Source: Flavobacterium sp. GSB-24
GTDB taxonomy: Bacteria > Bacteroidota > Bacteroidia > Flavobacteriales > Flavobacteriaceae
Assembly (NCBI RefSeq): GCF_027924665.1
Contig: NZ_AP027043.1
Location: 1,240,001 to 1,304,000, forward strand
DNA length: 64,000 nt
Direction of reading: 5' to 3'
The notes below the pieces were generated by a model that saw only the letters and a program-made list of their open reading frames with translations, had not been told where the DNA came from and made no database searches. Positions 1 through 64,000 of this stretch are shown piece by piece. Each line of letters begins with the position of its first letter. Positions within the stretch are counted from its first letter, which is position 1. The translations under genes and the position numbers were made by a program.

Positions 1-2320
1 TTTTTGGAGAGAAAACTACCAAAGGTTTACGGAAATTAGTTTTCATTTGTCTTCTTAACAAGTGGAAGAAGTTAGCTGGCGTTGTACAATCTGCAACATA
101 CATATTTTGTCTTGCACAAAGTTGTAAGTAACGTTCCATTCTTGCAGAAGAGTGTTCTGCACCTTGTCCTTCGTATCCGTGAGGCAATAATAAAACAATA
201 CCGTTTTGGTTGTTCCATTTGTCTTCACCACATGAAATATATTGGTCAATCATGATTTGGGCTCCGTTAGAGAAATCTCCAAATTGTGCTTCCCAAATAG
301 TTAATGCTTTTGGATTAGCCAATGCATATCCGTAATCAAAACCAAGAACTCCATATTCAGATAAAAGAGAGTTGAAAACGCCGAATTTTCCTTTTTTGTT
401 TTCGATAGCATCTAAAAGAATTACTTCTTCTTCAGAATCTTCAACTTTAACTACAGCATGGCGGTGAGAGAATGTACCACGCTCTACGTCCTGACCGGAA
501 ATACGAACGTCAAATCCTTCTGTTAAAAGTGAACCGTAAGCTAGAGCTTCTGCAGTTCCCCAATCGATAGTGTTGTTGTCGTATCCTGCTTTTCTATCCG
601 TAACAATTTTAGTTATCTTGTTAATGAATTTCTTGTCTTCTGGTAATGTTGAGATTGTATTGATGATAGAATCTAATCCTTCTTTACTAAAGGTAGTATC
701 TACTTTTTGAAGCATTTGTGTATCAGTTACCTGAACAAATCCATCCCATTCGTTTTTCATGAATGGAGTTATGATTGTTAAATCTTTTTTACGAGAAGCT
801 TCTAAATTTTCCTCTAAAGCAGATTTGTATTCTTTTTCTAAAGCATTTACATAAGATGCATCGATTACGCCGTCAGACAATAATTTTTCAGCATAGATAT
901 CTCTTGGATTCTTATGTTTAGCGATGATTTTATATAAAACCGGCTGTGTAAAACGAGGTTCGTCACCTTCGTTATGACCGTATTTTCTGTATCCTAGTAA
1001 GTCGATAAATACGTCACGTCCAAACTGCATTCTATAGTCTAATGCAAAAGACATTGCATGTACAACAGCTTCAGCATCGTCAGCATTTACGTGTAAAACT
1101 GGTGAAAGTGTAACTTTAGCAACGTCTGTACAATAAGTAGAAGAACGAGCATCTAAATAGTTAGTCGTAAAACCAACTTGGTTGTTAATTACAATGTGAA
1201 TTGTTCCTCCAGTTTTATAACCGTCAAGCTGCGCCATTTGGATGATTTCATACAAAATACCCTGACCTGCAATTGCAGCATCTCCGTGAACGGCGATAGG
1301 TAGTACTTTTGAAAAATCTTCTGGGAAATATTTATCTTGTTTTGCTCTTGTAATTCCTTCAATTACAGCTCCAACAGTTTCTAAGTGAGAAGGGTTTGGT
1401 GCTAAATTGATATTGATGCTTTTTCCAGATCTTGTTTTTTTGTCGGCAGTAAGACCTAAGTGGTATTTTACGTCACCATCAAAGTATTCTTGATCGTAAT
1501 CTTTTCCGTCAAACTCACCAAAGATATCTTGAGTAGATTTTCCGAATATGTTTGCCAAAACGTTCAAACGGCCACGGTGAGCCATTCCCATTACGAATTG
1601 TTCAACACCTTTTTCCGCAGCCTGCTCAATTAAAGCATCTAAAGCTGGAATAATAGATTCTCCACCTTCTAGTGAAAAACGTTTTTGTCCAACATATTTA
1701 GTATGAAGGAAGTTCTCGAAAGAAACAGCTTCGTTTAATTTATTTAAGATCGTTTTCTTTTCTTCTGTAGAAAAATTAGGCTGATTATTATCAACTGCTA
1801 ATTTATCCTGAATCCATTTTACAACACCAGGATTTCTAATGTACATATATTCAATACCAATATGCTGGCAGTAAATAGCCTTAAGGCGATTTACGATATC
1901 TTGTAAAGAAGATGGTGCCATTCCAATTGTTTGTGCAGCATCAAAAACAGTCGAAAGATCTGCTGTAGATAATCCGAAGTTTTCGATATCCAAAGTTGGA
2001 GATGAAGTTCTACGGTCACGAACTGGATTTGTTTTTGTGAATAAATGCCCGCGCGTACGGTATCCGTCAATTAATTTAAGAACGTTGAATTCTTTCTTTA
2101 GTTTTTCAGAAATCTGACTGTAATCTGTGTTGTCGCTAGTCACGTACTCAACTATAGTCTGCACTGGATTTTCGTCGTTATAAGTAGTCATTCCAAAGTC
2201 AAAACCTTGAAAGAAACTTCTCCAGCTAGGCTCAACGCTGTCTGGGTTTACTAGATATTGATCGTATAATTGTGCAAAAAACTCGGTATGCGCTGCGTTT
2301 AAAAATGAAAACCTATCCAT
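1..2320 (-). CDS. sucA: 2-oxoglutarate dehydrogenase E1 component (3' end outside the window)
   Basis: Thiamine-diphosphate-dependent E1 subunit of the 2-oxoglutarate dehydrogenase complex, TCA cycle, cytoplasm. The reading frame runs open from the ATG at 2318-2320 to the window edge, about 773 codons of a roughly 920-residue protein. Seen in translation: the N-terminal segment MDRFSFLNAAHTEFF, the MGMAHRGRLNVLAN stretch, the IAVHGDAAIAGQG motif near the TPP site, and LRRQMKTNFRKPLVVFSPK at the truncated end, all typical of E1o. The last quarter of the gene is off the left edge. A TACTTTTG promoter element lies about 37 bases upstream. sucB would be expected next in the same direction, but that cannot be seen. 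Confidence 0.96.
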   Translation of the reverse strand, partial: MDRFSFLNAAHTEFFAQLYDQYLVNPDSVEPSWRSFFQGFDFGMTTYNDENPVQTIVEYVTSDNTDYSQISEKLKKEFNVLKLIDGYRTRGHLFTKTNPVRDRRTSSPTLDIENFGLSTADLSTVFDAAQTIGMAPSSLQDIVNRLKAIYCQHIGIEYMYIRNPGVVKWIQDKLAVDNNQPNFSTEEKKTILNKLNEAVSFENFLHTKYVGQKRFSLEGGESIIPALDALIEQAAEKGVEQFVMGMAHRGRLNVLANIFGKSTQDIFGEFDGKDYDQEYFDGDVKYHLGLTADKKTRSGKSININLAPNPSHLETVGAVIEGITRAKQDKYFPEDFSKVLPIAVHGDAAIAGQGILYEIIQMAQLDGYKTGGTIHIVINNQVGFTTNYLDARSSTYCTDVAKVTLSPVLHVNADDAEAVVHAMSFALDYRMQFGRDVFIDLLGYRKYGHNEGDEPRFTQPVLYKIIAKHKNPRDIYAEKLLSDGVIDASYVNALEKEYKSALEENLEASRKKDLTIITPFMKNEWDGFVQVTDTQMLQKVDTTFSKEGLDSIINTISTLPEDKKFINKITKIVTDRKAGYDNNTIDWGTAEALAYGSLLTEGFDVRISGQDVERGTFSHRHAVVKVEDSEEEVILLDAIENKKGKFGVFNSLLSEYGVLGFDYGYALANPKALTIWEAQFGDFSNGAQIMIDQYISCGEDKWNNQNGIVLLLPHGYEGQGAEHSSARMERYLQLCARQNMYVADCTTPANFFHLLRRQMKTNFRKPLVVFSPK

Positions 2321-2356
2321 AATATGAGTGAATATACTTTTTGTTATATAGAAAGG

Positions 2357-2364
2357 CAAAAGTA
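2357..2364 (-). promoter_or_regulatory. Probable sucA promoter, -7 element TACTTTTG
   Basis: Minus-strand TACTTTTG fits the Bacteroidota -7 consensus TAnnTTTG and would place transcription start near 2350, about 30 bases before the sucA ATG. No clear TTG -33 element is seen at the expected distance, so this rests on one box only. Confidence 0.5.
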
Positions 2365-2390
2365 CAACAATCACATTTATTTAAATCTTT

Positions 2391-2414
2391 TTTTTACGTA
2401 CTTTTACGTAAAAA
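2391..2414. promoter_or_regulatory. Perfect 10-bp inverted repeat between divergent genes
   Basis: TTTTTACGTA, four bases, then TACGTAAAAA: both arms match perfectly. It lies between the sucA promoter and the start of the divergent outer-membrane gene at 2437. It could be an operator or a hairpin; low-complexity A/T tails reduce its weight. Confidence 0.4.
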
Positions 2415-2436
2415 TTTGTTAAAATAAACGTTAACT

Positions 2437-2988
2437 ATGAATAAAATTCAATTTTCAATCGATTGCAGATATTTATTTGTGATTTTGACAGCCTTATTCT
2501 CAAGTTATTCTATTGCACAACAAAAATATGTTATTGACAACAGTAATCATTTCTGGGAAAAAGTACAATTTGGCGGCGGATTAGGTTTAGGAATTGGTTC
2601 TGGTTATACTGATATTTCTGTAATGCCAAGTGCCATTTACAATGTTAACGAAATTGTTGCCGTTGGTCTTGGTTTACAATTTGGTTACTTAAACTCAAGA
2701 AACTATTATGAATCGTATGTTTATGGCGGAAGCGTAATTACGCTTGTAAACCCGATTCCTGAACTTCAATTATCCGCAGAGTTAGAGCAGGTTCGTGTTA
2801 ACACAGATTATGATTCTACACCATACAGGCCAAGTTATTCTGATAATTTTTGGAACACCGCTCTTTATCTAGGTGCAGGTTACAGAACTGGAAATGTAAC
2901 TATTGGTGCACGCTACGATGTTTTATACGATCCAGACAGAAGTCTTTACGGATCTGGATTTATGCCTTTTGTGAGAGTTTATTTTTAA
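2437..2988 (+). CDS. Outer-membrane-type protein, probable small beta-barrel
   Basis: 183 residues. An N-terminal signal peptide is visible (hydrophobic run around residues 12-26, ending near SIAQQ). The mature part is rich in Gly, Tyr and alternating hydrophobic residues and ends in an aromatic residue (FVRVYF), the usual pattern of an outer-membrane beta-barrel. It begins at an ATG divergent from sucA. I recall homologues next to sucA in flavobacteria sometimes labelled alpha-ketoglutarate decarboxylase, which I think is carried over from the neighbour: nothing enzymatic is visible. Function unknown. Confidence 0.7.
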   Translation: MNKIQFSIDCRYLFVILTALFSSYSIAQQKYVIDNSNHFWEKVQFGGGLGLGIGSGYTDISVMPSAIYNVNEIVAVGLGLQFGYLNSRNYYESYVYGGSVITLVNPIPELQLSAELEQVRVNTDYDSTPYRPSYSDNFWNTALYLGAGYRTGNVTIGARYDVLYDPDRSLYGSGFMPFVRVYF

Positions 2989-2995
2989 GTTGCTA

Positions 2996-3037
2996 TCCCG
3001 AAGTCTCGGGACTGAGATGCTAAGATTCTAAGGTTAT
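2996..3037. repeat. Intergenic hairpin plus CTAAGATTCTAAGG repeat
   Basis: TCCCGA-AGTC-TCGGGA forms a small hairpin (2996-3011) just after the preceding stop codon and is followed by GCTAAGATTCTAAGGTT. The second element recurs twice near 59.38-59.49 kb, so it is an interspersed intergenic repeat rather than coding sequence. The hairpin has no U-run, so it is a weak terminator at best. Confidence 0.55.
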
Positions 3038-3187
3038 TATTGGCTTGTAACATTATTACAGTTTAAAATAAAATAAGTTTTTTCTTTCTTTTGGTTGCTC
3101 TTATAATTAACTTTGTAATTGAAAAAAAATTAAAACCACTAATAGATTGGAGGGTTTAATTATAAATATCAAAGAATCAACTTAAAG

Positions 3188-3673
3188 ATGGGACAATTGC
3201 CAAAAGAAATTGAATTATTTCAAAAAACGCTTGAAAGTTTAAAAGGAATAGAAAATGTTTGTAGTGGAATTGATAATTTAGAAGGAATTAAAGGCTCTGA
3301 ATTAGGAAGTTCATCATTTTCGCATCTTCCTATTGCAACACTTTTAAGGACTGATGGAGGGTTGAATGATGAAGTAATGTTGCAATTTGAATTTACATTA
3401 GATCGATCTGTTGAAAGTTTAATTTCGTTAGAGTTTCTTTCTTGGTTTATTCGTGATCATTCAAGAGGAGGAGGTTTAATACAATTGAGAACATTTGCAC
3501 TTCCTCCAAAAGCAGGGAATTATTCTCAGCTTGGAGAAACTTTAAAATTTCATATTGATTATTTTGTTGAAAATGCACCAGAAACATTACAACCAATTCT
3601 TGATAAAATTTCTAATTTAAACACCTCTTTAGAGCTATTTATTAAGCTTTATGAAATACCGTTAAAAGGCTAA
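3188..3673 (+). CDS. Hypothetical protein, 161 residues
   Basis: Unrecognised. No signal peptide, membrane segment or known motif is seen; it looks like a soluble cytoplasmic alpha/beta protein with a Gly-rich turn (SRGGGLIQL, about residues 96-104) and an acidic N-terminal helix. The start is the ATG at 3188. It stands alone between an intergenic repeat and a converging gene 14 bases away. Nothing in the neighbourhood suggests a role. Confidence 0.6.
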   Translation: MGQLPKEIELFQKTLESLKGIENVCSGIDNLEGIKGSELGSSSFSHLPIATLLRTDGGLNDEVMLQFEFTLDRSVESLISLEFLSWFIRDHSRGGGLIQLRTFALPPKAGNYSQLGETLKFHIDYFVENAPETLQPILDKISNLNTSLELFIKLYEIPLKG

Positions 3674-3686
3674 TTAATTATAGTCT

Positions 3687-4040
3687 TTATTTGTAATAAT
3701 TTCGAAACCAAACCTTCTGCCACTCTCTTTTTAAAATCAGAAAAGCAACTTGTTCAGCAAGAATGACTAAATCTGATCCGTCAAGTTTTTTGATTTCGAT
3801 TTCAGAAACATCAATTATATAAAGAAGGTTCAAATATTCAGCAAACTTGTACTGAATCATTCTGTAGATTTTTTCGTGAAGTTGGATTTTTAATTCGTCA
3901 GGTGAAATGCTAAGCGGAAAATCAATTCCTTCATTTGCCAAATTAAAATCTTTATTAATCTGCTCAATCAAGTTTAAATATAAAGTCTCTGCCTGAGCTT
4001 GCTCTAAAAGTGCTTCTGTACTAGTTGGTGCTACAAACAT
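3687..4040 (-). CDS. Conserved-type hypothetical protein, 117 residues
   Basis: Small, acidic, probably all-helical soluble protein starting MFVAPTSTEALLEQAQ. No catalytic motif recognised. It lies 50 bases downstream of the polyprenyl synthase gene on the same strand and is probably co-transcribed with it. I recall similar short proteins beside this synthase in flavobacteria, but that does not give a function. Confidence 0.65.
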   Translation of the reverse strand: MFVAPTSTEALLEQAQAETLYLNLIEQINKDFNLANEGIDFPLSISPDELKIQLHEKIYRMIQYKFAEYLNLLYIIDVSEIEIKKLDGSDLVILAEQVAFLILKREWQKVWFRNYYK

Positions 4041-4090
4041 GAGATTTTAGATATTAGATTGTTGATTTTAGATTTATTGAAAACTGATTA

Positions 4091-5065
4091 CTAAACCTTA
4101 CGGCCCATTAAATTTTCGCCGAAAGTTCTTAAAACATTTTTCTTTTCAGCATTAATTTCCATTTTTTCTAAAGTTTCAAAAGCTTTAAACGTATACATTT
4201 CGATTGCTTCTTGTGTCGCTTTTGAAGCTCCAGATTCATTAAAAATAGCTTTTGCAGTTTCTATTTTTTCTGAATTATCTTCTAATTGTAAACTGAATAA
4301 TTTTTCTAATTCTTGAGCTTTTTCTGTACAAGAAAACTCTAAAGCTTTTAGATATAAATAGGTTTTTTTGTTTTCAATAATATCGCCTCCAACTTGTTTT
4401 CCAAAAGTTTCAGGGTCACCAAAAGCATCTAAATAATCATCCTGCAATTGGAAAGCCAATCCTAAATTAAGTCCAAAATCATAGATTAAATCAGCTTCTT
4501 TTTCAGAAGTTTTGGCAACAATTGCACCCATTTTCATGGCAGCGGCAACCAAAACAGCTGTTTTGTATTCAATCATCTTTAAATATTCGGGAATCGTAAC
4601 ATCTTTACGAGTTTCGAAATCAACATCCCATTGTTGTCCTTCGCAAACCTCAAGAGCAGTTTTACTAAATAATTTTGCCAGGTTTCTAAAAACTATCGGT
4701 TCGTATTGTTCAAAATATTGATAAGCTAAAATAAGCATGGCATCTCCTGAAAGTATTCCAGTATTTAGATCCCATTTTTCATGAACTGTAACTTGTCCTC
4801 TTCGCAAAGGCGCATCATCCATAATATCATCATGAACCAGCGAAAAATTATGGAAAACTTCGACGGCCATTGCAGCTGGAAGTGCAGCATCGTACTCGGT
4901 ATCAAAAACTTCAGCAGCCATTAAAGTTAAAACAGGACGTATGCGTTTTCCGCCAAGTCCTAAAATATATTCAATAGGTTCGTAAAGGTTTTTAGGTTCT
5001 TTATGTATGTCTTGTTTTTTAAGATAACTAATAAAAAAATCCTGGTACTGGCTAATATCGTGCAT
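4091..5065 (-). CDS. Polyprenyl diphosphate synthase (farnesyl/geranylgeranyl type)
   Basis: Head-to-tail condensation of isopentenyl diphosphate onto an allylic diphosphate. Visible family motifs, in order: GGKRIRPVL, first Asp-rich motif LVHDDIMDDAPLRRG, and second Asp-rich motif FQLQDDYLDAFGDP followed by GKQVGGDI; these bind Mg2+ and diphosphate. I chose the ATG at 5063-5065 (MHDISQYQDFF). A longer in-frame start at 5092 would be TTG and adds nine residues with no visible family feature. Length is about 324 residues, normal for the family. Chain length of the product cannot be read from the sequence with confidence. Confidence 0.92.
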   Translation of the reverse strand: MHDISQYQDFFISYLKKQDIHKEPKNLYEPIEYILGLGGKRIRPVLTLMAAEVFDTEYDAALPAAMAVEVFHNFSLVHDDIMDDAPLRRGQVTVHEKWDLNTGILSGDAMLILAYQYFEQYEPIVFRNLAKLFSKTALEVCEGQQWDVDFETRKDVTIPEYLKMIEYKTAVLVAAAMKMGAIVAKTSEKEADLIYDFGLNLGLAFQLQDDYLDAFGDPETFGKQVGGDIIENKKTYLYLKALEFSCTEKAQELEKLFSLQLEDNSEKIETAKAIFNESGASKATQEAIEMYTFKAFETLEKMEINAEKKNVLRTFGENLMGRKV

Positions 5066-5207
5066 AATGAAATTCTGATTTACGAGCCTCAAAGATACAA
5101 TTCAATTATGAATTTTCGCTTTCTAAATTTCATTTGCTGAGAAAACATTAAAATTTAAAATAAAAACGACTAAGAATGAATTTGTTAAAATATTTTTTAA
5201 AAAACTT

Positions 5208-5235
5208 GGAAACTTTTTTGGTATTTACAGTTTCC
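5208..5235. promoter_or_regulatory. Probable TetR operator 1 (yceI promoter)
   Basis: GGAAACT, 14 bases, AGTTTCC: a 28-bp palindrome covering the -33 side of the promoter in front of the YceI gene. The same 28-bp geometry occurs at 5260-5287 and 5901-5928. The first and third copies end exactly four bases before a TATATTTG -7 box, which points to one regulator, most simply the TetR protein encoded at 5963. Confidence 0.75.
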
Positions 5236-5247
5236 TGTCTATATTTG
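5217..5247 (+). promoter_or_regulatory. Promoter of the YceI gene
   Basis: TTTG at 5217-5220, 19 bases, then TATATTTG at 5240-5247, matching the Bacteroidota -33/-7 pattern. It is overlapped by operator 1, and operator 2 starts 12 bases downstream of the -7 box, so repression from both sides is plausible. Confidence 0.65.
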
Positions 5248-5259
5248 CAACATCAAAAT

Positions 5260-5287
5260 GGAAACTTGAAACACTGTGAAAGTTTCC
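5260..5287. promoter_or_regulatory. Probable TetR operator 2 (downstream of yceI promoter)
   Basis: Second GGAAACT-N14-AGTTTCC palindrome, in the expected transcript leader of the YceI gene, roughly +7 to +34. Arm sequence and spacing match operators 1 and 3. Confidence 0.7.
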
Positions 5288-5331
5288 ATAAGAGTTTGAA
5301 TGATTTATAAACTCATTAAAATCAGTTATTT

Positions 5332-5853
5332 ATGAAAACAACATGGACTTTAGATTCTACTCAATCAGATGTTTTAATTAAAATGAGACATTCGATAATT
5401 GCCTATTTAGGAGGAACTACGAACAAATTTGGCGGTTATGTGAGCTTAGAAGACAATGAAATTGAAGATGCATCGGTTGAATTTTCACTTGATATTAATA
5501 ATAAAACTGAAAGCTTTCAGCAAATTGACACCAATTTACAGCTTCAGGATTTTTTTGATGTAGATGAGCATCCAATCATTAGTTTCAAATCGACTTCATT
5601 CCAAAAAGTAAATAACAATATCAATTTCTTTAAGGGAGATTTAACGATAAAAGATGTTACGAGAGTTGTAGAACTTGATGCAGAATTTATAGGAGTGAAT
5701 ACTTATAATGGAGAAAAAAAAGTAGCCTTTGAAATTAAAGGTGAAATTAAGCGTCAGGACTTTGGCTTAGATTATAACTCTTTTCATCATAATGGGGGCT
5801 TAGCTCTTGGAAAAGACATTAAGCTAATAGCTAATCTTGAATTTAGCATATAA
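5332..5853 (+). CDS. YceI-family protein, cytoplasmic form
   Basis: 173 residues with the YceI beta-barrel pattern: an N-terminal WTLDSTQSDVLIKMRH, DVDEHPIISFKST in the middle, FKGDLTIKDVTRVVELDAEF, then the C-terminal ALGKDIKLIANLEFSI. The family forms a lipocalin-like barrel that binds isoprenoid or fatty-acid-like ligands. There is no signal peptide, unlike E. coli YceI, so this one should be cytoplasmic. It has its own promoter flanked by two palindromes shared with the downstream tetR gene, so it probably belongs to the efflux regulon. The isoprenoid synthase upstream is suggestive but lies on the other strand. Confidence 0.85.
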   Translation: MKTTWTLDSTQSDVLIKMRHSIIAYLGGTTNKFGGYVSLEDNEIEDASVEFSLDINNKTESFQQIDTNLQLQDFFDVDEHPIISFKSTSFQKVNNNINFFKGDLTIKDVTRVVELDAEFIGVNTYNGEKKVAFEIKGEIKRQDFGLDYNSFHHNGGLALGKDIKLIANLEFSI

Positions 5854-5900
5854 ATCTTACATGCAGGAATAATTTAATGTAAAATTATTACAAATATTAC

Positions 5901-5928
5901 GGAAACTATTTTTTAAATTTTAGTTTCC
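5901..5928. promoter_or_regulatory. Probable TetR operator 3 (autoregulatory)
   Basis: GGAAACTA, 12 bases, TAGTTTCC: the same 28-bp footprint as operators 1 and 2 with one extra matched base on each arm. It ends four bases before TATATTTG, exactly as operator 1 does, so the regulator probably represses its own operon. Confidence 0.75.
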
Positions 5929-5932
5929 TAAT

Positions 5933-5940
5933 TATATTTG
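5933..5940 (+). promoter_or_regulatory. Promoter -7 element of the tetR-efflux operon
   Basis: TATATTTG ends one base before an ATG at 5942. Transcription should begin near 5946, downstream of that ATG, which is the reason for taking the next ATG (5963) as the tetR start. Confidence 0.65.
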
Positions 5941-5962
5941 TATGGCAATTGGGAAAATTAAA

Positions 5963-6562
5963 ATGAAAGAGAAAATCATAGCAAAAGCCAGTGAGCTTTT
6001 TTTAAAGCTCGGCTTTAAAAGTGTTACAATGGATGATATTGCAGGAGAAATGTGTATTTCGAAGAAAACGATTTACAAATATTTCTGTAATAAAGAGGTT
6101 TTGATTGAAGAGAGCACTTCAATGGTACACAGACAGGTTCATGAAATTATGGATACCATTGTTGCTAAAAATTATAATGCGATTCACGAGAATTTTGAAA
6201 TTAGAGAAATGTTTCGTGATATGTTTAAAAACAATACGGATACTTCGCCTATCTATCAGTTAAAAAAACATTATCCAGAGATTTATCAAAATATTTTATC
6301 TCACGAAATTGAGCAATGCACACAATGTTTTAGAGATAATATTGAAAAGGGAATACGAGAAGAGCTTTACAGACCAGATTTAAATGTAGAAATCTATGTG
6401 AGATTTTATTACACGTTAATCTTTCATATTAATGAAAATACAGTTTCTGAAAGTGAAGCACAAAGAATAGAGTTAGAGGCATTAGAATATCACACTCGTG
6501 CAATGGCAACAGAAAAAGGAGTGCAAGAATTAGAAAAACAGCTTAAAAAAATTATCAATTAA
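5963..6562 (+). CDS. TetR-family transcriptional regulator of efflux operon
   Basis: One-component regulator: an N-terminal DNA-binding three-helix domain (KEKIIAKASELFLKLGF ... MDDIAGEMCISKKTIYKYF, about residues 1-50) and a helical ligand-binding C-terminal part. The upstream ATG at 5942 is probably not used because the TATATTTG box places transcription start after it; the protein is then 199 residues. It sits directly before the TolC, adaptor and RND genes in the same direction, the usual arrangement for a local repressor. The 28-bp GGAAACT palindromes are the best candidates for its binding sites. The inducer is unknown. Confidence 0.9.
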   Translation: MKEKIIAKASELFLKLGFKSVTMDDIAGEMCISKKTIYKYFCNKEVLIEESTSMVHRQVHEIMDTIVAKNYNAIHENFEIREMFRDMFKNNTDTSPIYQLKKHYPEIYQNILSHEIEQCTQCFRDNIEKGIREELYRPDLNVEIYVRFYYTLIFHINENTVSESEAQRIELEALEYHTRAMATEKGVQELEKQLKKIIN

Positions 6563-6657
6563 TTATTATTCAAAACTATTTGTCATTATTGTTAGAGAGC
6601 GGGAAGATAATAATGGCGATACTATCTCAAAATTTAAAAATAAATATTTAACTACAT

Positions 6658-7992
6658 ATGAAACGAATAGTTCTTATAGTTTTGTGCACAATTGGCTTAT
6701 CGGCCAACGCACAAGTAACCACTTTAACCTTAAAAGACGCTGTTAGCTACGCGCTTGTAAATAAAGCCGATGCTAAAAAAGCAAAACTTCAGGTTGAAAA
6801 CAGTGAATACCAAATTCAAGAAGTACGTTCTAGAGCGTTACCTCAAATTAGCGCAAATGGAAACCTAACTTATAATCCGGTAATTCAAACAACTGTTATT
6901 GACGGAGCAGGTTTTGGTGCACCGGGAACTACAATCCAAGCAGCATTTGGACAAACTTGGACTTCTACTGCGGGGCTTTCTTTAACTCAGGCAATATTTG
7001 ATCAATCTGTTTTTACAGGATTAAAAGCAGCAAGAACTACACGTGAGTTTTATCAAATAAACGATCAGTTAACAGAAGAACAAGTTATAGAAAGAGTTGC
7101 AAATAATTACTATTCTGTTTATGTACAAAAAGAAAGATTGGTTTTGTTAGACAGCAATTACGTAAACACAACTAAAGTTCGTGATATCGTAAAAGGGCAA
7201 TTTGATAACGGTTTGGCTAAGAAAATTGACTTAGATCGTATTATTGTAAAAATGTCAAATATCGATACAGAACGTCAGCAGATTAAAAACCAAATTGCTT
7301 TACAGGAAAATGCTTTGAAGTTTTATATGGGAATGCCTATTGAAACTCAAATCGCGATGCCAAAAGAAGAATTTGAAGTTGTTCCTGCTGCATTAACAGA
7401 AGAACCAAATATCGAAAACAGAACAGAATATCTGCTTTTGAAAAAACAAGAAGAGCTTTTAGTCTATAATAAAAAAGCTGTTGAAGCTGGATATTATCCA
7501 ACACTTTCATTAACTGCTGGGTACAACTATATCGGTCAAGGTCCGGAATTTCCTTGGTTTGCAAAACCAGATAAAGGAGTTTACTGGTCAGATTTCTCAG
7601 CAATTGGATTAAATCTGCATGTGCCAATCTTTACAGGTTTTGGAACTCGTGCTAAAGTAAGACAAGCTGATGTTCAAATTAGAGAACTTCAGGAAGATAT
7701 TAAAGACACCAAACTTTCACTTGATTTAGATTATAGAAACGCCATTACACAAATCAATAATAATTTGGTAACAATCGAGAATCAAAAAGAAAACATGCGT
7801 TTGGCATCTGAGATCCTTAGCAATACTAAAAACAATTACCTTCAAGGTTTAGCATCTTTAACCGATTTGTTAGACGCTGAAAATGCATCACTTGAAGCTC
7901 AAAACAATTATACAAGAGCAGTTTTAAATTATAAAATTGCCGAAATATCTCTAATCAAATCGAAAGGCGAACTTAAATCTCTTATTAAATAA
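6658..7992 (+). CDS. TolC-family outer membrane efflux protein
   Basis: Outer-membrane channel of a tripartite efflux pump. The 444 residues start with a signal peptide (MKRIVLIVLCTIGLSANA) and show the two TolC/OEP repeats rich in coiled-coil helices, ending with LTDLLDAENASLEAQNNYTRAVLNYKIAE, a typical OEP C-terminal helix. It lies 95 bases after tetR and 9 bases before the adaptor gene, so the pump genes are one operon. No Cys lipobox is seen, so it should be a non-lipidated channel. Substrates cannot be told from the sequence. Confidence 0.93.
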   Translation: MKRIVLIVLCTIGLSANAQVTTLTLKDAVSYALVNKADAKKAKLQVENSEYQIQEVRSRALPQISANGNLTYNPVIQTTVIDGAGFGAPGTTIQAAFGQTWTSTAGLSLTQAIFDQSVFTGLKAARTTREFYQINDQLTEEQVIERVANNYYSVYVQKERLVLLDSNYVNTTKVRDIVKGQFDNGLAKKIDLDRIIVKMSNIDTERQQIKNQIALQENALKFYMGMPIETQIAMPKEEFEVVPAALTEEPNIENRTEYLLLKKQEELLVYNKKAVEAGYYPTLSLTAGYNYIGQGPEFPWFAKPDKGVYWSDFSAIGLNLHVPIFTGFGTRAKVRQADVQIRELQEDIKDTKLSLDLDYRNAITQINNNLVTIENQKENMRLASEILSNTKNNYLQGLASLTDLLDAENASLEAQNNYTRAVLNYKIAEISLIKSKGELKSLIK

Positions 7993-8001
7993 CTAATTAC
8001 A

Positions 8002-9069
8002 ATGAAGAAAATAATTATAACAATCGTAATCATAGCCGTAGCATTTTTCGGGATTAGCTACATATTAAATAAAAATAAGAAAGAAAACGAAGGTAAAACT
8101 GCAATCGTAGCAGAGAAAAATGCTGCTGTTTCTGTAAAAGTTGCAACAGTTAAAACAGAAGATGTTAATCTTGGTTTTACTGCAAACGGAAACTTTGCAC
8201 CAATTCAGGAATTAACTTTCTCTGCAGAAAAATCTGGAAAAGTAATTAGTGTTTTAGCAAAAGAAGGTGACTACGTAAGAGTAGGACAAACTCTTTTAAC
8301 AGTAAGAGGTGACGTTATTAATGTAAACGCACAACAAGCACAGGCAGTTTATCAAAATGCAAAATCTGATTATGCGAGATACGAAAATGCTTTTAAAACA
8401 GGTGGTGTTACAAAACAACAATTAGATCAGGCAAAATTGGCTTTGACAAATGCTCAGTCTAATTTGACACAAGCAAATATTAATGTTGGAGATACTAAAG
8501 TAAAAGCACCAATTAATGGATATATCAATAAAAAATATATTGAGCCAGGTTCTATTTTAGCTGGAATGCCTGCAACTGCTTTGTTTGATATCGTAAATGT
8601 TTCTAAATTAAAATTGGCAGTTACAGTAAACGAAAGCCAAGTAGCAAGTTTAAAATTAGGAAATACAGTAAACATTACAGCAAGTGTTTATCCTGATAAA
8701 ACATTCTCTGGAAAAATCACTTTCATTGCTTCAAAAGCAGATGCTTCATTAAACTTCCCAGTTGAAATTGAAATCACAAACAATGCTAATAACGACTTAA
8801 AAGCAGGTATGTACGGAACTGCAAACTTTGGTTCAAACAACCAAAAACAAAACTTGAAAGTGGTTCCTAGAAATGCATTTGTTGGAAGTGTAAGCAGCAA
8901 CGAAATTTTCGTAGTTGAAAATAACGTGACAAAATTGAAAAAAGTGGTTGCTGGAAGAATCTTAGGAGACAAGGTTGAAATCATCAATGGTTTGAATGAC
9001 GGAGATACTGTAATTGTTACAGGTCAAATCAATTTACAAGACGGAAATACAGTAGAAATTATTAAGTAA
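8002..9069 (+). CDS. RND efflux periplasmic adaptor (membrane fusion protein)
   Basis: Links the inner-membrane RND pump to the TolC channel. A single N-terminal membrane anchor (residues 4-22) is followed by a split lipoyl domain (first half around SAEKSGKVISVLAKEGDYVRVGQTLL, second around TKVKAPINGYINKKYIEPGSIL) flanking a short hairpin of helices with SNLTQANINVG, then the beta-barrel and membrane-proximal domains ending in INGLNDGDTVIVTGQINLQDG. 355 residues, normal length. It starts 9 bases after the TolC stop. Confidence 0.93.
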   Translation: MKKIIITIVIIAVAFFGISYILNKNKKENEGKTAIVAEKNAAVSVKVATVKTEDVNLGFTANGNFAPIQELTFSAEKSGKVISVLAKEGDYVRVGQTLLTVRGDVINVNAQQAQAVYQNAKSDYARYENAFKTGGVTKQQLDQAKLALTNAQSNLTQANINVGDTKVKAPINGYINKKYIEPGSILAGMPATALFDIVNVSKLKLAVTVNESQVASLKLGNTVNITASVYPDKTFSGKITFIASKADASLNFPVEIEITNNANNDLKAGMYGTANFGSNNQKQNLKVVPRNAFVGSVSSNEIFVVENNVTKLKKVVAGRILGDKVEIINGLNDGDTVIVTGQINLQDGNTVEIIK

Positions 9070-9072
9070 TTG

Positions 9073-9148
9073 TACGCTTTAAGCCGTAAGCAATAAGCTT
9101 TAAGCCTTTAATAAAAGCCTAAAGCCTACAGCGTATAGCCTACAGCAA
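9073..9148. repeat. Degenerate GCTTTAAGCC-type intergenic repeat
   Basis: A run of GCTTTAAGCC, AAAGCCTAAAGCC and TATAGCCTACAGC variants between the adaptor and RND genes. The same family recurs between leuD and leuC (61906-62057). It sits inside what should be one operon, so it does not appear to stop transcription. Confidence 0.6.
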
Positions 9149-9160
9149 AAAACAACATAT

Positions 9161-12100
9161 ATGAAATTAGCCGAAATATCCATAAAACGTCCGTCGTTAG
9201 TAATTGTATTGTTTACAATTCTGATTCTTGGTGGATTGTTCAGTTATAGCCAATTAGGCTACGAGCTGATCCCAAAATTCGAAACCAATGTTATTACGGT
9301 TTCAACTGTTTATCCGGGTGCTTCTCCAAGTGAGGTTGAAAATACCGTAACAAAGAAAATTGAGGACGCGATTGCATCTTTGGAAAATATCAAAAAAATT
9401 GACTCGAAATCTTATGAGAGTTTATCTGTAGTGTCAATTACATTGCTTTCTACTGCAAATGTTGATATTTCGATGAATGATGCGCAGCGAAAAATTAATG
9501 CGATTTTGAGTGATTTACCAGATGATGCTGATCCGCCGTCGTTAACCAAATTCTCTTTGAGTGATTTACCAATTATGACGCTTGGTGCGAATGGTAAAAT
9601 GGACGAAGCTGCTTTTTATGATTTGATTGATAAAAAGATTGCTCCAGTTTTATCTCGTGTGCAAGGTGTTGCCCAGGTAAACATTATTGGTGGGCAGGAA
9701 CGTGAGATTCAGGTAAATCTTGATGCTGTTAAAATGCAGGGTTACGGACTTTCTGTTCCTCAAGTACAGCAGACAATTTTAACTTCGAATCTGGATTTCC
9801 CTACAGGTAACATCCAAACTCGTAACCAAAAAATATTAATTCGTTTAGCGGGTAAATATAAAAATGTTGATGAATTAAGAAATTTAGTAGTTTCTTCACA
9901 AAACGGAATTCAAGTTCGTTTAGGAGATATTGCTGATGTTCAGGATACACAAAAAATCGCGGAAAAAATTGCGCGTGTTGATCAAAAAAGTGCAATTGTA
10001 CTTCAAATTGTAAAACAATCAGATGCAAATGCCGTTGCGGTAAGTGAGCAGTTGGTTAAAACAATCAAAACCTTAGAGAGCGATTACAAATCAGCTCAAT
10101 TGAAGTTAGATGTCGCAAAAGACAGTACTATATTTACACTTGAAGCAGCAGATTCTGTTGTACACGATTTATTAATTGCGGTTATTCTGGTAGCATTTGT
10201 AATGTTGTTCTTCTTGCACAGTATTAGAAACTCATTGATTGTAATGGTATCTATTCCTGCCTCTTTGATCGCTACATTTATTGGAATCTATTTATTAGGT
10301 TATACCCTTAACTTAATGAGTTTACTTGGTTTATCTCTTGTTGTTGGTATTCTTGTTGATGATGCCATCGTGGTATTGGAGAATATTTACCGACACATGG
10401 AGATGGGTAAAAGCCGAATTCGTGCGTCTTACGACGGAACTGCCGAAATTGGCGGTACAGTAACCTCGATTACATTAGTAATTGTGGTGGTGTTCTTACC
10501 AATTGCAATGAGTACAGGATTGGTATCAAACATTATTACGCAATTCTGTGTTACGGTAATTATATCTACAATGTTCTCATTATTGGCTTCATTTACTATT
10601 ATTCCGTGGTTATCTTCACGTTTTGGAAAATTAGAGCATATTGAAGGTAAAAATCTTTTCGGTAAAGTTATCCTTGGATTTGAAAGCTATTTAACTCGTT
10701 TTACGAACTGGGTATCAAACTTACTAAACTGGTGTTTAGATCATTATGTTAAAACAATTGTAATTGTATTAGTAATGTTCTTTGGTTCTATCTTCTGGTT
10801 AATGGGAGGTGGATATATTGGAGGAGAGTTCTTCGCATCATCTGATAGTGGTGAATTCTTAGTACAAATCGAGATGCCAAAAGATGCATCGTTAGAGCAG
10901 ACTAACTTTATGACGCAAAAAGCAGAAGCTTTCTTAAAAGGAGAGAAGTATGTTTTCAGTCAAATTACAACTGTAGGACAAACCAGTGAAGGTTTAGGAG
11001 CTGCTCAGGCAACTGCTTACAAAGCTGAGATCGATGTTAAAATGATCGAGCAAAAAGATCGTACAGATGATGCAAACGTTTATGCTGCTAAAACAAAACG
11101 TAAGCTGGAGAAAATCTTAGTTGGAGCTAAAGTAAAAACAGTTCCTGTAGGTATCTTAGGTACGGCTGAGGATGCAACTTTAGGTTTGATCGTTACAGGT
11201 CCAAACGTAGAAAGTGCCATGAAATTTGCAAAATTAGCTGAAGCTGAATTACGTACAATTCCTGGAACAACTGAGATCAAATTAACAGTTGAAGACGGAA
11301 ACCCAGAGATTAACGTTCAGGTTGATAGAGATAAAATGGCTGCTTTAGGACTTACACTTCAAACGGTAGGTTTAACAATGCAGACAGCTTACAGCGGTAA
11401 TACTGACGGTAAATTTAGAGCAGGTGAATACGAATACGACATCAATATCAAATACAACGAATTTGATAGAAAAAACATTACCGATGTTAGTAATTTGATT
11501 TTTATAAACAACGCAGGTCAGCAAATTAAATTAAATCAGTTTGCTACAATTACAGAAGGTTCTGGACCGAGTAAATTAGAGCGTAGAGATAAAACAGCTT
11601 CTGTAACCGTACAAGGACAGAACGTTGGGGTGCCAGCCGGAACAATTGTAACACAATGGCAGGAAAAATTAGATAAATTACAAAAACCAACAGGTGTTAA
11701 CTACATCTGGGGTGGTGACCAAGAAAACCAATCAGAAGGTTTTGGTACATTAGGAATCGCATTATTAGCGGCTATTATTTTGGTTTACCTTGTGATGGTT
11801 GGTTTATATGATAGTTTCGTTCACCCGTTTGTTGTATTGTTTGCAATTCCGCTTTCATTTATTGGAGTATTATTTGCACTGGCATTAACAAACAACACAT
11901 TAAATATCTTTACAATCTTAGGGGTCATCATGTTGATTGGTCTGGTGTGTAAGAATGCGATCATGCTTGTCGATTATACCAATCAGCGAAGAGCTGCTGG
12001 AGAATCGATCAGAACAGCATTAATCCAAGCAAACCACGCACGTTTACGTCCGATCTTGATGACAACAATTGCGATGGTATTTGGTATGTTCCCAATTGCA

Positions 12101-12337
12101 TTAGCCTCTGGAGCTGGAGCAGAATGGAAAAACGGATTAGCTTGGGTAATTATTGGAGGTTTGATTTCTTCATTATTCCTAACGTTAATTGTAGTTCCTG
12201 TAATCTATGATATCATGGAGAAAATCATTAGAAAATTCTCTAAAGGAGAAAAAATCGATTACGAAGCTGAAATGGTTGCCGATTATGAGCATACAGAATT
12301 AAGCGAAGACGGTTTTAATCCGAAACATACTCATTAA
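9161..12337 (+). CDS. RND efflux permease, HAE1 (AcrB-like) family
   Basis: Inner-membrane proton-driven multidrug transporter. The 1058 residues show the AcrB layout: TM1 at residues 13-31, a first large periplasmic loop (PGASPSEVENTVTKKIEDAI), TM2-6 including GILVDDAIVVLENIYRHME with the paired Asp of TM4 that carry protons, a second periplasmic loop, and TM8-12 with IGLVCKNAIMLVDYTNQRR in TM10. It is the last gene of the tetR-tolC-adaptor-permease operon. The C-terminus ends in a short His-containing tail (NPKHTH). HAE1 rather than heavy-metal (HME) type is judged from the TM4 motif. Confidence 0.95.
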   Translation: MKLAEISIKRPSLVIVLFTILILGGLFSYSQLGYELIPKFETNVITVSTVYPGASPSEVENTVTKKIEDAIASLENIKKIDSKSYESLSVVSITLLSTANVDISMNDAQRKINAILSDLPDDADPPSLTKFSLSDLPIMTLGANGKMDEAAFYDLIDKKIAPVLSRVQGVAQVNIIGGQEREIQVNLDAVKMQGYGLSVPQVQQTILTSNLDFPTGNIQTRNQKILIRLAGKYKNVDELRNLVVSSQNGIQVRLGDIADVQDTQKIAEKIARVDQKSAIVLQIVKQSDANAVAVSEQLVKTIKTLESDYKSAQLKLDVAKDSTIFTLEAADSVVHDLLIAVILVAFVMLFFLHSIRNSLIVMVSIPASLIATFIGIYLLGYTLNLMSLLGLSLVVGILVDDAIVVLENIYRHMEMGKSRIRASYDGTAEIGGTVTSITLVIVVVFLPIAMSTGLVSNIITQFCVTVIISTMFSLLASFTIIPWLSSRFGKLEHIEGKNLFGKVILGFESYLTRFTNWVSNLLNWCLDHYVKTIVIVLVMFFGSIFWLMGGGYIGGEFFASSDSGEFLVQIEMPKDASLEQTNFMTQKAEAFLKGEKYVFSQITTVGQTSEGLGAAQATAYKAEIDVKMIEQKDRTDDANVYAAKTKRKLEKILVGAKVKTVPVGILGTAEDATLGLIVTGPNVESAMKFAKLAEAELRTIPGTTEIKLTVEDGNPEINVQVDRDKMAALGLTLQTVGLTMQTAYSGNTDGKFRAGEYEYDINIKYNEFDRKNITDVSNLIFINNAGQQIKLNQFATITEGSGPSKLERRDKTASVTVQGQNVGVPAGTIVTQWQEKLDKLQKPTGVNYIWGGDQENQSEGFGTLGIALLAAIILVYLVMVGLYDSFVHPFVVLFAIPLSFIGVLFALALTNNTLNIFTILGVIMLIGLVCKNAIMLVDYTNQRRAAGESIRTALIQANHARLRPILMTTIAMVFGMFPIALASGAGAEWKNGLAWVIIGGLISSLFLTLIVVPVIYDIMEKIIRKFSKGEKIDYEAEMVADYEHTELSEDGFNPKHTH

Positions 12338-12359
12338 TAGTTTTGATTTTCAATAGAAA

Positions 12360-12560
12360 TTCCAAAGTCCGAAATTGGAATTTCCCCATTAAAATCCCAA
12401 GTTCCTTCAATTAGGAATTTGGGATTTTTTTGATTCTTGAAAAATATAGAGATAATTTTAAATCATTCAATAATGAAATTCAAGTTCCTTCAAATTGGAA
12501 TTTGGAATTTTAGTATTGGAATTTTAACCTTGAGATTTGGAATTTTTCTATTGTTAATTT
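12360..12560. repeat. Scattered GGAATTT / AAATTCC intergenic repeats
   Basis: Several GGAATTT and TTCCAAxT units in both orientations fill the gap between the RND gene and the MFS gene, including TTTGGGATTTTTTTGATT near 12418, which with the preceding AAATCCCAAG could act as a terminator. The same 7-mer family appears at 13890, 27.1, 55.3 and 55.9 kb. Confidence 0.5.
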
Positions 12561-12598
12561 AAAAATATGTTTATTTGCATCACCTTACTAAACTTACT

Positions 12599-13849
12599 AT
12601 GCTACAAAAAGATAAATCTGCAGCAATTGGTTTTATTTTCATAACCATGTTAATTGATATTACAGGATGGGGAATTATAATTCCTGTAATTCCAAAATTG
12701 ATTGAAGAATTGATTCATGGAGATATCAGCGAAGCCGCAAAAATTGGCGGCTGGTTAACTTTCGCATATGCGATCACACAATTCGTTTTTGCTCCAGTAA
12801 TTGGAAATTTAAGTGATAAATTCGGAAGAAGGCCAATTATATTAATTTCACTTTTCGGATTTTCTTTAGATTATATTTTACTGGCTTTTTCGCCTACAAT
12901 TATCTGGCTTTTTATAGGAAGAATTATTGCAGGAATTACGGGCGCCAGTATTACAACTGCTTCTGCATATATTGCAGATGTCAGTACAGCCGAAAACAGA
13001 GCTAAAAACTTTGGATTGATTGGTGCCGCTTTCGGATTAGGATTTATTATCGGACCTGTTATTGGCGGATTATTAGGACAATACGGATCAAGAGTTCCTT
13101 TCTACGCAGCAGCAGTTTTGTGTATGGTCAATTTCCTTTACGGATTTTTCATTTTACCAGAATCACTTAAGAAAGAAAACCGCAGACCTTTTGACTGGAA
13201 ACGTGCTAATCCTGTTGGAGCTATTTTAGGTTTAAGAAAACATCCAACTTTAATTGGCTTAATAGCAGCTATATTTTTATTATACGTTGGTTCTCATGCC
13301 GTACAAAGTAATTGGAGTTTTTTCACCATTTATCAGTTCAATTGGGATGAACGAATGATCGGAATTTCATTAGGAATAATTGGTCTTTTAGTTGGAGTTG
13401 TACAAGGTGGATTGGTTCGTTTTATCAACCCAAGAATAGGAAACGAAAAAAGTATTTACATTGGTTTGGCGTTATATACAATCGGAATGCTGTTGTTTGC
13501 TTTTGCAACAGAAAGCTGGATGATGTTCGTATTTTTAATTCCATATTGTCTTGGCGGAATCGCTGGTCCGGCTCTACAATCTGTTGTGGCGAGTAAAGTT
13601 GCGCCAAGCGAACAAGGAGAAATTCAAGGAACTTTGACCAGTTTAATGAGCGCGTCTTCAATCATTGGTCCCCCTATGATGGCGAATACCTTTTATTTTT
13701 TTACACATAGTGATGCACCTTTTAAATTTGCCGGAGCGCCATTTATTTTGGGTGGAGCTTTAATGCTGCTAAGTACAGTTGTAGCTTATTTTTCGTTGAA
13801 AAAACATACTGTTCCCAAAATAGAAATTGATAATCAAGAAACAATATAA
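12599..13849 (+). CDS. MFS transporter, tetracycline-resistance (TetA/DHA1) type
   Basis: Twelve-helix proton antiporter in the inner membrane. The sequence shows DITGWGIIIPVIPKLIEEL in TM1, the loop 2-3 MFS signature GNLSDKFGRRPIILIS, and the antiporter-type GFIIGPVIGGLLGQYG in TM5, all typical of TCR/Tet exporters. I take the ATG at 12599 (MLQKDKSAAIGF); the frame can be extended eight codons to a TTG at 12575, which has no support. 416 residues. It follows the RND operon but is separated from it by repeats, so it is probably independently expressed. The substrate is unknown; resistance to tetracycline should not be assumed. Confidence 0.9.
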   Translation: MLQKDKSAAIGFIFITMLIDITGWGIIIPVIPKLIEELIHGDISEAAKIGGWLTFAYAITQFVFAPVIGNLSDKFGRRPIILISLFGFSLDYILLAFSPTIIWLFIGRIIAGITGASITTASAYIADVSTAENRAKNFGLIGAAFGLGFIIGPVIGGLLGQYGSRVPFYAAAVLCMVNFLYGFFILPESLKKENRRPFDWKRANPVGAILGLRKHPTLIGLIAAIFLLYVGSHAVQSNWSFFTIYQFNWDERMIGISLGIIGLLVGVVQGGLVRFINPRIGNEKSIYIGLALYTIGMLLFAFATESWMMFVFLIPYCLGGIAGPALQSVVASKVAPSEQGEIQGTLTSLMSASSIIGPPMMANTFYFFTHSDAPFKFAGAPFILGGALMLLSTVVAYFSLKKHTVPKIEIDNQETI

Positions 13850-13853
13850 AACT

Positions 13854-13885
13854 AAAAAAGTCTTCATTCTAATGGAGACTTTTTT
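13854..13885 (+). terminator. Rho-independent terminator after the MFS gene
   Basis: AAAAAAGTCT, a 12-base loop, AGACTTTTTT: a 10-bp stem ending in a T run, five bases after the stop codon. Confidence 0.85.
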
Positions 13886-13889
13886 ATTT

Positions 13890-13938
13890 GGAATTTGGAA
13901 TTTGGAATTTGGAATTTGGAATTTGGAATTTGGAATTT
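13890..13938. repeat. Perfect tandem array, seven copies of GGAATTT
   Basis: Seven uninterrupted 7-bp units fill the gap between two convergent genes. This is a microsatellite-like array that could change length by slippage; it lies outside both coding regions, ending two bases before the next stop codon. Confidence 0.9.
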
Positions 13939-13940
13939 TT

Positions 13941-14378
13941 CTATTTAAGGTACAAATAATGATTAAAATAATCAATTATAGCTTTTCCTTCCAATAAAAC
14001 ATCGGCACCAATAATCCCATGAACAGGTTTAGCTTTAAAAGATTCTAAAGCTTCATTTACATGAGAAAGATCAAAAATTACAATACTGAAATCCTTGTTT
14101 TTCCAAGATCCTAACTGCAATTTATTTTGAGACGAAATCTGCGTTTTCATGCCGCTTCCGCCTGCTCCAGATGCTTTTGTTTTTGAATTTTTTGCAGCCA
14201 ATTCAAAAAGTTCAATACTTTCAAAACCCACGCACGTATTAGATGCGCCGGTATCTAAAATGAAATTGCCAGAGACACCATTAATTTTGGCTTTTATCTG
14301 TAAATGCTGCGTTTTAGTTATCTTGAATTTTATTTTTTTGTAATTCTCTGTTTTGAGAATTTCGTGAAGATTTTCCAT
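13941..14378 (-). CDS. Retropepsin-like aspartyl protease
   Basis: Single-domain aspartic protease of about 145 residues. Visible are the catalytic flap region with FILDTGASNTCVGF (DTGA active site, about residues 39-52 after the chosen start) and the C-terminal GIIGADVLLEGKAIIDY, equivalent to the hydrophobic-hydrophobic-Gly motif of retropepsins, which work as dimers. No signal peptide is seen. I take the ATG at 14376-14378 (MENLHEILK); the longer frame would start at TTG. The first 65 bases overlap the end of the CHAT protease gene in another frame, suggesting translational coupling. The target is unknown; the upstream CHAT protein or its partners are candidates. Confidence 0.85.
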   Translation of the reverse strand: MENLHEILKTENYKKIKFKITKTQHLQIKAKINGVSGNFILDTGASNTCVGFESIELFELAAKNSKTKASGAGGSGMKTQISSQNKLQLGSWKNKDFSIVIFDLSHVNEALESFKAKPVHGIIGADVLLEGKAIIDYFNHYLYLK

Positions 14379-16989
14379 TTCTGTAATGATTGAAAACCAA
14401 AAATAAGCCAATTACAGCCAAAAAACTAATGATATAGAAGATATAATTTGGAGACTTTTCTGGTTTTTGAAGAGTTCCGTAATACACAAAAGCACTCCAA
14501 TAATAAGGTGACTTTTTTGCATTGGGAATTGATTTATTGTTTAAATAATCCAGTTTTGCATTGGTATTCGCTTCAAAATAAGGAACATCTTTTTGAATGT
14601 TTATATAAAAATCCGACATAAAAACCGAAGTCGTAAAATCATTTACTTTCCATAAAGAAAATAATAAATTTTGTGCTCCTGCAAATTGAAAACCTCTAGC
14701 AATACTCATTGCGCCTTCTGCTTTATACAATTTACCAATACCGGTTTCGCAGGCACTTAAAACCACTAAATCTGGATTGATATGAAGATTATATAATTCA
14801 GAATACAGAATTTCCTGATCGGAAAATTTAATACTTGCAGGAGTTTCAATATCGCCAGAAGATGCATGTGTACTCAAATGAAGCATGGAATAATGAGAGG
14901 CATTGTTTTTAAAATTAGTAAAACTTGCATTTGAATTTTCTAAATATTTTCCGCTAAAATTACTTCGGATAGATTCCATTTCTTTCTTGGAGTAACGAAG
15001 TTCAAAAGCCGATTTCTCAAAAACAGGAAAAATTCCTAAAACCGTTTTTTTCGAGTTAGAAATTGGTTTTGAGTTGAGGTAAATATTTGCTGACGTATTA
15101 TAAGCAATCTTGAAATCGTTCAATAAATAATTCATTTTGCTAAAATTCGTCGTATTTGATTCTCGAGTAATTAAAGCTTCAAAAGGAAGAAAATTTAAAA
15201 TTCCGTCAGGAACAATTATCAGATTTTGGTTAACATAATTGGTAGGTAATTTCAATACATCATAGGCAATTTTTGCATAGTGATTATAACCTGAAATGTC
15301 ATTTGTAATAGCTTCCGGACTATTAAAATAGTTTATAAACTGAACAATTTTTGGAATTGCAATATCAGTAATATTAATATGGTTTAAAGCAATTCGGTTG
15401 TTTTGTAAAATGAAGAAATAGAGATTTTCGGATCCCATAAGATAATAAACCATCATCGCTTTATCATTTTCCAATTTCTTAAATAATGCTTTCAAATCAC
15501 ATTTTTCAGGAATGTAATCTGGGTTTTCAGATTGGATTTTTTTTAGTGAAATCATCAATTCATTTTGCTTTTTTATAAATTGATTGATCTTCAAAATATC
15601 AGCAGAATCTCCTTTTTGCTGTTCTTTTATAATATTATTATTTAGATTTTGAAGTTTGTATAAAAGTTTTTTTTCTTCTGTCGAAGCATTTTTAATAGTA
15701 GAGTGATAACTTTTTAAAATTCCAGCTTTTGTATTTTCAGCCAATTGAAAGGCCTTTTCCAAATATGAAGTTTTGCCTTCTTTTTTAAACAATTCATTAC
15801 AAATAGAAATGCATTTCTCGGTACGATTTCGAGATCGCAGCTGCATCAGGATTTTAGAATTTTCATAAATCAAACTATTCATCATTAAATCTTCGATATA
15901 AAAAGACATATCAAAAGCTATAAGTGCCTTTTTGGGCTGATTTATCCTTAAAATTTCGGCTTGAAGATCGAGCGCGTCAACCAAGACTGTTTCTGCATAC
16001 AATTGATTTTTCGCTGGAAGAACATTTTTTGAATTGTAATTTGGAATCAATGTTTTAAAAACGACAGCAATTTGCTTTGTACTTTCTTCATATTTTTCTT
16101 CATCAAAAAGCAGTAAAGCTTTTTCATAATAAAGTTTAGCTAGTTTTCTAGGCTGTTGATTTGTTGTCTGCAAAAATAATTTTTCAGCTTTTTCTAAATA
16201 AGATTTTGCAGCATCAAAATTTTGTCTTTGACGATTTAGAGCAGCAAGATTTCGATAAGAATTCGATAAGGTTTCCGATTGATTTTTTTCGGTTTGAAGA
16301 TATTTTATCGAAGATTCAAATGCTTTCGTAGCTTTTCGATGAGTTTCTGGTCTCATTAAATCTCCTGTAGAACTTAGCAGATAATTATTCCCCAGATTAT
16401 TCCATAAAATTCCCATTTGCAAATTGGATAGTTTCTCCGTTTTTAAAGTCTTTTCTAAAAGTTCAATAGCCAAAGAAATTTTGCCTGAACTCTGATAAAC
16501 ATTTGATAAATTAAGAATTGCGGCAAACTTTTGTTTTTGTGCTTCAGGATAATTTTTAGAAGTATTTACGATAAAAAAGTATTGTTTTATGGTATTTTCT
16601 GCACTGTCATAGTCGCCTAAAACGGTATATAAATTTCCCAAAGGTTTTAAGCAGAACTCAATAATGTCGTAATCGCTTAGTTTATATTTTTGATAGATTT
16701 GCCACGCTTTTTCATAACTCGAAATCGCATTTTGAGTCTGCCCAAACTGATTTTCATAATATGCTTTATTGCAGTTTAGAATCACAATGGCCAGTAATTC
16801 ATCTTTGGTTTTAGGTTTAGCGCTTTTCCAAAAATCACTTTCAATATTTCTTAAATTTTGTAACGCTTCCGCGGAAGGATGAGCCGTAAAACCATCAATC
16901 GCATTATAAATTTTCTCAGCCTGATTTTGTCCAAAAACATTTAGACTCAGGAAAAGGAAAATAAAACCATATAAGCGATATAAGTTCAT
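14314..16989 (-). CDS. TPR-CHAT domain protease, exported and membrane-anchored
   Basis: 891 residues. A signal peptide (MNLYRLYGFIFLFLSLNVFG) is followed by about 400 residues of TPR-like helical repeats and a C-terminal CHAT caspase-like domain with the expected dyad: His in LHLSTHASSG (about residue 708) and Cys in VVLSACETGIG (about 747), then EGAMSIARGFQFAGAQNLLFSLWKVND. A hydrophobic helix at about 849-866 follows, leaving a basic Asn-rich tail. The presence of both signal peptide and C-terminal helix places the protease outside the cytoplasm. It is followed by an overlapping retropepsin-like gene and preceded by a PKD-protein gene. Known CHAT proteases are activated by partners sensed through TPRs; here the trigger is unknown. 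Confidence 0.9.
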   Translation of the reverse strand: MNLYRLYGFIFLFLSLNVFGQNQAEKIYNAIDGFTAHPSAEALQNLRNIESDFWKSAKPKTKDELLAIVILNCNKAYYENQFGQTQNAISSYEKAWQIYQKYKLSDYDIIEFCLKPLGNLYTVLGDYDSAENTIKQYFFIVNTSKNYPEAQKQKFAAILNLSNVYQSSGKISLAIELLEKTLKTEKLSNLQMGILWNNLGNNYLLSSTGDLMRPETHRKATKAFESSIKYLQTEKNQSETLSNSYRNLAALNRQRQNFDAAKSYLEKAEKLFLQTTNQQPRKLAKLYYEKALLLFDEEKYEESTKQIAVVFKTLIPNYNSKNVLPAKNQLYAETVLVDALDLQAEILRINQPKKALIAFDMSFYIEDLMMNSLIYENSKILMQLRSRNRTEKCISICNELFKKEGKTSYLEKAFQLAENTKAGILKSYHSTIKNASTEEKKLLYKLQNLNNNIIKEQQKGDSADILKINQFIKKQNELMISLKKIQSENPDYIPEKCDLKALFKKLENDKAMMVYYLMGSENLYFFILQNNRIALNHINITDIAIPKIVQFINYFNSPEAITNDISGYNHYAKIAYDVLKLPTNYVNQNLIIVPDGILNFLPFEALITRESNTTNFSKMNYLLNDFKIAYNTSANIYLNSKPISNSKKTVLGIFPVFEKSAFELRYSKKEMESIRSNFSGKYLENSNASFTNFKNNASHYSMLHLSTHASSGDIETPASIKFSDQEILYSELYNLHINPDLVVLSACETGIGKLYKAEGAMSIARGFQFAGAQNLLFSLWKVNDFTTSVFMSDFYINIQKDVPYFEANTNAKLDYLNNKSIPNAKKSPYYWSAFVYYGTLQKPEKSPNYIFYIISFLAVIGLFLVFNHYRNGKSSRNSQNRELQKNKIQDN

Positions 16990-17012
16990 ATTAAGCTGTT
17001 TTTTATTTCAAA

Positions 17013-17094
17013 GAGATTCGCAAAGAGAGCTCAGAGAGGCACAAAATACGTTTATTTACTTTGTAAGTCTTTGCGAAAAAACTTTGCGTATCTC
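17013..17094. repeat. Interspersed imperfect inverted repeat
   Basis: GAGATTCGCAAAG at 17013-17025 pairs with CTTTGCGTATCTC at 17082-17094 with one mismatch. The surrounding text (CTTTGCG, TCTCTGCGG) resembles a common flavobacterial intergenic repeat. It lies between the PKD and CHAT genes, 57 bases separating the arms. Confidence 0.5.
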
Positions 17095-17107
17095 TGCGGC
17101 ACAATCT

Positions 17108-19060
17108 CTAAAACTTCCAAATTCCATAAAACTGAAAATAATTGAAATTCTGTTCAAAATTAATCACATATCGCGCGCCCAAACTCGGACCAATTCTGGC
17201 AAAACCAGCTGTAAGATCAAGCAGTAATCCAGTTTTAAAATTGGTAAAAGATTCTTTAGACGAACTCGATTCTGAACGGGTATTAATAATATATTTATCA
17301 CTGTCGCCTTCAAAAAGATCTATTGTTCGATTGTAATTTTGTTGGGATGAAACATCAAAATTAGCCTGAATTCCAGCCCCGACTCCAAAGTAATTATTAA
17401 TGTTGTAACGAATTAAAACAGGAACTTCCCAATTGACATTTTTGTTTTCTGTTGAGGTCGTAACACGTTGCAATTGTTTTTGTCCGTTAGGATTCAATAC
17501 AGTCTCAGTTAGTACAGAAATGTCGCTGTCGTATTTATTTAATGCATTTTCCCACTCAACCTGCCAATAAAAGCGATACGATTTAAAAGGCGAAATTGTA
17601 GCGCCAACAAAATAACTGGTCGAATTTTCTAAATCTGGATATAAATTGTAACCCGCTTTGGCACCAATCGAAATTCCAGGCAAAAATCGAGTAGTGGCAT
17701 AATTGGTAATTATCGGTTCGTTCTTGTCAAAAATAATGGCGGTTCTGCTTTTGGTTTTTACTTTATGAAAATCTTCTCCAAACTTCATCGAATATTTTAC
17801 AAAACCTTTTGTAGAATCTTTTTCGTGCACATTTTTCTGTTCGCTTCCTGGGAGATAAATGTTTTTGAAGGTAAAAATGATTTGTTTCTGTTTGATAATC
17901 GTGTCTAGACAGCTTATAGTTGGTTCTTCGCCTTTAGGGCAAATTGGACATTCGGGATACATGCTTTCAATCTGGAAAGTTTTCTTGTCAAACATATCAG
18001 GAATATCAGTTTCCAAGCGAATTTTTCGAGCGGGACCTTCTCCGTTATTCTGAAAACGGGTTTTAAAATTTACCCTTTTAAAACGCACCAATCTATAATT
18101 CATAAACCTTCCGTTAGATCCCATTTTGTTTGGATCGTGAGAAGTTACGATTTCCATTTCCAGATTTTTTACTTTATGGTTTTTATAACTTCGATTCGGA
18201 ACAAAAATACCTCGCATCGTAACCGTTGCACTCGTGTCTTTAATCATTTCAGGAGTAGTTTTGAAAGTATAAAAAACATTTCGCGTTTCTCCTGGATTGG
18301 CGTCATCAAATTCTAAAATAGAAACATTATGATATGTTTTATTGGCGTCTAATAACGAGGCATCCAAATCTTCTTCTGTAGTTGTATTTCGGTATTTTTT
18401 GGTTTTGAAATTTCCTTCGGCGGAAGCCATAAAATTATTCGAATCGTTAAGATCATCAACCGCAGCAACTAAGTTTTCTTTTATTTCACGTTCTCCTGCA
18501 TAAGTTCTAAAGTCGCTTAATTCGAAATTGTTGTGTTTGAATTGCTTTTCATTATAAAATAAATAAAGCTTTCCGTTAGAAACATAATTTTCCAGATTTT
18601 GATAACTTACTACGACTACCATTTCCTGATCTGGAATAGGATCACAATTCTTAATAATAGCAAACCCATTCTGATCGGCAATTGAAGCGATATCGTTAAA
18701 ATTCGTATCCGTAATATCATTTACTGCGACTTTTTTCGGGCGGGTTGCAGGAGGTTTCCCGTTGTCATAATTGTTTGTTACAGCAAGTCTTGTGGTGTAA
18801 TTTCCTTTCTTTTTGTACACATGTTTGGGCTCTGCTTCTTTGCTGTAATGTCCGTCGCCAAGTTCCCATAAATAAGAATAACTTGGTTTTGGTGCACCAG
18901 CAATCGGAATCAAAGGCGGTGTTTCAGGCTTAAAAATAACCTGATTTCCGTTTTGTGTAAAACCAATATTGGCTCTTCGGGTTATGGTGTCTTTAACTTT
19001 TGTTTGTCCAATAGAATAAATGCTGAATAGAATAAAGAAAATAGACAGTTGTGGTTTCAT
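17108..19060 (-). CDS. PKD-domain surface protein with C-terminal barrel-like region
   Basis: 650 residues, signal peptide at 1-18 (MKPQLSIFFILFSIYSIG). A PKD domain at about 45-115 is marked by SYLWELGDGHYSKEAEPKHVYKKKGNYTTRLAV (W-x-x-G-D-G and H-x-Y). The middle has beta-rich sequence with a Cys cluster (YPECPICPKG and a later SCLD), and the last 180 residues alternate hydrophobic and polar residues and end in an aromatic (YFQFYGIWKF), as in an outer-membrane barrel. It lies between a lipoprotein gene and the CHAT gene, all on one strand. It is probably a surface-exposed sensor or binding protein; this is inference. Confidence 0.8.
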   Translation of the reverse strand: MKPQLSIFFILFSIYSIGQTKVKDTITRRANIGFTQNGNQVIFKPETPPLIPIAGAPKPSYSYLWELGDGHYSKEAEPKHVYKKKGNYTTRLAVTNNYDNGKPPATRPKKVAVNDITDTNFNDIASIADQNGFAIIKNCDPIPDQEMVVVVSYQNLENYVSNGKLYLFYNEKQFKHNNFELSDFRTYAGEREIKENLVAAVDDLNDSNNFMASAEGNFKTKKYRNTTTEEDLDASLLDANKTYHNVSILEFDDANPGETRNVFYTFKTTPEMIKDTSATVTMRGIFVPNRSYKNHKVKNLEMEIVTSHDPNKMGSNGRFMNYRLVRFKRVNFKTRFQNNGEGPARKIRLETDIPDMFDKKTFQIESMYPECPICPKGEEPTISCLDTIIKQKQIIFTFKNIYLPGSEQKNVHEKDSTKGFVKYSMKFGEDFHKVKTKSRTAIIFDKNEPIITNYATTRFLPGISIGAKAGYNLYPDLENSTSYFVGATISPFKSYRFYWQVEWENALNKYDSDISVLTETVLNPNGQKQLQRVTTSTENKNVNWEVPVLIRYNINNYFGVGAGIQANFDVSSQQNYNRTIDLFEGDSDKYIINTRSESSSSKESFTNFKTGLLLDLTAGFARIGPSLGARYVINFEQNFNYFQFYGIWKF

Positions 19061-19120
19061 AACTAGACAGTTTTGGGTTTTAAAATCAACAGAATCAATC
19101 TTAAAACAGGATTAAATGTA

Positions 19121-19152
19121 AAAAAAAGTGATGAGCAAATCACCACTTTTTC
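19121..19152 (-). terminator. Probable terminator after the lipoprotein gene
   Basis: AAAAAGTG and CACTTTTT flank a 13-base loop, with T/A runs on both outer sides. It lies 20 bases downstream of the lipoprotein stop on the minus strand and before the PKD gene. Partial readthrough may still link the genes. Confidence 0.6.
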
Positions 19153-19171
19153 TTAAAAAAGCATTTGTAAG

Positions 19172-20155
19172 TTACTGAATGGCATTAATTGCAGCAACCA
19201 GCTGAGCTTCGGTACCGACTGTTGTTTCGGCAAGGGTAAAAGTGTAAACGTCATTGGCAGCAACGGTTACGGGTTTTATCGCATATCTCCATTGGCCATT
19301 GTCTTCAGTCACAAAAATCACGTGACAAGCTAATCCAATAGGAATTTGTCCATAATGTTCGCTAAATAAACCTGCAGGAGTAAAAGTATCAAGTTTGGCA
19401 AGTGCATTTGTTCCTTCGCCGTCGTAAGAAAGGTAAATGGCGCTGTTGTTATTATCATATCCTTCTGGTGCTTTGGCTAAAATTGTTGTTTTTGGTCTCG
19501 GATCGCTGTAAAAACGATCAACGTTTGTCCATCCAAAGTTTCCGAATGTTACATAATAATTGTTTCCTTCACCTTGTACGCCGCCTTTTCCTCCAGTTCC
19601 GTCAGCGTTTGGTTTAGCTTCTCTCCAAGCCAATTCTCCTTTTTCATCAATTACACCAGTCCACAAACTCATTAAATTGTCAAAACCGTCAGTTAAAGCT
19701 GTTGGAACAATCATATTTAATGAGCAAGAAGTTTGAAGTTCTACTCCGCCCTGAGTTGCTTTAATAAAGAATTCACCGCCAGAGATTAATAAATTTTTCT
19801 TTCCATCAGAAGTAATTCCCATTGTTGGTTTATTGGTAACCAGCATATTTCCTTTGTCAAAGAGTTCGATATATTCAATATCTACTTGTCCAGTTACGGG
19901 ATTTCCGTTTTTGGTCAAACAATCTCCGTTAATGTAAAGCTTTACACCCTTTGCGGAAGTTAAAGTTACCACTCCATTTCCCGCGGTCATGGTAAAATTT
20001 TGAGTATTCCTTTTTACACCTTTTTCACTAATACTTTTAAACGCTGCTGAAGTTGGAGGTGAAAGTTTAATATCATCTCCGTCGCTGTTATCGCAGCTGG
20101 CGAAAGTTGTCATTGCTATTATTAAAAGACCGATTTTTTTAAAATTTGTTTTCAT
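19172..20155 (-). CDS. Lipoprotein of unknown function, 327 residues
   Basis: A lipobox is visible in IIAMTTFASCDNSDGDD (Cys near residue 21), followed by acidic residues, which suggests export to the outer membrane. The rest is beta-rich and Gly/Thr-rich with no enzyme motif that I recognise; VTLTSAKGVKLYINGDCLTKNGNPVTGQVDIEY reads like a carboxypeptidase-regulatory-like or Ig-type fold. The two copies of the GGGTAACAA element directly upstream suggest control by the ECF sigma factor encoded 0.6 kb away on the other strand. Confidence 0.75.
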   Translation of the reverse strand: MKTNFKKIGLLIIAMTTFASCDNSDGDDIKLSPPTSAAFKSISEKGVKRNTQNFTMTAGNGVVTLTSAKGVKLYINGDCLTKNGNPVTGQVDIEYIELFDKGNMLVTNKPTMGITSDGKKNLLISGGEFFIKATQGGVELQTSCSLNMIVPTALTDGFDNLMSLWTGVIDEKGELAWREAKPNADGTGGKGGVQGEGNNYYVTFGNFGWTNVDRFYSDPRPKTTILAKAPEGYDNNNSAIYLSYDGEGTNALAKLDTFTPAGLFSEHYGQIPIGLACHVIFVTEDNGQWRYAIKPVTVAANDVYTFTLAETTVGTEAQLVAAINAIQ

Positions 20156-20216
20156 AATTTCTAGTTTTATAAATCTGGCTTGATTGTTTCAAGTGGTTTT
20201 CAGATTCTGGTTATTA

Positions 20217-20256
20217 ATTTTATAGTTAAATCAATTCGGGTTTAATTTTGTTACCC
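20217..20256 (-). promoter_or_regulatory. Putative ECF promoter 1 (lipoprotein gene)
   Basis: Minus-strand GGGTAACAA (20248-20256) followed by an AT-rich stretch with GAATTG. It can be aligned without gaps over about 40 bases to the copy at 20280-20319. Position fits a promoter about 65 bases in front of the lipoprotein start. Confidence 0.55.
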
Positions 20257-20279
20257 TCAGTTTTGAATTATTTTTTAAG

Positions 20280-20319
20280 CTTATATGGTTATATCAATTG
20301 GCTTTAAAATTTGTTACCC
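20280..20319 (-). promoter_or_regulatory. Putative ECF promoter 2 (direct repeat of promoter 1)
   Basis: GGGTAACAA at 20311-20319 with the same downstream sequence (CAATTGAT, TAAC) as promoter 1, offset by 63 bases. Two copies in tandem look like duplication of a promoter or activator site. Confidence 0.5.
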
Positions 20320-20337
20320 ATTTATTTGTTTTTTTAT

Positions 20338-20637
20338 TTAGGCAGAAAGGCATTTATCTTCAAATAGATTTCCGTCTTCGTCAACAGCTACGAGAATATC
20401 TTTCTTTTGAGAGAAATTTAATATGAGATAAATCCAGACAATTATCCAGAAACCTAAAGTCATACAACTGATAAATAAATGAAGGGAATGATTTATGGCT
20501 TTTTTTTCTTTAGATAAAACCACATAAGGCAGTTTCTCATTATGTTCTGTAATTACAAAACCGCTGCGAGTTTTGGCTGCGATTATCTCGTAGAATCGAT
20601 CTGTGTTTTTTTCGTTTACAAATTGGTAACTTTCCAT
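20338..20637 (-). CDS. Small membrane protein, about 99 residues
   Basis: Unrecognised. Soluble N-terminal half (MESYQFVNEKNTDRFYE ...), then one long hydrophobic segment (LFISCMTLGFWIIVWIYLIL) and an acidic C-terminus. I use the ATG at 20635-20637; an ATG 19 codons upstream (20694) would begin before the start point expected from the GGGTAACAA box at 20702. Its position beside the ECF sigma factor and under a similar box suggests it belongs to that regulon. Confidence 0.6.
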   Translation of the reverse strand: MESYQFVNEKNTDRFYEIIAAKTRSGFVITEHNEKLPYVVLSKEKKAINHSLHLFISCMTLGFWIIVWIYLILNFSQKKDILVAVDEDGNLFEDKCLSA

Positions 20638-20701
20638 TTCTTTTAATTTTTTAAAGGTTTTTAAAAGACTTTTGTTTTCATAAATACAATTCATTGCATT
20701 A

Positions 20702-20710
20702 TTGTTACCC
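20702..20710 (-). promoter_or_regulatory. Putative ECF promoter 3, GGGTAACAA box
   Basis: Third minus-strand GGGTAACAA, followed 9 bases later by GAATTG as in the other copies (10 bases there). It lies in the short divergent gap between the small membrane protein and the ECF sigma factor gene. An AAC core in a -35 box is common for ECF sigma factors. Confidence 0.5.
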
Positions 20711-20766
20711 TTTGTTTTGAAGTTTTATGAGATTCTTTTTTTACATTAGTATTAAAATAGCTTTCT

Positions 20767-21351
20767 ATGGATCAAAATAAAATTCATCCTGACCAAAAAT
20801 ATATCGATGGACTTGCCGCAAATGATTCGGTGGTTATTGAAATGATATATAAAAAGTTCGCTCCAAAAGTAGTTTTGTTTATAACCAACAATTCTGGAGA
20901 TAAGGATCAGGCGCAGGATGTGATTCAGGAAATTATGATACTGCTTTTTAATCAGGCGAAAGCCAATGCGCTTCAATTGACTTGTCCGTTTGATGCTTAC
21001 TTTTTCTTATTATGCAAAAGACGCTGGCTCAACGAGCTGAAAAAATCATCGAATAAAGGGGTAACAATTCTAGAAGATGTTTTATCTATCAATGAATCTG
21101 CGCATGACTTGATTGCACAAACGGAAGAATTTGACGAAAAACAAAAGCTTTTTGACACCATGTTTCAGAAATTGGGAGAAAAATGCCAAGAAGTTTTAAA
21201 ACTCAGTTTTACTTTAAAATCAATGGAAGAAGTGGCCGAAAAACTCAATGTAACTTACGGCTATGTTCGGAAAAAGAAATCGTTATGTGTTGGGCAGTTA
21301 ACGCAATGGATTCAGGAAGCGAAAAATTTTAACTCTTTAAAAAACAAGTAA
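20767..21351 (+). CDS. ECF-type RNA polymerase sigma-70 factor
   Basis: 194 residues. Region 2 shows VIEMIYKKFAPKVVLFI ... DKDQAQDVIQEIMILLF with the typical acidic-aromatic pattern, and region 4 shows FQKLGEKCQEVLKLSFTLKSMEEVAEKLNVTYGYVRKKKSLCVGQL, the helix-turn-helix that reads the -35 box. It recruits core RNA polymerase to a specific promoter set. The next gene starts three bases after its stop codon and encodes a membrane protein likely to be its regulator. Divergent genes on the other side share GGGTAACAA boxes, the best candidate target. Confidence 0.92.
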   Translation: MDQNKIHPDQKYIDGLAANDSVVIEMIYKKFAPKVVLFITNNSGDKDQAQDVIQEIMILLFNQAKANALQLTCPFDAYFFLLCKRRWLNELKKSSNKGVTILEDVLSINESAHDLIAQTEEFDEKQKLFDTMFQKLGEKCQEVLKLSFTLKSMEEVAEKLNVTYGYVRKKKSLCVGQLTQWIQEAKNFNSLKNK

Positions 21352-21353
21352 TC

Positions 21354-22079
21354 ATGAACGAAGAACGCTATATCTTATTTGATCAATATCTTCAAGGCGA
21401 ACTGACCGTTGATGAAAGAGCTAATTTGGAGAAACAATTAGCTGAAGATCCAGAATTGGCATCGGCATTGGAGAGTTTCAAAGAAATGCATTTTCAATTG
21501 GAAAATAAATTCGGACAAGAGCAGGATCGAGAAATTTTTAAAGAAAACCTAAGCCGAATTTCAGATAAATATTTTAATAAAAATAAAGGAAAAGTAGCTT
21601 CCCTTAAACCTTGGTATTACGTCGCGGCAGCGTCGGCAGTTATTTTATTCGGATTGTTTTTCTTTGATTATAACGAGAATCCTTCGTTTGATGATTATAA
21701 TCATCCAGAAAGCGCTTATTTTACAGAAAGAGGTGTCTCTGAAGAAACTTTAAAACAAGCAGAAGATAATTTTAATGGAAAAAGATATGCAAAAGCAATT
21801 CCGCTTTTTGAAGCAATTTTAAAAGAAAATACATCTCCGGAAATTCAATATTTTTATGGTATTTCTTTGGTTGAAGAAAGTCAGTACGATAAAGCAGATA
21901 CTATTTTTAAAGAATTGCAAGCAGGGAACTCTGCTTACAAAGAAAAAGCAAAATGGAATCTGGCATTATCCAAATTAAAACAAAAAGACTATAAAGCCTG
22001 CAAAGAGATTCTTCAGACTATTTCTCAGGATTATGAAGATTATGATGAAGTAGAACAGCTTTTAGATGAGTTGAATTAA
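21354..22079 (+). CDS. Membrane protein with anti-sigma-like N-terminus and TPR-like C-terminus
   Basis: 241 residues. An N-terminal helical cytoplasmic part (YLQGELTVDERANLEKQLAEDPELASALESFKEM) resembles the ECF anti-sigma module without the zinc ligands. One TM helix follows at about 84-103 (WYYVAAASAVILFGLFFF), then a periplasmic part with TPR-like repeats (NFNGKRYAKAIPLFEAILKE; YGISLVEESQYDKADTIFKEL). It begins three bases after the sigma factor stop, so the two are co-translated. I infer it holds the sigma factor at the membrane until the TPR part receives a signal, perhaps from the CHAT or PKD protein. Confidence 0.75.
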   Translation: MNEERYILFDQYLQGELTVDERANLEKQLAEDPELASALESFKEMHFQLENKFGQEQDREIFKENLSRISDKYFNKNKGKVASLKPWYYVAAASAVILFGLFFFDYNENPSFDDYNHPESAYFTERGVSEETLKQAEDNFNGKRYAKAIPLFEAILKENTSPEIQYFYGISLVEESQYDKADTIFKELQAGNSAYKEKAKWNLALSKLKQKDYKACKEILQTISQDYEDYDEVEQLLDELN

Positions 22080-22228
22080 TTTAAAATAAAAAGCAAATTT
22101 GAAAATAAATTAAAAATTTTCCTGCTTTTACGTGAAACCTCAATCGAATTTAGATTTTTAGTTCTAAATTCGATTTTGTTTTTATAAGAATTGCCACCAA
22201 AACAACCAAAACTAACCAACCCAATTCG

Positions 22229-23872
22229 ATGAAAAAAATCACATTGTTTCTTTTTATCATTTTTTCTCAAACCATTTTTAGTGCTGCTAAAATTACAGAA
22301 GCCGAAAAGCTTTTTGCCACTTGCAAAGTTTGGGGATTTTTAAAGTATTATCATCCAAAAATTGCTGGAGGAGAAGTCAATTGGGACAATCAATTATTAG
22401 AAAAACTGCCGAAAATAGAAAACGCGAAAACAAAAGAAGAGTTTTCATTAATATTGGAAAACTGGATCGACGATCTCGGACCAATAAAAGAAGTAGCGCC
22501 AATTGCAGTGCCAAAGGATGTAAAGTTTTTTGATAAGAATTTCGATTTAAGCTGGTTTAACAATAATTTGTTTTCTAAAAAGCTTTCGAAGAAATTAAAA
22601 TTTATTGAAGAGAATAGGTTTCAAACCACAGAAGAAATAGGCCCAGGTTATAATCCGCTTAAAAATGGAGATTATTTTAATCTTCAGTTTGATAATAAAA
22701 ACTCAAGAATCTTGTGGTTTTTTATGTATTGGAATTTAGTCGAGTATTTTTTTCCATATAAATATATAATGGACCAAAAATGGGATATAACTTTTGATCA
22801 AATGCTTCCTTTGGTTCTTGAAGCTAAAAATGACGACGAATTTTATACCGTTGTCCGAAAAACAGCCTCTAAACTCAATGATAGTCATGTTGAATTTGCG
22901 ACATATAGTGGCAGTAAATTTGAGGAAAATAGAAGATTTTTTCCTGCTGACTGTAAGATAATTGATAACAAAATAGTGGTTACTGAAATTCTTGCAGACA
23001 GCCTTGCTCAAGCAGATGATATAAAAGTTGGAGACGTAATTACGAAAGTAAATGATAAAACAATAGCAGCATACATTGCAGAATATAGAGATTTATTTGG
23101 AGCGTCAAACGAACCAACTCTTTTAAGTAAAGTGGTTAGGAAAATTTTACATAGTAATTCTGAGAAAGTCAATGTGGAGTTTTTAAAAGACGGCAAGCAG
23201 ATAACAAAAGAGATGACATGGTACAATTATCATGATTCTCACAGAAATGAATTTAAAAAAGGAGCTAAAAAGAAAAAAGAAAAGTTTACAACTTTAAACC
23301 AGAATATCGGATATGTAGATATGGGACTTATTAAAAGTATAAACGTTCCTGATATGATTGAAAAATTAAAAACAACAAAAGCAATTGTTTTTGATATGAG
23401 AAATTATCCGAATGGGACTTATAATGATATTGCCAATTTTTTAAACGCTCATCAAGAAAAATTTGCGATTTACACGCACCCAGATTTTAGTTATCCAGGC
23501 AAATTTAAATGGACAGAAGGATCAACCTGCGGTTCTGAAAACAAAGATAATTACAAAGGAAAAGTTATTGTTCTGCTTAACGAAGAATCCTTAAGCCAGG
23601 CAGAATGGACTGCAATGTGTTTTCAAACAGCAGGTAATACTACAATTATAGGAAGCCAGACTGCTGGAGCAGATGGAAATGTAACCGAGCTTGATTTTAA
23701 AGGATTTCATACAAGATATACAGGAATTGGAGTTTATTATCCTGATGGACGCGAAACCCAAAGAATTGGCATCATTCCTGATATTGAAGTAAAACCAACC
23801 ATAAAAGGAATTCAGGAAGGAAAAGATGAGGTTTTAGATCGTGCTTTGCTTTTTATTGAAACAGGAAAATAA
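22229..23872 (+). CDS. S41-family peptidase, exported
   Basis: 547 residues with a signal peptide (MKKITLFLFIIFSQTIFSA). The order is an N-terminal helical cap, a PDZ-like region (ADDIKVGDVITKVNDKTI, about residues 255-275) and the C-terminal S41 catalytic domain. The nucleophile is probably Ser in EESLSQAEW (about residue 456), followed by IIGSQTAGADGNV, where the family's usual Lys of TxGK is replaced; many Bacteroidota members share this form. It probably degrades proteins or peptides in the periplasm or on the surface. No operon partner is evident. Confidence 0.85.
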   Translation: MKKITLFLFIIFSQTIFSAAKITEAEKLFATCKVWGFLKYYHPKIAGGEVNWDNQLLEKLPKIENAKTKEEFSLILENWIDDLGPIKEVAPIAVPKDVKFFDKNFDLSWFNNNLFSKKLSKKLKFIEENRFQTTEEIGPGYNPLKNGDYFNLQFDNKNSRILWFFMYWNLVEYFFPYKYIMDQKWDITFDQMLPLVLEAKNDDEFYTVVRKTASKLNDSHVEFATYSGSKFEENRRFFPADCKIIDNKIVVTEILADSLAQADDIKVGDVITKVNDKTIAAYIAEYRDLFGASNEPTLLSKVVRKILHSNSEKVNVEFLKDGKQITKEMTWYNYHDSHRNEFKKGAKKKKEKFTTLNQNIGYVDMGLIKSINVPDMIEKLKTTKAIVFDMRNYPNGTYNDIANFLNAHQEKFAIYTHPDFSYPGKFKWTEGSTCGSENKDNYKGKVIVLLNEESLSQAEWTAMCFQTAGNTTIIGSQTAGADGNVTELDFKGFHTRYTGIGVYYPDGRETQRIGIIPDIEVKPTIKGIQEGKDEVLDRALLFIETGK

Positions 23873-23882
23873 TTAAAATAAA

Positions 23883-23973
23883 TGTCATCTTGAGAGAAGT
23901 CGAAGGCTCAATAAGCATTTCGAAAAGAATTGGGGGCTTTTCTTTGCTTACTTCGACTTCGCTCAGTATGACA
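23883..23973. repeat. Interspersed inverted repeat with TGTCAT ... ATGACA ends
   Basis: Arms of 23 bases (23883-23905 and 23951-23973) match as an inverted repeat with three mismatches; each carries GAAGTCGAAG or its complement. This is the REP-like type of element common between genes in Bacteroidota. Confidence 0.75.
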
Positions 23974-23994
23974 AAATAAAAGATTAAAATCAGC

Positions 23995-24038
23995 AGACCT
24001 TTGTCAAAGCTCACAACTTGACAAAGGTCTTCGTTTTT
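23995..24038. terminator. Rho-independent terminator before tatD
   Basis: AGACCTTTGTCAA, ten bases, TTGACAAAGGTCT: a perfect 13-bp stem followed by TCGTTTTT. It should end transcription from the S41 peptidase gene. Confidence 0.85.
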
Positions 24039-24057
24039 CTATACAAATTCTACAAAA

Positions 24058-24088
24058 TTGCTATTCTTTTAATATTGTCGTAATTTTG
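24058..24088 (+). promoter_or_regulatory. Promoter of tatD
   Basis: TTG at 24058-24060, 20 bases, TAATTTTG at 24081-24088. The expected start point near 24095 is just upstream of the TTG start codons at 24109 and 24115. Confidence 0.65.
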
Positions 24089-24108
24089 ACAGCTTTAAAA
24101 TTATACCC

Positions 24109-24888
24109 TTGAATTTGAGACCTATTATTACAGATACACACACGCATTTATATTCTGAAGAATTTGATCAGGATCGCGACGAAATGATTCAGCGCGCTAT
24201 TGATGCCGGCATTACTCGTTTTTTTATTCCGGCAATCGATGCGGCTGCGACACAGTCTATGTACGATTTAGAGAAAAATTATCCTGAAAATATATTCCTG
24301 ATGATGGGGCTGCATCCTACTTACGTGAAAGATAATTATCTAGACGAATTAGCGCATGTAGAAACTGAATTGTCCAAAAGAAAGTTTTACGCAGTTGGAG
24401 AAATCGGGATCGATTTGTACTGGGATAAGACACATCTTAAAGAACAGCAAATCGCTTTTAAGACGCAAATTCAACTGGCAAAACAATACAAACTTCCAAT
24501 CGTAATTCATTGTCGAGAAGCTTTTGACGAGATCTTCGAAATCTTAGAAGAAGAAAAATCTGAAGATTTGTTTGGGATTTTTCATTGTTTTTCCGGAACT
24601 TTAGTACAAGCACAGCAGGCAATTTCCTATAATATGAAATTAGGAATTGGTGGTGTGGTAACATTCAAGAACGGAAAAATTGATCAGTTTTTAAATCAAA
24701 TTGATTTAAAACATATTGTTTTGGAGACAGATTCGCCTTATTTAGCGCCAATTCCATACAGAGGAAAAAGAAATGAAAGCAGTTATTTAGTCAATGTAAT
24801 TTCTAAACTGGCAGCTCTATACGATGTTTCTGAAGAAGAGATTGCAGTAGTTACAACTCAAAACTCCAAAGACGTTTTTGGGATTTAA
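24109..24888 (+). CDS. tatD: TatD-family metal-dependent hydrolase (DNase)
   Basis: TIM-barrel metallohydrolase with 3'-5' DNase activity known in the family. The metal ligands are visible: THTHLYS near the N-terminus, GEIGIDLYWD, VIHCREAF, GIFHCFSG and ETDSPYLAP. No ATG fits the N-terminus; TTG at 24109 (or the TTG two codons later) is the only reasonable start, and the promoter position supports it. The 259-residue length is normal. Transcribed from its own promoter and followed by an acyltransferase gene. Confidence 0.92.
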   Translation: MNLRPIITDTHTHLYSEEFDQDRDEMIQRAIDAGITRFFIPAIDAAATQSMYDLEKNYPENIFLMMGLHPTYVKDNYLDELAHVETELSKRKFYAVGEIGIDLYWDKTHLKEQQIAFKTQIQLAKQYKLPIVIHCREAFDEIFEILEEEKSEDLFGIFHCFSGTLVQAQQAISYNMKLGIGGVVTFKNGKIDQFLNQIDLKHIVLETDSPYLAPIPYRGKRNESSYLVNVISKLAALYDVSEEEIAVVTTQNSKDVFGI

Positions 24889-24952
24889 TATAATCGTTAC
24901 TTTAATCTAATTTTTTTTTTGTTCTTTTGCCCACTTAAAATCGATATAAATA

Positions 24953-26089
24953 ATGCAGAAATTTGATGCCATTCGACCGTTTTATGATTCCGAAATAAAT
25001 GAAGCACTTCATGATGTGGTAAACCATCCGATGATGAAAACCATGATGAACTTTACTTTTCCGGAAGTAGAAGATGAGGTTTGGAAGGATCAATTGAAGA
25101 AGACACATTCGATTCGTGATTTTCAATGCAACTTTATTTATAACACGATACAAAGGGTTTTAGAAAAAAGTTCTGAAGGACTTACAACTTCGGGTTTTGA
25201 GAAACTGGAAAAAAACACTTCTTATTTGTTTATCTCGAATCATAGAGATATTCTTTTAGATACAACATTATTAAATGTCTGTCTTTTCGAACATGGTTTG
25301 GTCATGACGGCATCGGCAATTGGAGATAATCTGGTCAAAAAAGCTTTCTTGGCTACTTTGGCAAAATTGAATAGAAACTTTTTAGTTTTAAGAGGATTAA
25401 CACCTCGTGAAATGCTTCAAAGTTCAAAATTATTAGCCGAATATATCGGACAATTGCTGCTTCGCGAAAATCGTTCGGTTTGGATTGCCCAAAGAGAAGG
25501 AAGAACAAAAGATGGAAACGACGAAACCAACCCAGGAGTTTTAAAAATGATTGGAATGGGTTCTGATGAAGAAAACTTGATGGATTATTTTAAGAAATTA
25601 AAAATCGTTCCAGTTTCGATCTCTTATGAATACGACCCAACAGATGTTTTGAAAATGCCGCAATTAATGGCAGAAGCAAATAACGAAGTTTACGTTAAAG
25701 ATAAAAACGAAGATTTCATGACCATTTTAAGCGGTATCATGGGAACTAAAAAGAGAATCCATATTTCTGTTGGAGATGTTTTAGACAAAGAAATCGATCA
25801 GATTGTGGCTGAAAATGACAATGTTAATAAACAAGTTCAGGCTTTGGCACAAACTATTGATGATGTTGTTTTGAAAAACTACCAATTATGGCCGACCAAT
25901 TTTATTGCATACGATATTTTAAACGAAACCGATAAATTTGCTCACAAGTACAAAGAGAGCGAAAAATCGCTTTTTGAGCGTCGTTTAGAAATGCGTATCG
26001 GAAGCGATAATCCTGTTACCAGACAAGGATTTTTGGCAATGTATGCCAATCCTGTTGTCAATAAATTAAAATACCAAGATGTCATCTAA
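24953..26089 (+). CDS. 1-acyl-glycerol-3-phosphate-type acyltransferase
   Basis: 378 residues. The PlsC-like acyltransferase block is seen in LFISNHRDILLDTTLLN (His-Arg-Asp with the following Asp; about residues 92-108) and VWIAQREGRTKDGNDETNPGVL (about 178-200). No signal peptide. It is larger than classical PlsC, as in the glycerol-3-phosphate acyltransferase-like branch. It probably works on membrane phospholipid synthesis at the cytoplasmic face. Its last 11 bases overlap the asparaginase start, so the two genes are translated together, though no metabolic link is obvious. Confidence 0.82.
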   Translation: MQKFDAIRPFYDSEINEALHDVVNHPMMKTMMNFTFPEVEDEVWKDQLKKTHSIRDFQCNFIYNTIQRVLEKSSEGLTTSGFEKLEKNTSYLFISNHRDILLDTTLLNVCLFEHGLVMTASAIGDNLVKKAFLATLAKLNRNFLVLRGLTPREMLQSSKLLAEYIGQLLLRENRSVWIAQREGRTKDGNDETNPGVLKMIGMGSDEENLMDYFKKLKIVPVSISYEYDPTDVLKMPQLMAEANNEVYVKDKNEDFMTILSGIMGTKKRIHISVGDVLDKEIDQIVAENDNVNKQVQALAQTIDDVVLKNYQLWPTNFIAYDILNETDKFAHKYKESEKSLFERRLEMRIGSDNPVTRQGFLAMYANPVVNKLKYQDVI

Positions 26090-27107
26090 AGCTAAAATAT
26101 TATTGATTTATACCGGAGGAACAATCGGTATGAGCAAAGACTTTGAAACAGGGGCACTTAAAGCCTTCAATTTTGGTAAATTAATACAAAAGATTCCAGA
26201 AATTAAGCAATTGGACTGTGAAATCGAATCTATTTCATTCGAACACCCAATTGATTCTTCTAATATGAATCCCGAAATGTGGACAAAAATTGCCACAATT
26301 ATCGAGGAAAATTACGCTGCTTATGACGGATTTGTGGTGCTTCACGGATCAGATACAATGTCATATTCGGCTTCTGCATTGAGTTTTATGCTCGAGAATT
26401 TAACTAAACCGGTTGTGTTTACAGGTTCTCAGCTTCCTATTGGAGATTTACGTACCGATGCAAAAGAAAACCTGATTACAGCGATTCAGATTGCTTCACT
26501 TCAAGAAAACGGAAAACCAGTTATTACCGAAGTCTGCTTGTATTTTGAATACAAATTGTACCGCGGCAACCGAACTTCTAAAGTAAATGCAGAACATTTT
26601 AGAGCTTTTACAGCACCAAATTATCCTGAATTAGTAGAATCTGGTGTTCACTTAAAACTAAACAGACATTTATTTCTTCCTATAAATAAAAACGCCGATT
26701 TGATCGTTCACAAAAATCTGAATAATCATGTAGCGATAATCAAAATGTTTCCAGGAATGAGCGAAGTAGTTTTGGCTTCAATTCTTGCTATTCCAGATTT
26801 AAGAGGAATTGTTTTAGAAACCTACGGCTCAGGAAATGCTCCGACAGAAGATTGGTTTTTAAATTTAATTGAGAAAGCAATTCAATCAGGATTGCATATT
26901 GTAAATGTTACGCAATGCTCAGGCGGAAGCGTAAACATGGGCCAATACGAAACCAGTACAGCCTTAAAATCTCTTGGAGTTATTTCAGGAAAAGACATTA
27001 CTACCGAAGCAGCAATTACTAAATTGATGTATCTGCTTGGTCATAATATTCCACAAAACGAGTTTAAAGATATTTTTGAAACTGCTTTACGCGGGGAGAT
27101 ATCGTAG
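26079..27107 (+). CDS. ansA: Asparaginase, type I (cytoplasmic)
   Basis: Hydrolyses L-asparagine to aspartate and ammonia. Both active-site Thr motifs are present: LLIYTGGTIGM near the N-terminus and VLHGSDTMSYSASALSFML at about residues 87-105. No signal peptide, and the 342-residue length suits the cytoplasmic type I enzyme. It overlaps the upstream acyltransferase gene by 11 bases and is followed by a large repeat hairpin shared with the converging MFS gene. Confidence 0.92.
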   Translation: MSSKAKILLIYTGGTIGMSKDFETGALKAFNFGKLIQKIPEIKQLDCEIESISFEHPIDSSNMNPEMWTKIATIIEENYAAYDGFVVLHGSDTMSYSASALSFMLENLTKPVVFTGSQLPIGDLRTDAKENLITAIQIASLQENGKPVITEVCLYFEYKLYRGNRTSKVNAEHFRAFTAPNYPELVESGVHLKLNRHLFLPINKNADLIVHKNLNNHVAIIKMFPGMSEVVLASILAIPDLRGIVLETYGSGNAPTEDWFLNLIEKAIQSGLHIVNVTQCSGGSVNMGQYETSTALKSLGVISGKDITTEAAITKLMYLLGHNIPQNEFKDIFETALRGEIS

Positions 27108-27113
27108 ATGAAA

Positions 27114-27188
27114 ATTCCAATATAAAAAATTCCAAATTCCAATTTTGAGATTCACTCAGTTTGGAATTTGGAATTTTTATATTGGAAT
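27114..27188. terminator. Large repeat-derived hairpin between convergent genes
   Basis: Left arm 27114-27142 and right arm 27161-27188 pair along about 28 bases with a one-base bulge; both arms are built of TTCCAA/TTGGAA units. The hairpin lies between ansA and the converging MFS gene and could end transcription in both directions. It is made of the same GGAATTT family seen elsewhere in the window. Confidence 0.65.
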
Positions 27189-27215
27189 ATCTCTCTAAAA
27201 TTGGAATTTGGAATT

Positions 27216-28457
27216 TTAATTTTTGGAATTTTGATAAGGAACCGGACAAGTTTCCAAATCTTCGATAGCTCTATGTTTTTTGTAATACAAATAAACAATT
27301 ACAGAAATAATACAGATAATTCCCTGAATAGCCACTGTTGCTCTAACACCTAAAAAGTGGGAAACATAGCCAATAATTAAACTTCCAACAGGAATCATCC
27401 CTTGATAAGCCATCATGTAGTAGCTAATGCTTCTTGAGCGCATATTGATAGTACTATGAGTCTGAATGTAGATGTTGATAGAAGAAGTTTGTCCCATCAT
27501 TCCTATTCCGCTTAAAGTCATACAGATAAGAGCAATTGTAATACTGCTTGAAAGGGCTAGAATAATGACGCTGAAACCAAGAAGTAAACTTGCAGAGATC
27601 ATTAATTTGCTCATATTTTCAGCAGATTTTAAATTGGCCAAATAGATGGCAGATAAAACAGAACCAATTCCGGCAGCACTTTCAAACCAGCTGAAAGTCT
27701 GAGCATTTCCGCTAAAAATATCTTTAGCAAAAACTGGCATCAAAGTATTAAAAGAAATTACAAACAAACTGCTGCAGGTAAGCATAAGAAGCATTCTTGC
27801 CATTTCGGTTTCTTTTTTTACATAATCTAAACCTTCAATAAGATCGTCGAGCATATTTAACTTATTTTCGGCTTTAATGTGCGGAGTAATTTTCATCATC
27901 AGCAATGAAATCAAAACCGGAACATAACTAATGAAGTTCCCGATAAAACAAATGTCTTCTCCATATTGGTGCAGAATAATTCCCGTAAGTGCAGGTCCTG
28001 CGATACGAGCAAAATTGTTCATTGTGGAGTTAAGAGCAACGGCATTTGGAAGATCTTCTCTTTTATCTACAATATCGATCATCATCGTTTGACGGCAGGT
28101 CATATCAAAAGCATTGATAATTCCCTGAATAAGACTCAAAGCCAGAATAAAGTTGATATTGTAAATTTTTAGGTAAATAAGCAAAGCTAAAGTTCCAGCC
28201 TGAAGCATTGCAAGAGACTGCAAAACAATCATGGCGCGGTGTTTATCGTAACGTCCAATAATGCTTCCTGCCAACGGAGCTAAAAACAGTGACGGAATCA
28301 TGCTTAAAAAAGTCGCCAATCCCAGTAGAAAAACAGATCCCGTTATACTGTAAACCATCCAGCTTACTGCGGTTTTCTGCAGCCAGGTTCCAATTACGGA
28401 AACAGATTGACCATAAAAGAATAACTTGAAATTTTTTGATTTTAACGCTTTAAACAT
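27216..28457 (-). CDS. MFS transporter, EntS-like (siderophore-exporter branch)
   Basis: 413 residues with twelve hydrophobic segments. The MFS-3 layout is visible: SKNFKLFFYGQSVSVIGTWLQ at the N-terminus, FLAPLAGSIIGRYDKHRAM for loop 2-3, and QTMMIDIVDKREDLPNAVALNS in the cytoplasmic loop. EntS relatives export enterobactin or other small molecules, but there is no siderophore gene nearby and the substrate is unknown. It diverges from a LysR gene, which probably controls it. Confidence 0.85.
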   Translation of the reverse strand: MFKALKSKNFKLFFYGQSVSVIGTWLQKTAVSWMVYSITGSVFLLGLATFLSMIPSLFLAPLAGSIIGRYDKHRAMIVLQSLAMLQAGTLALLIYLKIYNINFILALSLIQGIINAFDMTCRQTMMIDIVDKREDLPNAVALNSTMNNFARIAGPALTGIILHQYGEDICFIGNFISYVPVLISLLMMKITPHIKAENKLNMLDDLIEGLDYVKKETEMARMLLMLTCSSLFVISFNTLMPVFAKDIFSGNAQTFSWFESAAGIGSVLSAIYLANLKSAENMSKLMISASLLLGFSVIILALSSSITIALICMTLSGIGMMGQTSSINIYIQTHSTINMRSRSISYYMMAYQGMIPVGSLIIGYVSHFLGVRATVAIQGIICIISVIVYLYYKKHRAIEDLETCPVPYQNSKN

Positions 28458-28519
28458 AACCTTGAAATATTTGATACAAAGGTCGGCATTATGATTTCAT
28501 TAGAAAAATTAATAATTTT

Positions 28520-28532
28520 ACTTATAATAAGT
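28520..28532. promoter_or_regulatory. Candidate LysR binding site
   Basis: ACTTATAATAAGT is a perfect 13-bp palindrome in the divergent gap between the MFS exporter and the LysR gene, with another half site (ACTTAT) 10 bases downstream. This fits the T-N11-A pattern of LysR boxes. Confidence 0.6.
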
Positions 28533-28548
28533 AGTAAAACTTATCAAT

Positions 28549-29418
28549 ATGGAAATTTATCAACTGCAGTATTTTATCAAAACAGCTGAGGTTTTGCATT
28601 TTACCAAAGCTGCCGAATTGTGTTTTGTAACCCAATCGGGACTTTCGCAGCAAATTAAAAAGCTGGAAGAAGAGCTCGGAATGCCTTTGTTTAAAAGAAT
28701 TGGGAAAAAAGTACAATTGACAGAAGCTGGAGCTGTTTTCTTAATTCATGCTAAAAAAGTGGTAGAAAACGTAGAAAATGGAAAACAGGCAATCGAAGAT
28801 TTAAATGAAATGATTGGCGGAGAACTTCGAATAGGTGTAACCTATATCTTCGGATTATTGATTCTTCCTGTTGTAAATGCATTTGCCAAGAAATACCAAA
28901 ATCTCAAAATTATTGTCGAGTATGGAACTACCGAGGTTTTAGAACAGAAATTACTTGATAATGAATTAGATTTAGTATTCGTTATTTCGTCACACGAAAT
29001 TGAAATGCCGATTCAGAAAGTACCATTATTTACTTCAAATATGGTTATGGTGGTTTCTAAAAATCATGCTTTAGCCCATTTAGATAAGATCGCTTTTAAG
29101 AAAATAGAAGAGATTCCGCTGATTTTGCCAGGGAAAGGATCCAATTCGCGAGAATATGTCGAAGAACTGTTTAAAAAGTTTAATATGAAACCTAAAATTT
29201 CAATAGAGCTCCAGTCCATTCACGCATTATTGCAAATGGTAGAAAATAGCGATTGGGCAACAATTGTTGCCGAGATGGCTCTAAAAGATTGGGACGATCT
29301 CAAAGCTATTCAAATTACAGGAGTTATTACTAAACGAGATTCATATATGCTCACGCTGGGAAGCTACCAAAAGAAAGCAGTAAAACTGTTTATGGAAGAA
29401 TTTAAAAAAAGCATTTAA
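28549..29418 (+). CDS. LysR-family transcriptional regulator
   Basis: 289 residues. An N-terminal winged helix-turn-helix (MEIYQLQYFIKTAEVLHFTKAAELCFVTQSGLSQQIKKLEEELGMPLFKR) is followed by a substrate-binding domain with two periplasmic-binding-protein-like halves (GELRIGVTYIF, ELDLVFVISSHE, IPLILPGKGSNSREYVEELF). In the family the effector pocket lies between the halves. Divergent from the MFS exporter with a palindromic site between them, the usual autoregulated arrangement. The effector is unknown. Confidence 0.93.
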   Translation: MEIYQLQYFIKTAEVLHFTKAAELCFVTQSGLSQQIKKLEEELGMPLFKRIGKKVQLTEAGAVFLIHAKKVVENVENGKQAIEDLNEMIGGELRIGVTYIFGLLILPVVNAFAKKYQNLKIIVEYGTTEVLEQKLLDNELDLVFVISSHEIEMPIQKVPLFTSNMVMVVSKNHALAHLDKIAFKKIEEIPLILPGKGSNSREYVEELFKKFNMKPKISIELQSIHALLQMVENSDWATIVAEMALKDWDDLKAIQITGVITKRDSYMLTLGSYQKKAVKLFMEEFKKSI

Positions 29419-29478
29419 AGTAAATTTGCATTTTGTTTTTGTAACTCAGATTTTTTTGTGTTCTTTGCAGACCAATAA

Positions 29479-29565
29479 AGAAAGGTGTCCGAGTGGTTGA
29501 AGGAGCTAGCCTGGAAAGCTAGTATATGGGTAACTGTATCGAGGGTTCGAATCCCTTCCTTTCTG
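29479..29565 (+). tRNA. tRNA-Ser, anticodon GGA
   Basis: 87 bases. The acceptor stem pairs AGAAAGG (29479-29485) with CCTTTCT (29558-29564), followed by a G discriminator; CCA is not encoded. The anticodon loop CTGGAAA gives anticodon GGA, and the long variable arm typical of serine tRNA is present. The T arm is GAGGG-TTCGAAT-CCCTT with a G-T closing pair. Confidence 0.95.
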
Positions 29566-29572
29566 CGAAATA

Positions 29573-29609
29573 AAACCCGAATTTCATTGTTTGAAATTTG
29601 GGTTTTTTT
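29573..29609 (+). terminator. Terminator after tRNA-Ser
   Basis: AAACCCGAATTTCA pairs with TGAAATTTGGGTTT through one G-T pair, with a 5-base loop and a T run. It begins eight bases after the tRNA. Confidence 0.8.
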
Positions 29610-29802
29610 GTTTCTTTCGTAAAAAAAAGGTATTTATACTTAATGATTAATTGTATTAAGGTTTATATATTCGCCTATAGTTAAACATTGTCATAAATTT
29701 GATGTTAATAATGTTGCTATTTTTTAGACCTAATATTGTTTTAAATTTAATTTTCGACATTCATAAGTTCGGTAATTTTTTAATAACCATAAATTAAATA
29801 CT

Positions 29803-31791
29803 TTGGATAAAATAATAAAAACACTTCACTTAAGACTAGATAGTACCTCTAAATCATTAACTAAAAATGCTGTTTCACAATTGATAATTAGAATATTATT
29901 TCAATTAGAAAAGCCACTTACTATTGGTGAAATTTCAACAGAAGTTAATCGTCTATTACAGACATCTATTTCAGAAGATAGAATTATCGAAGGTGTAAAT
30001 AAACTTTTAGAAAAAAATGAAATTAAAATCACAGATAAGAAATATAAGCTTACAAAATCAAATGTAAGGACTTTAGAAAAAAGATATAATGAGTCTAAAG
30101 AGAGATTGGAAAGAATAATTGATAATTATTTTGTACCGTTTCATTCTAGTAGGGCAGCTATTTTAGAGTGGTTTTCTGATGCAACAGTGGAATTTTTTAA
30201 ATCATATTCAATTGAATGGATATCTGATTTATGTTATTCTAAAACAGAGAGACTGAAAACTAAAAAGGAAGATATATTAGATCATATTAGAAGAAGGACT
30301 AAAAATAATAAAGAATTAAATGCAGACGACTTTAATACGTTGATAGAAAAATTTATTGACTGTATTATTTATAAAAAAGATCCTGATTTAGATGCACATC
30401 TTTGGCAATATGGAACATCTGCATTTGCTGCCAATTTATTGCAATCATCTGTTGGAGCTGACCCCATGTCAATAAATGCATTTAGAGATTCAAAATGTGT
30501 TTTAGATACAAATGTTTTGATGAATATTGGGCTTGAAGCGAGCGAATACCATGAGGCAATAAAAAAACTCGAAAATGTTTTTGAAAAGCTAAACATCGAT
30601 ACAGGATATTTTCATATAACCGAATTAGAATATACTAAAACAATAGCAAATAAAAAGAAAGAAATTCTTCGTGCGGTCGAAAAATTTTCATATGATGTAT
30701 TGAAGGCTACTGATGATCATTTCTTACAATCTGCGATTAGAAGAAAGTGTTTTCAATTAGAAGACTATGAAAGCTTTTGTGCCCAAATAGCTTTGCCACC
30801 AAAAAAAATGGATTCTTCAAAAGAAATTAGATTATTTAATAATGATGAAGCCTTAGATAAACAAATTGAAACAGCTCAAAATGATGAAGAAAAAAAGACA
30901 TTAATAAATTCTATTTATAAAAAAGCAACAGGTAATTTTAAGAAAGAATCTCCTTTGCTTCATGATGTTGGAATGATTGCTGGCGTTGAGTATTTACGAA
31001 AGAATGAAAAAGCATTTATTCTTTCTCAAGAAATATCAGTGAATAGGTATTCTCATGCTAAACCAATTAAAGATGATTTGCCAATAGCAATAAAATTGGA
31101 GACTTTAATTAATATGCTAGCTATTGATAATGGTGGAACGGATGTTAATCCTTTAGATTTTTCTACACTTTTTGCTAATATCATTAGATTTGATTTACAT
31201 CCAGATAATAATACTTTTCAAATTGCTGATTTGTCAAAATTATTGGACACTGAATTACAAATTGAACAGTTGCCGGCTGAAGAGGTTGTTAAAATAGCAC
31301 AAAATTTACATAATAATAGACTTAAAGGATTACCAGAGGAAGAAATAAGTCTTTCCTTAAATAGAGAGTTTCAAGAAGTAAAATTAAAATTTATTAAAGA
31401 CTATGATGTTGTTTATGAGAATTTATCTTATGAAAAACGAGAACATGAAATTAAAACTAAGAAATTAAGTAAAACAGAAGAAGCATTAAAAAACAGAATA
31501 CGCACTGAAGAAATTGCAAATTATGAAGCTATTGTATTGAGAAGTAAAGTGACATGGTTTTTATTCATTCCTATTTGTGCTGTTATTTTAACTTTTATTG
31601 GGATTTATTATTTGAGATTTTATAAAGAATCTCAAATCATAGATTATATAATTGGTTTGGCAGTTAACATTGTTTTTTGGATTCTTTCATCAATTTTTTT
31701 CTCAAAACCTTATTTGTATAAAAAGCAATTATTACTAAAAAACAATTTAGATTTAAAAGTTGAAAGTAGATTTGAAAACGAAACAAGATAA
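29803..31791 (+). CDS. Unknown protein: winged-helix, PIN-like nuclease and two TM helices
   Basis: 662 residues, not recognised as a named family. A winged-helix-like region lies at about 20-90 (IGEISTEVNRLL ... IIEGVNKLLEKNEIKITDKKYKLT). A PIN-like fold is suggested by CVLDTNVLMNIGL (Asp near 235), an acidic ITELEYTKT (about 272-280), SPLLHDVGMIAG (Asp near 388) and AFILSQEISVN. A charged helical stretch (500-580) precedes two TM helices (about 584-604 and 612-634). Only a TTG can start the frame here (TTG at 29803). It follows a tRNA gene and is AT-rich with long Lys/Asn/Ile stretches, as in accessory genes. I infer a membrane-tethered nuclease, perhaps defensive; unproven. Confidence 0.65.
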   Translation: MDKIIKTLHLRLDSTSKSLTKNAVSQLIIRILFQLEKPLTIGEISTEVNRLLQTSISEDRIIEGVNKLLEKNEIKITDKKYKLTKSNVRTLEKRYNESKERLERIIDNYFVPFHSSRAAILEWFSDATVEFFKSYSIEWISDLCYSKTERLKTKKEDILDHIRRRTKNNKELNADDFNTLIEKFIDCIIYKKDPDLDAHLWQYGTSAFAANLLQSSVGADPMSINAFRDSKCVLDTNVLMNIGLEASEYHEAIKKLENVFEKLNIDTGYFHITELEYTKTIANKKKEILRAVEKFSYDVLKATDDHFLQSAIRRKCFQLEDYESFCAQIALPPKKMDSSKEIRLFNNDEALDKQIETAQNDEEKKTLINSIYKKATGNFKKESPLLHDVGMIAGVEYLRKNEKAFILSQEISVNRYSHAKPIKDDLPIAIKLETLINMLAIDNGGTDVNPLDFSTLFANIIRFDLHPDNNTFQIADLSKLLDTELQIEQLPAEEVVKIAQNLHNNRLKGLPEEEISLSLNREFQEVKLKFIKDYDVVYENLSYEKREHEIKTKKLSKTEEALKNRIRTEEIANYEAIVLRSKVTWFLFIPICAVILTFIGIYYLRFYKESQIIDYIIGLAVNIVFWILSSIFFSKPYLYKKQLLLKNNLDLKVESRFENETR

Positions 31792-31819
31792 AATGTTTAG
31801 CTAATACGGATAAAAGCCA

Positions 31820-32206
31820 TTACTTCCCCTTAAGCAATTTCTCCAAATACTCATTTTTATCCTTCTCAGCCTGTACCAAACGCTCATAAAGTTCAACAAC
31901 TTTGTCAAGAGGATTAAAAGTACAATCATTATAATGCTTGTTAAAAGCTGCATTATCATAAATATTATTAAAGTAATTAATTACGGCTTCTTCCGAAAAG
32001 TTTTTAATTGCTTCAACAGTCATTCCAAGTACTTTTGCCACTTCTTTCAGTTTTTCTTCGTCTATGGTTTCGCTGTTTTCCATAGCTGAAACAGTCTGCT
32101 GACTCATTCCTAAAGCTTGTGCCAAAGCTTCTTGTTTCATGTCTTTCAGCTCACGAATTCGGCTGATTTTTCTTCCTATATGATATGGTTTGGTTGCTGT
32201 GCTCAT
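31820..32206 (-). CDS. XRE-family helix-turn-helix regulator
   Basis: 128 residues. The Cro/C1-type HTH is clear at about residues 10-65 (IGRKISRIRELKDMKQEALAQALGMSQQTVSAMENSE), with a C-terminal helical part ending in a coiled coil (VVELYERLVQAEKDKNEYLEKLL). It converges on the PIN-like gene with only 28 bases between stops. It may be unrelated to it; stand-alone XRE regulators of this form are common in flavobacteria. Confidence 0.88.
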   Translation of the reverse strand: MSTATKPYHIGRKISRIRELKDMKQEALAQALGMSQQTVSAMENSETIDEEKLKEVAKVLGMTVEAIKNFSEEAVINYFNNIYDNAAFNKHYNDCTFNPLDKVVELYERLVQAEKDKNEYLEKLLKGK

Positions 32207-32369
32207 AAAATCAAAGGTATTTAAAATTTTTTATAGAAAGATAAGTTTGAGTAAAAAACAAGTATTTTTTGTAAGATACCGTTTGTAATTATGTAGGATA
32301 TAATTGGAGATAAGTATAAATTAAAAACAAAAACCTTACATTAGTATACAATCCATCTCATTTAAGAAT

Positions 32370-32948
32370 ATGAAATCAACCTCAATCGCATTTCTCATTA
32401 TACTGCTCTTATCTTCCTGCGCTTCATTTTCAGACAAAATGATAAAAGATGCTAAAGTAGCTTTATCAGAAAATAATTTATCGAAGCTGGAAGGAACTTA
32501 TGAATTATTTCCAGATTTGAAATATGATGAAAAAAGCAAGGTCAAGCCAATTGCTTCTGAAGATTCTAAAATAAACCATAGTCTCAATTATTTTGTTTCA
32601 TCTAAACAGGTGAAATACGATTCTAAATCGAAATATTCTGTTGAGGTAAAACTAATTAATAAGAACACTATAAAGTTTATTACCAAAAAAGAAACTGCTA
32701 AAATTGACAGCATTGAGTTAAGTGGAAAACTCAAAAATGGACTTTTTTACCTAGACAATAAATTCTTAAAACGAAACGGCGTTCCCTATCTTGCCGGCGG
32801 TTTTACCAATTATAAAACAAGAATCGGACTCGCAAAAGACAACGGACTTTTGGTCAATTATGCTTATGATAATTCTGGTGCAATTCTTTTTCTTTTTTGG
32901 GCTGGATCTGCTTATAATTTGGGCTATCATTACAACCGAATCAAGTAA
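32370..32948 (+). CDS. Putative lipoprotein, 192 residues
   Basis: Unrecognised. A lipobox is visible in LIILLLSSCASFSD (Cys near residue 17). The rest is Lys/Asn/Ser-rich with beta character and a Gly/Tyr-rich C-terminus (WAGSAYNLGYHYNRIK). It is divergent from the XRE gene and 38 bases upstream of another unknown gene. Confidence 0.65.
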   Translation: MKSTSIAFLIILLLSSCASFSDKMIKDAKVALSENNLSKLEGTYELFPDLKYDEKSKVKPIASEDSKINHSLNYFVSSKQVKYDSKSKYSVEVKLINKNTIKFITKKETAKIDSIELSGKLKNGLFYLDNKFLKRNGVPYLAGGFTNYKTRIGLAKDNGLLVNYAYDNSGAILFLFWAGSAYNLGYHYNRIK

Positions 32949-32986
32949 TTTTTAAAGTTTAAATTTGTGGATTAAAAAGTATTTGC

Positions 32987-33322
32987 ATGTATAAATATCA
33001 TTTTCGTCCTGCGTATAAATCTGAAGAGCTTTTAATTGATATTTTTAATGGAGCTGAAAATGAATCGTTTATTCCTGATTTTGTTCATGCGATTCAGGAA
33101 TTAAAACCAAAAATGATTGATATTCTCGATTTATGGATGAACGATGAAGTATTAATGACGTACGATTCTGAAATTGGAAGTTTTACAATTTCGAAAGATA
33201 TCTGGGGTTTTGCTTTTATAATGGCAGAAAATAATCAGGATGGCTTAGCAAGGATTGATTCGATTTTGGAACAGTCAGAACTGTTTGAGAAGGTGCAAGT
33301 TGATTTTGAAAATTATAAATGA
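32987..33322 (+). CDS. Hypothetical protein, 111 residues
   Basis: Small acidic soluble protein (MYKYHFRPAYKSEEL ... SILEQSELFEKVQVDF). No signal, membrane segment or recognisable motif. It is 38 bases after the lipoprotein gene on the same strand and ends just before an 82-bp repeat, so it may be the last gene of that pair. Confidence 0.6.
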   Translation: MYKYHFRPAYKSEELLIDIFNGAENESFIPDFVHAIQELKPKMIDILDLWMNDEVLMTYDSEIGSFTISKDIWGFAFIMAENNQDGLARIDSILEQSELFEKVQVDFENYK

Positions 33323-33333
33323 AAACGAAAATT

Positions 33334-33415
33334 TCTAATCTAGCCCCGATAGAAACGATATCCTTTTGTGGCGGGGTTCGCCGCAAAAGATATAGTGAAT
33401 AGCGGGACTAAAGGT
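33334..33415 (+). repeat. Structured 82-bp interspersed repeat, copy 1
   Basis: Same sequence as 42216-42297 with one difference in the core. It folds as a hairpin TTTTGTGGCG-GGGTT-CGCCGCAAAA, enclosed by a second stem between TAGCCCCG (33341-33348) and the downstream CGGGACTA. The one difference from copy 2 turns a C-G pair into T-G, so pairing is kept. Similarity continues past the core through ATGAAAATGAAT to TCTGCTTC. Confidence 0.85.
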
Positions 33416-33562
33416 TTTATGAAAATGAATATTATCTGCTTCCTAAAACAAAAAAAACAGCAACACATAGTCCTGATAAGTTATGCTAAAAATGCTTTTC
33501 TTTAGATTATTTTATTACAGAAATTATTATATATTTGGCTGCTGTGTAATATAAATTATTTG

Positions 33563-33925
33563 ATGGATTTACCTCCTTATTCGCCAGGTTTGCATAAACT
33601 GGTTACTTTACATGTCGACGAAATTTCTAAGCTTACCAATAGTGACGGTTTTGTTGCGGTTACCAATTCCATTTTAGAAAAATATGAACTTGAAAAGGTT
33701 GGTGTTGTAGTGCATGATTTTGAAAACGAAAGTTTTACAATTTCATTCTGCCTAAAAGAATCTCATATTTGTATACACACCTGGCCAGAATACAAGCAGC
33801 TTACTTTGGATGTTTATTTGTGCAATTATCTTCAGGACAATTCACAGAAAGTACGTGCTGTAATGGCCGACTATATTGCCTATTTTGATGCAGAAATTAT
33901 TAAGGATTTTGAAATTAACCGATAA
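33563..33925 (+). CDS. S-adenosylmethionine decarboxylase proenzyme, prokaryotic type
   Basis: 121 residues. The key site is visible: KESHICIHTWPEYKQLTLDVYLC, with the Glu-Ser cleavage pair (the Ser becomes the pyruvoyl cofactor), the conserved His of IHTWPE and the Cys near the end. The enzyme makes decarboxylated SAM, the aminopropyl donor for polyamines. Start is the ATG at 33563; one codon upstream there is only a TTG. It heads a seven-gene run in one direction and pairs with the aminopropyltransferase-like gene at 35564. Confidence 0.9.
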   Translation: MDLPPYSPGLHKLVTLHVDEISKLTNSDGFVAVTNSILEKYELEKVGVVVHDFENESFTISFCLKESHICIHTWPEYKQLTLDVYLCNYLQDNSQKVRAVMADYIAYFDAEIIKDFEINR

Positions 33926-33928
33926 GAT

Positions 33929-35158
33929 ATGAAGATTCCTTGTTACGATTGTAATACAGAAACCGAATTAGAGGTTGGTTTTGAAGTAATCAATTTTGTC
34001 TGTCCGAAATGTCAGAGTTTATATGCTATTGACAAAGAGGGAAAGTTTCGAAGAAGATCCAAATATAGAAACGTTCTCAGAGATTATCCGCTAGAAATTG
34101 GTGATGTAGGATTTCTGAAAGGGAGTGAATACAAAGTTACAGGCTTATTAAGGAAAAATGTACATCCTAATTATACATGGACAGAGTTTATTCTACAGAA
34201 TGACGCTAAAGAATTTCTATATCTTTCTGTTTCTAATGGACATTGGATGATGCTTACCGAAATGGAAAGTATTGAAGAACTAAAAAAAGGTGTTAAAGTT
34301 CTAAAGCATGATGATGTAGATTATGATCTGTTTGAACATTCGGATGCTGAAATTATAGATGCACAAGGTTTTTTTGATTTTGAACTTCCTCAAAACAAAT
34401 TAATTCATCTTGCTGAATTTATAAATCCGCCTAATATCATTTCTGTTGAAAAGATGAATAACGTACAAACGGCATATTATGGTGAATATGTGAGCAAAAG
34501 TGTCATTCAGAAAGCTTTTCCAAAAAGAACAATGCCATATCAGTCTGGTGTTAATATGATTCAGCCATCTCGCTTTGACCTTAGAAATACAGCCATTATT
34601 TTCTGTCTTTTCGCCTTATTGATTATAATGGCAAACTGGTATATTTATAAAGATCAGGTGGAGCAAAATGTTTTCAATAGTGCTATTAAATTTAGCGAAT
34701 TTGATAATAAAGAAATTACCAGTCCATCTTTTGTGCTCAATGGTGCTTCTGCTCCTATGACGATTAAGGTTTCAACAGGGGTTAATAATTCATGGGCAAA
34801 TTTGAATGTTGCTTTAATTAATGAAGATAATGGCGACGAGATTTATGCCAACAAAGATATAGAATACTATTACGGTTATTCTGATGGAGAATCTTGGACA
34901 GAAGGGAGTCAGTCTGAGAAGTTTAATATCTGTGGCGTAAAAGCAGGTAAATACCATCTTCTAATAACACCAATGAAAGCTCCTGAAGATGCTAATAATA
35001 GTGAAATGAATGTTAATGTGGTTTGGAATCAGCCTTCGAATAGAAATCTATGGCTGGTTATCATCGGTATGGTTGTGATTTATTTCGTAATACGATATTT
35101 TAAAAATCAATTTGAAAAACAGAGATGGTCAGACAGTTCCTACTCGACTTACGAATAA
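33929..35158 (+). CDS. DUF4178 protein with zinc-ribbon N-terminus and membrane helices
   Basis: 409 residues. Two CxxC pairs (IPCYDCNT and FVCPKCQSL, residues 4-33) suggest a zinc ribbon. A DUF4178-like region follows (LEIGDVGFLKGSEYKVTG ... WTEFILQNDAKEFLYLSVSNGHWMML). A TM helix is at about 213-232 (IIFCLFALLIIMANWYIY) and a second near 372-392 (WLVIIGMVVIYFVIRYF). Function unknown; members tend to occur with AdoMet decarboxylase and DUF350 genes, as here. Confidence 0.8.
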   Translation: MKIPCYDCNTETELEVGFEVINFVCPKCQSLYAIDKEGKFRRRSKYRNVLRDYPLEIGDVGFLKGSEYKVTGLLRKNVHPNYTWTEFILQNDAKEFLYLSVSNGHWMMLTEMESIEELKKGVKVLKHDDVDYDLFEHSDAEIIDAQGFFDFELPQNKLIHLAEFINPPNIISVEKMNNVQTAYYGEYVSKSVIQKAFPKRTMPYQSGVNMIQPSRFDLRNTAIIFCLFALLIIMANWYIYKDQVEQNVFNSAIKFSEFDNKEITSPSFVLNGASAPMTIKVSTGVNNSWANLNVALINEDNGDEIYANKDIEYYYGYSDGESWTEGSQSEKFNICGVKAGKYHLLITPMKAPEDANNSEMNVNVVWNQPSNRNLWLVIIGMVVIYFVIRYFKNQFEKQRWSDSSYSTYE

Positions 35159-35162
35159 TAAT

Positions 35163-35342
35163 ATGAAAAGAATTTCAGATTTCTTTATCAATAATTGGGC
35201 GCCATTAGCAATTGGATTCTTTTGCTTTGGAGTTTATATTTATTTTGCTCTTGCAGGGAACAGAATCTGCGATTGTGAAACCACAGAAAATTACAAACCA
35301 ACAGGAAGCCGTTCCTCTTATAATCATTTTTACCACAAATAA
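35163..35342 (+). CDS. Small membrane protein, 59 residues
   Basis: Begins at ATG 35163, four bases after the DUF4178 stop. One hydrophobic segment (WAPLAIGFFCFGVYIYFALAG) with a CDC motif just after it (NRICDCETT). No recognised family; it is kept because of its exact fit into the operon. Confidence 0.6.
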   Translation: MKRISDFFINNWAPLAIGFFCFGVYIYFALAGNRICDCETTENYKPTGSRSSYNHFYHK

Positions 35343-35355
35343 AAACTCAAACAAT

Positions 35356-35571
35356 ATGGAATTAATTCACGCGCAACCAATAGTAAATTCAATTATTTAT
35401 TCTTTTTTAGGCATTATCATTTTATTAATCGGTTATTATATTATTGAAAAACTTACTCCAGAAAATACTTGGAAAGAAGTTGTAGAAAAGAATAATGTTG
35501 CTGTTGCCATTGTTTTGGCAGCATTTATCATTGGAATTTCAATGATTATTAGCGCCGCAATTCATGGGTAA
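35356..35571 (+). CDS. DUF350 membrane protein
   Basis: 71 residues with two TM helices (about 9-29 and 47-66: IIYSFLGIIILLIGYYIIEKL; VAVAIVLAAFIIGISMIISAAI). The layout matches a half-length DUF350 (YjfL-like) protein. The start is the ATG at 35356. It overlaps the next gene by eight bases. The function of DUF350 is not known; association with polyamine-type enzymes is. Confidence 0.8.
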   Translation: MELIHAQPIVNSIIYSFLGIIILLIGYYIIEKLTPENTWKEVVEKNNVAVAIVLAAFIIGISMIISAAIHG

Positions 35572-37084
35572 AAAATTTCTTAGGTTTGAATTTCTTTTAC
35601 TCTTTGCCGTATTTATAATTGCCACTTGCGGACTTATTTATGAGTTGGTTGCAGGAACTCTGGCGAGTTATTTATTAGGCGATTCGGTAAAACAGTTTTC
35701 ATTTATTATTGGCGTGTACCTGTTTTCTATGGGTATAGGTTCTTTTTTTTCAAAGTTTTTTCACAAGAATCTGCTTAACACTTTTGTAGAAATAGAAATA
35801 CTGGTTGGACTTATTGGAGGTCTGAGTTCGGTAGTTTTGTTTTTACTGTTTGAAAGTGTGGGCTCTTTTCAATTCATCCTATATTTATTTGTTTTCGTAA
35901 CCGGATTTTTGGTTGGTTTAGAGATTCCGCTTTTAATGAATATTTTAAAAGACAGAGTCGAGTTTAAAGATTTGGTTTCGAATGTTTTTACATTTGATTA
36001 TATCGGAGCATTATTGGCTTCCATATTATTTCCTCTGGTTTTAGTGCCAAAATTGGGAATTATGGGAACCTCTCTTTTCTTCGGAATGATAAACGTAAGT
36101 ATTGCTATTGCTTTATGTTTTTTATTGAAAAGAGAACTAAAGAAACCCGCTTTACTGCGTGCAAAAGCCGTTTTTTCATTTTTATTATTGCTAGGCGTTT
36201 TTATTTTTTCGAATGATATTCTAGCTTACTCAGAAGGGAAATTGTACGGAGAAAACATCATTTATACCAATTCAACACCTTATCAGCGTATTGTTTTAAC
36301 GCACAATAAAAGCGATTATAGGCTTTATTTAAATAATAACCTGCAATTTAGTTCGGCAGACGAATATCGTTATCACGAAGCTTTGGTTCATCCCGTTATG
36401 TCGATGGCAAAAAGTGTAAAAAACGTTTTGGTGTTGGGAGGTGGAGACGGTTTGGCAGTTCGCGAAATATTGAAATACAAAGAGGTGCAAAAAGTAACTC
36501 TTGTAGATTTGGATGAAGGAATGACAAAGTTGTTTAAAACTAATACAGTCTTGACCAATTTCAATAAAAGTTCACTTAATAATTCTAAGGTTACCGTTAT
36601 TAATACCGATGCTTATATCTGGGCTAAAAGCTGTAAAGAGAAATTCGATGCTGTGATAATCGATTTTCCAGATCCGTCCAATTATAGTTTAGGGAAATTG
36701 TACTCGGTTAATTTCTATCAAACCATAAAAACTATTTTACATCCAGATGCAGCGGTTGTTATACAAACCACTTCGCCATATTTTGCGCCAAAATCTTTTT
36801 GGTGTATCAATAAAACAGTAATGCAGGTTTTTCCGCAGGTCGATGCGTATCATGCCTATGTTCCGTCGTTTGGAGAGTGGGGGTATACCATTGCCATAAA
36901 TGGTTTTGGAACAACTTTTAATACCGTAAACCGAATAGCTGACGGACTAAAATTTTACAATTACCAGTTTGATCGTTTTAATTATTTTACCAACGATATG
37001 ATTTCAAATCAAATCGAAATCAATCGTTTAGATAACCAGATTTTAGTACGCTATTTTGATGAAGAGTGGGGAAGACTGCAATAA
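35564..37084 (+). CDS. Membrane-bound spermidine-synthase-like aminopropyltransferase
   Basis: 506 residues. The N-terminal part carries about six or seven TM helices; the C-terminal part has the SAM-type fold of spermidine synthase (VLVLGGGDGLAVREILKY for the nucleotide motif, TLVDLDEGMTKLF, DAVIIDFPDPSNYSLGKLYSVNFY). It should transfer an aminopropyl group from decarboxylated SAM, made by the gene at 33563, to an unknown acceptor. The membrane domain differs from classical soluble SpeE. It overlaps both neighbours (8 and 26 bases). Confidence 0.85.
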   Translation: MGKKFLRFEFLLLFAVFIIATCGLIYELVAGTLASYLLGDSVKQFSFIIGVYLFSMGIGSFFSKFFHKNLLNTFVEIEILVGLIGGLSSVVLFLLFESVGSFQFILYLFVFVTGFLVGLEIPLLMNILKDRVEFKDLVSNVFTFDYIGALLASILFPLVLVPKLGIMGTSLFFGMINVSIAIALCFLLKRELKKPALLRAKAVFSFLLLLGVFIFSNDILAYSEGKLYGENIIYTNSTPYQRIVLTHNKSDYRLYLNNNLQFSSADEYRYHEALVHPVMSMAKSVKNVLVLGGGDGLAVREILKYKEVQKVTLVDLDEGMTKLFKTNTVLTNFNKSSLNNSKVTVINTDAYIWAKSCKEKFDAVIIDFPDPSNYSLGKLYSVNFYQTIKTILHPDAAVVIQTTSPYFAPKSFWCINKTVMQVFPQVDAYHAYVPSFGEWGYTIAINGFGTTFNTVNRIADGLKFYNYQFDRFNYFTNDMISNQIEINRLDNQILVRYFDEEWGRLQ

Positions 37085-38687
37085 ATCCAGAAGGAATTTT
37101 ATAAAAGGTGTCGGCGCTTCATTGCTGCTGATTCCGTTTCTGCAGTTTTGTTCTGATAAAATTGCGGTACTAATGATTCGTTTATCCGGCACCAAACATT
37201 TGCTCGGACATCGTTTGTGGATCAAAGATTTTCCTAAATCAACCAAACAAATTGAGATTCCGTATCTAATTGTCGGAGGAGGTATTGCTGGCTTAAGTGC
37301 AGCACGACAATTTCAAAAAAGAGGAATAACAGATTTTTTAATCGTAGAATTAGACAATCATTTGGGAGGAAATTCTTCAAACGGAGAAAACAAATATTCC
37401 AAATATCCTTTGGGTGCGCATTATCTGCCGCTCCCTAATTTTCAAGATAAAGAATTGCTTGGTTTTCTCGAAGAAGAAAAAATAATTCTGGGTTACGATC
37501 CAAAAGGTTTTCCTGTTTTCGACGAATTACAATTGACTTTTGCACCAGACGAGCGTTTGTTTTATAAAAATAATTGGCAGGAAGGCGTTGTTCCAAAAGA
37601 CGGAAACACGGCTTCTGATGATTTGGAGTTTCAGAAATTCTTCAAAGAAATGGATATTTTTAGAACAGCAAAAGGACAAGATCAGAAATACTTATTTGAT
37701 ATTCCGCTTTATCTTTCATCGTCAGATGAAAAGACGAGAGCTTTAGATAAAATTACAATGAAGAAATGGTTTAGAGATAATCATTTTACCTCTGAACCTT
37801 TATTCAATTATATCGATTACTGCTGTAAAGATGACTTTGGTTTAGGAATTGAATTTGTTTCGGCTTGGGCAGGGATTCATTATTTTGCAGGAAGAAAACA
37901 AGACAGCACAGCCGAAAAACACGAGAGCGTTTTAACTTGGCCCGAAGGAAATTCGCGTCTTGCCAATCATTTAAAAAAGTATACAAACGATAAAGATTTA
38001 AAAAGCCATTTGGTTTATGAAGTAAAAATCGAAAATAACAAAGTAATTGCAAAAGCTTTTGATGATGTCAGCAAAACAACTGTTGAAATCATTGCAGATA
38101 AAGTAATAATGGCTTCTCCGCAATTTGTAAATCAGTATTTGATCAAAGACAGAAAAACGTTTACCCAAGATTTTCAGTATACACCTTGGCTTTTGGCAAC
38201 TTTGATTGTAGAGGATTTGCCCGATAATTTCAGTTTTCCGCTGGCTTGGGATAATGTAATTTACGGTTCCAAAGGTTTGGGTTATGTTTACGATCAGCAT
38301 CAGAATTTAAATCAGGTTCAGGAGAAAAAAGTAATTACATATTACTTTAGTTTTTCTTCTGCAGATTTAAGAAAAACGAGAATAGAGTTGTATAAAAAAG
38401 ATAAAGAATATTGGAAACAGTTTGTTTTGAATGATTTAAAAATTGCGCATCCTGATATTGAAGAATATACAGAAGACATTGAAGTTTTTCTATTAGGGCA
38501 CGGCATGATTTCGCCTGCGCCGGGGTTTATTTTTGGAGAATCGAAGAAACTAGCCAAACAGAATATTCAGAATGCTGTTTATTTTGCACATAGCGATTTA
38601 TCAGGAATTTCGATTTTTGAAGAAGCTTTTCACCAAGGAATTAATGTTGTAAATGAGATTTTAGATGGAACAACCGTGGATTCATAA
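37059..38687 (+). CDS. FAD-dependent amine-oxidase-like protein, probable Tat substrate
   Basis: 543 residues. The N-terminus has a twin-arginine-like motif, KSRRNFIKGVGASLLLIPFLQF, followed by a Cys that could be a lipobox. The dinucleotide-binding motif is clear (IPYLIVGGGIAGLSAARQFQKRG) and the family pattern LVELDNHLGGNSS follows. C-terminal HSDLSGISIFEEAFHQG is typical of the amine-oxidase family FAD end. Start is the ATG at 37059, which overlaps the upstream gene by 26 bases. In this operon it probably oxidises or modifies a polyamine-like product outside the cytoplasm; that is inference. Confidence 0.83.
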   Translation: MKSGEDCNKSRRNFIKGVGASLLLIPFLQFCSDKIAVLMIRLSGTKHLLGHRLWIKDFPKSTKQIEIPYLIVGGGIAGLSAARQFQKRGITDFLIVELDNHLGGNSSNGENKYSKYPLGAHYLPLPNFQDKELLGFLEEEKIILGYDPKGFPVFDELQLTFAPDERLFYKNNWQEGVVPKDGNTASDDLEFQKFFKEMDIFRTAKGQDQKYLFDIPLYLSSSDEKTRALDKITMKKWFRDNHFTSEPLFNYIDYCCKDDFGLGIEFVSAWAGIHYFAGRKQDSTAEKHESVLTWPEGNSRLANHLKKYTNDKDLKSHLVYEVKIENNKVIAKAFDDVSKTTVEIIADKVIMASPQFVNQYLIKDRKTFTQDFQYTPWLLATLIVEDLPDNFSFPLAWDNVIYGSKGLGYVYDQHQNLNQVQEKKVITYYFSFSSADLRKTRIELYKKDKEYWKQFVLNDLKIAHPDIEEYTEDIEVFLLGHGMISPAPGFIFGESKKLAKQNIQNAVYFAHSDLSGISIFEEAFHQGINVVNEILDGTTVDS

Positions 38688-39684
38688 AGCAAAAACAGAT
38701 TTAGCATTCATTATAGGTCCGTCATTTTTTGTGCTGGCCATAATCTTTATTTTTCAAGATTATATCACAAGAATTGAAGAGAATTATTCTTTTTATACTT
38801 GGCTTTTTTTAATTGTTTTTATTGATGTAGCACACGTTTATGCAACATTATTCAAAACCTATTTTGTTGCCGATGAATTCAAGAAACAAAAACAAAGATT
38901 GATTCTTTTACCGATTATTTGTTTTTTGACAGGAATTGTACTTTTTTCTTTTGGCAGTTTAGTTTTTTGGTCGTTTTTGGCTTATGTTGCTGTCTTTCAT
39001 TTTATCAGACAGCAGTATGGTTTTATGAGATTGTACGCCAGAAAAGAAACCAAAACTAAAATATCGGTTTGGATTGATAATCTGGCGATTTATGCTTCAA
39101 CCGGATACCCAATGTTGTATTGGTTTTTTTCGTCTAAGCGAAAGTTCAACTGGTTTGTAGAAAATGAATTTTTTAGGTTTGAAAGCCAAACAATCTTAGA
39201 AATCCTATTTTGGATTTATATCGGAATTTTGATTTTGTATGTCTTTTATACTGCCATAAAATCAATTCGAAATCAGTTTTTTAATATTCCGAAAAACAGC
39301 ATTATTCTTGGCACAGCACTTTCTTGGTATTTCGGAATTGTGTATTTTAATGACGATTTGATTTTTACTTTACTAAACGTCGTTTCGCATGGAATTCCTT
39401 ATATGGCACTGGTTTATTTTAAAGAAATTGACGGAAAATCAGATTCAGAATTAGGTCGTTTGTCTTTTTTAAAGCAATATAAAGGCATTCTAATTTACGT
39501 TGTTATTTTAGTTTTAATTGCCTTTTCAGAAGAATTTCTTTGGGAACTTTTTGTTTGGAATGAAAACATAAGTATAACCAATTTTGATTTTTCGAGCTGG
39601 CAGATTTTATTAGTTCCTTTGTTGAGCGTTCCACAGTTTACACATTATCTGTTGGATGGCTTTATCTGGAAATCTAAAAAATAA
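38665..39684 (+). CDS. Polytopic membrane protein of the polyamine-like operon
   Basis: 339 residues with about eight or nine hydrophobic helices and a conserved-looking YVAVFHFIRQQYGFMRLYARKE loop near residues 108-130. No family recognised. It overlaps the flavoprotein gene by 23 bases and is the last gene of the run; it may provide a membrane scaffold or transport step. Confidence 0.7.
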   Translation: MEQPWIHKAKTDLAFIIGPSFFVLAIIFIFQDYITRIEENYSFYTWLFLIVFIDVAHVYATLFKTYFVADEFKKQKQRLILLPIICFLTGIVLFSFGSLVFWSFLAYVAVFHFIRQQYGFMRLYARKETKTKISVWIDNLAIYASTGYPMLYWFFSSKRKFNWFVENEFFRFESQTILEILFWIYIGILILYVFYTAIKSIRNQFFNIPKNSIILGTALSWYFGIVYFNDDLIFTLLNVVSHGIPYMALVYFKEIDGKSDSELGRLSFLKQYKGILIYVVILVLIAFSEEFLWELFVWNENISITNFDFSSWQILLVPLLSVPQFTHYLLDGFIWKSKK

Positions 39685-39686
39685 AT

Positions 39687-40193
39687 CTAAAGCTTAATCT
39701 CAAACAAACTAAAAGAACCTTCTTTATAATGCTCTGGCAATTCATTGGTCCATTCTATGGTGCTGATTCCTTTGTAAGTGAAACCACAGCTGGTGTAATA
39801 TTTATTAATTCTTTCGTTACCGCTGTGGGTGTCAAGCCGAATGTAGTCTTTACCATTTTCTTTGGCATATTCTTTAGTCCATTGTATGATTTTTTTGACG
39901 TAAGAATGCCCTCTGAATTTTGAATTCGTAGCAATACGATGCAAATATACCGCAGGATCTTTGCTGGCTTCTTTCCAAATAATTTCATCATTAAAAGTAA
40001 GTACAAATGTACAAGCAACTTCATCTCCTTCTTTGATTACAAAATGACGATTTTCGGCAATTTCTTTTTCTATTAATGTCCTTTCAAAACCTCTCCAGCT
40101 TTTATTATTGACTGTTTTTTGATACGATGTAGCTTGATTGTAAATATCGAAAACAGCGTCGATATCTTGAGTTGTAGTTTTAAAAAATTCCAT
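39687..40193 (-). CDS. GNAT-family N-acetyltransferase
   Basis: 168 residues. The acetyl-CoA-binding motif A is visible as LHRIATNSKFRGHSYVKKIIQWTKEYAKENG (R/Q-x-x-G-x-G/A pattern, with GHS). Small acidic protein with no signal peptide. It converges on the polyamine-like operon, two bases from its stop, so no co-expression is implied. The acceptor is unknown. Confidence 0.85.
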   Translation of the reverse strand: MEFFKTTTQDIDAVFDIYNQATSYQKTVNNKSWRGFERTLIEKEIAENRHFVIKEGDEVACTFVLTFNDEIIWKEASKDPAVYLHRIATNSKFRGHSYVKKIIQWTKEYAKENGKDYIRLDTHSGNERINKYYTSCGFTYKGISTIEWTNELPEHYKEGSFSLFEIKL

Positions 40194-40265
40194 TATTGGG
40201 CTAATTCTGTAAATTAATGAATCTTCAAAGATAAATCTTTCAACAGCTTTATACGGGTGAAATGT

Positions 40266-41231
40266 TTAATTTATGCTTTTTTTATCAGGGTTTAACCAAA
40301 CGACATTTTGTTCAGAATTGTGATCTTGTCCAATAATATCTTTGTACAATTCTGGTCTTCTAGCTTTTATATAACGATTTCCTCCTGCTTGAATGCATTT
40401 TTCGGGAGTAATTATAGCAGTTGCAAAAGAATCATCAAAAGTTCTGCATTCTGCTAATATATCTCCAAACGGATCAATAATCATAGAACAGCCATTTTTG
40501 AGCTGGTCCTCATCCATACCAATCGGGTTTGAAAATATGGTATAAACCGCATTGTCATAAGCTCTTGCCGGAAGCCATTTCATAAGCCAGTCACGGCCTT
40601 TCATCCCATCAAATTCTAATCGTAACGATGTTGGATCAGCTTCTCGGTTTTCCCAAAGCTGCGGAGCAACAAAACCAGCGCCCGGTCGGGTAGAAGGTGT
40701 GCACATTGTTACATGAGGCATAAAAATAATATCGGCTCCTAGAAGCTTTGTGGCGCGGACATTTTCTATAATATTATTGTCGTAACAAATTAAGATACCG
40801 CATTTCCATCCTGCAATTTCAAAAACACAATAACGATCTCCAGCGGTTAAATATGGATTTATAAACGGATGTAATTTTCGGTATTTGGCCACTAAACCAT
40901 TTCTGTCAACACATACATATGCTTTGAATAAATTATCATTTTCATCTTTCTCAAAAAGCCCTGCCAATATTACAATGTTGTTGTTTTTAGCAATTTGAGT
41001 CAATTTTAAAATACTTTCGCCGCTCGGAATTAATTCTGCCAAGTCCAGCATTTGCTCTTTGGATAGATTTCTTGCGAATGTATATCCTGTTATTGAACAT
41101 TCGTGAAACGAAATTACATCGCAGCCTTCTTCAGATGCCTTTTTCGAAAGCTTTTCAATTACAGATAAATTATAGTTTTTATTGCCGCTTTTGTTTTCAA
41201 ATTGAGCTGTAGCTATTTTTAGATTTTTCAT
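40266..41231 (-). CDS. Nitrilase-superfamily carbon-nitrogen hydrolase
   Basis: The catalytic Glu-Lys-Cys triad is visible: SFHECSITGYTF (Glu), KYRKLHPF (Lys) and GILICYDNN (Cys). 321 residues from the ATG at 41229-41231 (MKNLKIATAQFE); a GTG three codons upstream is less likely. The superfamily cleaves amides or nitriles. It has nothing adjacent that indicates substrate. The AraC gene lies upstream on the same strand. Confidence 0.9.
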   Translation of the reverse strand: MKNLKIATAQFENKSGNKNYNLSVIEKLSKKASEEGCDVISFHECSITGYTFARNLSKEQMLDLAELIPSGESILKLTQIAKNNNIVILAGLFEKDENDNLFKAYVCVDRNGLVAKYRKLHPFINPYLTAGDRYCVFEIAGWKCGILICYDNNIIENVRATKLLGADIIFMPHVTMCTPSTRPGAGFVAPQLWENREADPTSLRLEFDGMKGRDWLMKWLPARAYDNAVYTIFSNPIGMDEDQLKNGCSMIIDPFGDILAECRTFDDSFATAIITPEKCIQAGGNRYIKARRPELYKDIIGQDHNSEQNVVWLNPDKKSIN

Positions 41232-41300
41232 ATTGTTCACTATTAATTAGGGTCAAAATTAGTGTGAGCAATACGTTATAAATTGTATAAAACCGACATT

Positions 41301-42155
41301 TTAGAATGTTGATGCGGGAAATCTTTTTATAAGATTGTTGGTTAGTTTTCCCGTGGTGCAGACATATTCTGTTGGAGTAATTCCGGTATGTTTTCTAAAT
41401 TCTTTTATTAAATGCGACTGATCTGAAAATCCTGCATTATAACAAATTGTGGTTAGATTGGTGTCGTCAGGTTTGTTTTTTAATAATTTCAAAAAATGAT
41501 GGATTCGTATAACATTCCCAAATTTCTTCGGATTTAATCCAATGCATTCTTTGAATTTTCTTTCCAAATGTCTTTCGGTATACCCAGTATATTTAACCAA
41601 TTCTTTTATAGAAAAGAGACCTTTTTTGTCAATGATAAAATTTAGGGAACCATTTATTAGGAACTGATTTGAAGACGGTTTAGAGGCAATGATTGATCTG
41701 AAGAAATGATTTAAAAGATTAACACGAGCCTGATTATTTTGTTCTAATAATTTTTCTTGGAGCTCAATAATTTTTTGGTCAAACACATCTTCTACCGGAA
41801 TAATAGAATCGTGAAATTCATGGGCAGGAATTCCTAATAATTGATGAATTCCGTTGGGTTGAAAAACGACAATTATTAATGTTATTTTATTCTCAGAATA
41901 TAGATCTTTAAAACCGTTAAGCTGTCCATACAAAAATGAAGCTGGTAAATAATCTTTTACTTCGCCGATTTCAGAAATGAGTTTACTTTTTACAGAAAAT
42001 ACAATACCAGTATTACCATCAGAAAACAAACGAAACTTTTGGACAGCAGTTTCTGCATTATCTAAAAACAGATAATGTTTGATATAAGGTGATAATTCTT
42101 TTGATGGCGAAACCTGCATAACTCTAATTGATTTGAATGCAAATTGAAATGTCAT
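41301..42155 (-). CDS. AraC-family transcriptional regulator
   Basis: 284 residues. The two HTH motifs of the AraC domain lie at the C-terminus (LFSIKELVKYTGYTERHLERKFKECIGLNPKKF and TNLTTICYNAGFSDQSHLIKEFRKHTGITPTEYV), preceded by an N-terminal sensing domain of unknown ligand. ATG at 42155; a second ATG 12 codons downstream is also possible. It may control the nitrilase gene 70 bases downstream. Confidence 0.9.
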   Translation of the reverse strand: MTFQFAFKSIRVMQVSPSKELSPYIKHYLFLDNAETAVQKFRLFSDGNTGIVFSVKSKLISEIGEVKDYLPASFLYGQLNGFKDLYSENKITLIIVVFQPNGIHQLLGIPAHEFHDSIIPVEDVFDQKIIELQEKLLEQNNQARVNLLNHFFRSIIASKPSSNQFLINGSLNFIIDKKGLFSIKELVKYTGYTERHLERKFKECIGLNPKKFGNVIRIHHFLKLLKNKPDDTNLTTICYNAGFSDQSHLIKEFRKHTGITPTEYVCTTGKLTNNLIKRFPASTF

Positions 42156-42215
42156 TTTGCAAGTAATTATGAGTTTAGCAAAATTAGGGATATTTTTCTT
42201 GAAAAACTTTTAGTA

Positions 42216-42297
42216 TCTAATCTAGCCCCGATAGAAACGATATCCTTTTGCGGCGGGGTTCGCCGCAAAAGATATAGTGAATAGCGGGACTAAAGGT
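42216..42297 (+). repeat. Structured 82-bp interspersed repeat, copy 2
   Basis: Second copy of the element at 33334-33415, same orientation relative to the window. The core hairpin TTTTGCGGCG-GGGTT-CGCCGCAAAA is perfectly paired in this copy. Located between the AraC and SGNH-hydrolase genes, on the strand opposite to both. Confidence 0.85.
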
Positions 42298-42336
42298 GTA
42301 ATGAAAATGAATTTTCTGCTTCTGGAAATAAAAATA

Positions 42337-43092
42337 TTAATTCTGCAAAGCTTTTTTTACCTCCGGCATCATTTTGTCCACAAATAATTTATAGGCTGAT
42401 TCTGAAGGGTGTAAACCATCTGAAGCAACAAGATTGGCACTGTTGAGTCCTTGTCGTGTAATGTCTGTAATGGAAACAAAAGCCACTTGATTATTGGCAC
42501 AATATTTCTCGGCAAAAGAATTGTATTGGTCAATTTCGGCAGAAATCGTTGAGGTTTGATCACCGGCGAGACTTTTTCCGTAAGGCGTGTAAGCATAATC
42601 TGGAATGGAAATGACGACAACATTTTTTCGGTCACCTTTGGCAAGCATGATTGCTTTGGTTACCAATTCTGGAAATTCTTTTTCGTAAACCGAAAAATTT
42701 CTGTGTTGATATTGATTGTTTACACCAATTAAAAGCGTCACCAAATCGTAATTGGCTTCTGGATTTTGTGTGTTTATTGCTGAAAGTAAATTGGATGTTG
42801 TCCAGCCTGTTGTAGCAATTATTTTTAGCGAAATTGTACTGGAATACATCGCGTTTAAACTGGTCTTTAATTGTTCTGGAAAACGACATGTAGCACAAAC
42901 ACTCTGCCCGATTGTGTAACTGTCGCCTAATGCTAAATAATTGATCGAACTAGCAATTGGTGGCTCTGGGGTTTTGGGAGGGGTTACAACTGGCGGTGTA
43001 GTTGTGATAGGAGCAGATTCTTCTGATGAGCTGCAGCTCATCAGAAATACTGAAAGTATAATGGTAACTATTTGTTTAAAATATGGTTTCAT
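42337..43092 (-). CDS. SGNH/GDSL-family hydrolase lipoprotein
   Basis: 252 residues from the ATG at 43090-43092. A lipoprotein signal (TIILSVFLMSCSSSEE) and a Pro/Thr-rich linker are followed by the SGNH domain: LALGDSYTIGQS (catalytic Ser), LIGVNNQY (Asn) and the Asp-His pair in VASDGLHPSESAYKLF. It is an esterase or lipase-like hydrolase exported to the cell envelope. The longer frame would begin at TTG in poor context. Confidence 0.9.
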   Translation of the reverse strand: MKPYFKQIVTIILSVFLMSCSSSEESAPITTTPPVVTPPKTPEPPIASSINYLALGDSYTIGQSVCATCRFPEQLKTSLNAMYSSTISLKIIATTGWTTSNLLSAINTQNPEANYDLVTLLIGVNNQYQHRNFSVYEKEFPELVTKAIMLAKGDRKNVVVISIPDYAYTPYGKSLAGDQTSTISAEIDQYNSFAEKYCANNQVAFVSITDITRQGLNSANLVASDGLHPSESAYKLFVDKMMPEVKKALQN

Positions 43093-43163
43093 AATTTGTT
43101 TAAATTTAAATCTTGAGGTCGTTTTAAACAAATAGTTACGTTAAATATGCGGGTTTGGATTTA

Positions 43164-43946
43164 TTAAACCATTTCGGTTTTCATCACAATATCTTCTTCG
43201 ATTGCATTCCAAAGTCCGATACGTCTTTCTAGGGCTAGAATAGAAACTTCTTCTACTTCTTTCCATTTTTGAGCATCATCTTCGCATAATTCTGTAATCA
43301 TTTGCATGGCCATTGGTCCGTGTTCGTCGGCATCCAATTCGATATGTCTTTCAAAATAGTAAAGCAATTTTGTCAAATCGACTTCTGGAAGATTCTTTTG
43401 GAAATTTTTTAGGATTTCGGTAAACATACTCGGAATCAAATCTTCTCTTCCAAAAGTAAATGCAGCGGCAATTTGGTGTGGTTTTCCTTCTTCAATAACT
43501 CTGAAAGTAAAATCTAAGAAAGCTTTCACATTCGGGTGAAGCTGACTTTGTTTAATAGCAACAAATATATTGTGAAGCGAACTTACTTCTGATAGGAAAT
43601 TTAAAATACCAGTTGTGTCAGCGCCACAAGCTTCCATTGCTTCCAAATACATTTCGTAGTGACTTTGTCTTCTTCCGTCAAGCGTTAAATCTGTTTCTTC
43701 GGCAAGAACAATTTCATTAATTAAATAACGAGTTTCTGGATTTTTAGTAGCAAACCAAGGCGTTGTTGTGCAGGTAAGTTTGGCTTGTAAAGCTTTCAAT
43801 AACGACATAAAATCCCAAACAGCAAAAACATGACTTTCTAAAAAACTATGTAAGTCATCTATGTTCTGAATCTTATTATATAAAGAATGTTTTAACAGTT
43901 GGTCTTTTTGTGGTTGTATGCTTTTGTTTATTGCTTCAATATTCAT
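43164..43946 (-). CDS. DUF3050 family protein (heme-oxygenase-like fold)
   Basis: 260 residues, helical, with the DUF3050 pattern HSFLESHVFAVWDFMSLLKALQ and LVLAEETDLT-like segments; YFERHIELDADEHGPMA supplies acidic and His residues of the heme-oxygenase-like fold, possibly for metal binding. No signal peptide. It begins 92 bases downstream of the acyl-CoA dehydrogenase gene behind a terminator, so it is probably separately transcribed. Confidence 0.88.
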   Translation of the reverse strand: MNIEAINKSIQPQKDQLLKHSLYNKIQNIDDLHSFLESHVFAVWDFMSLLKALQAKLTCTTTPWFATKNPETRYLINEIVLAEETDLTLDGRRQSHYEMYLEAMEACGADTTGILNFLSEVSSLHNIFVAIKQSQLHPNVKAFLDFTFRVIEEGKPHQIAAAFTFGREDLIPSMFTEILKNFQKNLPEVDLTKLLYYFERHIELDADEHGPMAMQMITELCEDDAQKWKEVEEVSILALERRIGLWNAIEEDIVMKTEMV

Positions 43947-43973
43947 TTTTGGAAAAAATTTTGGTGCAAAGAT

Positions 43974-44003
43974 AAAAAGCTTCTTTGTTAGAAGAAGCTT
44001 TTT
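43974..44003 (-). terminator. Terminator of the acyl-CoA dehydrogenase gene
   Basis: AAAAAGCTTCTT and AAGAAGCTTTTT pair over 12 bases with a 6-base loop. On the minus strand it lies 35 bases after the acyl-CoA dehydrogenase stop. Confidence 0.8.
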
Positions 44004-44037
44004 AAATCGATTTTGTATATATTTTAATAGTTGTCTA

Positions 44038-45216
44038 CTATTTAAATGCTGGAATTCCAGTCACATCCATTCCAGTTATTAGTAAATGGATGTCATGAGT
44101 TCCTTCATAAGTAATTACACTTTCAAGATTCATCATGTGACGCATAATAGAGTATTCACCAGTGATTCCCATACCTCCAAGCATTTGTCTAGCTTCTCTT
44201 GCAATGGTAATTGCCATGTTAACATTATTACGTTTTGCCATCGAAATTTGTGCTGTAGTAGCTTTTCCTTCATTTCTTAAAACACCTAAACGCCAGGTTA
44301 ATAATTGCGCTTTTGTGATTTCAGTAATCATTTCGGCTAATTTCTTTTGCTGTAATTGAGTACCTCCAATTGGTTTTCCAAACTGAATTCTTTCTTTAGA
44401 ATATCTTAATGCCGTATCGTAACAGTCCATCGCTGCTCCGATTGCTCCCCAGGCAATTCCGTAACGAGCTGAATCTAAACAGCCAAGTGGAGCTCCTAAA
44501 CCAGATTTATTAGGTAAAAGATTTTCTTTAGGAACTTTTACGTTATCAAAAATCAACTCTCCAGTTGCAGATGCACGAAGCGACCATTTATTATGCGTTT
44601 CTGGAGTTGTAAAACCTTCCATTCCTCGTTCTACAATTAAACCATGAATTCTTCCTTCTTCATTTTTTGCCCAAACAATAGCAATATCAGCAAAAGGCGC
44701 ATTTGAGATCCACATTTTGGCACCATTTAAAAGATAATGATCTCCCATGTCTTTAAAATTGGTAATCATACTTCCAGGATCAGAACCGTGATCTGGTTCG
44801 GTCAAACCAAAACATCCTATAAATTCACCAGTTGCTAGCTTCGGAAGGTATTTCATTCGCTGTTCTTCATTACCATATTTCCAAATAGGATACATTACTA
44901 AAGAAGATTGAACAGATGAGGTAGATCTTACGCCAGAATCGCCTCTTTCAATTTCCTGCATGATTAAGCCGTAAGAGATTTGATCTAATCCCGCTCCGCC
45001 ATATTCTACAGGAATATAAGGTCCGAAACCGCCAATTTCTCCAAGTCCTTTAATAATTTGTTTAGGAAATTCTGCTTTTTGAGCATATTCTTCTATTATA
45101 GGAGAAACTTCCTTTTTTACCCATGCTCGAGCAGATTCTCGAACCAATTTATGTTCGTCGGTTAGTAAATCATCTAGGTTATAATAATCTGGAGATTGAA
45201 ATAAGTCTGGTTTCAT
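44038..45216 (-). CDS. Acyl-CoA dehydrogenase, glutaryl-CoA-dehydrogenase-like
   Basis: 392 residues. Typical FAD enzyme: GCFGLTEPDHGSDPGSM in the middle domain, SLRASATGELIFDNVKVP, and the catalytic Glu in ESVITYEGTHDIHLL near the C-terminus, as in GcdH. The position of that Glu and the short N-terminal ALL-helical part point to the GcdH group, which oxidises glutaryl-CoA in lysine/tryptophan breakdown; exact substrate not certain. ATG at 45216. Confidence 0.88.
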   Translation of the reverse strand: MKPDLFQSPDYYNLDDLLTDEHKLVRESARAWVKKEVSPIIEEYAQKAEFPKQIIKGLGEIGGFGPYIPVEYGGAGLDQISYGLIMQEIERGDSGVRSTSSVQSSLVMYPIWKYGNEEQRMKYLPKLATGEFIGCFGLTEPDHGSDPGSMITNFKDMGDHYLLNGAKMWISNAPFADIAIVWAKNEEGRIHGLIVERGMEGFTTPETHNKWSLRASATGELIFDNVKVPKENLLPNKSGLGAPLGCLDSARYGIAWGAIGAAMDCYDTALRYSKERIQFGKPIGGTQLQQKKLAEMITEITKAQLLTWRLGVLRNEGKATTAQISMAKRNNVNMAITIAREARQMLGGMGITGEYSIMRHMMNLESVITYEGTHDIHLLITGMDVTGIPAFK

Positions 45217-45381
45217 GTTTTTTAATTTTACTTAAACAAATTTACGTAATAAAAATATAACAAATAACGCTTAAATTGTTATATTTTTTTAAGGCAAAAA
45301 TAAAATTAATAGGAATTTGGCAAATTAATTGTAGTTTATTGATAATTTATAGACTATTTTTGAATACCAAAAACTAATTAA

Positions 45382-47157
45382 ATGAGGCTGATCATCTCTT
45401 TTTTATTTTTATTGATACTTAATACTACTGTGGCTCAACCTAAAAAAGAGCTTACTGAACAAGAGTATTTAGAATTGCAGGATAAAATTCGTTTCAGCAT
45501 GAACGGTAATTTTGATGAAGGACTTAAGTATGCTGCTGAATTACAAAAATCTAGTAATAATGAACATTTAGCTTTTGCTTATGGATCAGGATCTTATTTA
45601 TATCAACTAAAGAACAATAGAGCTAAGTGTGATGAATGGTATAAAAAAGCACTAGAATATTATAATAGAATTCCCGAATCTGTTCAAAAAATAAATCTTC
45701 GCGCCTACTTATATAATTATAGAGGATTAACGGAATGGAAAAGAAAAAATTTCAGTAATGCTTTAAGTAATTACCAGGAAGGAATAAAACTTTCTACCAA
45801 AACATTGGATGTTATACAGATCGTTAAGTTTAAAAGCAATATAGCTTTAGTTAATGAAGAAGTAGGGAATTATGAACTTGCTATTAGAAATCTAAGGCAG
45901 AATAGTATTTTTTTAGATAAAAATGAAAGTCTATACGAAAAAGATCAATTTCAAAATAGTAAAAGTAATATTTATACCAATTTAGGAAATGTCTATGAAG
46001 GCTATTTCATGAAAGCTCGAGGTAAATTATTTTTATTAGATTCTGCCGAATACTTTTATAAAAGAGCAATCAATTATTCGCAAAATTATTTAGACAATAA
46101 AATTACTTCTACTCTTAGTTTAGGAAATATTTATCTATACAAAAAAGATTTTAAAAATGCAGAAAGAACCTACTTCGATATTTCGATGTATGCTAAGCAA
46201 AATAATGATGATTATTATTATAGGATTGCAAATTATAATTTAGGAGACCTTTATCATTCATTAAAAAATTATGATAAAGCTTTGGTATTTTTAAAGAAGG
46301 TTGATTCTATGTCTGTTAAAGAAAAAAAAACAGATAGAATTTCTTTTCAGTCCAATTATCTTCAGGCTAAAATTTATAGTGCAAAAAATGAACCCGAATT
46401 AGCTTTCAAATATTCTAAAATGTATTTAGATTCTTATGAAAAGTACGAAGGAGAATTAAGAGAAGAAGCTTTAGAAGTCAATTACAAACTGGGTACGGCG
46501 AATCTTAGCGATGAGATGATAAGCATTCAGGAAAAGTATAAGTACGAGGTTTTATGGAATAAAGCCCTTAAAGTTTTATATGTTATTCTAGTTGTTGGAA
46601 TTGTGTTTTTCCTAATTAAAAATATTCGGGACAAAAATAAAGCACAGAAAAAAATGAATGCTTTAATTGAAGAATTTAAAGCTAATCTGGAGAAAAAAGA
46701 AATTGAAAAAGCTGAAATCGAAAAAGCAGCTGCAGAACAAAATATACTTGTTGAAACTCCAGAACTAGAAGATACATTACTTAAAAAGGAAAATGCAAAC
46801 CTTAGTATTGATGAAGCTAAAGAAAATAAAATTGTAGAAAAATTATTGGCACTAGAAGAAAAATTAGAATACCTAAATCCTGATTTTACATTGTCTTATG
46901 TTGCCAAAAAAATCAAAACTAATACAACTTATTTGTCTTATGTTGTAAATAAACGATTTGGTAAATCTTTTGGAGAATATTCTAATGAGTTAAAAATTAA
47001 TTATGTTATTAATCAAATGATTACAAACCACTTATATCGTAAATATTCAACACAGGCAATTGCAGAAAGTGTTGGGTTTAAGAATGCGGTTTCATTTGCA
47101 AAATCGTTTCGCAAAAGAACTGGAGTATCTCCAGCTCAATTTGCGAACAATATTTAA
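45382..47157 (+). CDS. TPR sensor with AraC-type HTH, membrane-anchored
   Basis: 591 residues. A signal peptide (MRLIISFLFLLILNTTVA) is followed by about 350 residues of TPR repeats (GNYELAIRNLRQN; KDFKNAERTYFDIS; KNYDKALVFLKKV), one TM helix at about 397-415 (VLYVILVVGIVFFLI), a coiled coil, and a C-terminal AraC HTH (TLSYVAKKIKTNTTYLSYVVNKRFGKSFGEYSNELK ... YSTQAIAESVGFKNAVSFAKSFRKRTGVSPAQF). The layout puts TPRs outside the cytoplasm and the HTH inside, a one-protein signal-transduction device common in flavobacteria. It converges on the tandem GG-leader peptide genes, with their first stop 11 bases away. Confidence 0.85.
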   Translation: MRLIISFLFLLILNTTVAQPKKELTEQEYLELQDKIRFSMNGNFDEGLKYAAELQKSSNNEHLAFAYGSGSYLYQLKNNRAKCDEWYKKALEYYNRIPESVQKINLRAYLYNYRGLTEWKRKNFSNALSNYQEGIKLSTKTLDVIQIVKFKSNIALVNEEVGNYELAIRNLRQNSIFLDKNESLYEKDQFQNSKSNIYTNLGNVYEGYFMKARGKLFLLDSAEYFYKRAINYSQNYLDNKITSTLSLGNIYLYKKDFKNAERTYFDISMYAKQNNDDYYYRIANYNLGDLYHSLKNYDKALVFLKKVDSMSVKEKKTDRISFQSNYLQAKIYSAKNEPELAFKYSKMYLDSYEKYEGELREEALEVNYKLGTANLSDEMISIQEKYKYEVLWNKALKVLYVILVVGIVFFLIKNIRDKNKAQKKMNALIEEFKANLEKKEIEKAEIEKAAAEQNILVETPELEDTLLKKENANLSIDEAKENKIVEKLLALEEKLEYLNPDFTLSYVAKKIKTNTTYLSYVVNKRFGKSFGEYSNELKINYVINQMITNHLYRKYSTQAIAESVGFKNAVSFAKSFRKRTGVSPAQFANNI

Positions 47158-47167
47158 AGCTGTACTA

Positions 47168-47314
47168 TTAACCATTTCCGTTTCCTCCAGTACCTTTAGC
47201 AGGATTGTTTTTTGGATCAACATCTTCTCCATCACCGCCTCGGATAATTTTTTGAGCTTCTTTATTTATTTTTTCTAATTGAAAGTCTTCAAATGTCAAT
47301 TTTATATTTTTCAT
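47168..47314 (-). CDS. GG-leader peptide A of tandem set (48 residues)
   Basis: Too short for standard gene calling. ATG at 47312-47314. Leader MKNIKLTFEDFQLEKINKEA followed by QKIIRGG (double-glycine site at residues 26-27), then a core rich in Asp and Asn and the tail PAKGTGGNGNG. No Cys or Ser; a single Thr. The four-member family conserves the leader and the KGTGGNGNG tail, and the cognate exporter is probably the C39 ABC transporter at 51073. Function unknown: signal, toxin or inhibitor. Confidence 0.8.
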   Translation of the reverse strand: MKNIKLTFEDFQLEKINKEAQKIIRGGDGEDVDPKNNPAKGTGGNGNG

Positions 47315-47357
47315 GTCGTATGTTTTTTAATTATTATTTACACTATTATAAATGAGA

Positions 47358-47504
47358 TTAACCATTTCCGTTTCCTCCAGTACCTTTAGCTGGATTGTTC
47401 TGCGGATCGACATCTTCTCCATCACCGCCTTTTATAACTTTTTGAGCTTCTTTATTTATTTTTTCTAATTGAAAATCTTTAATTGCCAATTTTATATTTT
47501 TCAT
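47358..47504 (-). CDS. GG-leader peptide B of tandem set (48 residues)
   Basis: ATG at 47502-47504. Leader MKNIKLAIKDFQLEKINKEA, then QKVIKGG and a core with GEDVDPQNNPAKG and the shared tail. Differs from peptide A at a handful of positions, mostly in the leader. 43 bases separate it from peptide A. Confidence 0.8.
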   Translation of the reverse strand: MKNIKLAIKDFQLEKINKEAQKVIKGGDGEDVDPQNNPAKGTGGNGNG

Positions 47505-47548
47505 GTCGTATGTTTTTTAATTATTATTTACACTATTATAAATGAGAG

Positions 47549-47695
47549 TTAACCATTTCCGTTTCCTCCAGTACCTTTAGCTGGATTGTTCTGCGGATCC
47601 ACAGATTCTCCATCACCGCCTTTTATAACTTTTTGTGCTTCTGTGCTTATTTTTTCTATTTCAAAATCTTTGATTTTCAGTGAATTATTTTTCAT
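47549..47695 (-). CDS. GG-leader peptide C of tandem set (48 residues)
   Basis: ATG at 47693-47695. Leader begins MKNNSLKIKDFEIEKISTEA and continues QKVIKGG; the core GESVDPQNNPAKG ends in the conserved tail. More diverged in the leader than A and B but same length. The GG site and tail are conserved, which is evidence of selection on the protein. Confidence 0.8.
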   Translation of the reverse strand: MKNNSLKIKDFEIEKISTEAQKVIKGGDGESVDPQNNPAKGTGGNGNG

Positions 47696-47758
47696 GTTTC
47701 TTTTTTTTTGGATTGCTTTTTATACTATTTACTATGTGTTTTAATTTTGTAGAAAGAA

Positions 47759-47917
47759 TTAACCATTTCCGTTTCCTCCAGTACCTTTTACAGGATTGTT
47801 TGTGTCAGTAGGTGGTGGTGTTTGGCTGTCATTACCTCCGCCTTTAATAGCTTGCTGTTGTTGTTTAGAAATTGTTTCTGTTTCAAAATTTTCTAATGTG
47901 AATGCTGAATTTTTCAT
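47759..47917 (-). CDS. GG-leader peptide D of tandem set (52 residues)
   Basis: ATG at 47915-47917. Leader MKNSAFTLENFETETISKQ continues with a Gln run and AIKGG (GG at 26-27), then GGNDSQTPPPTDTNNPVKG and the shared tail. The core has four more residues than the others and a Pro-Thr-rich insert. It is the first gene of the set in the direction of transcription. Confidence 0.78.
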   Translation of the reverse strand: MKNSAFTLENFETETISKQQQQAIKGGGNDSQTPPPTDTNNPVKGTGGNGNG

Positions 47918-48503
47918 GTCTTTTAATTTTTTTTGGATTTAAATTTAATACGATTAATCTTTCATAAAATTTTTAAGCAATTTTGTCATATTGCGATGAA
48001 AAAGCGCTAAAAATTGGTTTACGTTAAGAATTTTGGGTTGTTATTTTACTTAAAAAAAGCAATAAAATTGAACTTTATTTATAAGTTAAATCTTGTCAAA
48101 TTATTTTTAAGCATTGCTTTTTTGGGGGGATTTTTGCTGCGAATTTGAGGTTGATTTTAGACTTTTTTTGAGTCATTTTAATCTCTTCTATTTTGTTTTT
48201 TCTTCTTCAAAACCATTCGATTTTGATACCATGTTTTTCATGTTTTTCGGTATTTAGATTATTGCTTTTCCAAAACTAGGCAAAAAGTAAAGCCGTTAAT
48301 CGAAAATAGCCTTTCTGAGCTTTTTATACTAGATAATCAATCATAATATATTGTTTTACAGTAATTTATGTTGTGTACTATACTTGGTATAATTTATAAA
48401 TTGTATGTGGTATAATTAATAAATTGTATATATGCATGCGATTTTTATCAATAAAAACTACAATATTTGCAGTGTAATTATGATTTAAAAACGATCAAAA
48501 GCG
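47918..48503. other. 586-bp divergent intergenic region of the peptide locus
   Basis: No full gene is seen. It must hold promoters for the tandem peptides (leftward) and the VKOR operon (rightward). It contains a short leader-like relic frame (48188-48241, minus strand), and near the right end two direct repeats (48386-48429). A TAnnTTTG-like AATATTTG near 48462 is a weak candidate for the rightward -7 box. Confidence 0.6.
48386..48429 (+). promoter_or_regulatory. Direct repeat, possible activator site
   Basis: GGTATAATTTATAAATTGTAT (48386-48406; 21 bases, one difference from the copy at 48409-48429) repeated with a 23-bp period, about two helical turns. It lies some 33-76 bases upstream of the candidate -7 box of the VKOR operon. 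Confidence 0.5.
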
Positions 48504-50060
48504 ATGTTGAAACTGGTCCAAAAATTTCTACAAATTAATCGATACTCAGATATAAAAAATGAGTTCAAGGATCTGTTTTTGTCTCATCCCAATTATCCGA
48601 GTTTATTTGCGATTACAGATTCATTCGATTTGCTTTCTGTAGAGAATGCAGCAGTAAGAGTTTCGAAAGAGCAAATTGTAGATTTACCGTCTAATTTTTT
48701 GGCGTATTTTAAAGATGAATTGATATTGGTTGAAAAGACTAAAAGTGGTGTTCGAATTACGACTAACAAAAAAGGAACTCAAAAGTTATCTTATGATAAA
48801 TTTCTTTTGGACTGGAATGGAGTAATTGTTGCTATTGAGCCAAATAATGTAGTTTCGAGAGATAATTTAAAAGTAGAATATAATTGGTTAAAATATTTTC
48901 TGCCTCTTGCCCTTCTTACAGGATTATCTTTTTTCTATAACGGCTTTGATTTATTTAGTACTATTTTTTTAGTAACATCAATATTGGGTTTAATCGTGAG
49001 CATATTTATTGTTCAGGAGAAATGGGGTGTTAAAAACACTGTAATTTCAAAATTTTGTAATTTAAGTTCTAACTCTTCTTGTCACTCAGTAATTAGTTTT
49101 AATGACGATATAGCAAATAGATGGTTGAGTTTTTCAGATTTACCATTGCTTTTCTTTAGTTCAAGCATTATTGCAATTTTGGTACAGCCATTGAGTTCAG
49201 CAGTTTTTGTTGGGTTTTTAAGTCTGTTGGCAATTCCAGTAGTAGTTTGTTCTATTTGGATTCAGAAATTTGAAATTCAAAAATGGTGTGTTATGTGTTT
49301 AGCAGTATCATTTTTAATTGTAGTTCAAAGTGTTTTATGGTTTTCATCAGACCTATTTACATTGAGCTTTAGTTTAAGTGCTATTTTTCCTTATGTATTT
49401 TCTTTATTGCTTTTAATCCCGATTTGGGCAACAGTTAAAGTGATGATTAGAAAAATGCTTGATAATGAAAGTTCATTAAAAGAACTTAAAAAGTTCAAAA
49501 GAAATTATTCTTTATTAAACTTCTTGTCTAAGAAAGTAAAATACACAAAAGGATTTGAAGATTTAAGAGGGTTGAACTTTGGAAATAAAAATGCAGCCGT
49601 AAAGCTTTCTATTATACTAAGCCCAAGCTGCGGACACTGTTATAAAACTTTTCAGGAAGCTTTTGATTTAGTATTGAAGTTTCCAGATAAAATATATTTG
49701 AACGTTCTTTTTAATATTAATCCAGAAAACAACGACAATCCTTATAAGGCAGTTGTTGAAAGACTTTTAACTATTAATAGAACAACGCCTGGAAAAACAG
49801 TAGAGGCAATTTCTGATTGGTACATTAAGAGAATGGTTCATAAAAAATGGCTTAAAAAATGGCCTGTTGAGTCAGTGAGTATGATGATTAGTCAGGAAAT
49901 TCAAAAACAATATGATTGGTGTTCAATGAATAATTTTAATTACACACCAGTTAAAATTGTAAACGAAAGGTTATTTCCAAATGAATATGAGCTGAATGAG
50001 TTAAAATACTTCTTGAACGATTTTGTCGATGAAGTTCAAATTTTAGAAAAAACAGCATAA
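48504..50060 (+). CDS. VKOR-thioredoxin fusion with degenerate C39-like N-terminus
   Basis: 518 residues. The first 115 residues resemble a C39 peptidase fold (HPNYPSLFAITDSFDLL ... LSYDKFLLDWNGVIVAIEPNN) but lack the catalytic Cys and His. About four or five TM helices of a VKOR domain follow, with redox Cys in SNSSCHSV and KWCVMCLAV (CxxC). A soluble thioredoxin-like domain with SPSCGHCYKTF (CGHC) at about residues 372-380 ends the protein. VKOR oxidises a Trx-like partner using quinone and so makes disulfides. It heads a run with three Cys-containing peptide genes and the C39 exporter. I infer it oxidises the exported peptides; the inactive C39-like part may bind their leaders. Confidence 0.88.
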   Translation: MLKLVQKFLQINRYSDIKNEFKDLFLSHPNYPSLFAITDSFDLLSVENAAVRVSKEQIVDLPSNFLAYFKDELILVEKTKSGVRITTNKKGTQKLSYDKFLLDWNGVIVAIEPNNVVSRDNLKVEYNWLKYFLPLALLTGLSFFYNGFDLFSTIFLVTSILGLIVSIFIVQEKWGVKNTVISKFCNLSSNSSCHSVISFNDDIANRWLSFSDLPLLFFSSSIIAILVQPLSSAVFVGFLSLLAIPVVVCSIWIQKFEIQKWCVMCLAVSFLIVVQSVLWFSSDLFTLSFSLSAIFPYVFSLLLLIPIWATVKVMIRKMLDNESSLKELKKFKRNYSLLNFLSKKVKYTKGFEDLRGLNFGNKNAAVKLSIILSPSCGHCYKTFQEAFDLVLKFPDKIYLNVLFNINPENNDNPYKAVVERLLTINRTTPGKTVEAISDWYIKRMVHKKWLKKWPVESVSMMISQEIQKQYDWCSMNNFNYTPVKIVNERLFPNEYELNELKYFLNDFVDEVQILEKTA

Positions 50061-50118
50061 AGTGAAAACAGAATTTAAACTGTTTAAATAGAAATAATAA
50101 CCCCTAAAACCTGCAGTT

Positions 50119-50301
50119 ATGTTAAAGAATATTTTGAAGTTGAAAGGTGCAGTAGAATTATCTGCTAATGAGCAAAAAACAATAAACGGAAGTAACGCTC
50201 CTATTTGTGATGACGGATTTAAAGCTAAAAGATGTACAGAATTTGGAACAGTATCATCATATTGGGATTGTGTGCCAAATAATTATGTCGGAAGCTGTTA
50301 A
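50119..50301 (+). CDS. GG-leader-type Cys peptide 1 (60 residues)
   Basis: ATG at 50119. Leader MLKNILKLKGAVELSANEQK followed by TINGS, a double-glycine-type site (G-S). The predicted core NAPICDDGFKAKRC ... SYWDCVPNNYVGSC has four Cys, which could form two disulfides. The leader family (MLKxILxL-x-EQK-xI) recurs in the next two genes. It starts 58 bases after the VKOR gene. Confidence 0.8.
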   Translation: MLKNILKLKGAVELSANEQKTINGSNAPICDDGFKAKRCTEFGTVSSYWDCVPNNYVGSC

Positions 50302-50369
50302 GGAAATTTTTAAGCATCAAGTTTTTTACAGATTTGAGGCTTATACCCAGAAAACGTAAATAACCAATT

Positions 50370-50504
50370 ATGTTAGAAAAGATTTTAAAAAGTAAAGAAA
50401 CTAAAAAGCTGACAAAAAAAGAGCAGAAAAACATTTTGGCAGGTGAATATGCACTAGAACCAAATTGTAATAATCCTGCTGACGAAAAATATTATGCTTG
50501 CTAA
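50370..50504 (+). CDS. GG-leader-type Cys peptide 2 (44 residues)
   Basis: ATG at 50370, too short for usual gene callers. Leader MLEKILKSKETKKLTKKEQK then NILAG (A-G site) and a 19-residue core EYALEPNCNNPADEKYYAC with two Cys. The same leader pattern as peptides 1 and 3 shows it is real. Spacing of 68 bases after peptide 1. Confidence 0.75.
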   Translation: MLEKILKSKETKKLTKKEQKNILAGEYALEPNCNNPADEKYYAC

Positions 50505-50517
50505 TTTGAATATTTAA

Positions 50518-50550
50518 ATAGTAACAGAGACCAAAAAACTCTGTTACTAT
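50518..50550 (+). terminator. 12-bp perfect hairpin between peptide genes 2 and 3
   Basis: ATAGTAACAGAG pairs perfectly with CTCTGTTACTAT around a 9-base loop (ACCAAAAAA). No T run follows, so it is more likely an RNA-stability, attenuation or processing hairpin than a strong terminator. Peptide 3 begins 18 bases later. Confidence 0.55.
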
Positions 50551-50567
50551 TAAAAATGAGATTAAAG

Positions 50568-50759
50568 ATGTTAAAGAAAATTTTAAATCTGAACGGTGCT
50601 CAAAGTATTAATAAAAATGAGCAGAAAACCATGAGAGGAGGAATTCCTGAGTGCTGGATTTATGCCTTAGAAGCTGGATGCATTTTAATTTCATCAGACG
50701 AAACTTGTCCTTTAAATACCACATCAGGTATTTGCGATACAAGTCGTCTTTGTTGTTGA
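50568..50759 (+). CDS. GG-leader Cys-rich peptide 3 (63 residues)
   Basis: ATG at 50568 (MLKKILNLNGAQSINKNEQK then TMRGG); an upstream ATG at 50556 would add four residues and lose the family pattern. The core IPECWIYALEAGCILISSD ... CDTSRLCC has six Cys, including a terminal CC pair. It is the longest of the three and the most likely to be strongly disulfide-bonded. Confidence 0.8.
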   Translation: MLKKILNLNGAQSINKNEQKTMRGGIPECWIYALEAGCILISSDETCPLNTTSGICDTSRLCC

Positions 50760-50900
50760 TTTTTTTAACTTTTTTAGAAGTAATACGATATAGCCTTATT
50801 TAGAATTTAGTCATGTTTTTTTTGAATGTATAGGCGCTCGATCGTGGAACATTGAGCAAATTCTCAGTATTGATGATTGGTACTGGGATTCTTAGGAGTT

Positions 50901-50942
50901 GGCCGCTGTGTTAATTTTAATTGGTTAGGGTAAACCGCGGCC
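50901..50942 (+). ncRNA. Possible structured RNA element
   Basis: GGCCGC closes on GCGGCC; inside are a TTAATTTTAA palindrome and GGTT-AGGGTA-AACC. Taken together this could be a three-way junction. Low confidence; it might instead be a decayed peptide gene. Confidence 0.3.
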
Positions 50943-50990
50943 ATGTCCTAAAGAAATTGTGTTACTGGTAATTTTGTTTTTAAATACCCA

Positions 50991-51023
50991 AACAGAGAAG
51001 ATTTATATCTTCTCTGTTTTTTT
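50991..51023 (+). terminator. Rho-independent terminator before the ABC exporter
   Basis: AACAGAGAAGAT (50991-51002) pairs with ATCTTCTCTGTT (51007-51018), 12 perfect base pairs with a 4-base loop and a T run. It probably ends the VKOR-peptide transcript, so the exporter may have its own promoter or lie under attenuation. Confidence 0.85.
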
Positions 51024-51072
51024 ATGGATTAACAAGAATTTTTTTTCTTAAATTGGCCTTGAATAAATCAAA

Positions 51073-53271
51073 TTGAAATTGAAAAAATTCACTCATTACA
51101 GACAAGCCGATCATAAAGATTGCGGGCCGACATGTTTAAAGATAATAGCTAAATATTACGGTAAGACAATCAATATTCAGGAGTTGAGAGATTTTAGCGA
51201 AACAACTCGTGAAGGAAGTAATTTGCTTTTTTTGAGTGATGCTGCCGAGAAAATCGGTTTTAGGACTTTAGGGGTTAAATTGTCTGTAAAGAGAATAGAG
51301 GAAGCTCCGCTGCCATGTATTCTGCATTGGAATAAAGATCATTATGTTGTTCTTTACAAAATAAAAAAAGGTAAATACTATATATCCGATCCCGCTTTTG
51401 GACTTTTAGAATATAACAAAGAAGATTTTGTTAAGTTCTGGATTGGTAATAATGCAGGCGATGAGACGAAGGAAGGAATTGCATTACTGATCGAAGCGAC
51501 ACCAAACTTTTTTCAATCTGATTTTGACAAAGAAGAAAATTCCGGTTTAGGATTTAAATTTCTTTTTAAATATTTATTTCAATACAAATCATTTCTTATA
51601 CAGCTTGCAATTGGACTTGTAGCCAGCAGTCTGCTGCAGCTTATTTTTCCATTTTTAACCCAGAGTATAGTCGACGTCGGGATTCAGAATCAGAACATTC
51701 ATTTTATCTATTTAATTCTTTTTGCAATGCTTTTTATTTTTGCAGGAAGAACTGGTTTGGAGTTAATTAGAAGCTGGATTTTACTTCATTTATCAACGAG
51801 AATCAATATTTCGTTAATTTCAGATTTCTTTATTAAATTAATGAATCTGCCTATTTCCTATTTTGATGTCCGCATGACAGGAGATATTATGCAGCGAATA
51901 AACGATCACCGCCGTATCGAGAGAATACTTACCACATCCTCTCTTAATGTGCTGTTTTCTGTAATAAATATGTTTATAATGGGAGCGGTTTTAGCCTATT
52001 TCAATCTGCAGATATTCCTAGTTTTCTTTTTAGGAAGCGTGCTCTATTTTGCATGGATAACAATGTTCCTAAAAAGAAGAGAAGTTTTAGATTATAAACG
52101 TTTTGCAGAAGTTTCAAACGAACAGAGTAAAGTAATGGAGCTGATAAACGGCATGCAGGAAATAAAGCTTCATAATGCCGAAAAACAAAAACGCTGGGGC
52201 TGGGAGTATGTGCAGGCAAGACTTTTTAGGGTTTCAATAAAAGGCTTGGTTTTAGAACAGGCACAAACGATCGGTTCGTCGGTTATCAATGAGCTTAAAA
52301 ACATTTTTATAATTCTTCTTTCTGCAAAACTTGTAATTGATGGATCCATTACATTAGGGATGATGCTCGCGATAAGCGCCATTGTTGGAAATTTAAATGG
52401 CCCAATTACTCAGTTAATAGAATTTGTTAGAGAATTGCAGGATGCTAAAATTTCACTTGCCAGATTATCCGAGATTCATCAAAAAGAAGATGAACTGCAG
52501 CAGGAAGTGCACCAGACAACTGAAGTGCCGAATGATGTTGATATTGAGATTAAAAATCTTTCGTATCGTTATTTAGGTTCAGATATTCCAGTATTGGATA
52601 ATTTAAGTTTAATCATCCCGGCCAATAAAGTAACTGCAATTGTGGGTGTCAGCGGAAGCGGTAAAACAACCCTGATGAAACTGCTTTTGAAATTTTACGA
52701 ACCCGAAAAAGGAGAGGTTTTAATTGGAAATGCACAGCTTAAAAATATATCTCAAAAAGCCTGGAGGTCAAATATTGGTGCTGTAATGCAGGAAGGCTTT
52801 ATTTTTAGTGATACAATTGCAAATAATATTGCTTTTGGAGTAGACAGGATTGATAAAGAAAGATTAATCTACGCTTCAGATGTGGCAAATATTAAAGAAT
52901 ACATCAGCAGTCTGCCGTTGGGTTTTAATACTAAAATAGGAGCGGAAGGTATTGGAATGAGTACAGGCCAGAAGCAGCGACTTCTTATTGCCAGAGCTGT
53001 TTATAAAAACCCAGAAATACTTTTCTTTGATGAGGCTACTTCTGCATTAGATGCCAATAATGAGAAAGAAATAATGAAAAAATTAGATATTTTTTTCAAA
53101 AATAAAACGGTAATCGTAATTGCGCATCGATTGAGTACTGTTATGAATGCAGATCAGATTGTGGTTTTAGATAAAGGAAAAATTATCGAAATCGGAAGTC
53201 ATTCAGCATTAGTAGAACAGAAGGGAAATTATTTTGAACTGGTTAGAAATCAACTGCAATTAGGAAATTAA
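51073..53271 (+). CDS. C39-peptidase ABC transporter (peptide processing and export)
   Basis: 732 residues. N-terminal C39 peptidase: KDCGPTCLKIIAKYYGK (catalytic Cys), DHYVVLYKI (His) and YYISDPAFGLLEYN (Asp). Then a six-helix TM domain, then the ATPase domain with Walker A GVSGSGKTTLMKLL, signature MSTGQKQRL, Walker B ILFFDEATSALD and the His loop IAHRLST. This family cleaves double-glycine leaders and exports the core through the inner membrane. Start is a TTG at 51073 (another TTG lies two codons later), since no ATG fits. The likely substrates are the peptides encoded at 50119-50759 and perhaps those at 47168-47917. Confidence 0.94.
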   Translation: MKLKKFTHYRQADHKDCGPTCLKIIAKYYGKTINIQELRDFSETTREGSNLLFLSDAAEKIGFRTLGVKLSVKRIEEAPLPCILHWNKDHYVVLYKIKKGKYYISDPAFGLLEYNKEDFVKFWIGNNAGDETKEGIALLIEATPNFFQSDFDKEENSGLGFKFLFKYLFQYKSFLIQLAIGLVASSLLQLIFPFLTQSIVDVGIQNQNIHFIYLILFAMLFIFAGRTGLELIRSWILLHLSTRINISLISDFFIKLMNLPISYFDVRMTGDIMQRINDHRRIERILTTSSLNVLFSVINMFIMGAVLAYFNLQIFLVFFLGSVLYFAWITMFLKRREVLDYKRFAEVSNEQSKVMELINGMQEIKLHNAEKQKRWGWEYVQARLFRVSIKGLVLEQAQTIGSSVINELKNIFIILLSAKLVIDGSITLGMMLAISAIVGNLNGPITQLIEFVRELQDAKISLARLSEIHQKEDELQQEVHQTTEVPNDVDIEIKNLSYRYLGSDIPVLDNLSLIIPANKVTAIVGVSGSGKTTLMKLLLKFYEPEKGEVLIGNAQLKNISQKAWRSNIGAVMQEGFIFSDTIANNIAFGVDRIDKERLIYASDVANIKEYISSLPLGFNTKIGAEGIGMSTGQKQRLLIARAVYKNPEILFFDEATSALDANNEKEIMKKLDIFFKNKTVIVIAHRLSTVMNADQIVVLDKGKIIEIGSHSALVEQKGNYFELVRNQLQLGN

Positions 53272-53273
53272 TC

Positions 53274-54560
53274 ATGGCTGAAGATACATTTGAGTTAAGA
53301 AGCGAAGAAGTTCAGGATATCCTGACCAAAGTACCGCATTGGATGATCCGATGGGGAACAGTGCTGATATTTGCCATAATTGTAATGCTGTTTTTTGTTT
53401 CCTGGTTTGTCAAATATCCAGATGTTGTGCATACCGAAATCGTAATTACCACTAATATTCCTCCTGAGAGAATTGTTTCGAAATCTTCTGGTCGTATTGA
53501 GGCAATTTTGGTAAAAAACAAAACTTTGGTTCCTAAAAACAGCACACTGGCCATCATTGAAAATACCGCTGACTACAAGGATGTTTTTTTATTAAAAAGC
53601 ATTGTAGACAGCTATGATATTAATGCTAAAAAAGTATTTCCGTTTGCGATGCTGAAAAATAAACAGCTAGGTGAAATAGAAAGTGCCTTTGCTGTTTTTC
53701 AGAAAGATTATCAGGCTCAGGAATTAAACGAAAATCTGCATCCTTTTGAAATTGAAAGCAGGGCGCAGAGCTCAGAGAAAATCCAGATCAAAGAAAGACT
53801 GGATATTCTCCAGCAGCAAAAGGTAATTAATGAAAGTGAACTGGAACTGCAGAAAAATGAAATAGCGCGTTTTGAAGTTTTATTCAATAAAGGAATTATT
53901 TCTGCTCAGGAAATGGAATTGAAGAAACTGGGTTATCTTCAGGCAATGAAGAGTTATAAAAGCCTTTTAACCTCGATTTCCCAATTAAGGTCCTCTTTGA
54001 TCGACAATACAAAATCGAGCCAAAATTCGCACATAAACAGCACAAAAGAGGAGGTTAATCTTGGAAGGAGTATGGCGCAGTCATTTTATCAGCTGAAAAA
54101 AGTGATAAAAGACTGGGAACTGGCTTATACATTAAAATCTTCTGTAAGCGGGGTTGTTACTTTTCTGCAGGTTTGGAACGAAAATCAGACTATAAATGTG
54201 GGGGATAATGTTTTCTCTATAATTCCAGATGCTAAAAACAGTTTTGTTGGAAAAGTAAAAGCTCCCGCTCTGAATTCAGGAAAAATAAAAGTAGGGCAGA
54301 GAGTCAATATTCGTCTGGCCAATTATCCTGATAGAGAGTTTGGTGTATTGAAAGGTGAAATCAAAAATATTTCGTTAGTGCCCGATAAAGATGGAAACTT
54401 ATTGCTGGACGTCGCACTTCCTAACGGCTTAAAAACATCTTATAATAAACAAATTATCTTCCAGCAGGAAATGAAAGGAAGTGCCGAAATTGTGACAGAA
54501 GATTTACGATTAATTGAAAGAATCTTGTATCAATTTAAAAGTATATTTGAACAAGTTTAG
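53274..54560 (+). CDS. HlyD-family secretion adaptor protein
   Basis: 428 residues, one N-terminal TM helix (about 25-46: WGTVLIFAIIVMLFFVSWF), a split lipoyl-like part (RIEAILVKNKTLVPKNSTLAII) enclosing a long coiled coil (about residues 130-270), and a C-terminal barrel (VNIRLANYPDREFGVLKGEIKNISLVPDKDGN). It is the membrane fusion partner of the C39 exporter, starting three bases after its stop. A TolC partner must come from elsewhere, possibly the one at 6658. Confidence 0.9.
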   Translation: MAEDTFELRSEEVQDILTKVPHWMIRWGTVLIFAIIVMLFFVSWFVKYPDVVHTEIVITTNIPPERIVSKSSGRIEAILVKNKTLVPKNSTLAIIENTADYKDVFLLKSIVDSYDINAKKVFPFAMLKNKQLGEIESAFAVFQKDYQAQELNENLHPFEIESRAQSSEKIQIKERLDILQQQKVINESELELQKNEIARFEVLFNKGIISAQEMELKKLGYLQAMKSYKSLLTSISQLRSSLIDNTKSSQNSHINSTKEEVNLGRSMAQSFYQLKKVIKDWELAYTLKSSVSGVVTFLQVWNENQTINVGDNVFSIIPDAKNSFVGKVKAPALNSGKIKVGQRVNIRLANYPDREFGVLKGEIKNISLVPDKDGNLLLDVALPNGLKTSYNKQIIFQQEMKGSAEIVTEDLRLIERILYQFKSIFEQV

Positions 54561-55264
54561 AATTTCAAATAAAAATCCTTAGTTAGTTCGATATATTCTG
54601 GAGTATAAACATGTCTGTCGATTTCGATAACTAATTCATCGATTTCAATTGTGGAAACTTCATTGCGGCTAAAAGCCAGTAAACTTCGCTTAATTTCTGA
54701 TTTTGGAGTGCCTTTTACCCTTGTGATTTTTATTGGGTACAATTCAGCTTCTTTTGCTAAAGCGATGAATTTTTCTTCTTCTTTAAAAGGAATAATTATA
54801 GCAAGTACTCCGTTTTCTGAAAGCAATAAATCTGCAGCTTCGACGATTTCTTCAAAAGGCATTGCATCTTGAAAACGTGCTAAATCTCTCTGTTCATTCT
54901 CTGTTTTGTAATCTTCAGCATAAAAAGGAGGATTCGAAACAATCAAATCATATTCGTCTTCAGGTTCTTCGATAAATTCGTCTAAACCAGCATGAAAGCA
55001 AAATAAACGATCTCCCCAAGGAGAACTTTCAAAATTTTCAACGGCTTGTTCGTAAGCATCTTCATCAATTTCAAGAGCATCGATTTGTTCTGCATGAGTG
55101 CGCTGCGCCAGCATTAAAGCGATAATTCCTGTTCCTGCACCAATATCCAAAATACTAAACGGATTGTGATTTATTGGAGCCCAAGAACCCAATAAAACGC
55201 CGTCTGTACCAACTTTCATTGCACAACGATCTTGATTAATGGTAAATTGCTTAAATGAAAACAT
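54557..55264 (-). CDS. trmN6: tRNA1(Val) (adenine37-N6)-methyltransferase TrmN6-like
   Basis: 235 residues. SAM-binding motif I DIGAGTGIIALMLAQR and the NPPFY motif of N6-adenine methyltransferases (IVSNPPFYAED) are visible. The E. coli homologue (YfiC) modifies A37 of tRNA1Val. It overlaps the HlyD stop by four bases but runs the other way, so no link to the peptide locus. Confidence 0.88.
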   Translation of the reverse strand: MFSFKQFTINQDRCAMKVGTDGVLLGSWAPINHNPFSILDIGAGTGIIALMLAQRTHAEQIDALEIDEDAYEQAVENFESSPWGDRLFCFHAGLDEFIEEPEDEYDLIVSNPPFYAEDYKTENEQRDLARFQDAMPFEEIVEAADLLLSENGVLAIIIPFKEEEKFIALAKEAELYPIKITRVKGTPKSEIKRSLLAFSRNEVSTIEIDELVIEIDRHVYTPEYIELTKDFYLKF

Positions 55265-55406
55265 AAGTGAAAAATTCCAATTTTTTTTTTAAATTCCAAA
55301 TTCCAACCAAATAGTGTAAATTCCAAAGCGAAATTCTCAAACCAATTGAAAGCAGTAAATCAGTAAGATTTATTGTTTGGCAAAAGTAAGATTAAAATCT
55401 TAATAA

Positions 55407-55757
55407 TTATTTTGAAGTTTTCGTGATTATTGCTGATAAAATTTTACGCAATTCTTCTACCTCAAATAATAAAGAATCAGAAATCATTCTTTGATCAGGG
55501 TTTAGTTCGTGTAATAAGCGCAGCCAGAATTTAGATTCTTTGGCTTCTTTTCGGGATATTTTAAGTCTAAATATTAAATCTTTATCACCTAATTTTTCAT
55601 TCGCTTCAATGTAGTTTGCTCCCACAGAACCAGACGATCTTATTAATTGTTTGCCGTCTTCAATATTGGATGTTGTTTTCGATAAAGTTCTAATATATGT
55701 TCGACATTCTTTTGCAAACAAGAAAGTCCTCTTTTCTAAATCATAGGGTTTATTCAT
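55407..55757 (-). CDS. Four-helix-bundle protein (S23 / intervening-sequence type)
   Basis: 116 residues from the ATG at 55755-55757 (MNKPYDLEKRTFLFAKECRTYIR). The sequence pattern IRSSGSVGANYIEANEKLGDKDLIFRLKISRKEAKESKFWLRLL is characteristic of the S23 four-helix-bundle family. The role in bacteria other than in 23S rRNA intervening sequences is not clear. The longer frame would begin with TTG. Confidence 0.85.
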   Translation of the reverse strand: MNKPYDLEKRTFLFAKECRTYIRTLSKTTSNIEDGKQLIRSSGSVGANYIEANEKLGDKDLIFRLKISRKEAKESKFWLRLLHELNPDQRMISDSLLFEVEELRKILSAIITKTSK

Positions 55758-55936
55758 AAAGAAAATAATTTTCAAATTTTTAAATTCAAATATTTGAAGT
55801 TCAAAAATAAGAATTTATACTTATGTAAGTTTTTCTTTAATAAAAATATAAAGCCATAAAACTTCGATACCAAATTAGAATTTGGAATTTCATTCTAGTT
55901 TGGAATTTGAAATTTAAAAAAAATTGGAATTTAAAC

Positions 55937-56461
55937 CTAAAGGTACATCTCCACAAGACCTTCTGGAAGATCCATGATTACTTTTTTGTTGTCGCGGTCA
56001 ATCTTTACCAAGAAATGGTCGATCATTGGAACTAAGATTTCCACTTCACCATTTAAAACTTCAAAAAGTGGTTGAGCAGTTGAGTCATTAATAGAAGTTA
56101 TTTTTCCGAAAACACCTAAACGTTTGTCTTCAATTTCAAAACCAATAACTTCGTGGAAATAAAATTTGTTACCTGTAAGTTTTGGTAACATGGTTAAAGG
56201 AAGATAAATCGCATTGCCTACTAAAGAATCTGCTTCTTCCTCTGTATTTACATCTTCAAAACGAACTCTTAGAAAGTCGTTTTTATGTAAAGAACTTGTT
56301 TCAATAAAAAAAGGAACCAAGTGTTTGTTGTGTTCAACAAACACTGATTCCAGATTTTCGTATAACTCAGGTTCATCCGTATCTAAATAGATTAGAACTT
56401 CACCTTTGAAACTAAATTTTTTAGCGATTTTACCTAAATAAAAACATTCTTCTTTACGCAT
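55937..56461 (-). CDS. rimM: Ribosome maturation factor RimM
   Basis: 174 residues. An N-terminal RimM barrel (CFYLGKIAKKFSFKGEVLIYLDTDEPE) and a C-terminal PRC-barrel part (FYFHEVIGFEIEDKRLGVFGKI ... VEILVPMIDHFLVKIDRDNKKVIMDLPEGLVEMY). It assists 30S maturation by binding S19. It lies 15 bases downstream of rpsP in the same direction, the conserved rpsP-rimM arrangement. Confidence 0.95.
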   Translation of the reverse strand: MRKEECFYLGKIAKKFSFKGEVLIYLDTDEPELYENLESVFVEHNKHLVPFFIETSSLHKNDFLRVRFEDVNTEEEADSLVGNAIYLPLTMLPKLTGNKFYFHEVIGFEIEDKRLGVFGKITSINDSTAQPLFEVLNGEVEILVPMIDHFLVKIDRDNKKVIMDLPEGLVEMYL

Positions 56462-56476
56462 TCTCGCTAAGTAAAA

Positions 56477-57046
56477 TTATGCTTCAGTTGTTTCGTTATT
56501 CTCTTCAGCAGCAGGAGTTTCTTCAGTTGCAGCTTCAACTTCAGCAACTTCTTCTTCTTCAACTGCAGGAGTTGCAGCAGCGATAGCATCAGCTTCAGCC
56601 TGAGCTGCAGCAGCTAAACGTTTAGCATTAACTTCTTGTTCAGCTTTTAAAGCTTTAGCTTTAACATCAGCTTGTGCTTTTGATAAACCATCTTTTTTAG
56701 CATCAACTTTTCCAGCTTTAGCCTCTAACCAAGCAGCTAATTTAGCGTCAGCTTGCTCTTGAGTTAAAGCTCCTTTACGGATACCTCCATCAAGGTGGTG
56801 TTTCAATAAAGCACCTTTGTAAGAAAGGATTGCTCTAGCAGTATCAGTTGGTTGAGCACCATTGTGTAACCATTTAACTGCGCTGTCAAGGTCTAACTCA
56901 ACAGTTGCTGGGTTTGTGTTTGGATTGTAAGTACCGATTTTCTCTAAGTATTTACCATCTCTTTTTGAGCGTGCATCTGCAGCTACAACCCAGTAAAAAG
57001 GTTTTCCTTTTTTACCGTGTCTTTGTAATCTAATTTTTACTGACAT
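56477..57046 (-). CDS. rpsP: 30S ribosomal protein S16 with long C-terminal extension
   Basis: 189 residues. The first 80 or so are the S16 core (MSVKIRLQRHGKKGKPFYWVVAADARSKRDGKYLEKIGTYNPNT ... AVKWLHNGAQPTDTARAIL). The remaining 100 residues are an Ala/Lys/Glu-rich helical extension ending in acidic, Glu/Thr-rich sequence, as common in Bacteroidota. It is followed 15 bases later by rimM. Confidence 0.96.
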   Translation of the reverse strand: MSVKIRLQRHGKKGKPFYWVVAADARSKRDGKYLEKIGTYNPNTNPATVELDLDSAVKWLHNGAQPTDTARAILSYKGALLKHHLDGGIRKGALTQEQADAKLAAWLEAKAGKVDAKKDGLSKAQADVKAKALKAEQEVNAKRLAAAAQAEADAIAAATPAVEEEEVAEVEAATEETPAAEENNETTEA

Positions 57047-57248
57047 AATCTTGTGATTAAATTTTGAGGTACTCGACCTCTGTTAATTAAGGGCGCAAAG
57101 ATATAATTTTTTTATCAATAATGCGTTTCAAAAAGTATTAAATATCTTTAAGATAAATTTTTACCATTTTTTTGGCTGTTTTTGCTTTTCCTTTCAAACG
57201 TTTATTAATTGTAATGCGGTATTTTTGTGCCAAATTCATCCTAAGAAT

Positions 57249-57737
57249 ATGAAAAAATACTTTTACTTTTTACCACTTATATTTTTACTAACATCATGCA
57301 CAGAGGATATTAGGTTTAATAATCCTGCTTTTCAAACTTTAAAAGATAATGTTTTTTGGAGGGCTCAGAGCTATAAGTCGGGAACAGAAACAACTGGAAT
57401 TTTTGTTGTTGAAGGTTCTTTGGGTTATGAAAAAATAAGTTTTCAGCTCCCTGCACCATCTCAAAAAACATATATTTTGGGTGTAGATGATGTTACAAAA
57501 GCGACATTTAAAAATACTTATCCAGGACAAGAAGAAGAATTTACTACTGGAGAAGGCAAAGGCAGTGGGCAAATTATAGTTACAGAATACAATACTATTG
57601 ATAAGACAATTTCGGGTACATTTAAATTTACAGCCATTAATGTAAATAATGGTGCTGAAAAAAAAGAAATACATTTTACAGAAGGTGTTTTCTATAAAAT
57701 CCCCGTTGAACTAGATCCTAAATTTACCATAGATTAA
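57249..57737 (+). CDS. Lipoprotein of unknown function (DUF6252-like)
   Basis: 162 residues from ATG 57249. A lipobox is seen in LPLIFLLTSCTEDIRF. The remaining sequence is beta-rich (GTETTGIFVVEGSLGYEKISFQL; ISGTFKFTAINVNNGAEKKEIHFTEGVFYKIP), resembling the DUF6252 lipoprotein group of flavobacteria. The assignment of the family is from memory. A GTG eight codons upstream is not used. Confidence 0.72.
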   Translation: MKKYFYFLPLIFLLTSCTEDIRFNNPAFQTLKDNVFWRAQSYKSGTETTGIFVVEGSLGYEKISFQLPAPSQKTYILGVDDVTKATFKNTYPGQEEEFTTGEGKGSGQIIVTEYNTIDKTISGTFKFTAINVNNGAEKKEIHFTEGVFYKIPVELDPKFTID

Positions 57738-57850
57738 GGTTTTTGAGGCTTTTTAGGTTTTAAAATCAAAATAAAAACATAAATAAACTAATATATAGTA
57801 GATTACAGAATAATAAGAGTACATTTGCTTATTATTATAAATAAATATCT

Positions 57851-58198
57851 ATGAATATTTTTGTTGGAAGCCTTCCATTCAGTATTGAGGAAGCAGATTT
57901 AAGAGAGTCTTTTGAGGCTTATGGAACAGTTGACTCTGTTAAAATTATTACTGATAAATTTACTGGAAGAAGTAAAGGCTTTGGTTTTGTTGAAATGCCA
58001 AATGATAGCGAAGCTCAGAAAGCTATCGACGAATTGAACGGTGCTGTTGTTTCAGGACGTACAATCGTTGTTAATAAGTCTGAGCCAAAACCAGAAGGCG
58101 AAAGAAGAAGTTTTAATAACAACCGTGGAGGAGACTCTCGTGGAAGTTATGGAAACAACCGTGGAGGAAATGACCGCGGAAACAGAGGAGGATATTAA
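57851..58198 (+). CDS. RRM-type RNA-binding protein with Gly-rich tail
   Basis: 115 residues. RRM domain with both RNP motifs (NIFVGSLPF as RNP2 and SKGFGFVEM as RNP1), followed by an Arg/Gly-rich tail of NNRGG repeats. Such proteins are cold-induced RNA chaperones in Bacteroidota and cyanobacteria. A strong terminator follows 20 bases after the stop. Confidence 0.93.
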   Translation: MNIFVGSLPFSIEEADLRESFEAYGTVDSVKIITDKFTGRSKGFGFVEMPNDSEAQKAIDELNGAVVSGRTIVVNKSEPKPEGERRSFNNNRGGDSRGSYGNNRGGNDRGNRGGY

Positions 58199-58217
58199 TA
58201 TTTTTTTTCTACAATAT

Positions 58218-58250
58218 AAAAGGGATCAACGCAAGTTGATCCCTTTTTTT
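58218..58250 (+). terminator. Strong Rho-independent terminator after RRM gene
   Basis: AAAAGGGATCAAC-GCAA-GTTGATCCCTTTTTTT: 13-bp stem with a four-base loop and seven Ts. Confidence 0.92.
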
Positions 58251-58316
58251 GTTTAAAGTTTCAGGTTTCAAGTTCGAGCAACTTGGAACTTTAAACCTGA
58301 AACAAAAATTAACTAA

Positions 58317-59372
58317 TTATACATTCGCAGCTAACCAGTCACCAACTTCTTTAGTGCCGTATGCTTTTCCTCCATTAGCTAGATCTTCGGTAACTACTCC
58401 AGCTTCTAGAGCCTTGTTTACTGCATCTCTCATTGCTTTTCCTTCTTCCATCAATCCGAAATTTTCGAACATCATAGCAGCAGATAAAATAGTAGCCATT
58501 GGGTTTGCTATGTTTAATCCTGTAGCTTGCGGGTAAGAACCGTGAATAGGTTCAAACAAAGATACTTCAGCTCCCATAGAAGCAGAAGGCATTAATCCCA
58601 TTGAGCCAGAAATTACAGAAGCTTCATCTGTTAAAATATCTCCAAATAAGTTTTCAGTAATCAATACATCATAAGAGTTTGGCCATTGTACTAAACGCAT
58701 AGCAACCGCATCAACAAATTCGTAGCTCACTTCAACTTCTGGATAATCTTTTTCCATTGCCTGAACTGTTTCTCTCCATAAACGTGAAGTTTCTAGAACG
58801 TTAGCTTTGTCAACGCAGCATAATTTTTTAGAACGTGTCATTGCTAATTCGAAACCTTTTTTAGCCAAACGCTGCACTTCAGCTCTTGTGTAAACACAGT
58901 TGTCAAATGCAGTATCGCCATTGTCTCTTCTTCCTTTTTCACCAAAGTAAATACCGCCAGTTAATTCTCTTAAGAAAACTAAGTCAGTTCCTTCGATTCT
59001 TTCTCTTTTTAATGGAGATTTATCTAATAACGAAGGGAATGTAAAAGTTGGTCTAACGTTTGCGAACAAACCTAACGCTTTACGCATTTTTAACAAACCT
59101 TGTTCTGGTCTTACAGGTGCAGAAGGATCATTATCGTATTTAGGGTGGCCGATTGCTCCAAAAAGAACTGCATCAGCATTTTTGCAAATTTCGTGTGTTG
59201 CATCTGGATAAGGTTCGCCTACTGCATCAATTGCAGCAGCTCCAGTTAAAGCTGGTTTCCAAGTGATTTCATGTCCGAATTTTTTTGCAATAGCATCAGA
59301 TACTTTTACAGCTTCATTTATTACTTCTGGTCCGATTCCGTCTCCGGCTAAAAGGGCTATGTTTAATTTCAT
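58317..59372 (-). CDS. leuB: 3-isopropylmalate dehydrogenase
   Basis: Third enzyme of leucine synthesis: NAD-dependent oxidation and decarboxylation of 3-isopropylmalate. Visible: N-terminal LLAGDGIGPEVINEAVKV, DLVFLRELTGGIYFGEKG, and NLFGDILTDEASVISGSMGLMPSAS near the substrate and Mg2+ site. 351 residues, normal. It is the last gene of the leuC-leuD-leuA2-leuB order. Confidence 0.95.
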   Translation of the reverse strand: MKLNIALLAGDGIGPEVINEAVKVSDAIAKKFGHEITWKPALTGAAAIDAVGEPYPDATHEICKNADAVLFGAIGHPKYDNDPSAPVRPEQGLLKMRKALGLFANVRPTFTFPSLLDKSPLKRERIEGTDLVFLRELTGGIYFGEKGRRDNGDTAFDNCVYTRAEVQRLAKKGFELAMTRSKKLCCVDKANVLETSRLWRETVQAMEKDYPEVEVSYEFVDAVAMRLVQWPNSYDVLITENLFGDILTDEASVISGSMGLMPSASMGAEVSLFEPIHGSYPQATGLNIANPMATILSAAMMFENFGLMEEGKAMRDAVNKALEAGVVTEDLANGGKAYGTKEVGDWLAANV

Positions 59373-59381
59373 TCTATGTGT

Positions 59382-59536
59382 TATTTAAGATTCTAAGGTT
59401 CGGAGTTGCTAAGATTCTAAGGTTTTTATTCTTAGTGACTTAGTTTTTTTTTAAAAGGTTCCAAGGTTCTGAGTTGCTAAGATTCTAAGGTCAAAGAAAA
59501 AATCTTAGTAACTTAGAATCTTAGTCTCTTAGCACC
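59382..59536. repeat. CTAAGATTCTAAGG repeat block between leuB and leuA2
   Basis: Three or more variants of GCTAAGATTCTAAGG in both orientations fill the gap; the same element is at about 3021-3037. The rightmost part (CTTAGAATCTTAGTCTCTTAG) is complementary to the left part, so a large hairpin is possible. Confidence 0.65.
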
Positions 59537-61057
59537 TTAGGCTATTACGTTAAGCATTTTCTGTGTTGCAATAATCGCTGCAACGGTTTGATCAGAGTCT
59601 AATCCGCGGGTTTTGAATTCTTTTCCGTTGTTAACCCATGTAATGATGGTTTCGCACAACGCATCAGAACTACTTCCTGGCGGGATTCTTACTGCATAAT
59701 CAATTAATTTTGGGAGCGTTAATTTTTTGCTTTTATAGATTTTGGATAAAGCATTCATAAAAGCATCAAACTGACCGTCTCCCTGTGCATTTTCTTCGAT
59801 GATTTCCTCGCCAAATTTTAAACACAAAGTGGTCGATGGACGCATTCCCTTTGAGTGTACTAATATATAGGACTCAATTTTTATTTTTTCTTCGTAAGTA
59901 TGACTGTCCAAAACATCTGAAATAATGTATGGAAGGTCTTCCTTAGTTACAGTTTCTTTTTTGTCGCCCAATTCGATAATTCTTTGGGTAACCAATTTTA
60001 GATCTTCATTGTTTAGTTTTAAACCTAATTCCTGAAGATTTTTTTCGATATTGGCTTTTCCAGAAGTTTTTCCGAGAGCATATTTTCTTTTTCTTCCAAA
60101 ACGTTCTGGAAGTAAATCATTAAAATATAAATTGTTTTTATTGTCTCCATCGGCGTGTATTCCAGCTGTTTGTGTAAAAACATTATCGCCGACAATTGGC
60201 TTATTGGCAGGAATTCTATAACCTGTAAAAGTTTCCACTAATTTACTGACCGTATATAAAGATGTCTCTTTAATATTAATGCTTACTTCTGGCAGATAAT
60301 CGTTTATAACAGCAACAGTACTTTCAAGGGGTGCGTTTCCAGCACGTTCTCCCATTCCGTTTACCGTAACGTGAAGTCCGTTTACTCCAGCTTTTATGGC
60401 TTCCATAACATTAGCGATACTTAAATCGTAGTCGTTATGAGCATGAAAATCAAAATGAATTTGAGGATATTTTGCTCTAATTTTCGAAATAAATTCAAAA
60501 GTCAAAGACGGAATTAAAACACCTAAAGTATCGGGAAGTAAAATTCTTTTTACGGGCTGCGTGGATAGAAAATCCAGGAATTGAAAAACATAATCAGGAG
60601 AATTTCGCATTCCGTTGCTCCAGTCTTCCAGATAAACATTCGTTTCAATATTGTTTTCTTTAGCTAAAGCTATGATTTGAGCGATTTCAGAAAAATGCTG
60701 TTCTGGTGTCTTTTTTAATTGATGTGTTAAGTGGTTCATTGAACCTTTTGTTAACAAATTCTGCACTTTAGCGCCGGCTTTTTTCATCCAATCAATTGAA
60801 ACACCTCCGTCAACAAATGAAAGCACTTCGATTCTGTCAATATAACCGCGTTCTTCAGCCCACGAAGTAATGCCTTTTACGGCTTGAAATTCTCCTTCGC
60901 TCACGCGCGCCGAAGCAATTTCGATTCTATCAATATTTAGTTCTTCCAGCAATAATTGCGCAATGGTTAGTTTTTCTGCAGCAGAAAAAGATACTCCTGA
61001 GGTCTGTTCACCATCACGAAGCGTCGTATCCATTATTTCAATTTTTCTTTTTTCCAT
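59537..61057 (-). CDS. 2-isopropylmalate synthase-like / citramalate synthase-like enzyme
   Basis: 506 residues. The DRE-TIM metallolyase domain is clear: DTTLRDGEQTSGVSF, FHAHNDYDLSIANVMEAIKAGVNGLHVTVNGMGERAGNAPLE (metal and substrate residues). The C-terminal regulatory (LeuA dimer) domain is present (VLDSHTYEEKIKIESYILVHSKGMRP). The neighbours leuC, leuD and leuB make leucine synthesis likely, but members of this branch can also be citramalate synthases; the sequence alone does not settle it. It starts 239 bases downstream of leuD. Confidence 0.85.
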   Translation of the reverse strand: MEKRKIEIMDTTLRDGEQTSGVSFSAAEKLTIAQLLLEELNIDRIEIASARVSEGEFQAVKGITSWAEERGYIDRIEVLSFVDGGVSIDWMKKAGAKVQNLLTKGSMNHLTHQLKKTPEQHFSEIAQIIALAKENNIETNVYLEDWSNGMRNSPDYVFQFLDFLSTQPVKRILLPDTLGVLIPSLTFEFISKIRAKYPQIHFDFHAHNDYDLSIANVMEAIKAGVNGLHVTVNGMGERAGNAPLESTVAVINDYLPEVSINIKETSLYTVSKLVETFTGYRIPANKPIVGDNVFTQTAGIHADGDNKNNLYFNDLLPERFGRKRKYALGKTSGKANIEKNLQELGLKLNNEDLKLVTQRIIELGDKKETVTKEDLPYIISDVLDSHTYEEKIKIESYILVHSKGMRPSTTLCLKFGEEIIEENAQGDGQFDAFMNALSKIYKSKKLTLPKLIDYAVRIPPGSSSDALCETIITWVNNGKEFKTRGLDSDQTVAAIIATQKMLNVIA

Positions 61058-61296
61058 ATTGATGTTTCTAACGGGTCGAATATTATTAATATCCTATTTA
61101 ATTTTGTCGCTGATTTTACGGATTCGCTTTACGAAGACGCTGATAAAACGGATTTTTTTATATTGAATAGAATAAAATCCGTGGCAATCCGCGCTTTTGC
61201 GAAAGGAAATCAGTTTCATCCGCGTCCTATTATTCTAGAAAGACCCGACTGGTCTTTGAAACCTGTCGGGTCTAATATCCTGAATGAGATTTCTAT
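61058..61296. repeat. Repeat-rich gap within the leu operon with hairpin
   Basis: A hairpin AGACCCGAC (61241-61249) with GTCGGGTCT (61265-61273) extends inward through GGT/ACC after a mismatch. The rest (CGCTGATAAAACGG, AATCCGTGGCAATCCGCG) resembles known interspersed repeats of flavobacteria. No coding sequence. Confidence 0.55.
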
Positions 61297-61893
61297 TTAG
61301 TAAGGAAGTTTATCAGCGAAAGCTTTAATATCTTCTTTCATATCTTGTAAATAATCAATGTCATCAAAGCCATTAATCATATTGTTCTTTTTGTAACCGT
61401 TAATAGCAAAAGATTCTTGCTGACCAGTTGACAATAAAGTAATAGTCTGTTCTGGAAGATTGATTTCTAATTCTGTTTTAGGATCAGCTTCAATCGCTTT
61501 GAAGATATTTTCCAAAAACTCGGGACTGATTTGTACTGGTAAAACACCAATATTTAAACAGTTTCCTTTGAAGATGTCAGCAAAGAAACTAGAAACTACA
61601 GCTCTAAATCCGTAATCGTAAACTGCCCAAGCAGCATGCTCTCTAGAAGATCCTGAACCGAAGTTTTTTCCTCCCACAAGGATTTTTCCAGAGTAAGTTG
61701 AATCATTTAAAACGAAATCTGCTTTTGGAGTATCGTCTCCGTTGTATCTCCAGTCTCTAAAAAGATTGTCTCCAAAACCTTCACGTTTTGTAGCTTTTAA
61801 GAAACGAGCTGGAATAATTTGATCTGTATCAACGTTCTCAATTGGCAGTGGCACTGCACTGCTGGTAAGTATATTAAATTTATCGTATGCCAT
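61297..61893 (-). CDS. leuD: 3-isopropylmalate dehydratase, small subunit
   Basis: 198 residues. LENVDTDQIIPARFLK at the N-terminus and GGKNFGSGSSREHAAWAVYDYGFRAVVSSFFADIFKGNC are diagnostic of the swivel domain of LeuD. It works with the large subunit LeuC, encoded 170 bases upstream, to isomerise isopropylmalate. Confidence 0.95.
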   Translation of the reverse strand: MAYDKFNILTSSAVPLPIENVDTDQIIPARFLKATKREGFGDNLFRDWRYNGDDTPKADFVLNDSTYSGKILVGGKNFGSGSSREHAAWAVYDYGFRAVVSSFFADIFKGNCLNIGVLPVQISPEFLENIFKAIEADPKTELEINLPEQTITLLSTGQQESFAINGYKKNNMINGFDDIDYLQDMKEDIKAFADKLPY

Positions 61894-61905
61894 TTTTGTT
61901 TTTGC

Positions 61906-62057
61906 TTTAGGCTGTTTTCTGCTTTAGGCTATAAGCTGTATGCTTTAAGCTTTTTGCACAGCGTTTATTTTTTATTTGCTTTAGGCTATAAGCTTTAAGC
62001 TGTAGGCCTTTTTTAAATTCTGTTAGAAGCTTAAAGCCTAATGCTTAAAGCTTACAG
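61906..62057. repeat. GCTTTAAGC / GCTTTAGGCT repeat block
   Basis: Five or more units such as GCTTTAGGCTATAAGC and GCTTTAAGCTG in both orientations lie in the leuD-leuC gap. The same family is present at 9073-9148. Confidence 0.65.
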
Positions 62058-62063
62058 CGGGAA

Positions 62064-63458
62064 TTAAAATAACTCTCTCGGATCTGTTAGTTTTCCTGTA
62101 ACCGCAGCTGCAGCAGCCATAATTGGACTTGCAAGAAGTGTTCTTGATCCAGGACCTTGACGGCCTTCAAAGTTTCTGTTTGAAGTACTCACTGCATATT
62201 TCCCAGCAGGAACTTTGTCATCGTTCATTGCTAGACAAGCAGAACAACCCGGCTGACGTAATACGAAACCAGCTTCTGTCAAAATATCCAAAATACCTTC
62301 TTCTTTAATCTGCGCTTCAACAACGTGAGAACCCGGAACTAACCAAGCGGTAACATTATCTGCTTTTTTTCTTCCTTTTACAATTTCTGCGAAAGCTCTA
62401 AAATCTTCAATACGTCCGTTTGTACAACTTCCTAAGAAAACATAATCAATTGGTTTTCCAATCATCACATCATCTTCGTGGAAGCCCATGTAGGCTAAAG
62501 ATTTTTTATACGTTTCCTCACCGCCTTCAACTTGGTTGGCATTCGGAATATGTTTTGTAATACCAATTCCCATTCCTGGGTTTGTACCGTAAGTAATCAT
62601 TGGTTCGATATCTTCCGCTTTAATGTTTAATTCAGCATCAAACACGGCATCAGCATCCGTTTTAAGAGTTTTCCAATATTCAACAGCTTTTGTCCAAGCT
62701 TCACCTTTAGGAGCATATAATCTTCCTTCAAGGAAATCGAAAGTAGTTTGGTCAGGAGCGATCATTCCGCCGCGAGCACCCATTTCGATACTTAAGTTAC
62801 AAACAGTCATACGACCTTCCATAGTCATGTTTTCAAAAACATCACCAGCATATTCAACAAAATATCCTGTTCCTCCGGAAGTAGTTAATTGAGCGATAAT
62901 ATAAAGTGCAACGTCTTTTGGACCAACACCTTTGCTTAATTGACCGTTTACGTTGATACGCATTTTCTTTGGTTTAGGCTGCATAATACATTGAGTAGAA
63001 AGCACCATTTCAACCTCAGAAGTTCCGATACCAAAAGCAATAGCTCCAAAAGCACCGTGAGTAGACGTATGTGAATCCCCGCATACAATAGTAGCACCTG
63101 GCAAAGTAATTCCGTTTTCAGGACCAACTACGTGTACAATTCCATTTTTTTGATGACCTAATCCCCAGTGAGAAATTCCGTATTCGATTGCATTGTCTTC
63201 AAGAGCTTTAAGCTGATTAGCAGAAAGCGGATCCTGAACTGGTAAATGTTGGTTTATGGTTGGTGTATTGTGATCTGCAGTTGCAAAAGTACGTTCTGGA
63301 TATAGTACGTTAACGCCTCTTGATTTTAATCCTAAAAAAGCAACAGGACTCGTAACTTCGTGAATGAAATGGCGGTCAATAAAAAACACATCTGGTCCAT
63401 CTTCAATTTTACGCACTACATGTGAATCCCATACTTTGTCAAATAATGTCTTACTCAT
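62064..63458 (-). CDS. leuC: 3-isopropylmalate dehydratase, large subunit
   Basis: 464 residues of the aconitase family. The [4Fe-4S] cluster Cys are visible as [14 protein letters not shown] (first Cys) and GCSACLAMN (two Cys near the C-terminus). [32 protein letters not shown] is the usual substrate-site segment. First gene of the leu operon with a good promoter upstream. Confidence 0.95.
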
Positions 63459-63522
63459 TTTTATTTTTTTTAATTGTAATTTCTATAACCACAGCAATCT
63501 CCTGTTCATTATAATAGCAAAA

Positions 63523-63552
63523 CAAAAGTAAAAAAAGATAGAAAAGCGTCAA
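63523..63552 (-). promoter_or_regulatory. Promoter of the leu operon
   Basis: On the minus strand, TTG (63550-63552), 19 bases, TACTTTTG (63523-63530), matching the Bacteroidota consensus well. The transcript would begin near 63516, about 58 bases before the leuC ATG. No leucine-rich leader peptide or T-box was seen. Confidence 0.7.
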
Positions 63553-63558
63553 TTTCAA

Positions 63559-64000
63559 TATTTCATTATATACGATACCCAAATTAAATTACAAATTGCG
63601 AAACTGCTTTTATGCATTAAAATTTGAAAGAAAAATGATAAAGAAATTGATTTTGATTTTCTTTTTCGGCTTTAATTTTCCTTGTTTGTTTTTTGTTTTA
63701 ATAGTTTGCAAATTTATCTCAAAATCGCTATAAAATATAAGGATTTAATTAAAAAAATCTAACAAAATGAATAAAAATAGTAATAATTGTTAGTTTTGAT
63801 TTCTGTGTGCAAGCCATGCTTTTGCGGTTTTTTAAAGCTTTTAAAGGAGTTTAATTGACATTATTTAGATTCAATAAAGTATCAAAATACTACGACATCC
63901 AAGAAGTATATTTTTATAAAATTTTATGTTTTTTTTAGTCAAAAAGGGAATTTTTGCTGCTAATAATTTTGAAAATTAGTTCAATGAATTTTTAAATTCG
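63559..64000. other. Gene-free stretch at the right edge
   Basis: About 440 bases without a supported gene. AT-rich with long A/T runs; no RNA gene or terminator recognised. It may hold the promoter or end of a gene beyond the window. Confidence 0.6.

Follow-up and report, generated by a model that had tools for sequence, protein, structure and literature searches.

The four tandem GG-leader peptides of the window, which is the whole stretch of 64,000 nucleotides of Flavobacterium sp. GSB-24 that was analysed, are probably precursors of a species-specific peptide pheromone sensed by REG, a periplasmic TPR one-component regulator. The computation showed four features of the system: the pairing of the genes, the constraint on the peptide tail within a genome, a fast-changing sensor joined to a constant HTH, and the conservation and spacing of the operator. 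The functional unit is larger than the four peptides. It includes REG as a constant partner gene and an operator, both of which were missed by the original prediction.

Peptide array and its partner gene

The genes of the array and the gene convergent with it are as follows.

45382..47157, plus strand: REG, 591 aa, proposed receptor, convergent with the peptide array
47168..47314, minus strand: peptide precursor 1, 48 aa, GG at residues 26-27, C-terminal KGTGGNGNG
47358..47504, minus strand: peptide precursor 2, 48 aa, GG at residues 26-27, C-terminal KGTGGNGNG
47549..47695, minus strand: peptide precursor 3, 48 aa, GG at residues 26-27, C-terminal KGTGGNGNG
47759..47917, minus strand: peptide precursor 4, 52 aa, GG at residues 26-27, C-terminal KGTGGNGNG

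All four tandem open reading frames were present on the minus strand as originally described, with the MKN start, the GG and the common end, and a search of the own genome (5.35 Mb) at E values up to 10 gave these four ORFs only. The mature part is short, first acidic and then Gly/Asn-rich, without a hydrophobic or Cys-rich stretch. The peptides had been described as free of Cys and Ser; Cys is indeed absent from all four copies, but Ser is present in copies 3 and 4, also after the GG. The window peptides scored under the cut-off of every NCBIfam and Pfam family, in accordance with the statement that no named family has this tail.

The 27 nt coding for KGTGGNGNG are identical across the four copies. 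Selection on the protein had been read from the window, which alone cannot show it because recent homogenisation would also yield four identical 27-nt tails. The relatives do show it, as the codon comparison revealed synonymous differences at shared tail residues in L044, L045, L051, L064 and L008. The orthologous frames are open, free of the frameshifts and stops that had been considered, and the tails of relatives are homologous and not lost. The reading of the window peptides as GG-leader peptides under protein-level selection is supported. The tail is not invariant as had been stated, since in the wider family it varies and is mostly particular to each species.

Co-occurrence of the peptides and REG

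A profile of the four peptides was searched at E values up to 0.1 against 199 relatives, 121 of them of the same genus. It matched 34 relatives, of which 30 belong to the genus and four to other families (E 0.019-0.092); the four weak matches were treated as chance. REG was found at E values up to 1e-60 in 33 of the 199 relatives, all of the same genus, with 38 genes. Every same-genus genome with a peptide match carries REG (30/30), and no peptide match was obtained in the same-genus genomes without REG (0/88). Three REG genomes gave no peptide match (G038, G061 and G090), one had its match on another contig (G098) and one had a weak match beside REG (G011); inspection of these five showed a convergent leader-type ORF adjoining each REG. 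Such a small ORF stands next to 36 of the 38 REG genes and carries GG in 34 cases, CG in L144 and GKG in the second gene of L069. The two REG genes without an adjacent peptide each come first in a tandem pair of REG genes, in L061 and L062, and each pair has a single convergent peptide in common (L061, 5734-9268; L062, 5752-9294).

An even draw of 395 genomes from the order contained REG-like genes at E values up to 1e-70 in 18 genomes. The newly found same-genus REG genes all had a convergent peptide (12/12), including L184 with a broken REG. In L184 REG is split over two frames while five peptide copies are still open, with the tail KGTGKGAN in the REG-proximal copy and KGTGKGSN in the remaining four. 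Five genomes outside the genus have REG relatives of 26-28% identity. Among these, the convergent peptides are clear in L169 and L170, where they contain GGGGTNNGNGSG and KGTNNGSGNG, L172 has a plausible one, and L171 and L173 have weak candidates only.

The regions of REG paralogues in the own genome were judged by eye, and four of the five have no adjoining leader peptide of the REG-array kind. At L081 (4110-6183; G000:C1, about 1923109-1925182) a REG paralogue with 30% identity over 196 aa is followed directly downstream, on the same strand, by a small GGG-containing leader-type ORF, with more GG peptides and a C39 ABC gene (33%) close by. This locus is perhaps a second system of the same sort.

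Intergenic region and divergent export operon

The features of the intergenic region and of the divergent VKOR/C39 export operon are listed below.

48271..48303, minus strand: conserved peptide-side element, predicted array promoter, holding TAGTTTTG on the minus strand
48388..48430, no strand assigned: double direct repeat, predicted REG operator, half-sites 48388-48407 and 48411-48430
48461..48469, plus strand: -7-like element CAATATTTG for the VKOR operon, with its TTTG 38 nt 3' of the 40-nt site
48504..50060, plus strand: first operon gene, encoding a VKOR protein in which C39-like and thioredoxin-like parts are weakly recognisable
50119..50301, plus strand: leader-type peptide with Cys, having GS as its cleavage position
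50370..50504, plus strand: Cys-containing leader-type peptide
50556..50759, plus strand: Cys-rich GG-leader peptide, kept by the majority of the relatives seen
51073..53271, plus strand: ABC exporter with C39 peptidase domain
53274..54560, plus strand: HlyD-family adaptor

The sequence TATAATTTATAAATTGTATGTGGTATAATTAATAAATTGT is located between the array and the VKOR operon. With at most one mismatch, the half-site occurs in the own genome only at the two listed positions, 23 bp apart. With up to three mismatches it gave 48 matches against 33 for the control, and a REG regulon beyond the locus is not claimed. The double site (up to three mismatches) was found once per genome in 23 of the 199 genomes and never with the control; all 23 have REG, and the other 10 REG genomes lack a double site at this threshold. 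It is present in 32 of 37 intergenic regions. The five regions without it belong to the remote loci L067-L070, and in three of them a pair of loose half-sites occurs at a distance of 22-23 bp.

The spacing around the double site is constant. A -7-like TTTG lies 38 nt 3' of it in 32 of 32 regions, 30 of them found by script; for L056 and L063 the script gave an earlier TTTG, and the one at 38 is visible in the printed sequence. The peptide-side element is also present in all 32 double-site loci, 84 bp upstream of the site in 30 and 83 bp in two, and its TAGTTTTG fits TAnnTTTG, which we take to be the -7 motif of Bacteroidetes. A later check of site and spacings covered L175-L184 and L060 only. 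Among the ten further loci L175-L184, the 83-84 and 38 spacings were kept in all eight near ones, whereas remote L182 has no double site and remote L183 has a 4-mismatch site without the peptide-side element; L060 has a 4-mismatch double site with both spacings kept. All 40 near loci examined (40/40) have a gap of 83-84 bp from the peptide-side element to the operator, at 48304-48387 in the window. This corresponds to roughly eight helical turns and is a hint of a face-of-helix or looping constraint.

The Cys peptides of one locus differ among themselves, unlike the array peptides with their near-identical tails. At the position where the L014, L057, L063 and L064 homologues have GG, the peptide at 50119-50301 has GS instead, and it may therefore be processed poorly. 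L072 (7186-11241, genome G103) contains a distinct array made up of 13 GG-leader peptides, with the leader MKKLKLKNLKV and, in most copies, a SGPYxSWCHGC-like end. A defence system was considered and rejected: PADLOC gave six matches, all to the ABC exporter, and no match was obtained with REG, with the VKOR protein or with either of the peptides tested.

Tails within and between genomes

The tail statistics were calculated for 30 loci with 109 peptides, 25 of the loci being multi-copy, and within-locus p-distances were computed without self-pairs. The five most remote REGs (L067, L068, L069 and two of L070) were left out of this set. L005, which is nearly identical to the window, was kept in the p-distance and VKOR-matched comparisons and omitted from the pN/pS, TPR-column and Mantel tests. 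The genomes of L005-L014 may overlap the remaining set, so that the loci are not all independent. The REG divergence and first tail-distance tables excluded L046 (same contig as L008), L071 and L072 (no such REG), L012 and L014 (REG past the contig end) and L060 (peptide missed by the first filter and found later).

The mean p-distance of the tail was 0.097 within loci versus 0.49 between loci, while that of the leader was 0.231 versus 0.477 and that of the mature part 0.18 versus 0.545. The codon comparison of 105 precursors gave within-locus pN/pS values of 0.16 for the tail, 0.37 for the leader and 0.34 for the middle. The corresponding between-locus values were 0.55, 0.57 and 0.56, with pS of 0.50-0.61, near saturation. 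Inside a genome, then, no part is as constrained as the tail, which varies between genomes as freely as the other parts.

The longest strings common to all copies of a locus were 24 different ones in 25 loci, a count that exaggerates the variety because neighbouring loci have tails in common. Inspection by eye gives about 16 types of uniform tail, plus two loci, L053 and L058, in which the copies differ. The tail KGTGGNGNG is found in the window and L005, KTNGGGNG in four loci, KGNGNG in three and KKTGGNGN in two; single-locus tails include KGSGNGSG, KKGGGGNGNN, KGNGGNGST, RGTGSGNG, RSAGGGNN and others. Some copies in L044, L051, L052, L055, L063, L065 and L066 extend beyond the shared core, which is therefore not necessarily C-terminal. 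The remote homologues L067, L068, L171 and L173 have tails unlike that of the window, which, like the differing copies of L053 and L058, counts against the pheromone reading.

Architecture and divergence of REG

REG consists of an N-terminal hydrophobic segment, a TPR domain (about 20-355), a TM segment near 394-413 and an AraC-type HTH (508-589). The AF2 model, built from 8 sequences, was confident for residues 21-310 (block pLDDT 81-97), fair up to residue 350 (74-86) and poor further on (28-57), so that the TM and HTH part lies outside the usable model. The top PDB matches of the TPR model in Foldseek were LGN TPR domains complexed with peptides (E 3.1e-9), and RapI, which we take to be a peptide-pheromone receptor of Bacillus, appeared at rank 30 (E 1.1e-6). 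The matches of the sequence search with REG include LGN (GPSM2) and YesN-type HTHs.

Divergence was measured in 20-residue blocks over 28 REGs more than 60% identical to that of the window. The mean pairwise identity was 0.50-0.77 in the blocks up to residue 380 and 0.95-1.0 from residue 481 to the end, which is the HTH part. An unchanging HTH and operator next to a changing sensor and peptide is the pattern expected of a pheromone receptor. Residues 441-460 (46702-46761 in the window), in the cytoplasmic linker from the TM segment to the near-invariant HTH, are hypervariable with a mean identity of 0.35.

Relation of tail to sensor

Locus pairs with a VKOR distance below 0.12 were compared. 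The mean TPR distance was 0.089 where the tails agree (10 pairs, VKOR 0.051), 0.202 at intermediate tail distance (26 pairs, VKOR 0.076) and 0.264 where the tails differ (121 pairs, VKOR 0.079). Partial Mantel tests of tail against TPR, given one at a time the seven neighbour genes for GDSL, HlyD, ABC, DUF3050 protein, VKOR, acyl-CoA dehydrogenase and second AraC, gave r of 0.29-0.40 (p 0.0005-0.0045, n 15-29), these tests leaving some phylogeny in the signal and the second AraC gene being a poor control (n 15, a mixture of orthologues and paralogues). In the reverse test, of tail against gene given TPR, r was about zero or negative for four of the seven genes and positive for ABC (0.20, p 0.006), second AraC (0.22, p 0.065) and acyl-CoA dehydrogenase (0.10, p 0.086). 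The leader distance likewise tracks the TPR distance, so linkage may account for part of the tail-TPR signal. The pair L047 and L054 counts against the coupling of tail and sensor, with a tail distance of 0.778 and a TPR difference of just 3.5%.

A residue-level test of 277 variable TPR columns against the tails revealed no column that stands out, the best partial r being 0.27, and coevolution at this level is not claimed. The top 25 columns, with 11 in A helices, 7 in B helices and 7 in loops, showed no clear helix preference.

Proposed mechanism and alternatives

According to the proposed mechanism, the precursors would be cut behind the GG and leave the cell through the locus's own C39 ABC transporter and HlyD protein. 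The released peptide would bind the TPR domain of REG in the periplasm, with the Gly/Asn-rich tail as the specificity part, and the signal would cross the single TM segment of REG to the cytoplasmic AraC-type HTH. The HTH would bind the double repeat at 48388-48430 and activate the divergently transcribed VKOR/C39 genes and probably the array too. We infer processing, export by the local C39 transporter, binding and activation from what known families do, and infer also the direction of the signal. The multiple copies would provide dosage of one signal; the tails within a genome are proposed to stay alike because all must fit one receptor, and between species tail and sensor would change together.

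The tandem peptides could instead be secreted antimicrobial, bacteriocin-like effectors, with REG sensing envelope stress, a competitor or another cue and the tails diversifying against targets or immunity. Such effectors would suit the GG leaders and the several peptide copies per genome, as well as the C39 exporter and the Cys-rich bacteriocin-like peptides that the locus also encodes. This explanation is unlikely, however, as the mature part in the window has the short, acidic and then Gly/Asn-rich composition described above, with no stretch of the hydrophobic or Cys-rich kind. The array peptides pair with REG rather than being scattered among the peptides of the export operon, and their tails track the REG sensor. 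The copies of one genome also have nearly the same tail, in contrast to the mutually different Cys peptides of these loci.

The same peptide-REG pairing and sensor-tail covariation, and the one predicted operator common to array and export operon, would also be seen if the peptide bound REG inside its own cell as an inhibitor, a chaperone-like partner or a gauge of C39 export capacity, with no cell-to-cell signal. This appears rather improbable, since species-specific tails that are uniform within genomes suit specificity between cells better, and an export gauge has no need of a changing tail. A post-translationally modified RiPP as the product of the peptide genes is very improbable and was rejected, because the leader similarity to TIGR04149, TIGR04194, NF033471 and PF14406 reached only 12.7-14.4 bits under curated cut-offs of 23-33, the window copies contain no Cys, and the Pfam scan of the 13 larger proteins at 35564-54560 found no lanthipeptide, graspetide or rSAM enzyme, in line with the original remark that the peptides are not lanthipeptide-like.

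Significance

With the pheromone reading preferred, we lean towards peptide quorum sensing of a new class with an old history in Flavobacteriales, in which an exported GG-leader pheromone acts on a one-component transmembrane TPR-AraC receptor. Such a class would have species-specific pherotypes and uniform multi-copy arrays, together with a two-way promoter, rigid in its spacings of 83-84 bp and 38 nt, that switches on the signal and a bacteriocin-like export operon jointly. Peptide quorum sensing is classically Gram-positive, and we know of no established pair of peptide pheromone and receptor in Bacteroidota. In silico surveys of Gram-negative GG-leader peptides exist; a published account of such a Bacteroidota system was not found in the open-access literature, which omits most subscription papers and preprints. 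The predicted signal, receptor, operator and target operon lie within one 10-kb locus in dozens of species, and the natural variants of tail and sensor form a specificity panel. If true, the proposal would give a role to one clade of TPR-AraC regulators in Bacteroidota.

Comparison with known systems

The Bacteroidetes RiPP precursors of TIGR04149/PF14406 are like the window peptides in leader length and in an acidic leader ending in GG. The peptides differ from them in scoring 12.7-14.4 bits against a cut-off of 25 and in having no rSAM/SPASM partner among the 13 larger neighbouring proteins scanned.

GG-leader pheromones of the ComC, BlpC and plantaricin A type control bacteriocin or competence loci in Gram-positives. 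Shared with them are the short GG-leader precursor, a C39 ABC exporter in the locus (which would export these peptides), the linkage to a bacteriocin-like export operon and tails differing by species. The histidine kinase and response regulator of that type are absent here among the 13 larger proteins at 35564-54560 (Pfam). The proposed receptor is instead a one-component TPR-TM-AraC protein, the signal is encoded by a multi-copy array and the host is Gram-negative.

The RRNPP family comprises Rap, NprR, PlcR, Rgg and PrgX, which are cytoplasmic, the DNA-binding members having an N-terminal XRE-type HTH. REG shares with it the TPR domain, which is the peptide sensor in RRNPP and is predicted to bind a ligand in REG, and RapI is among the fold matches. 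REG differs by its hydrophobic N-terminus, TM segment and C-terminal AraC-type HTH, so that sensing by REG would be periplasmic and not post-import as in RRNPP.
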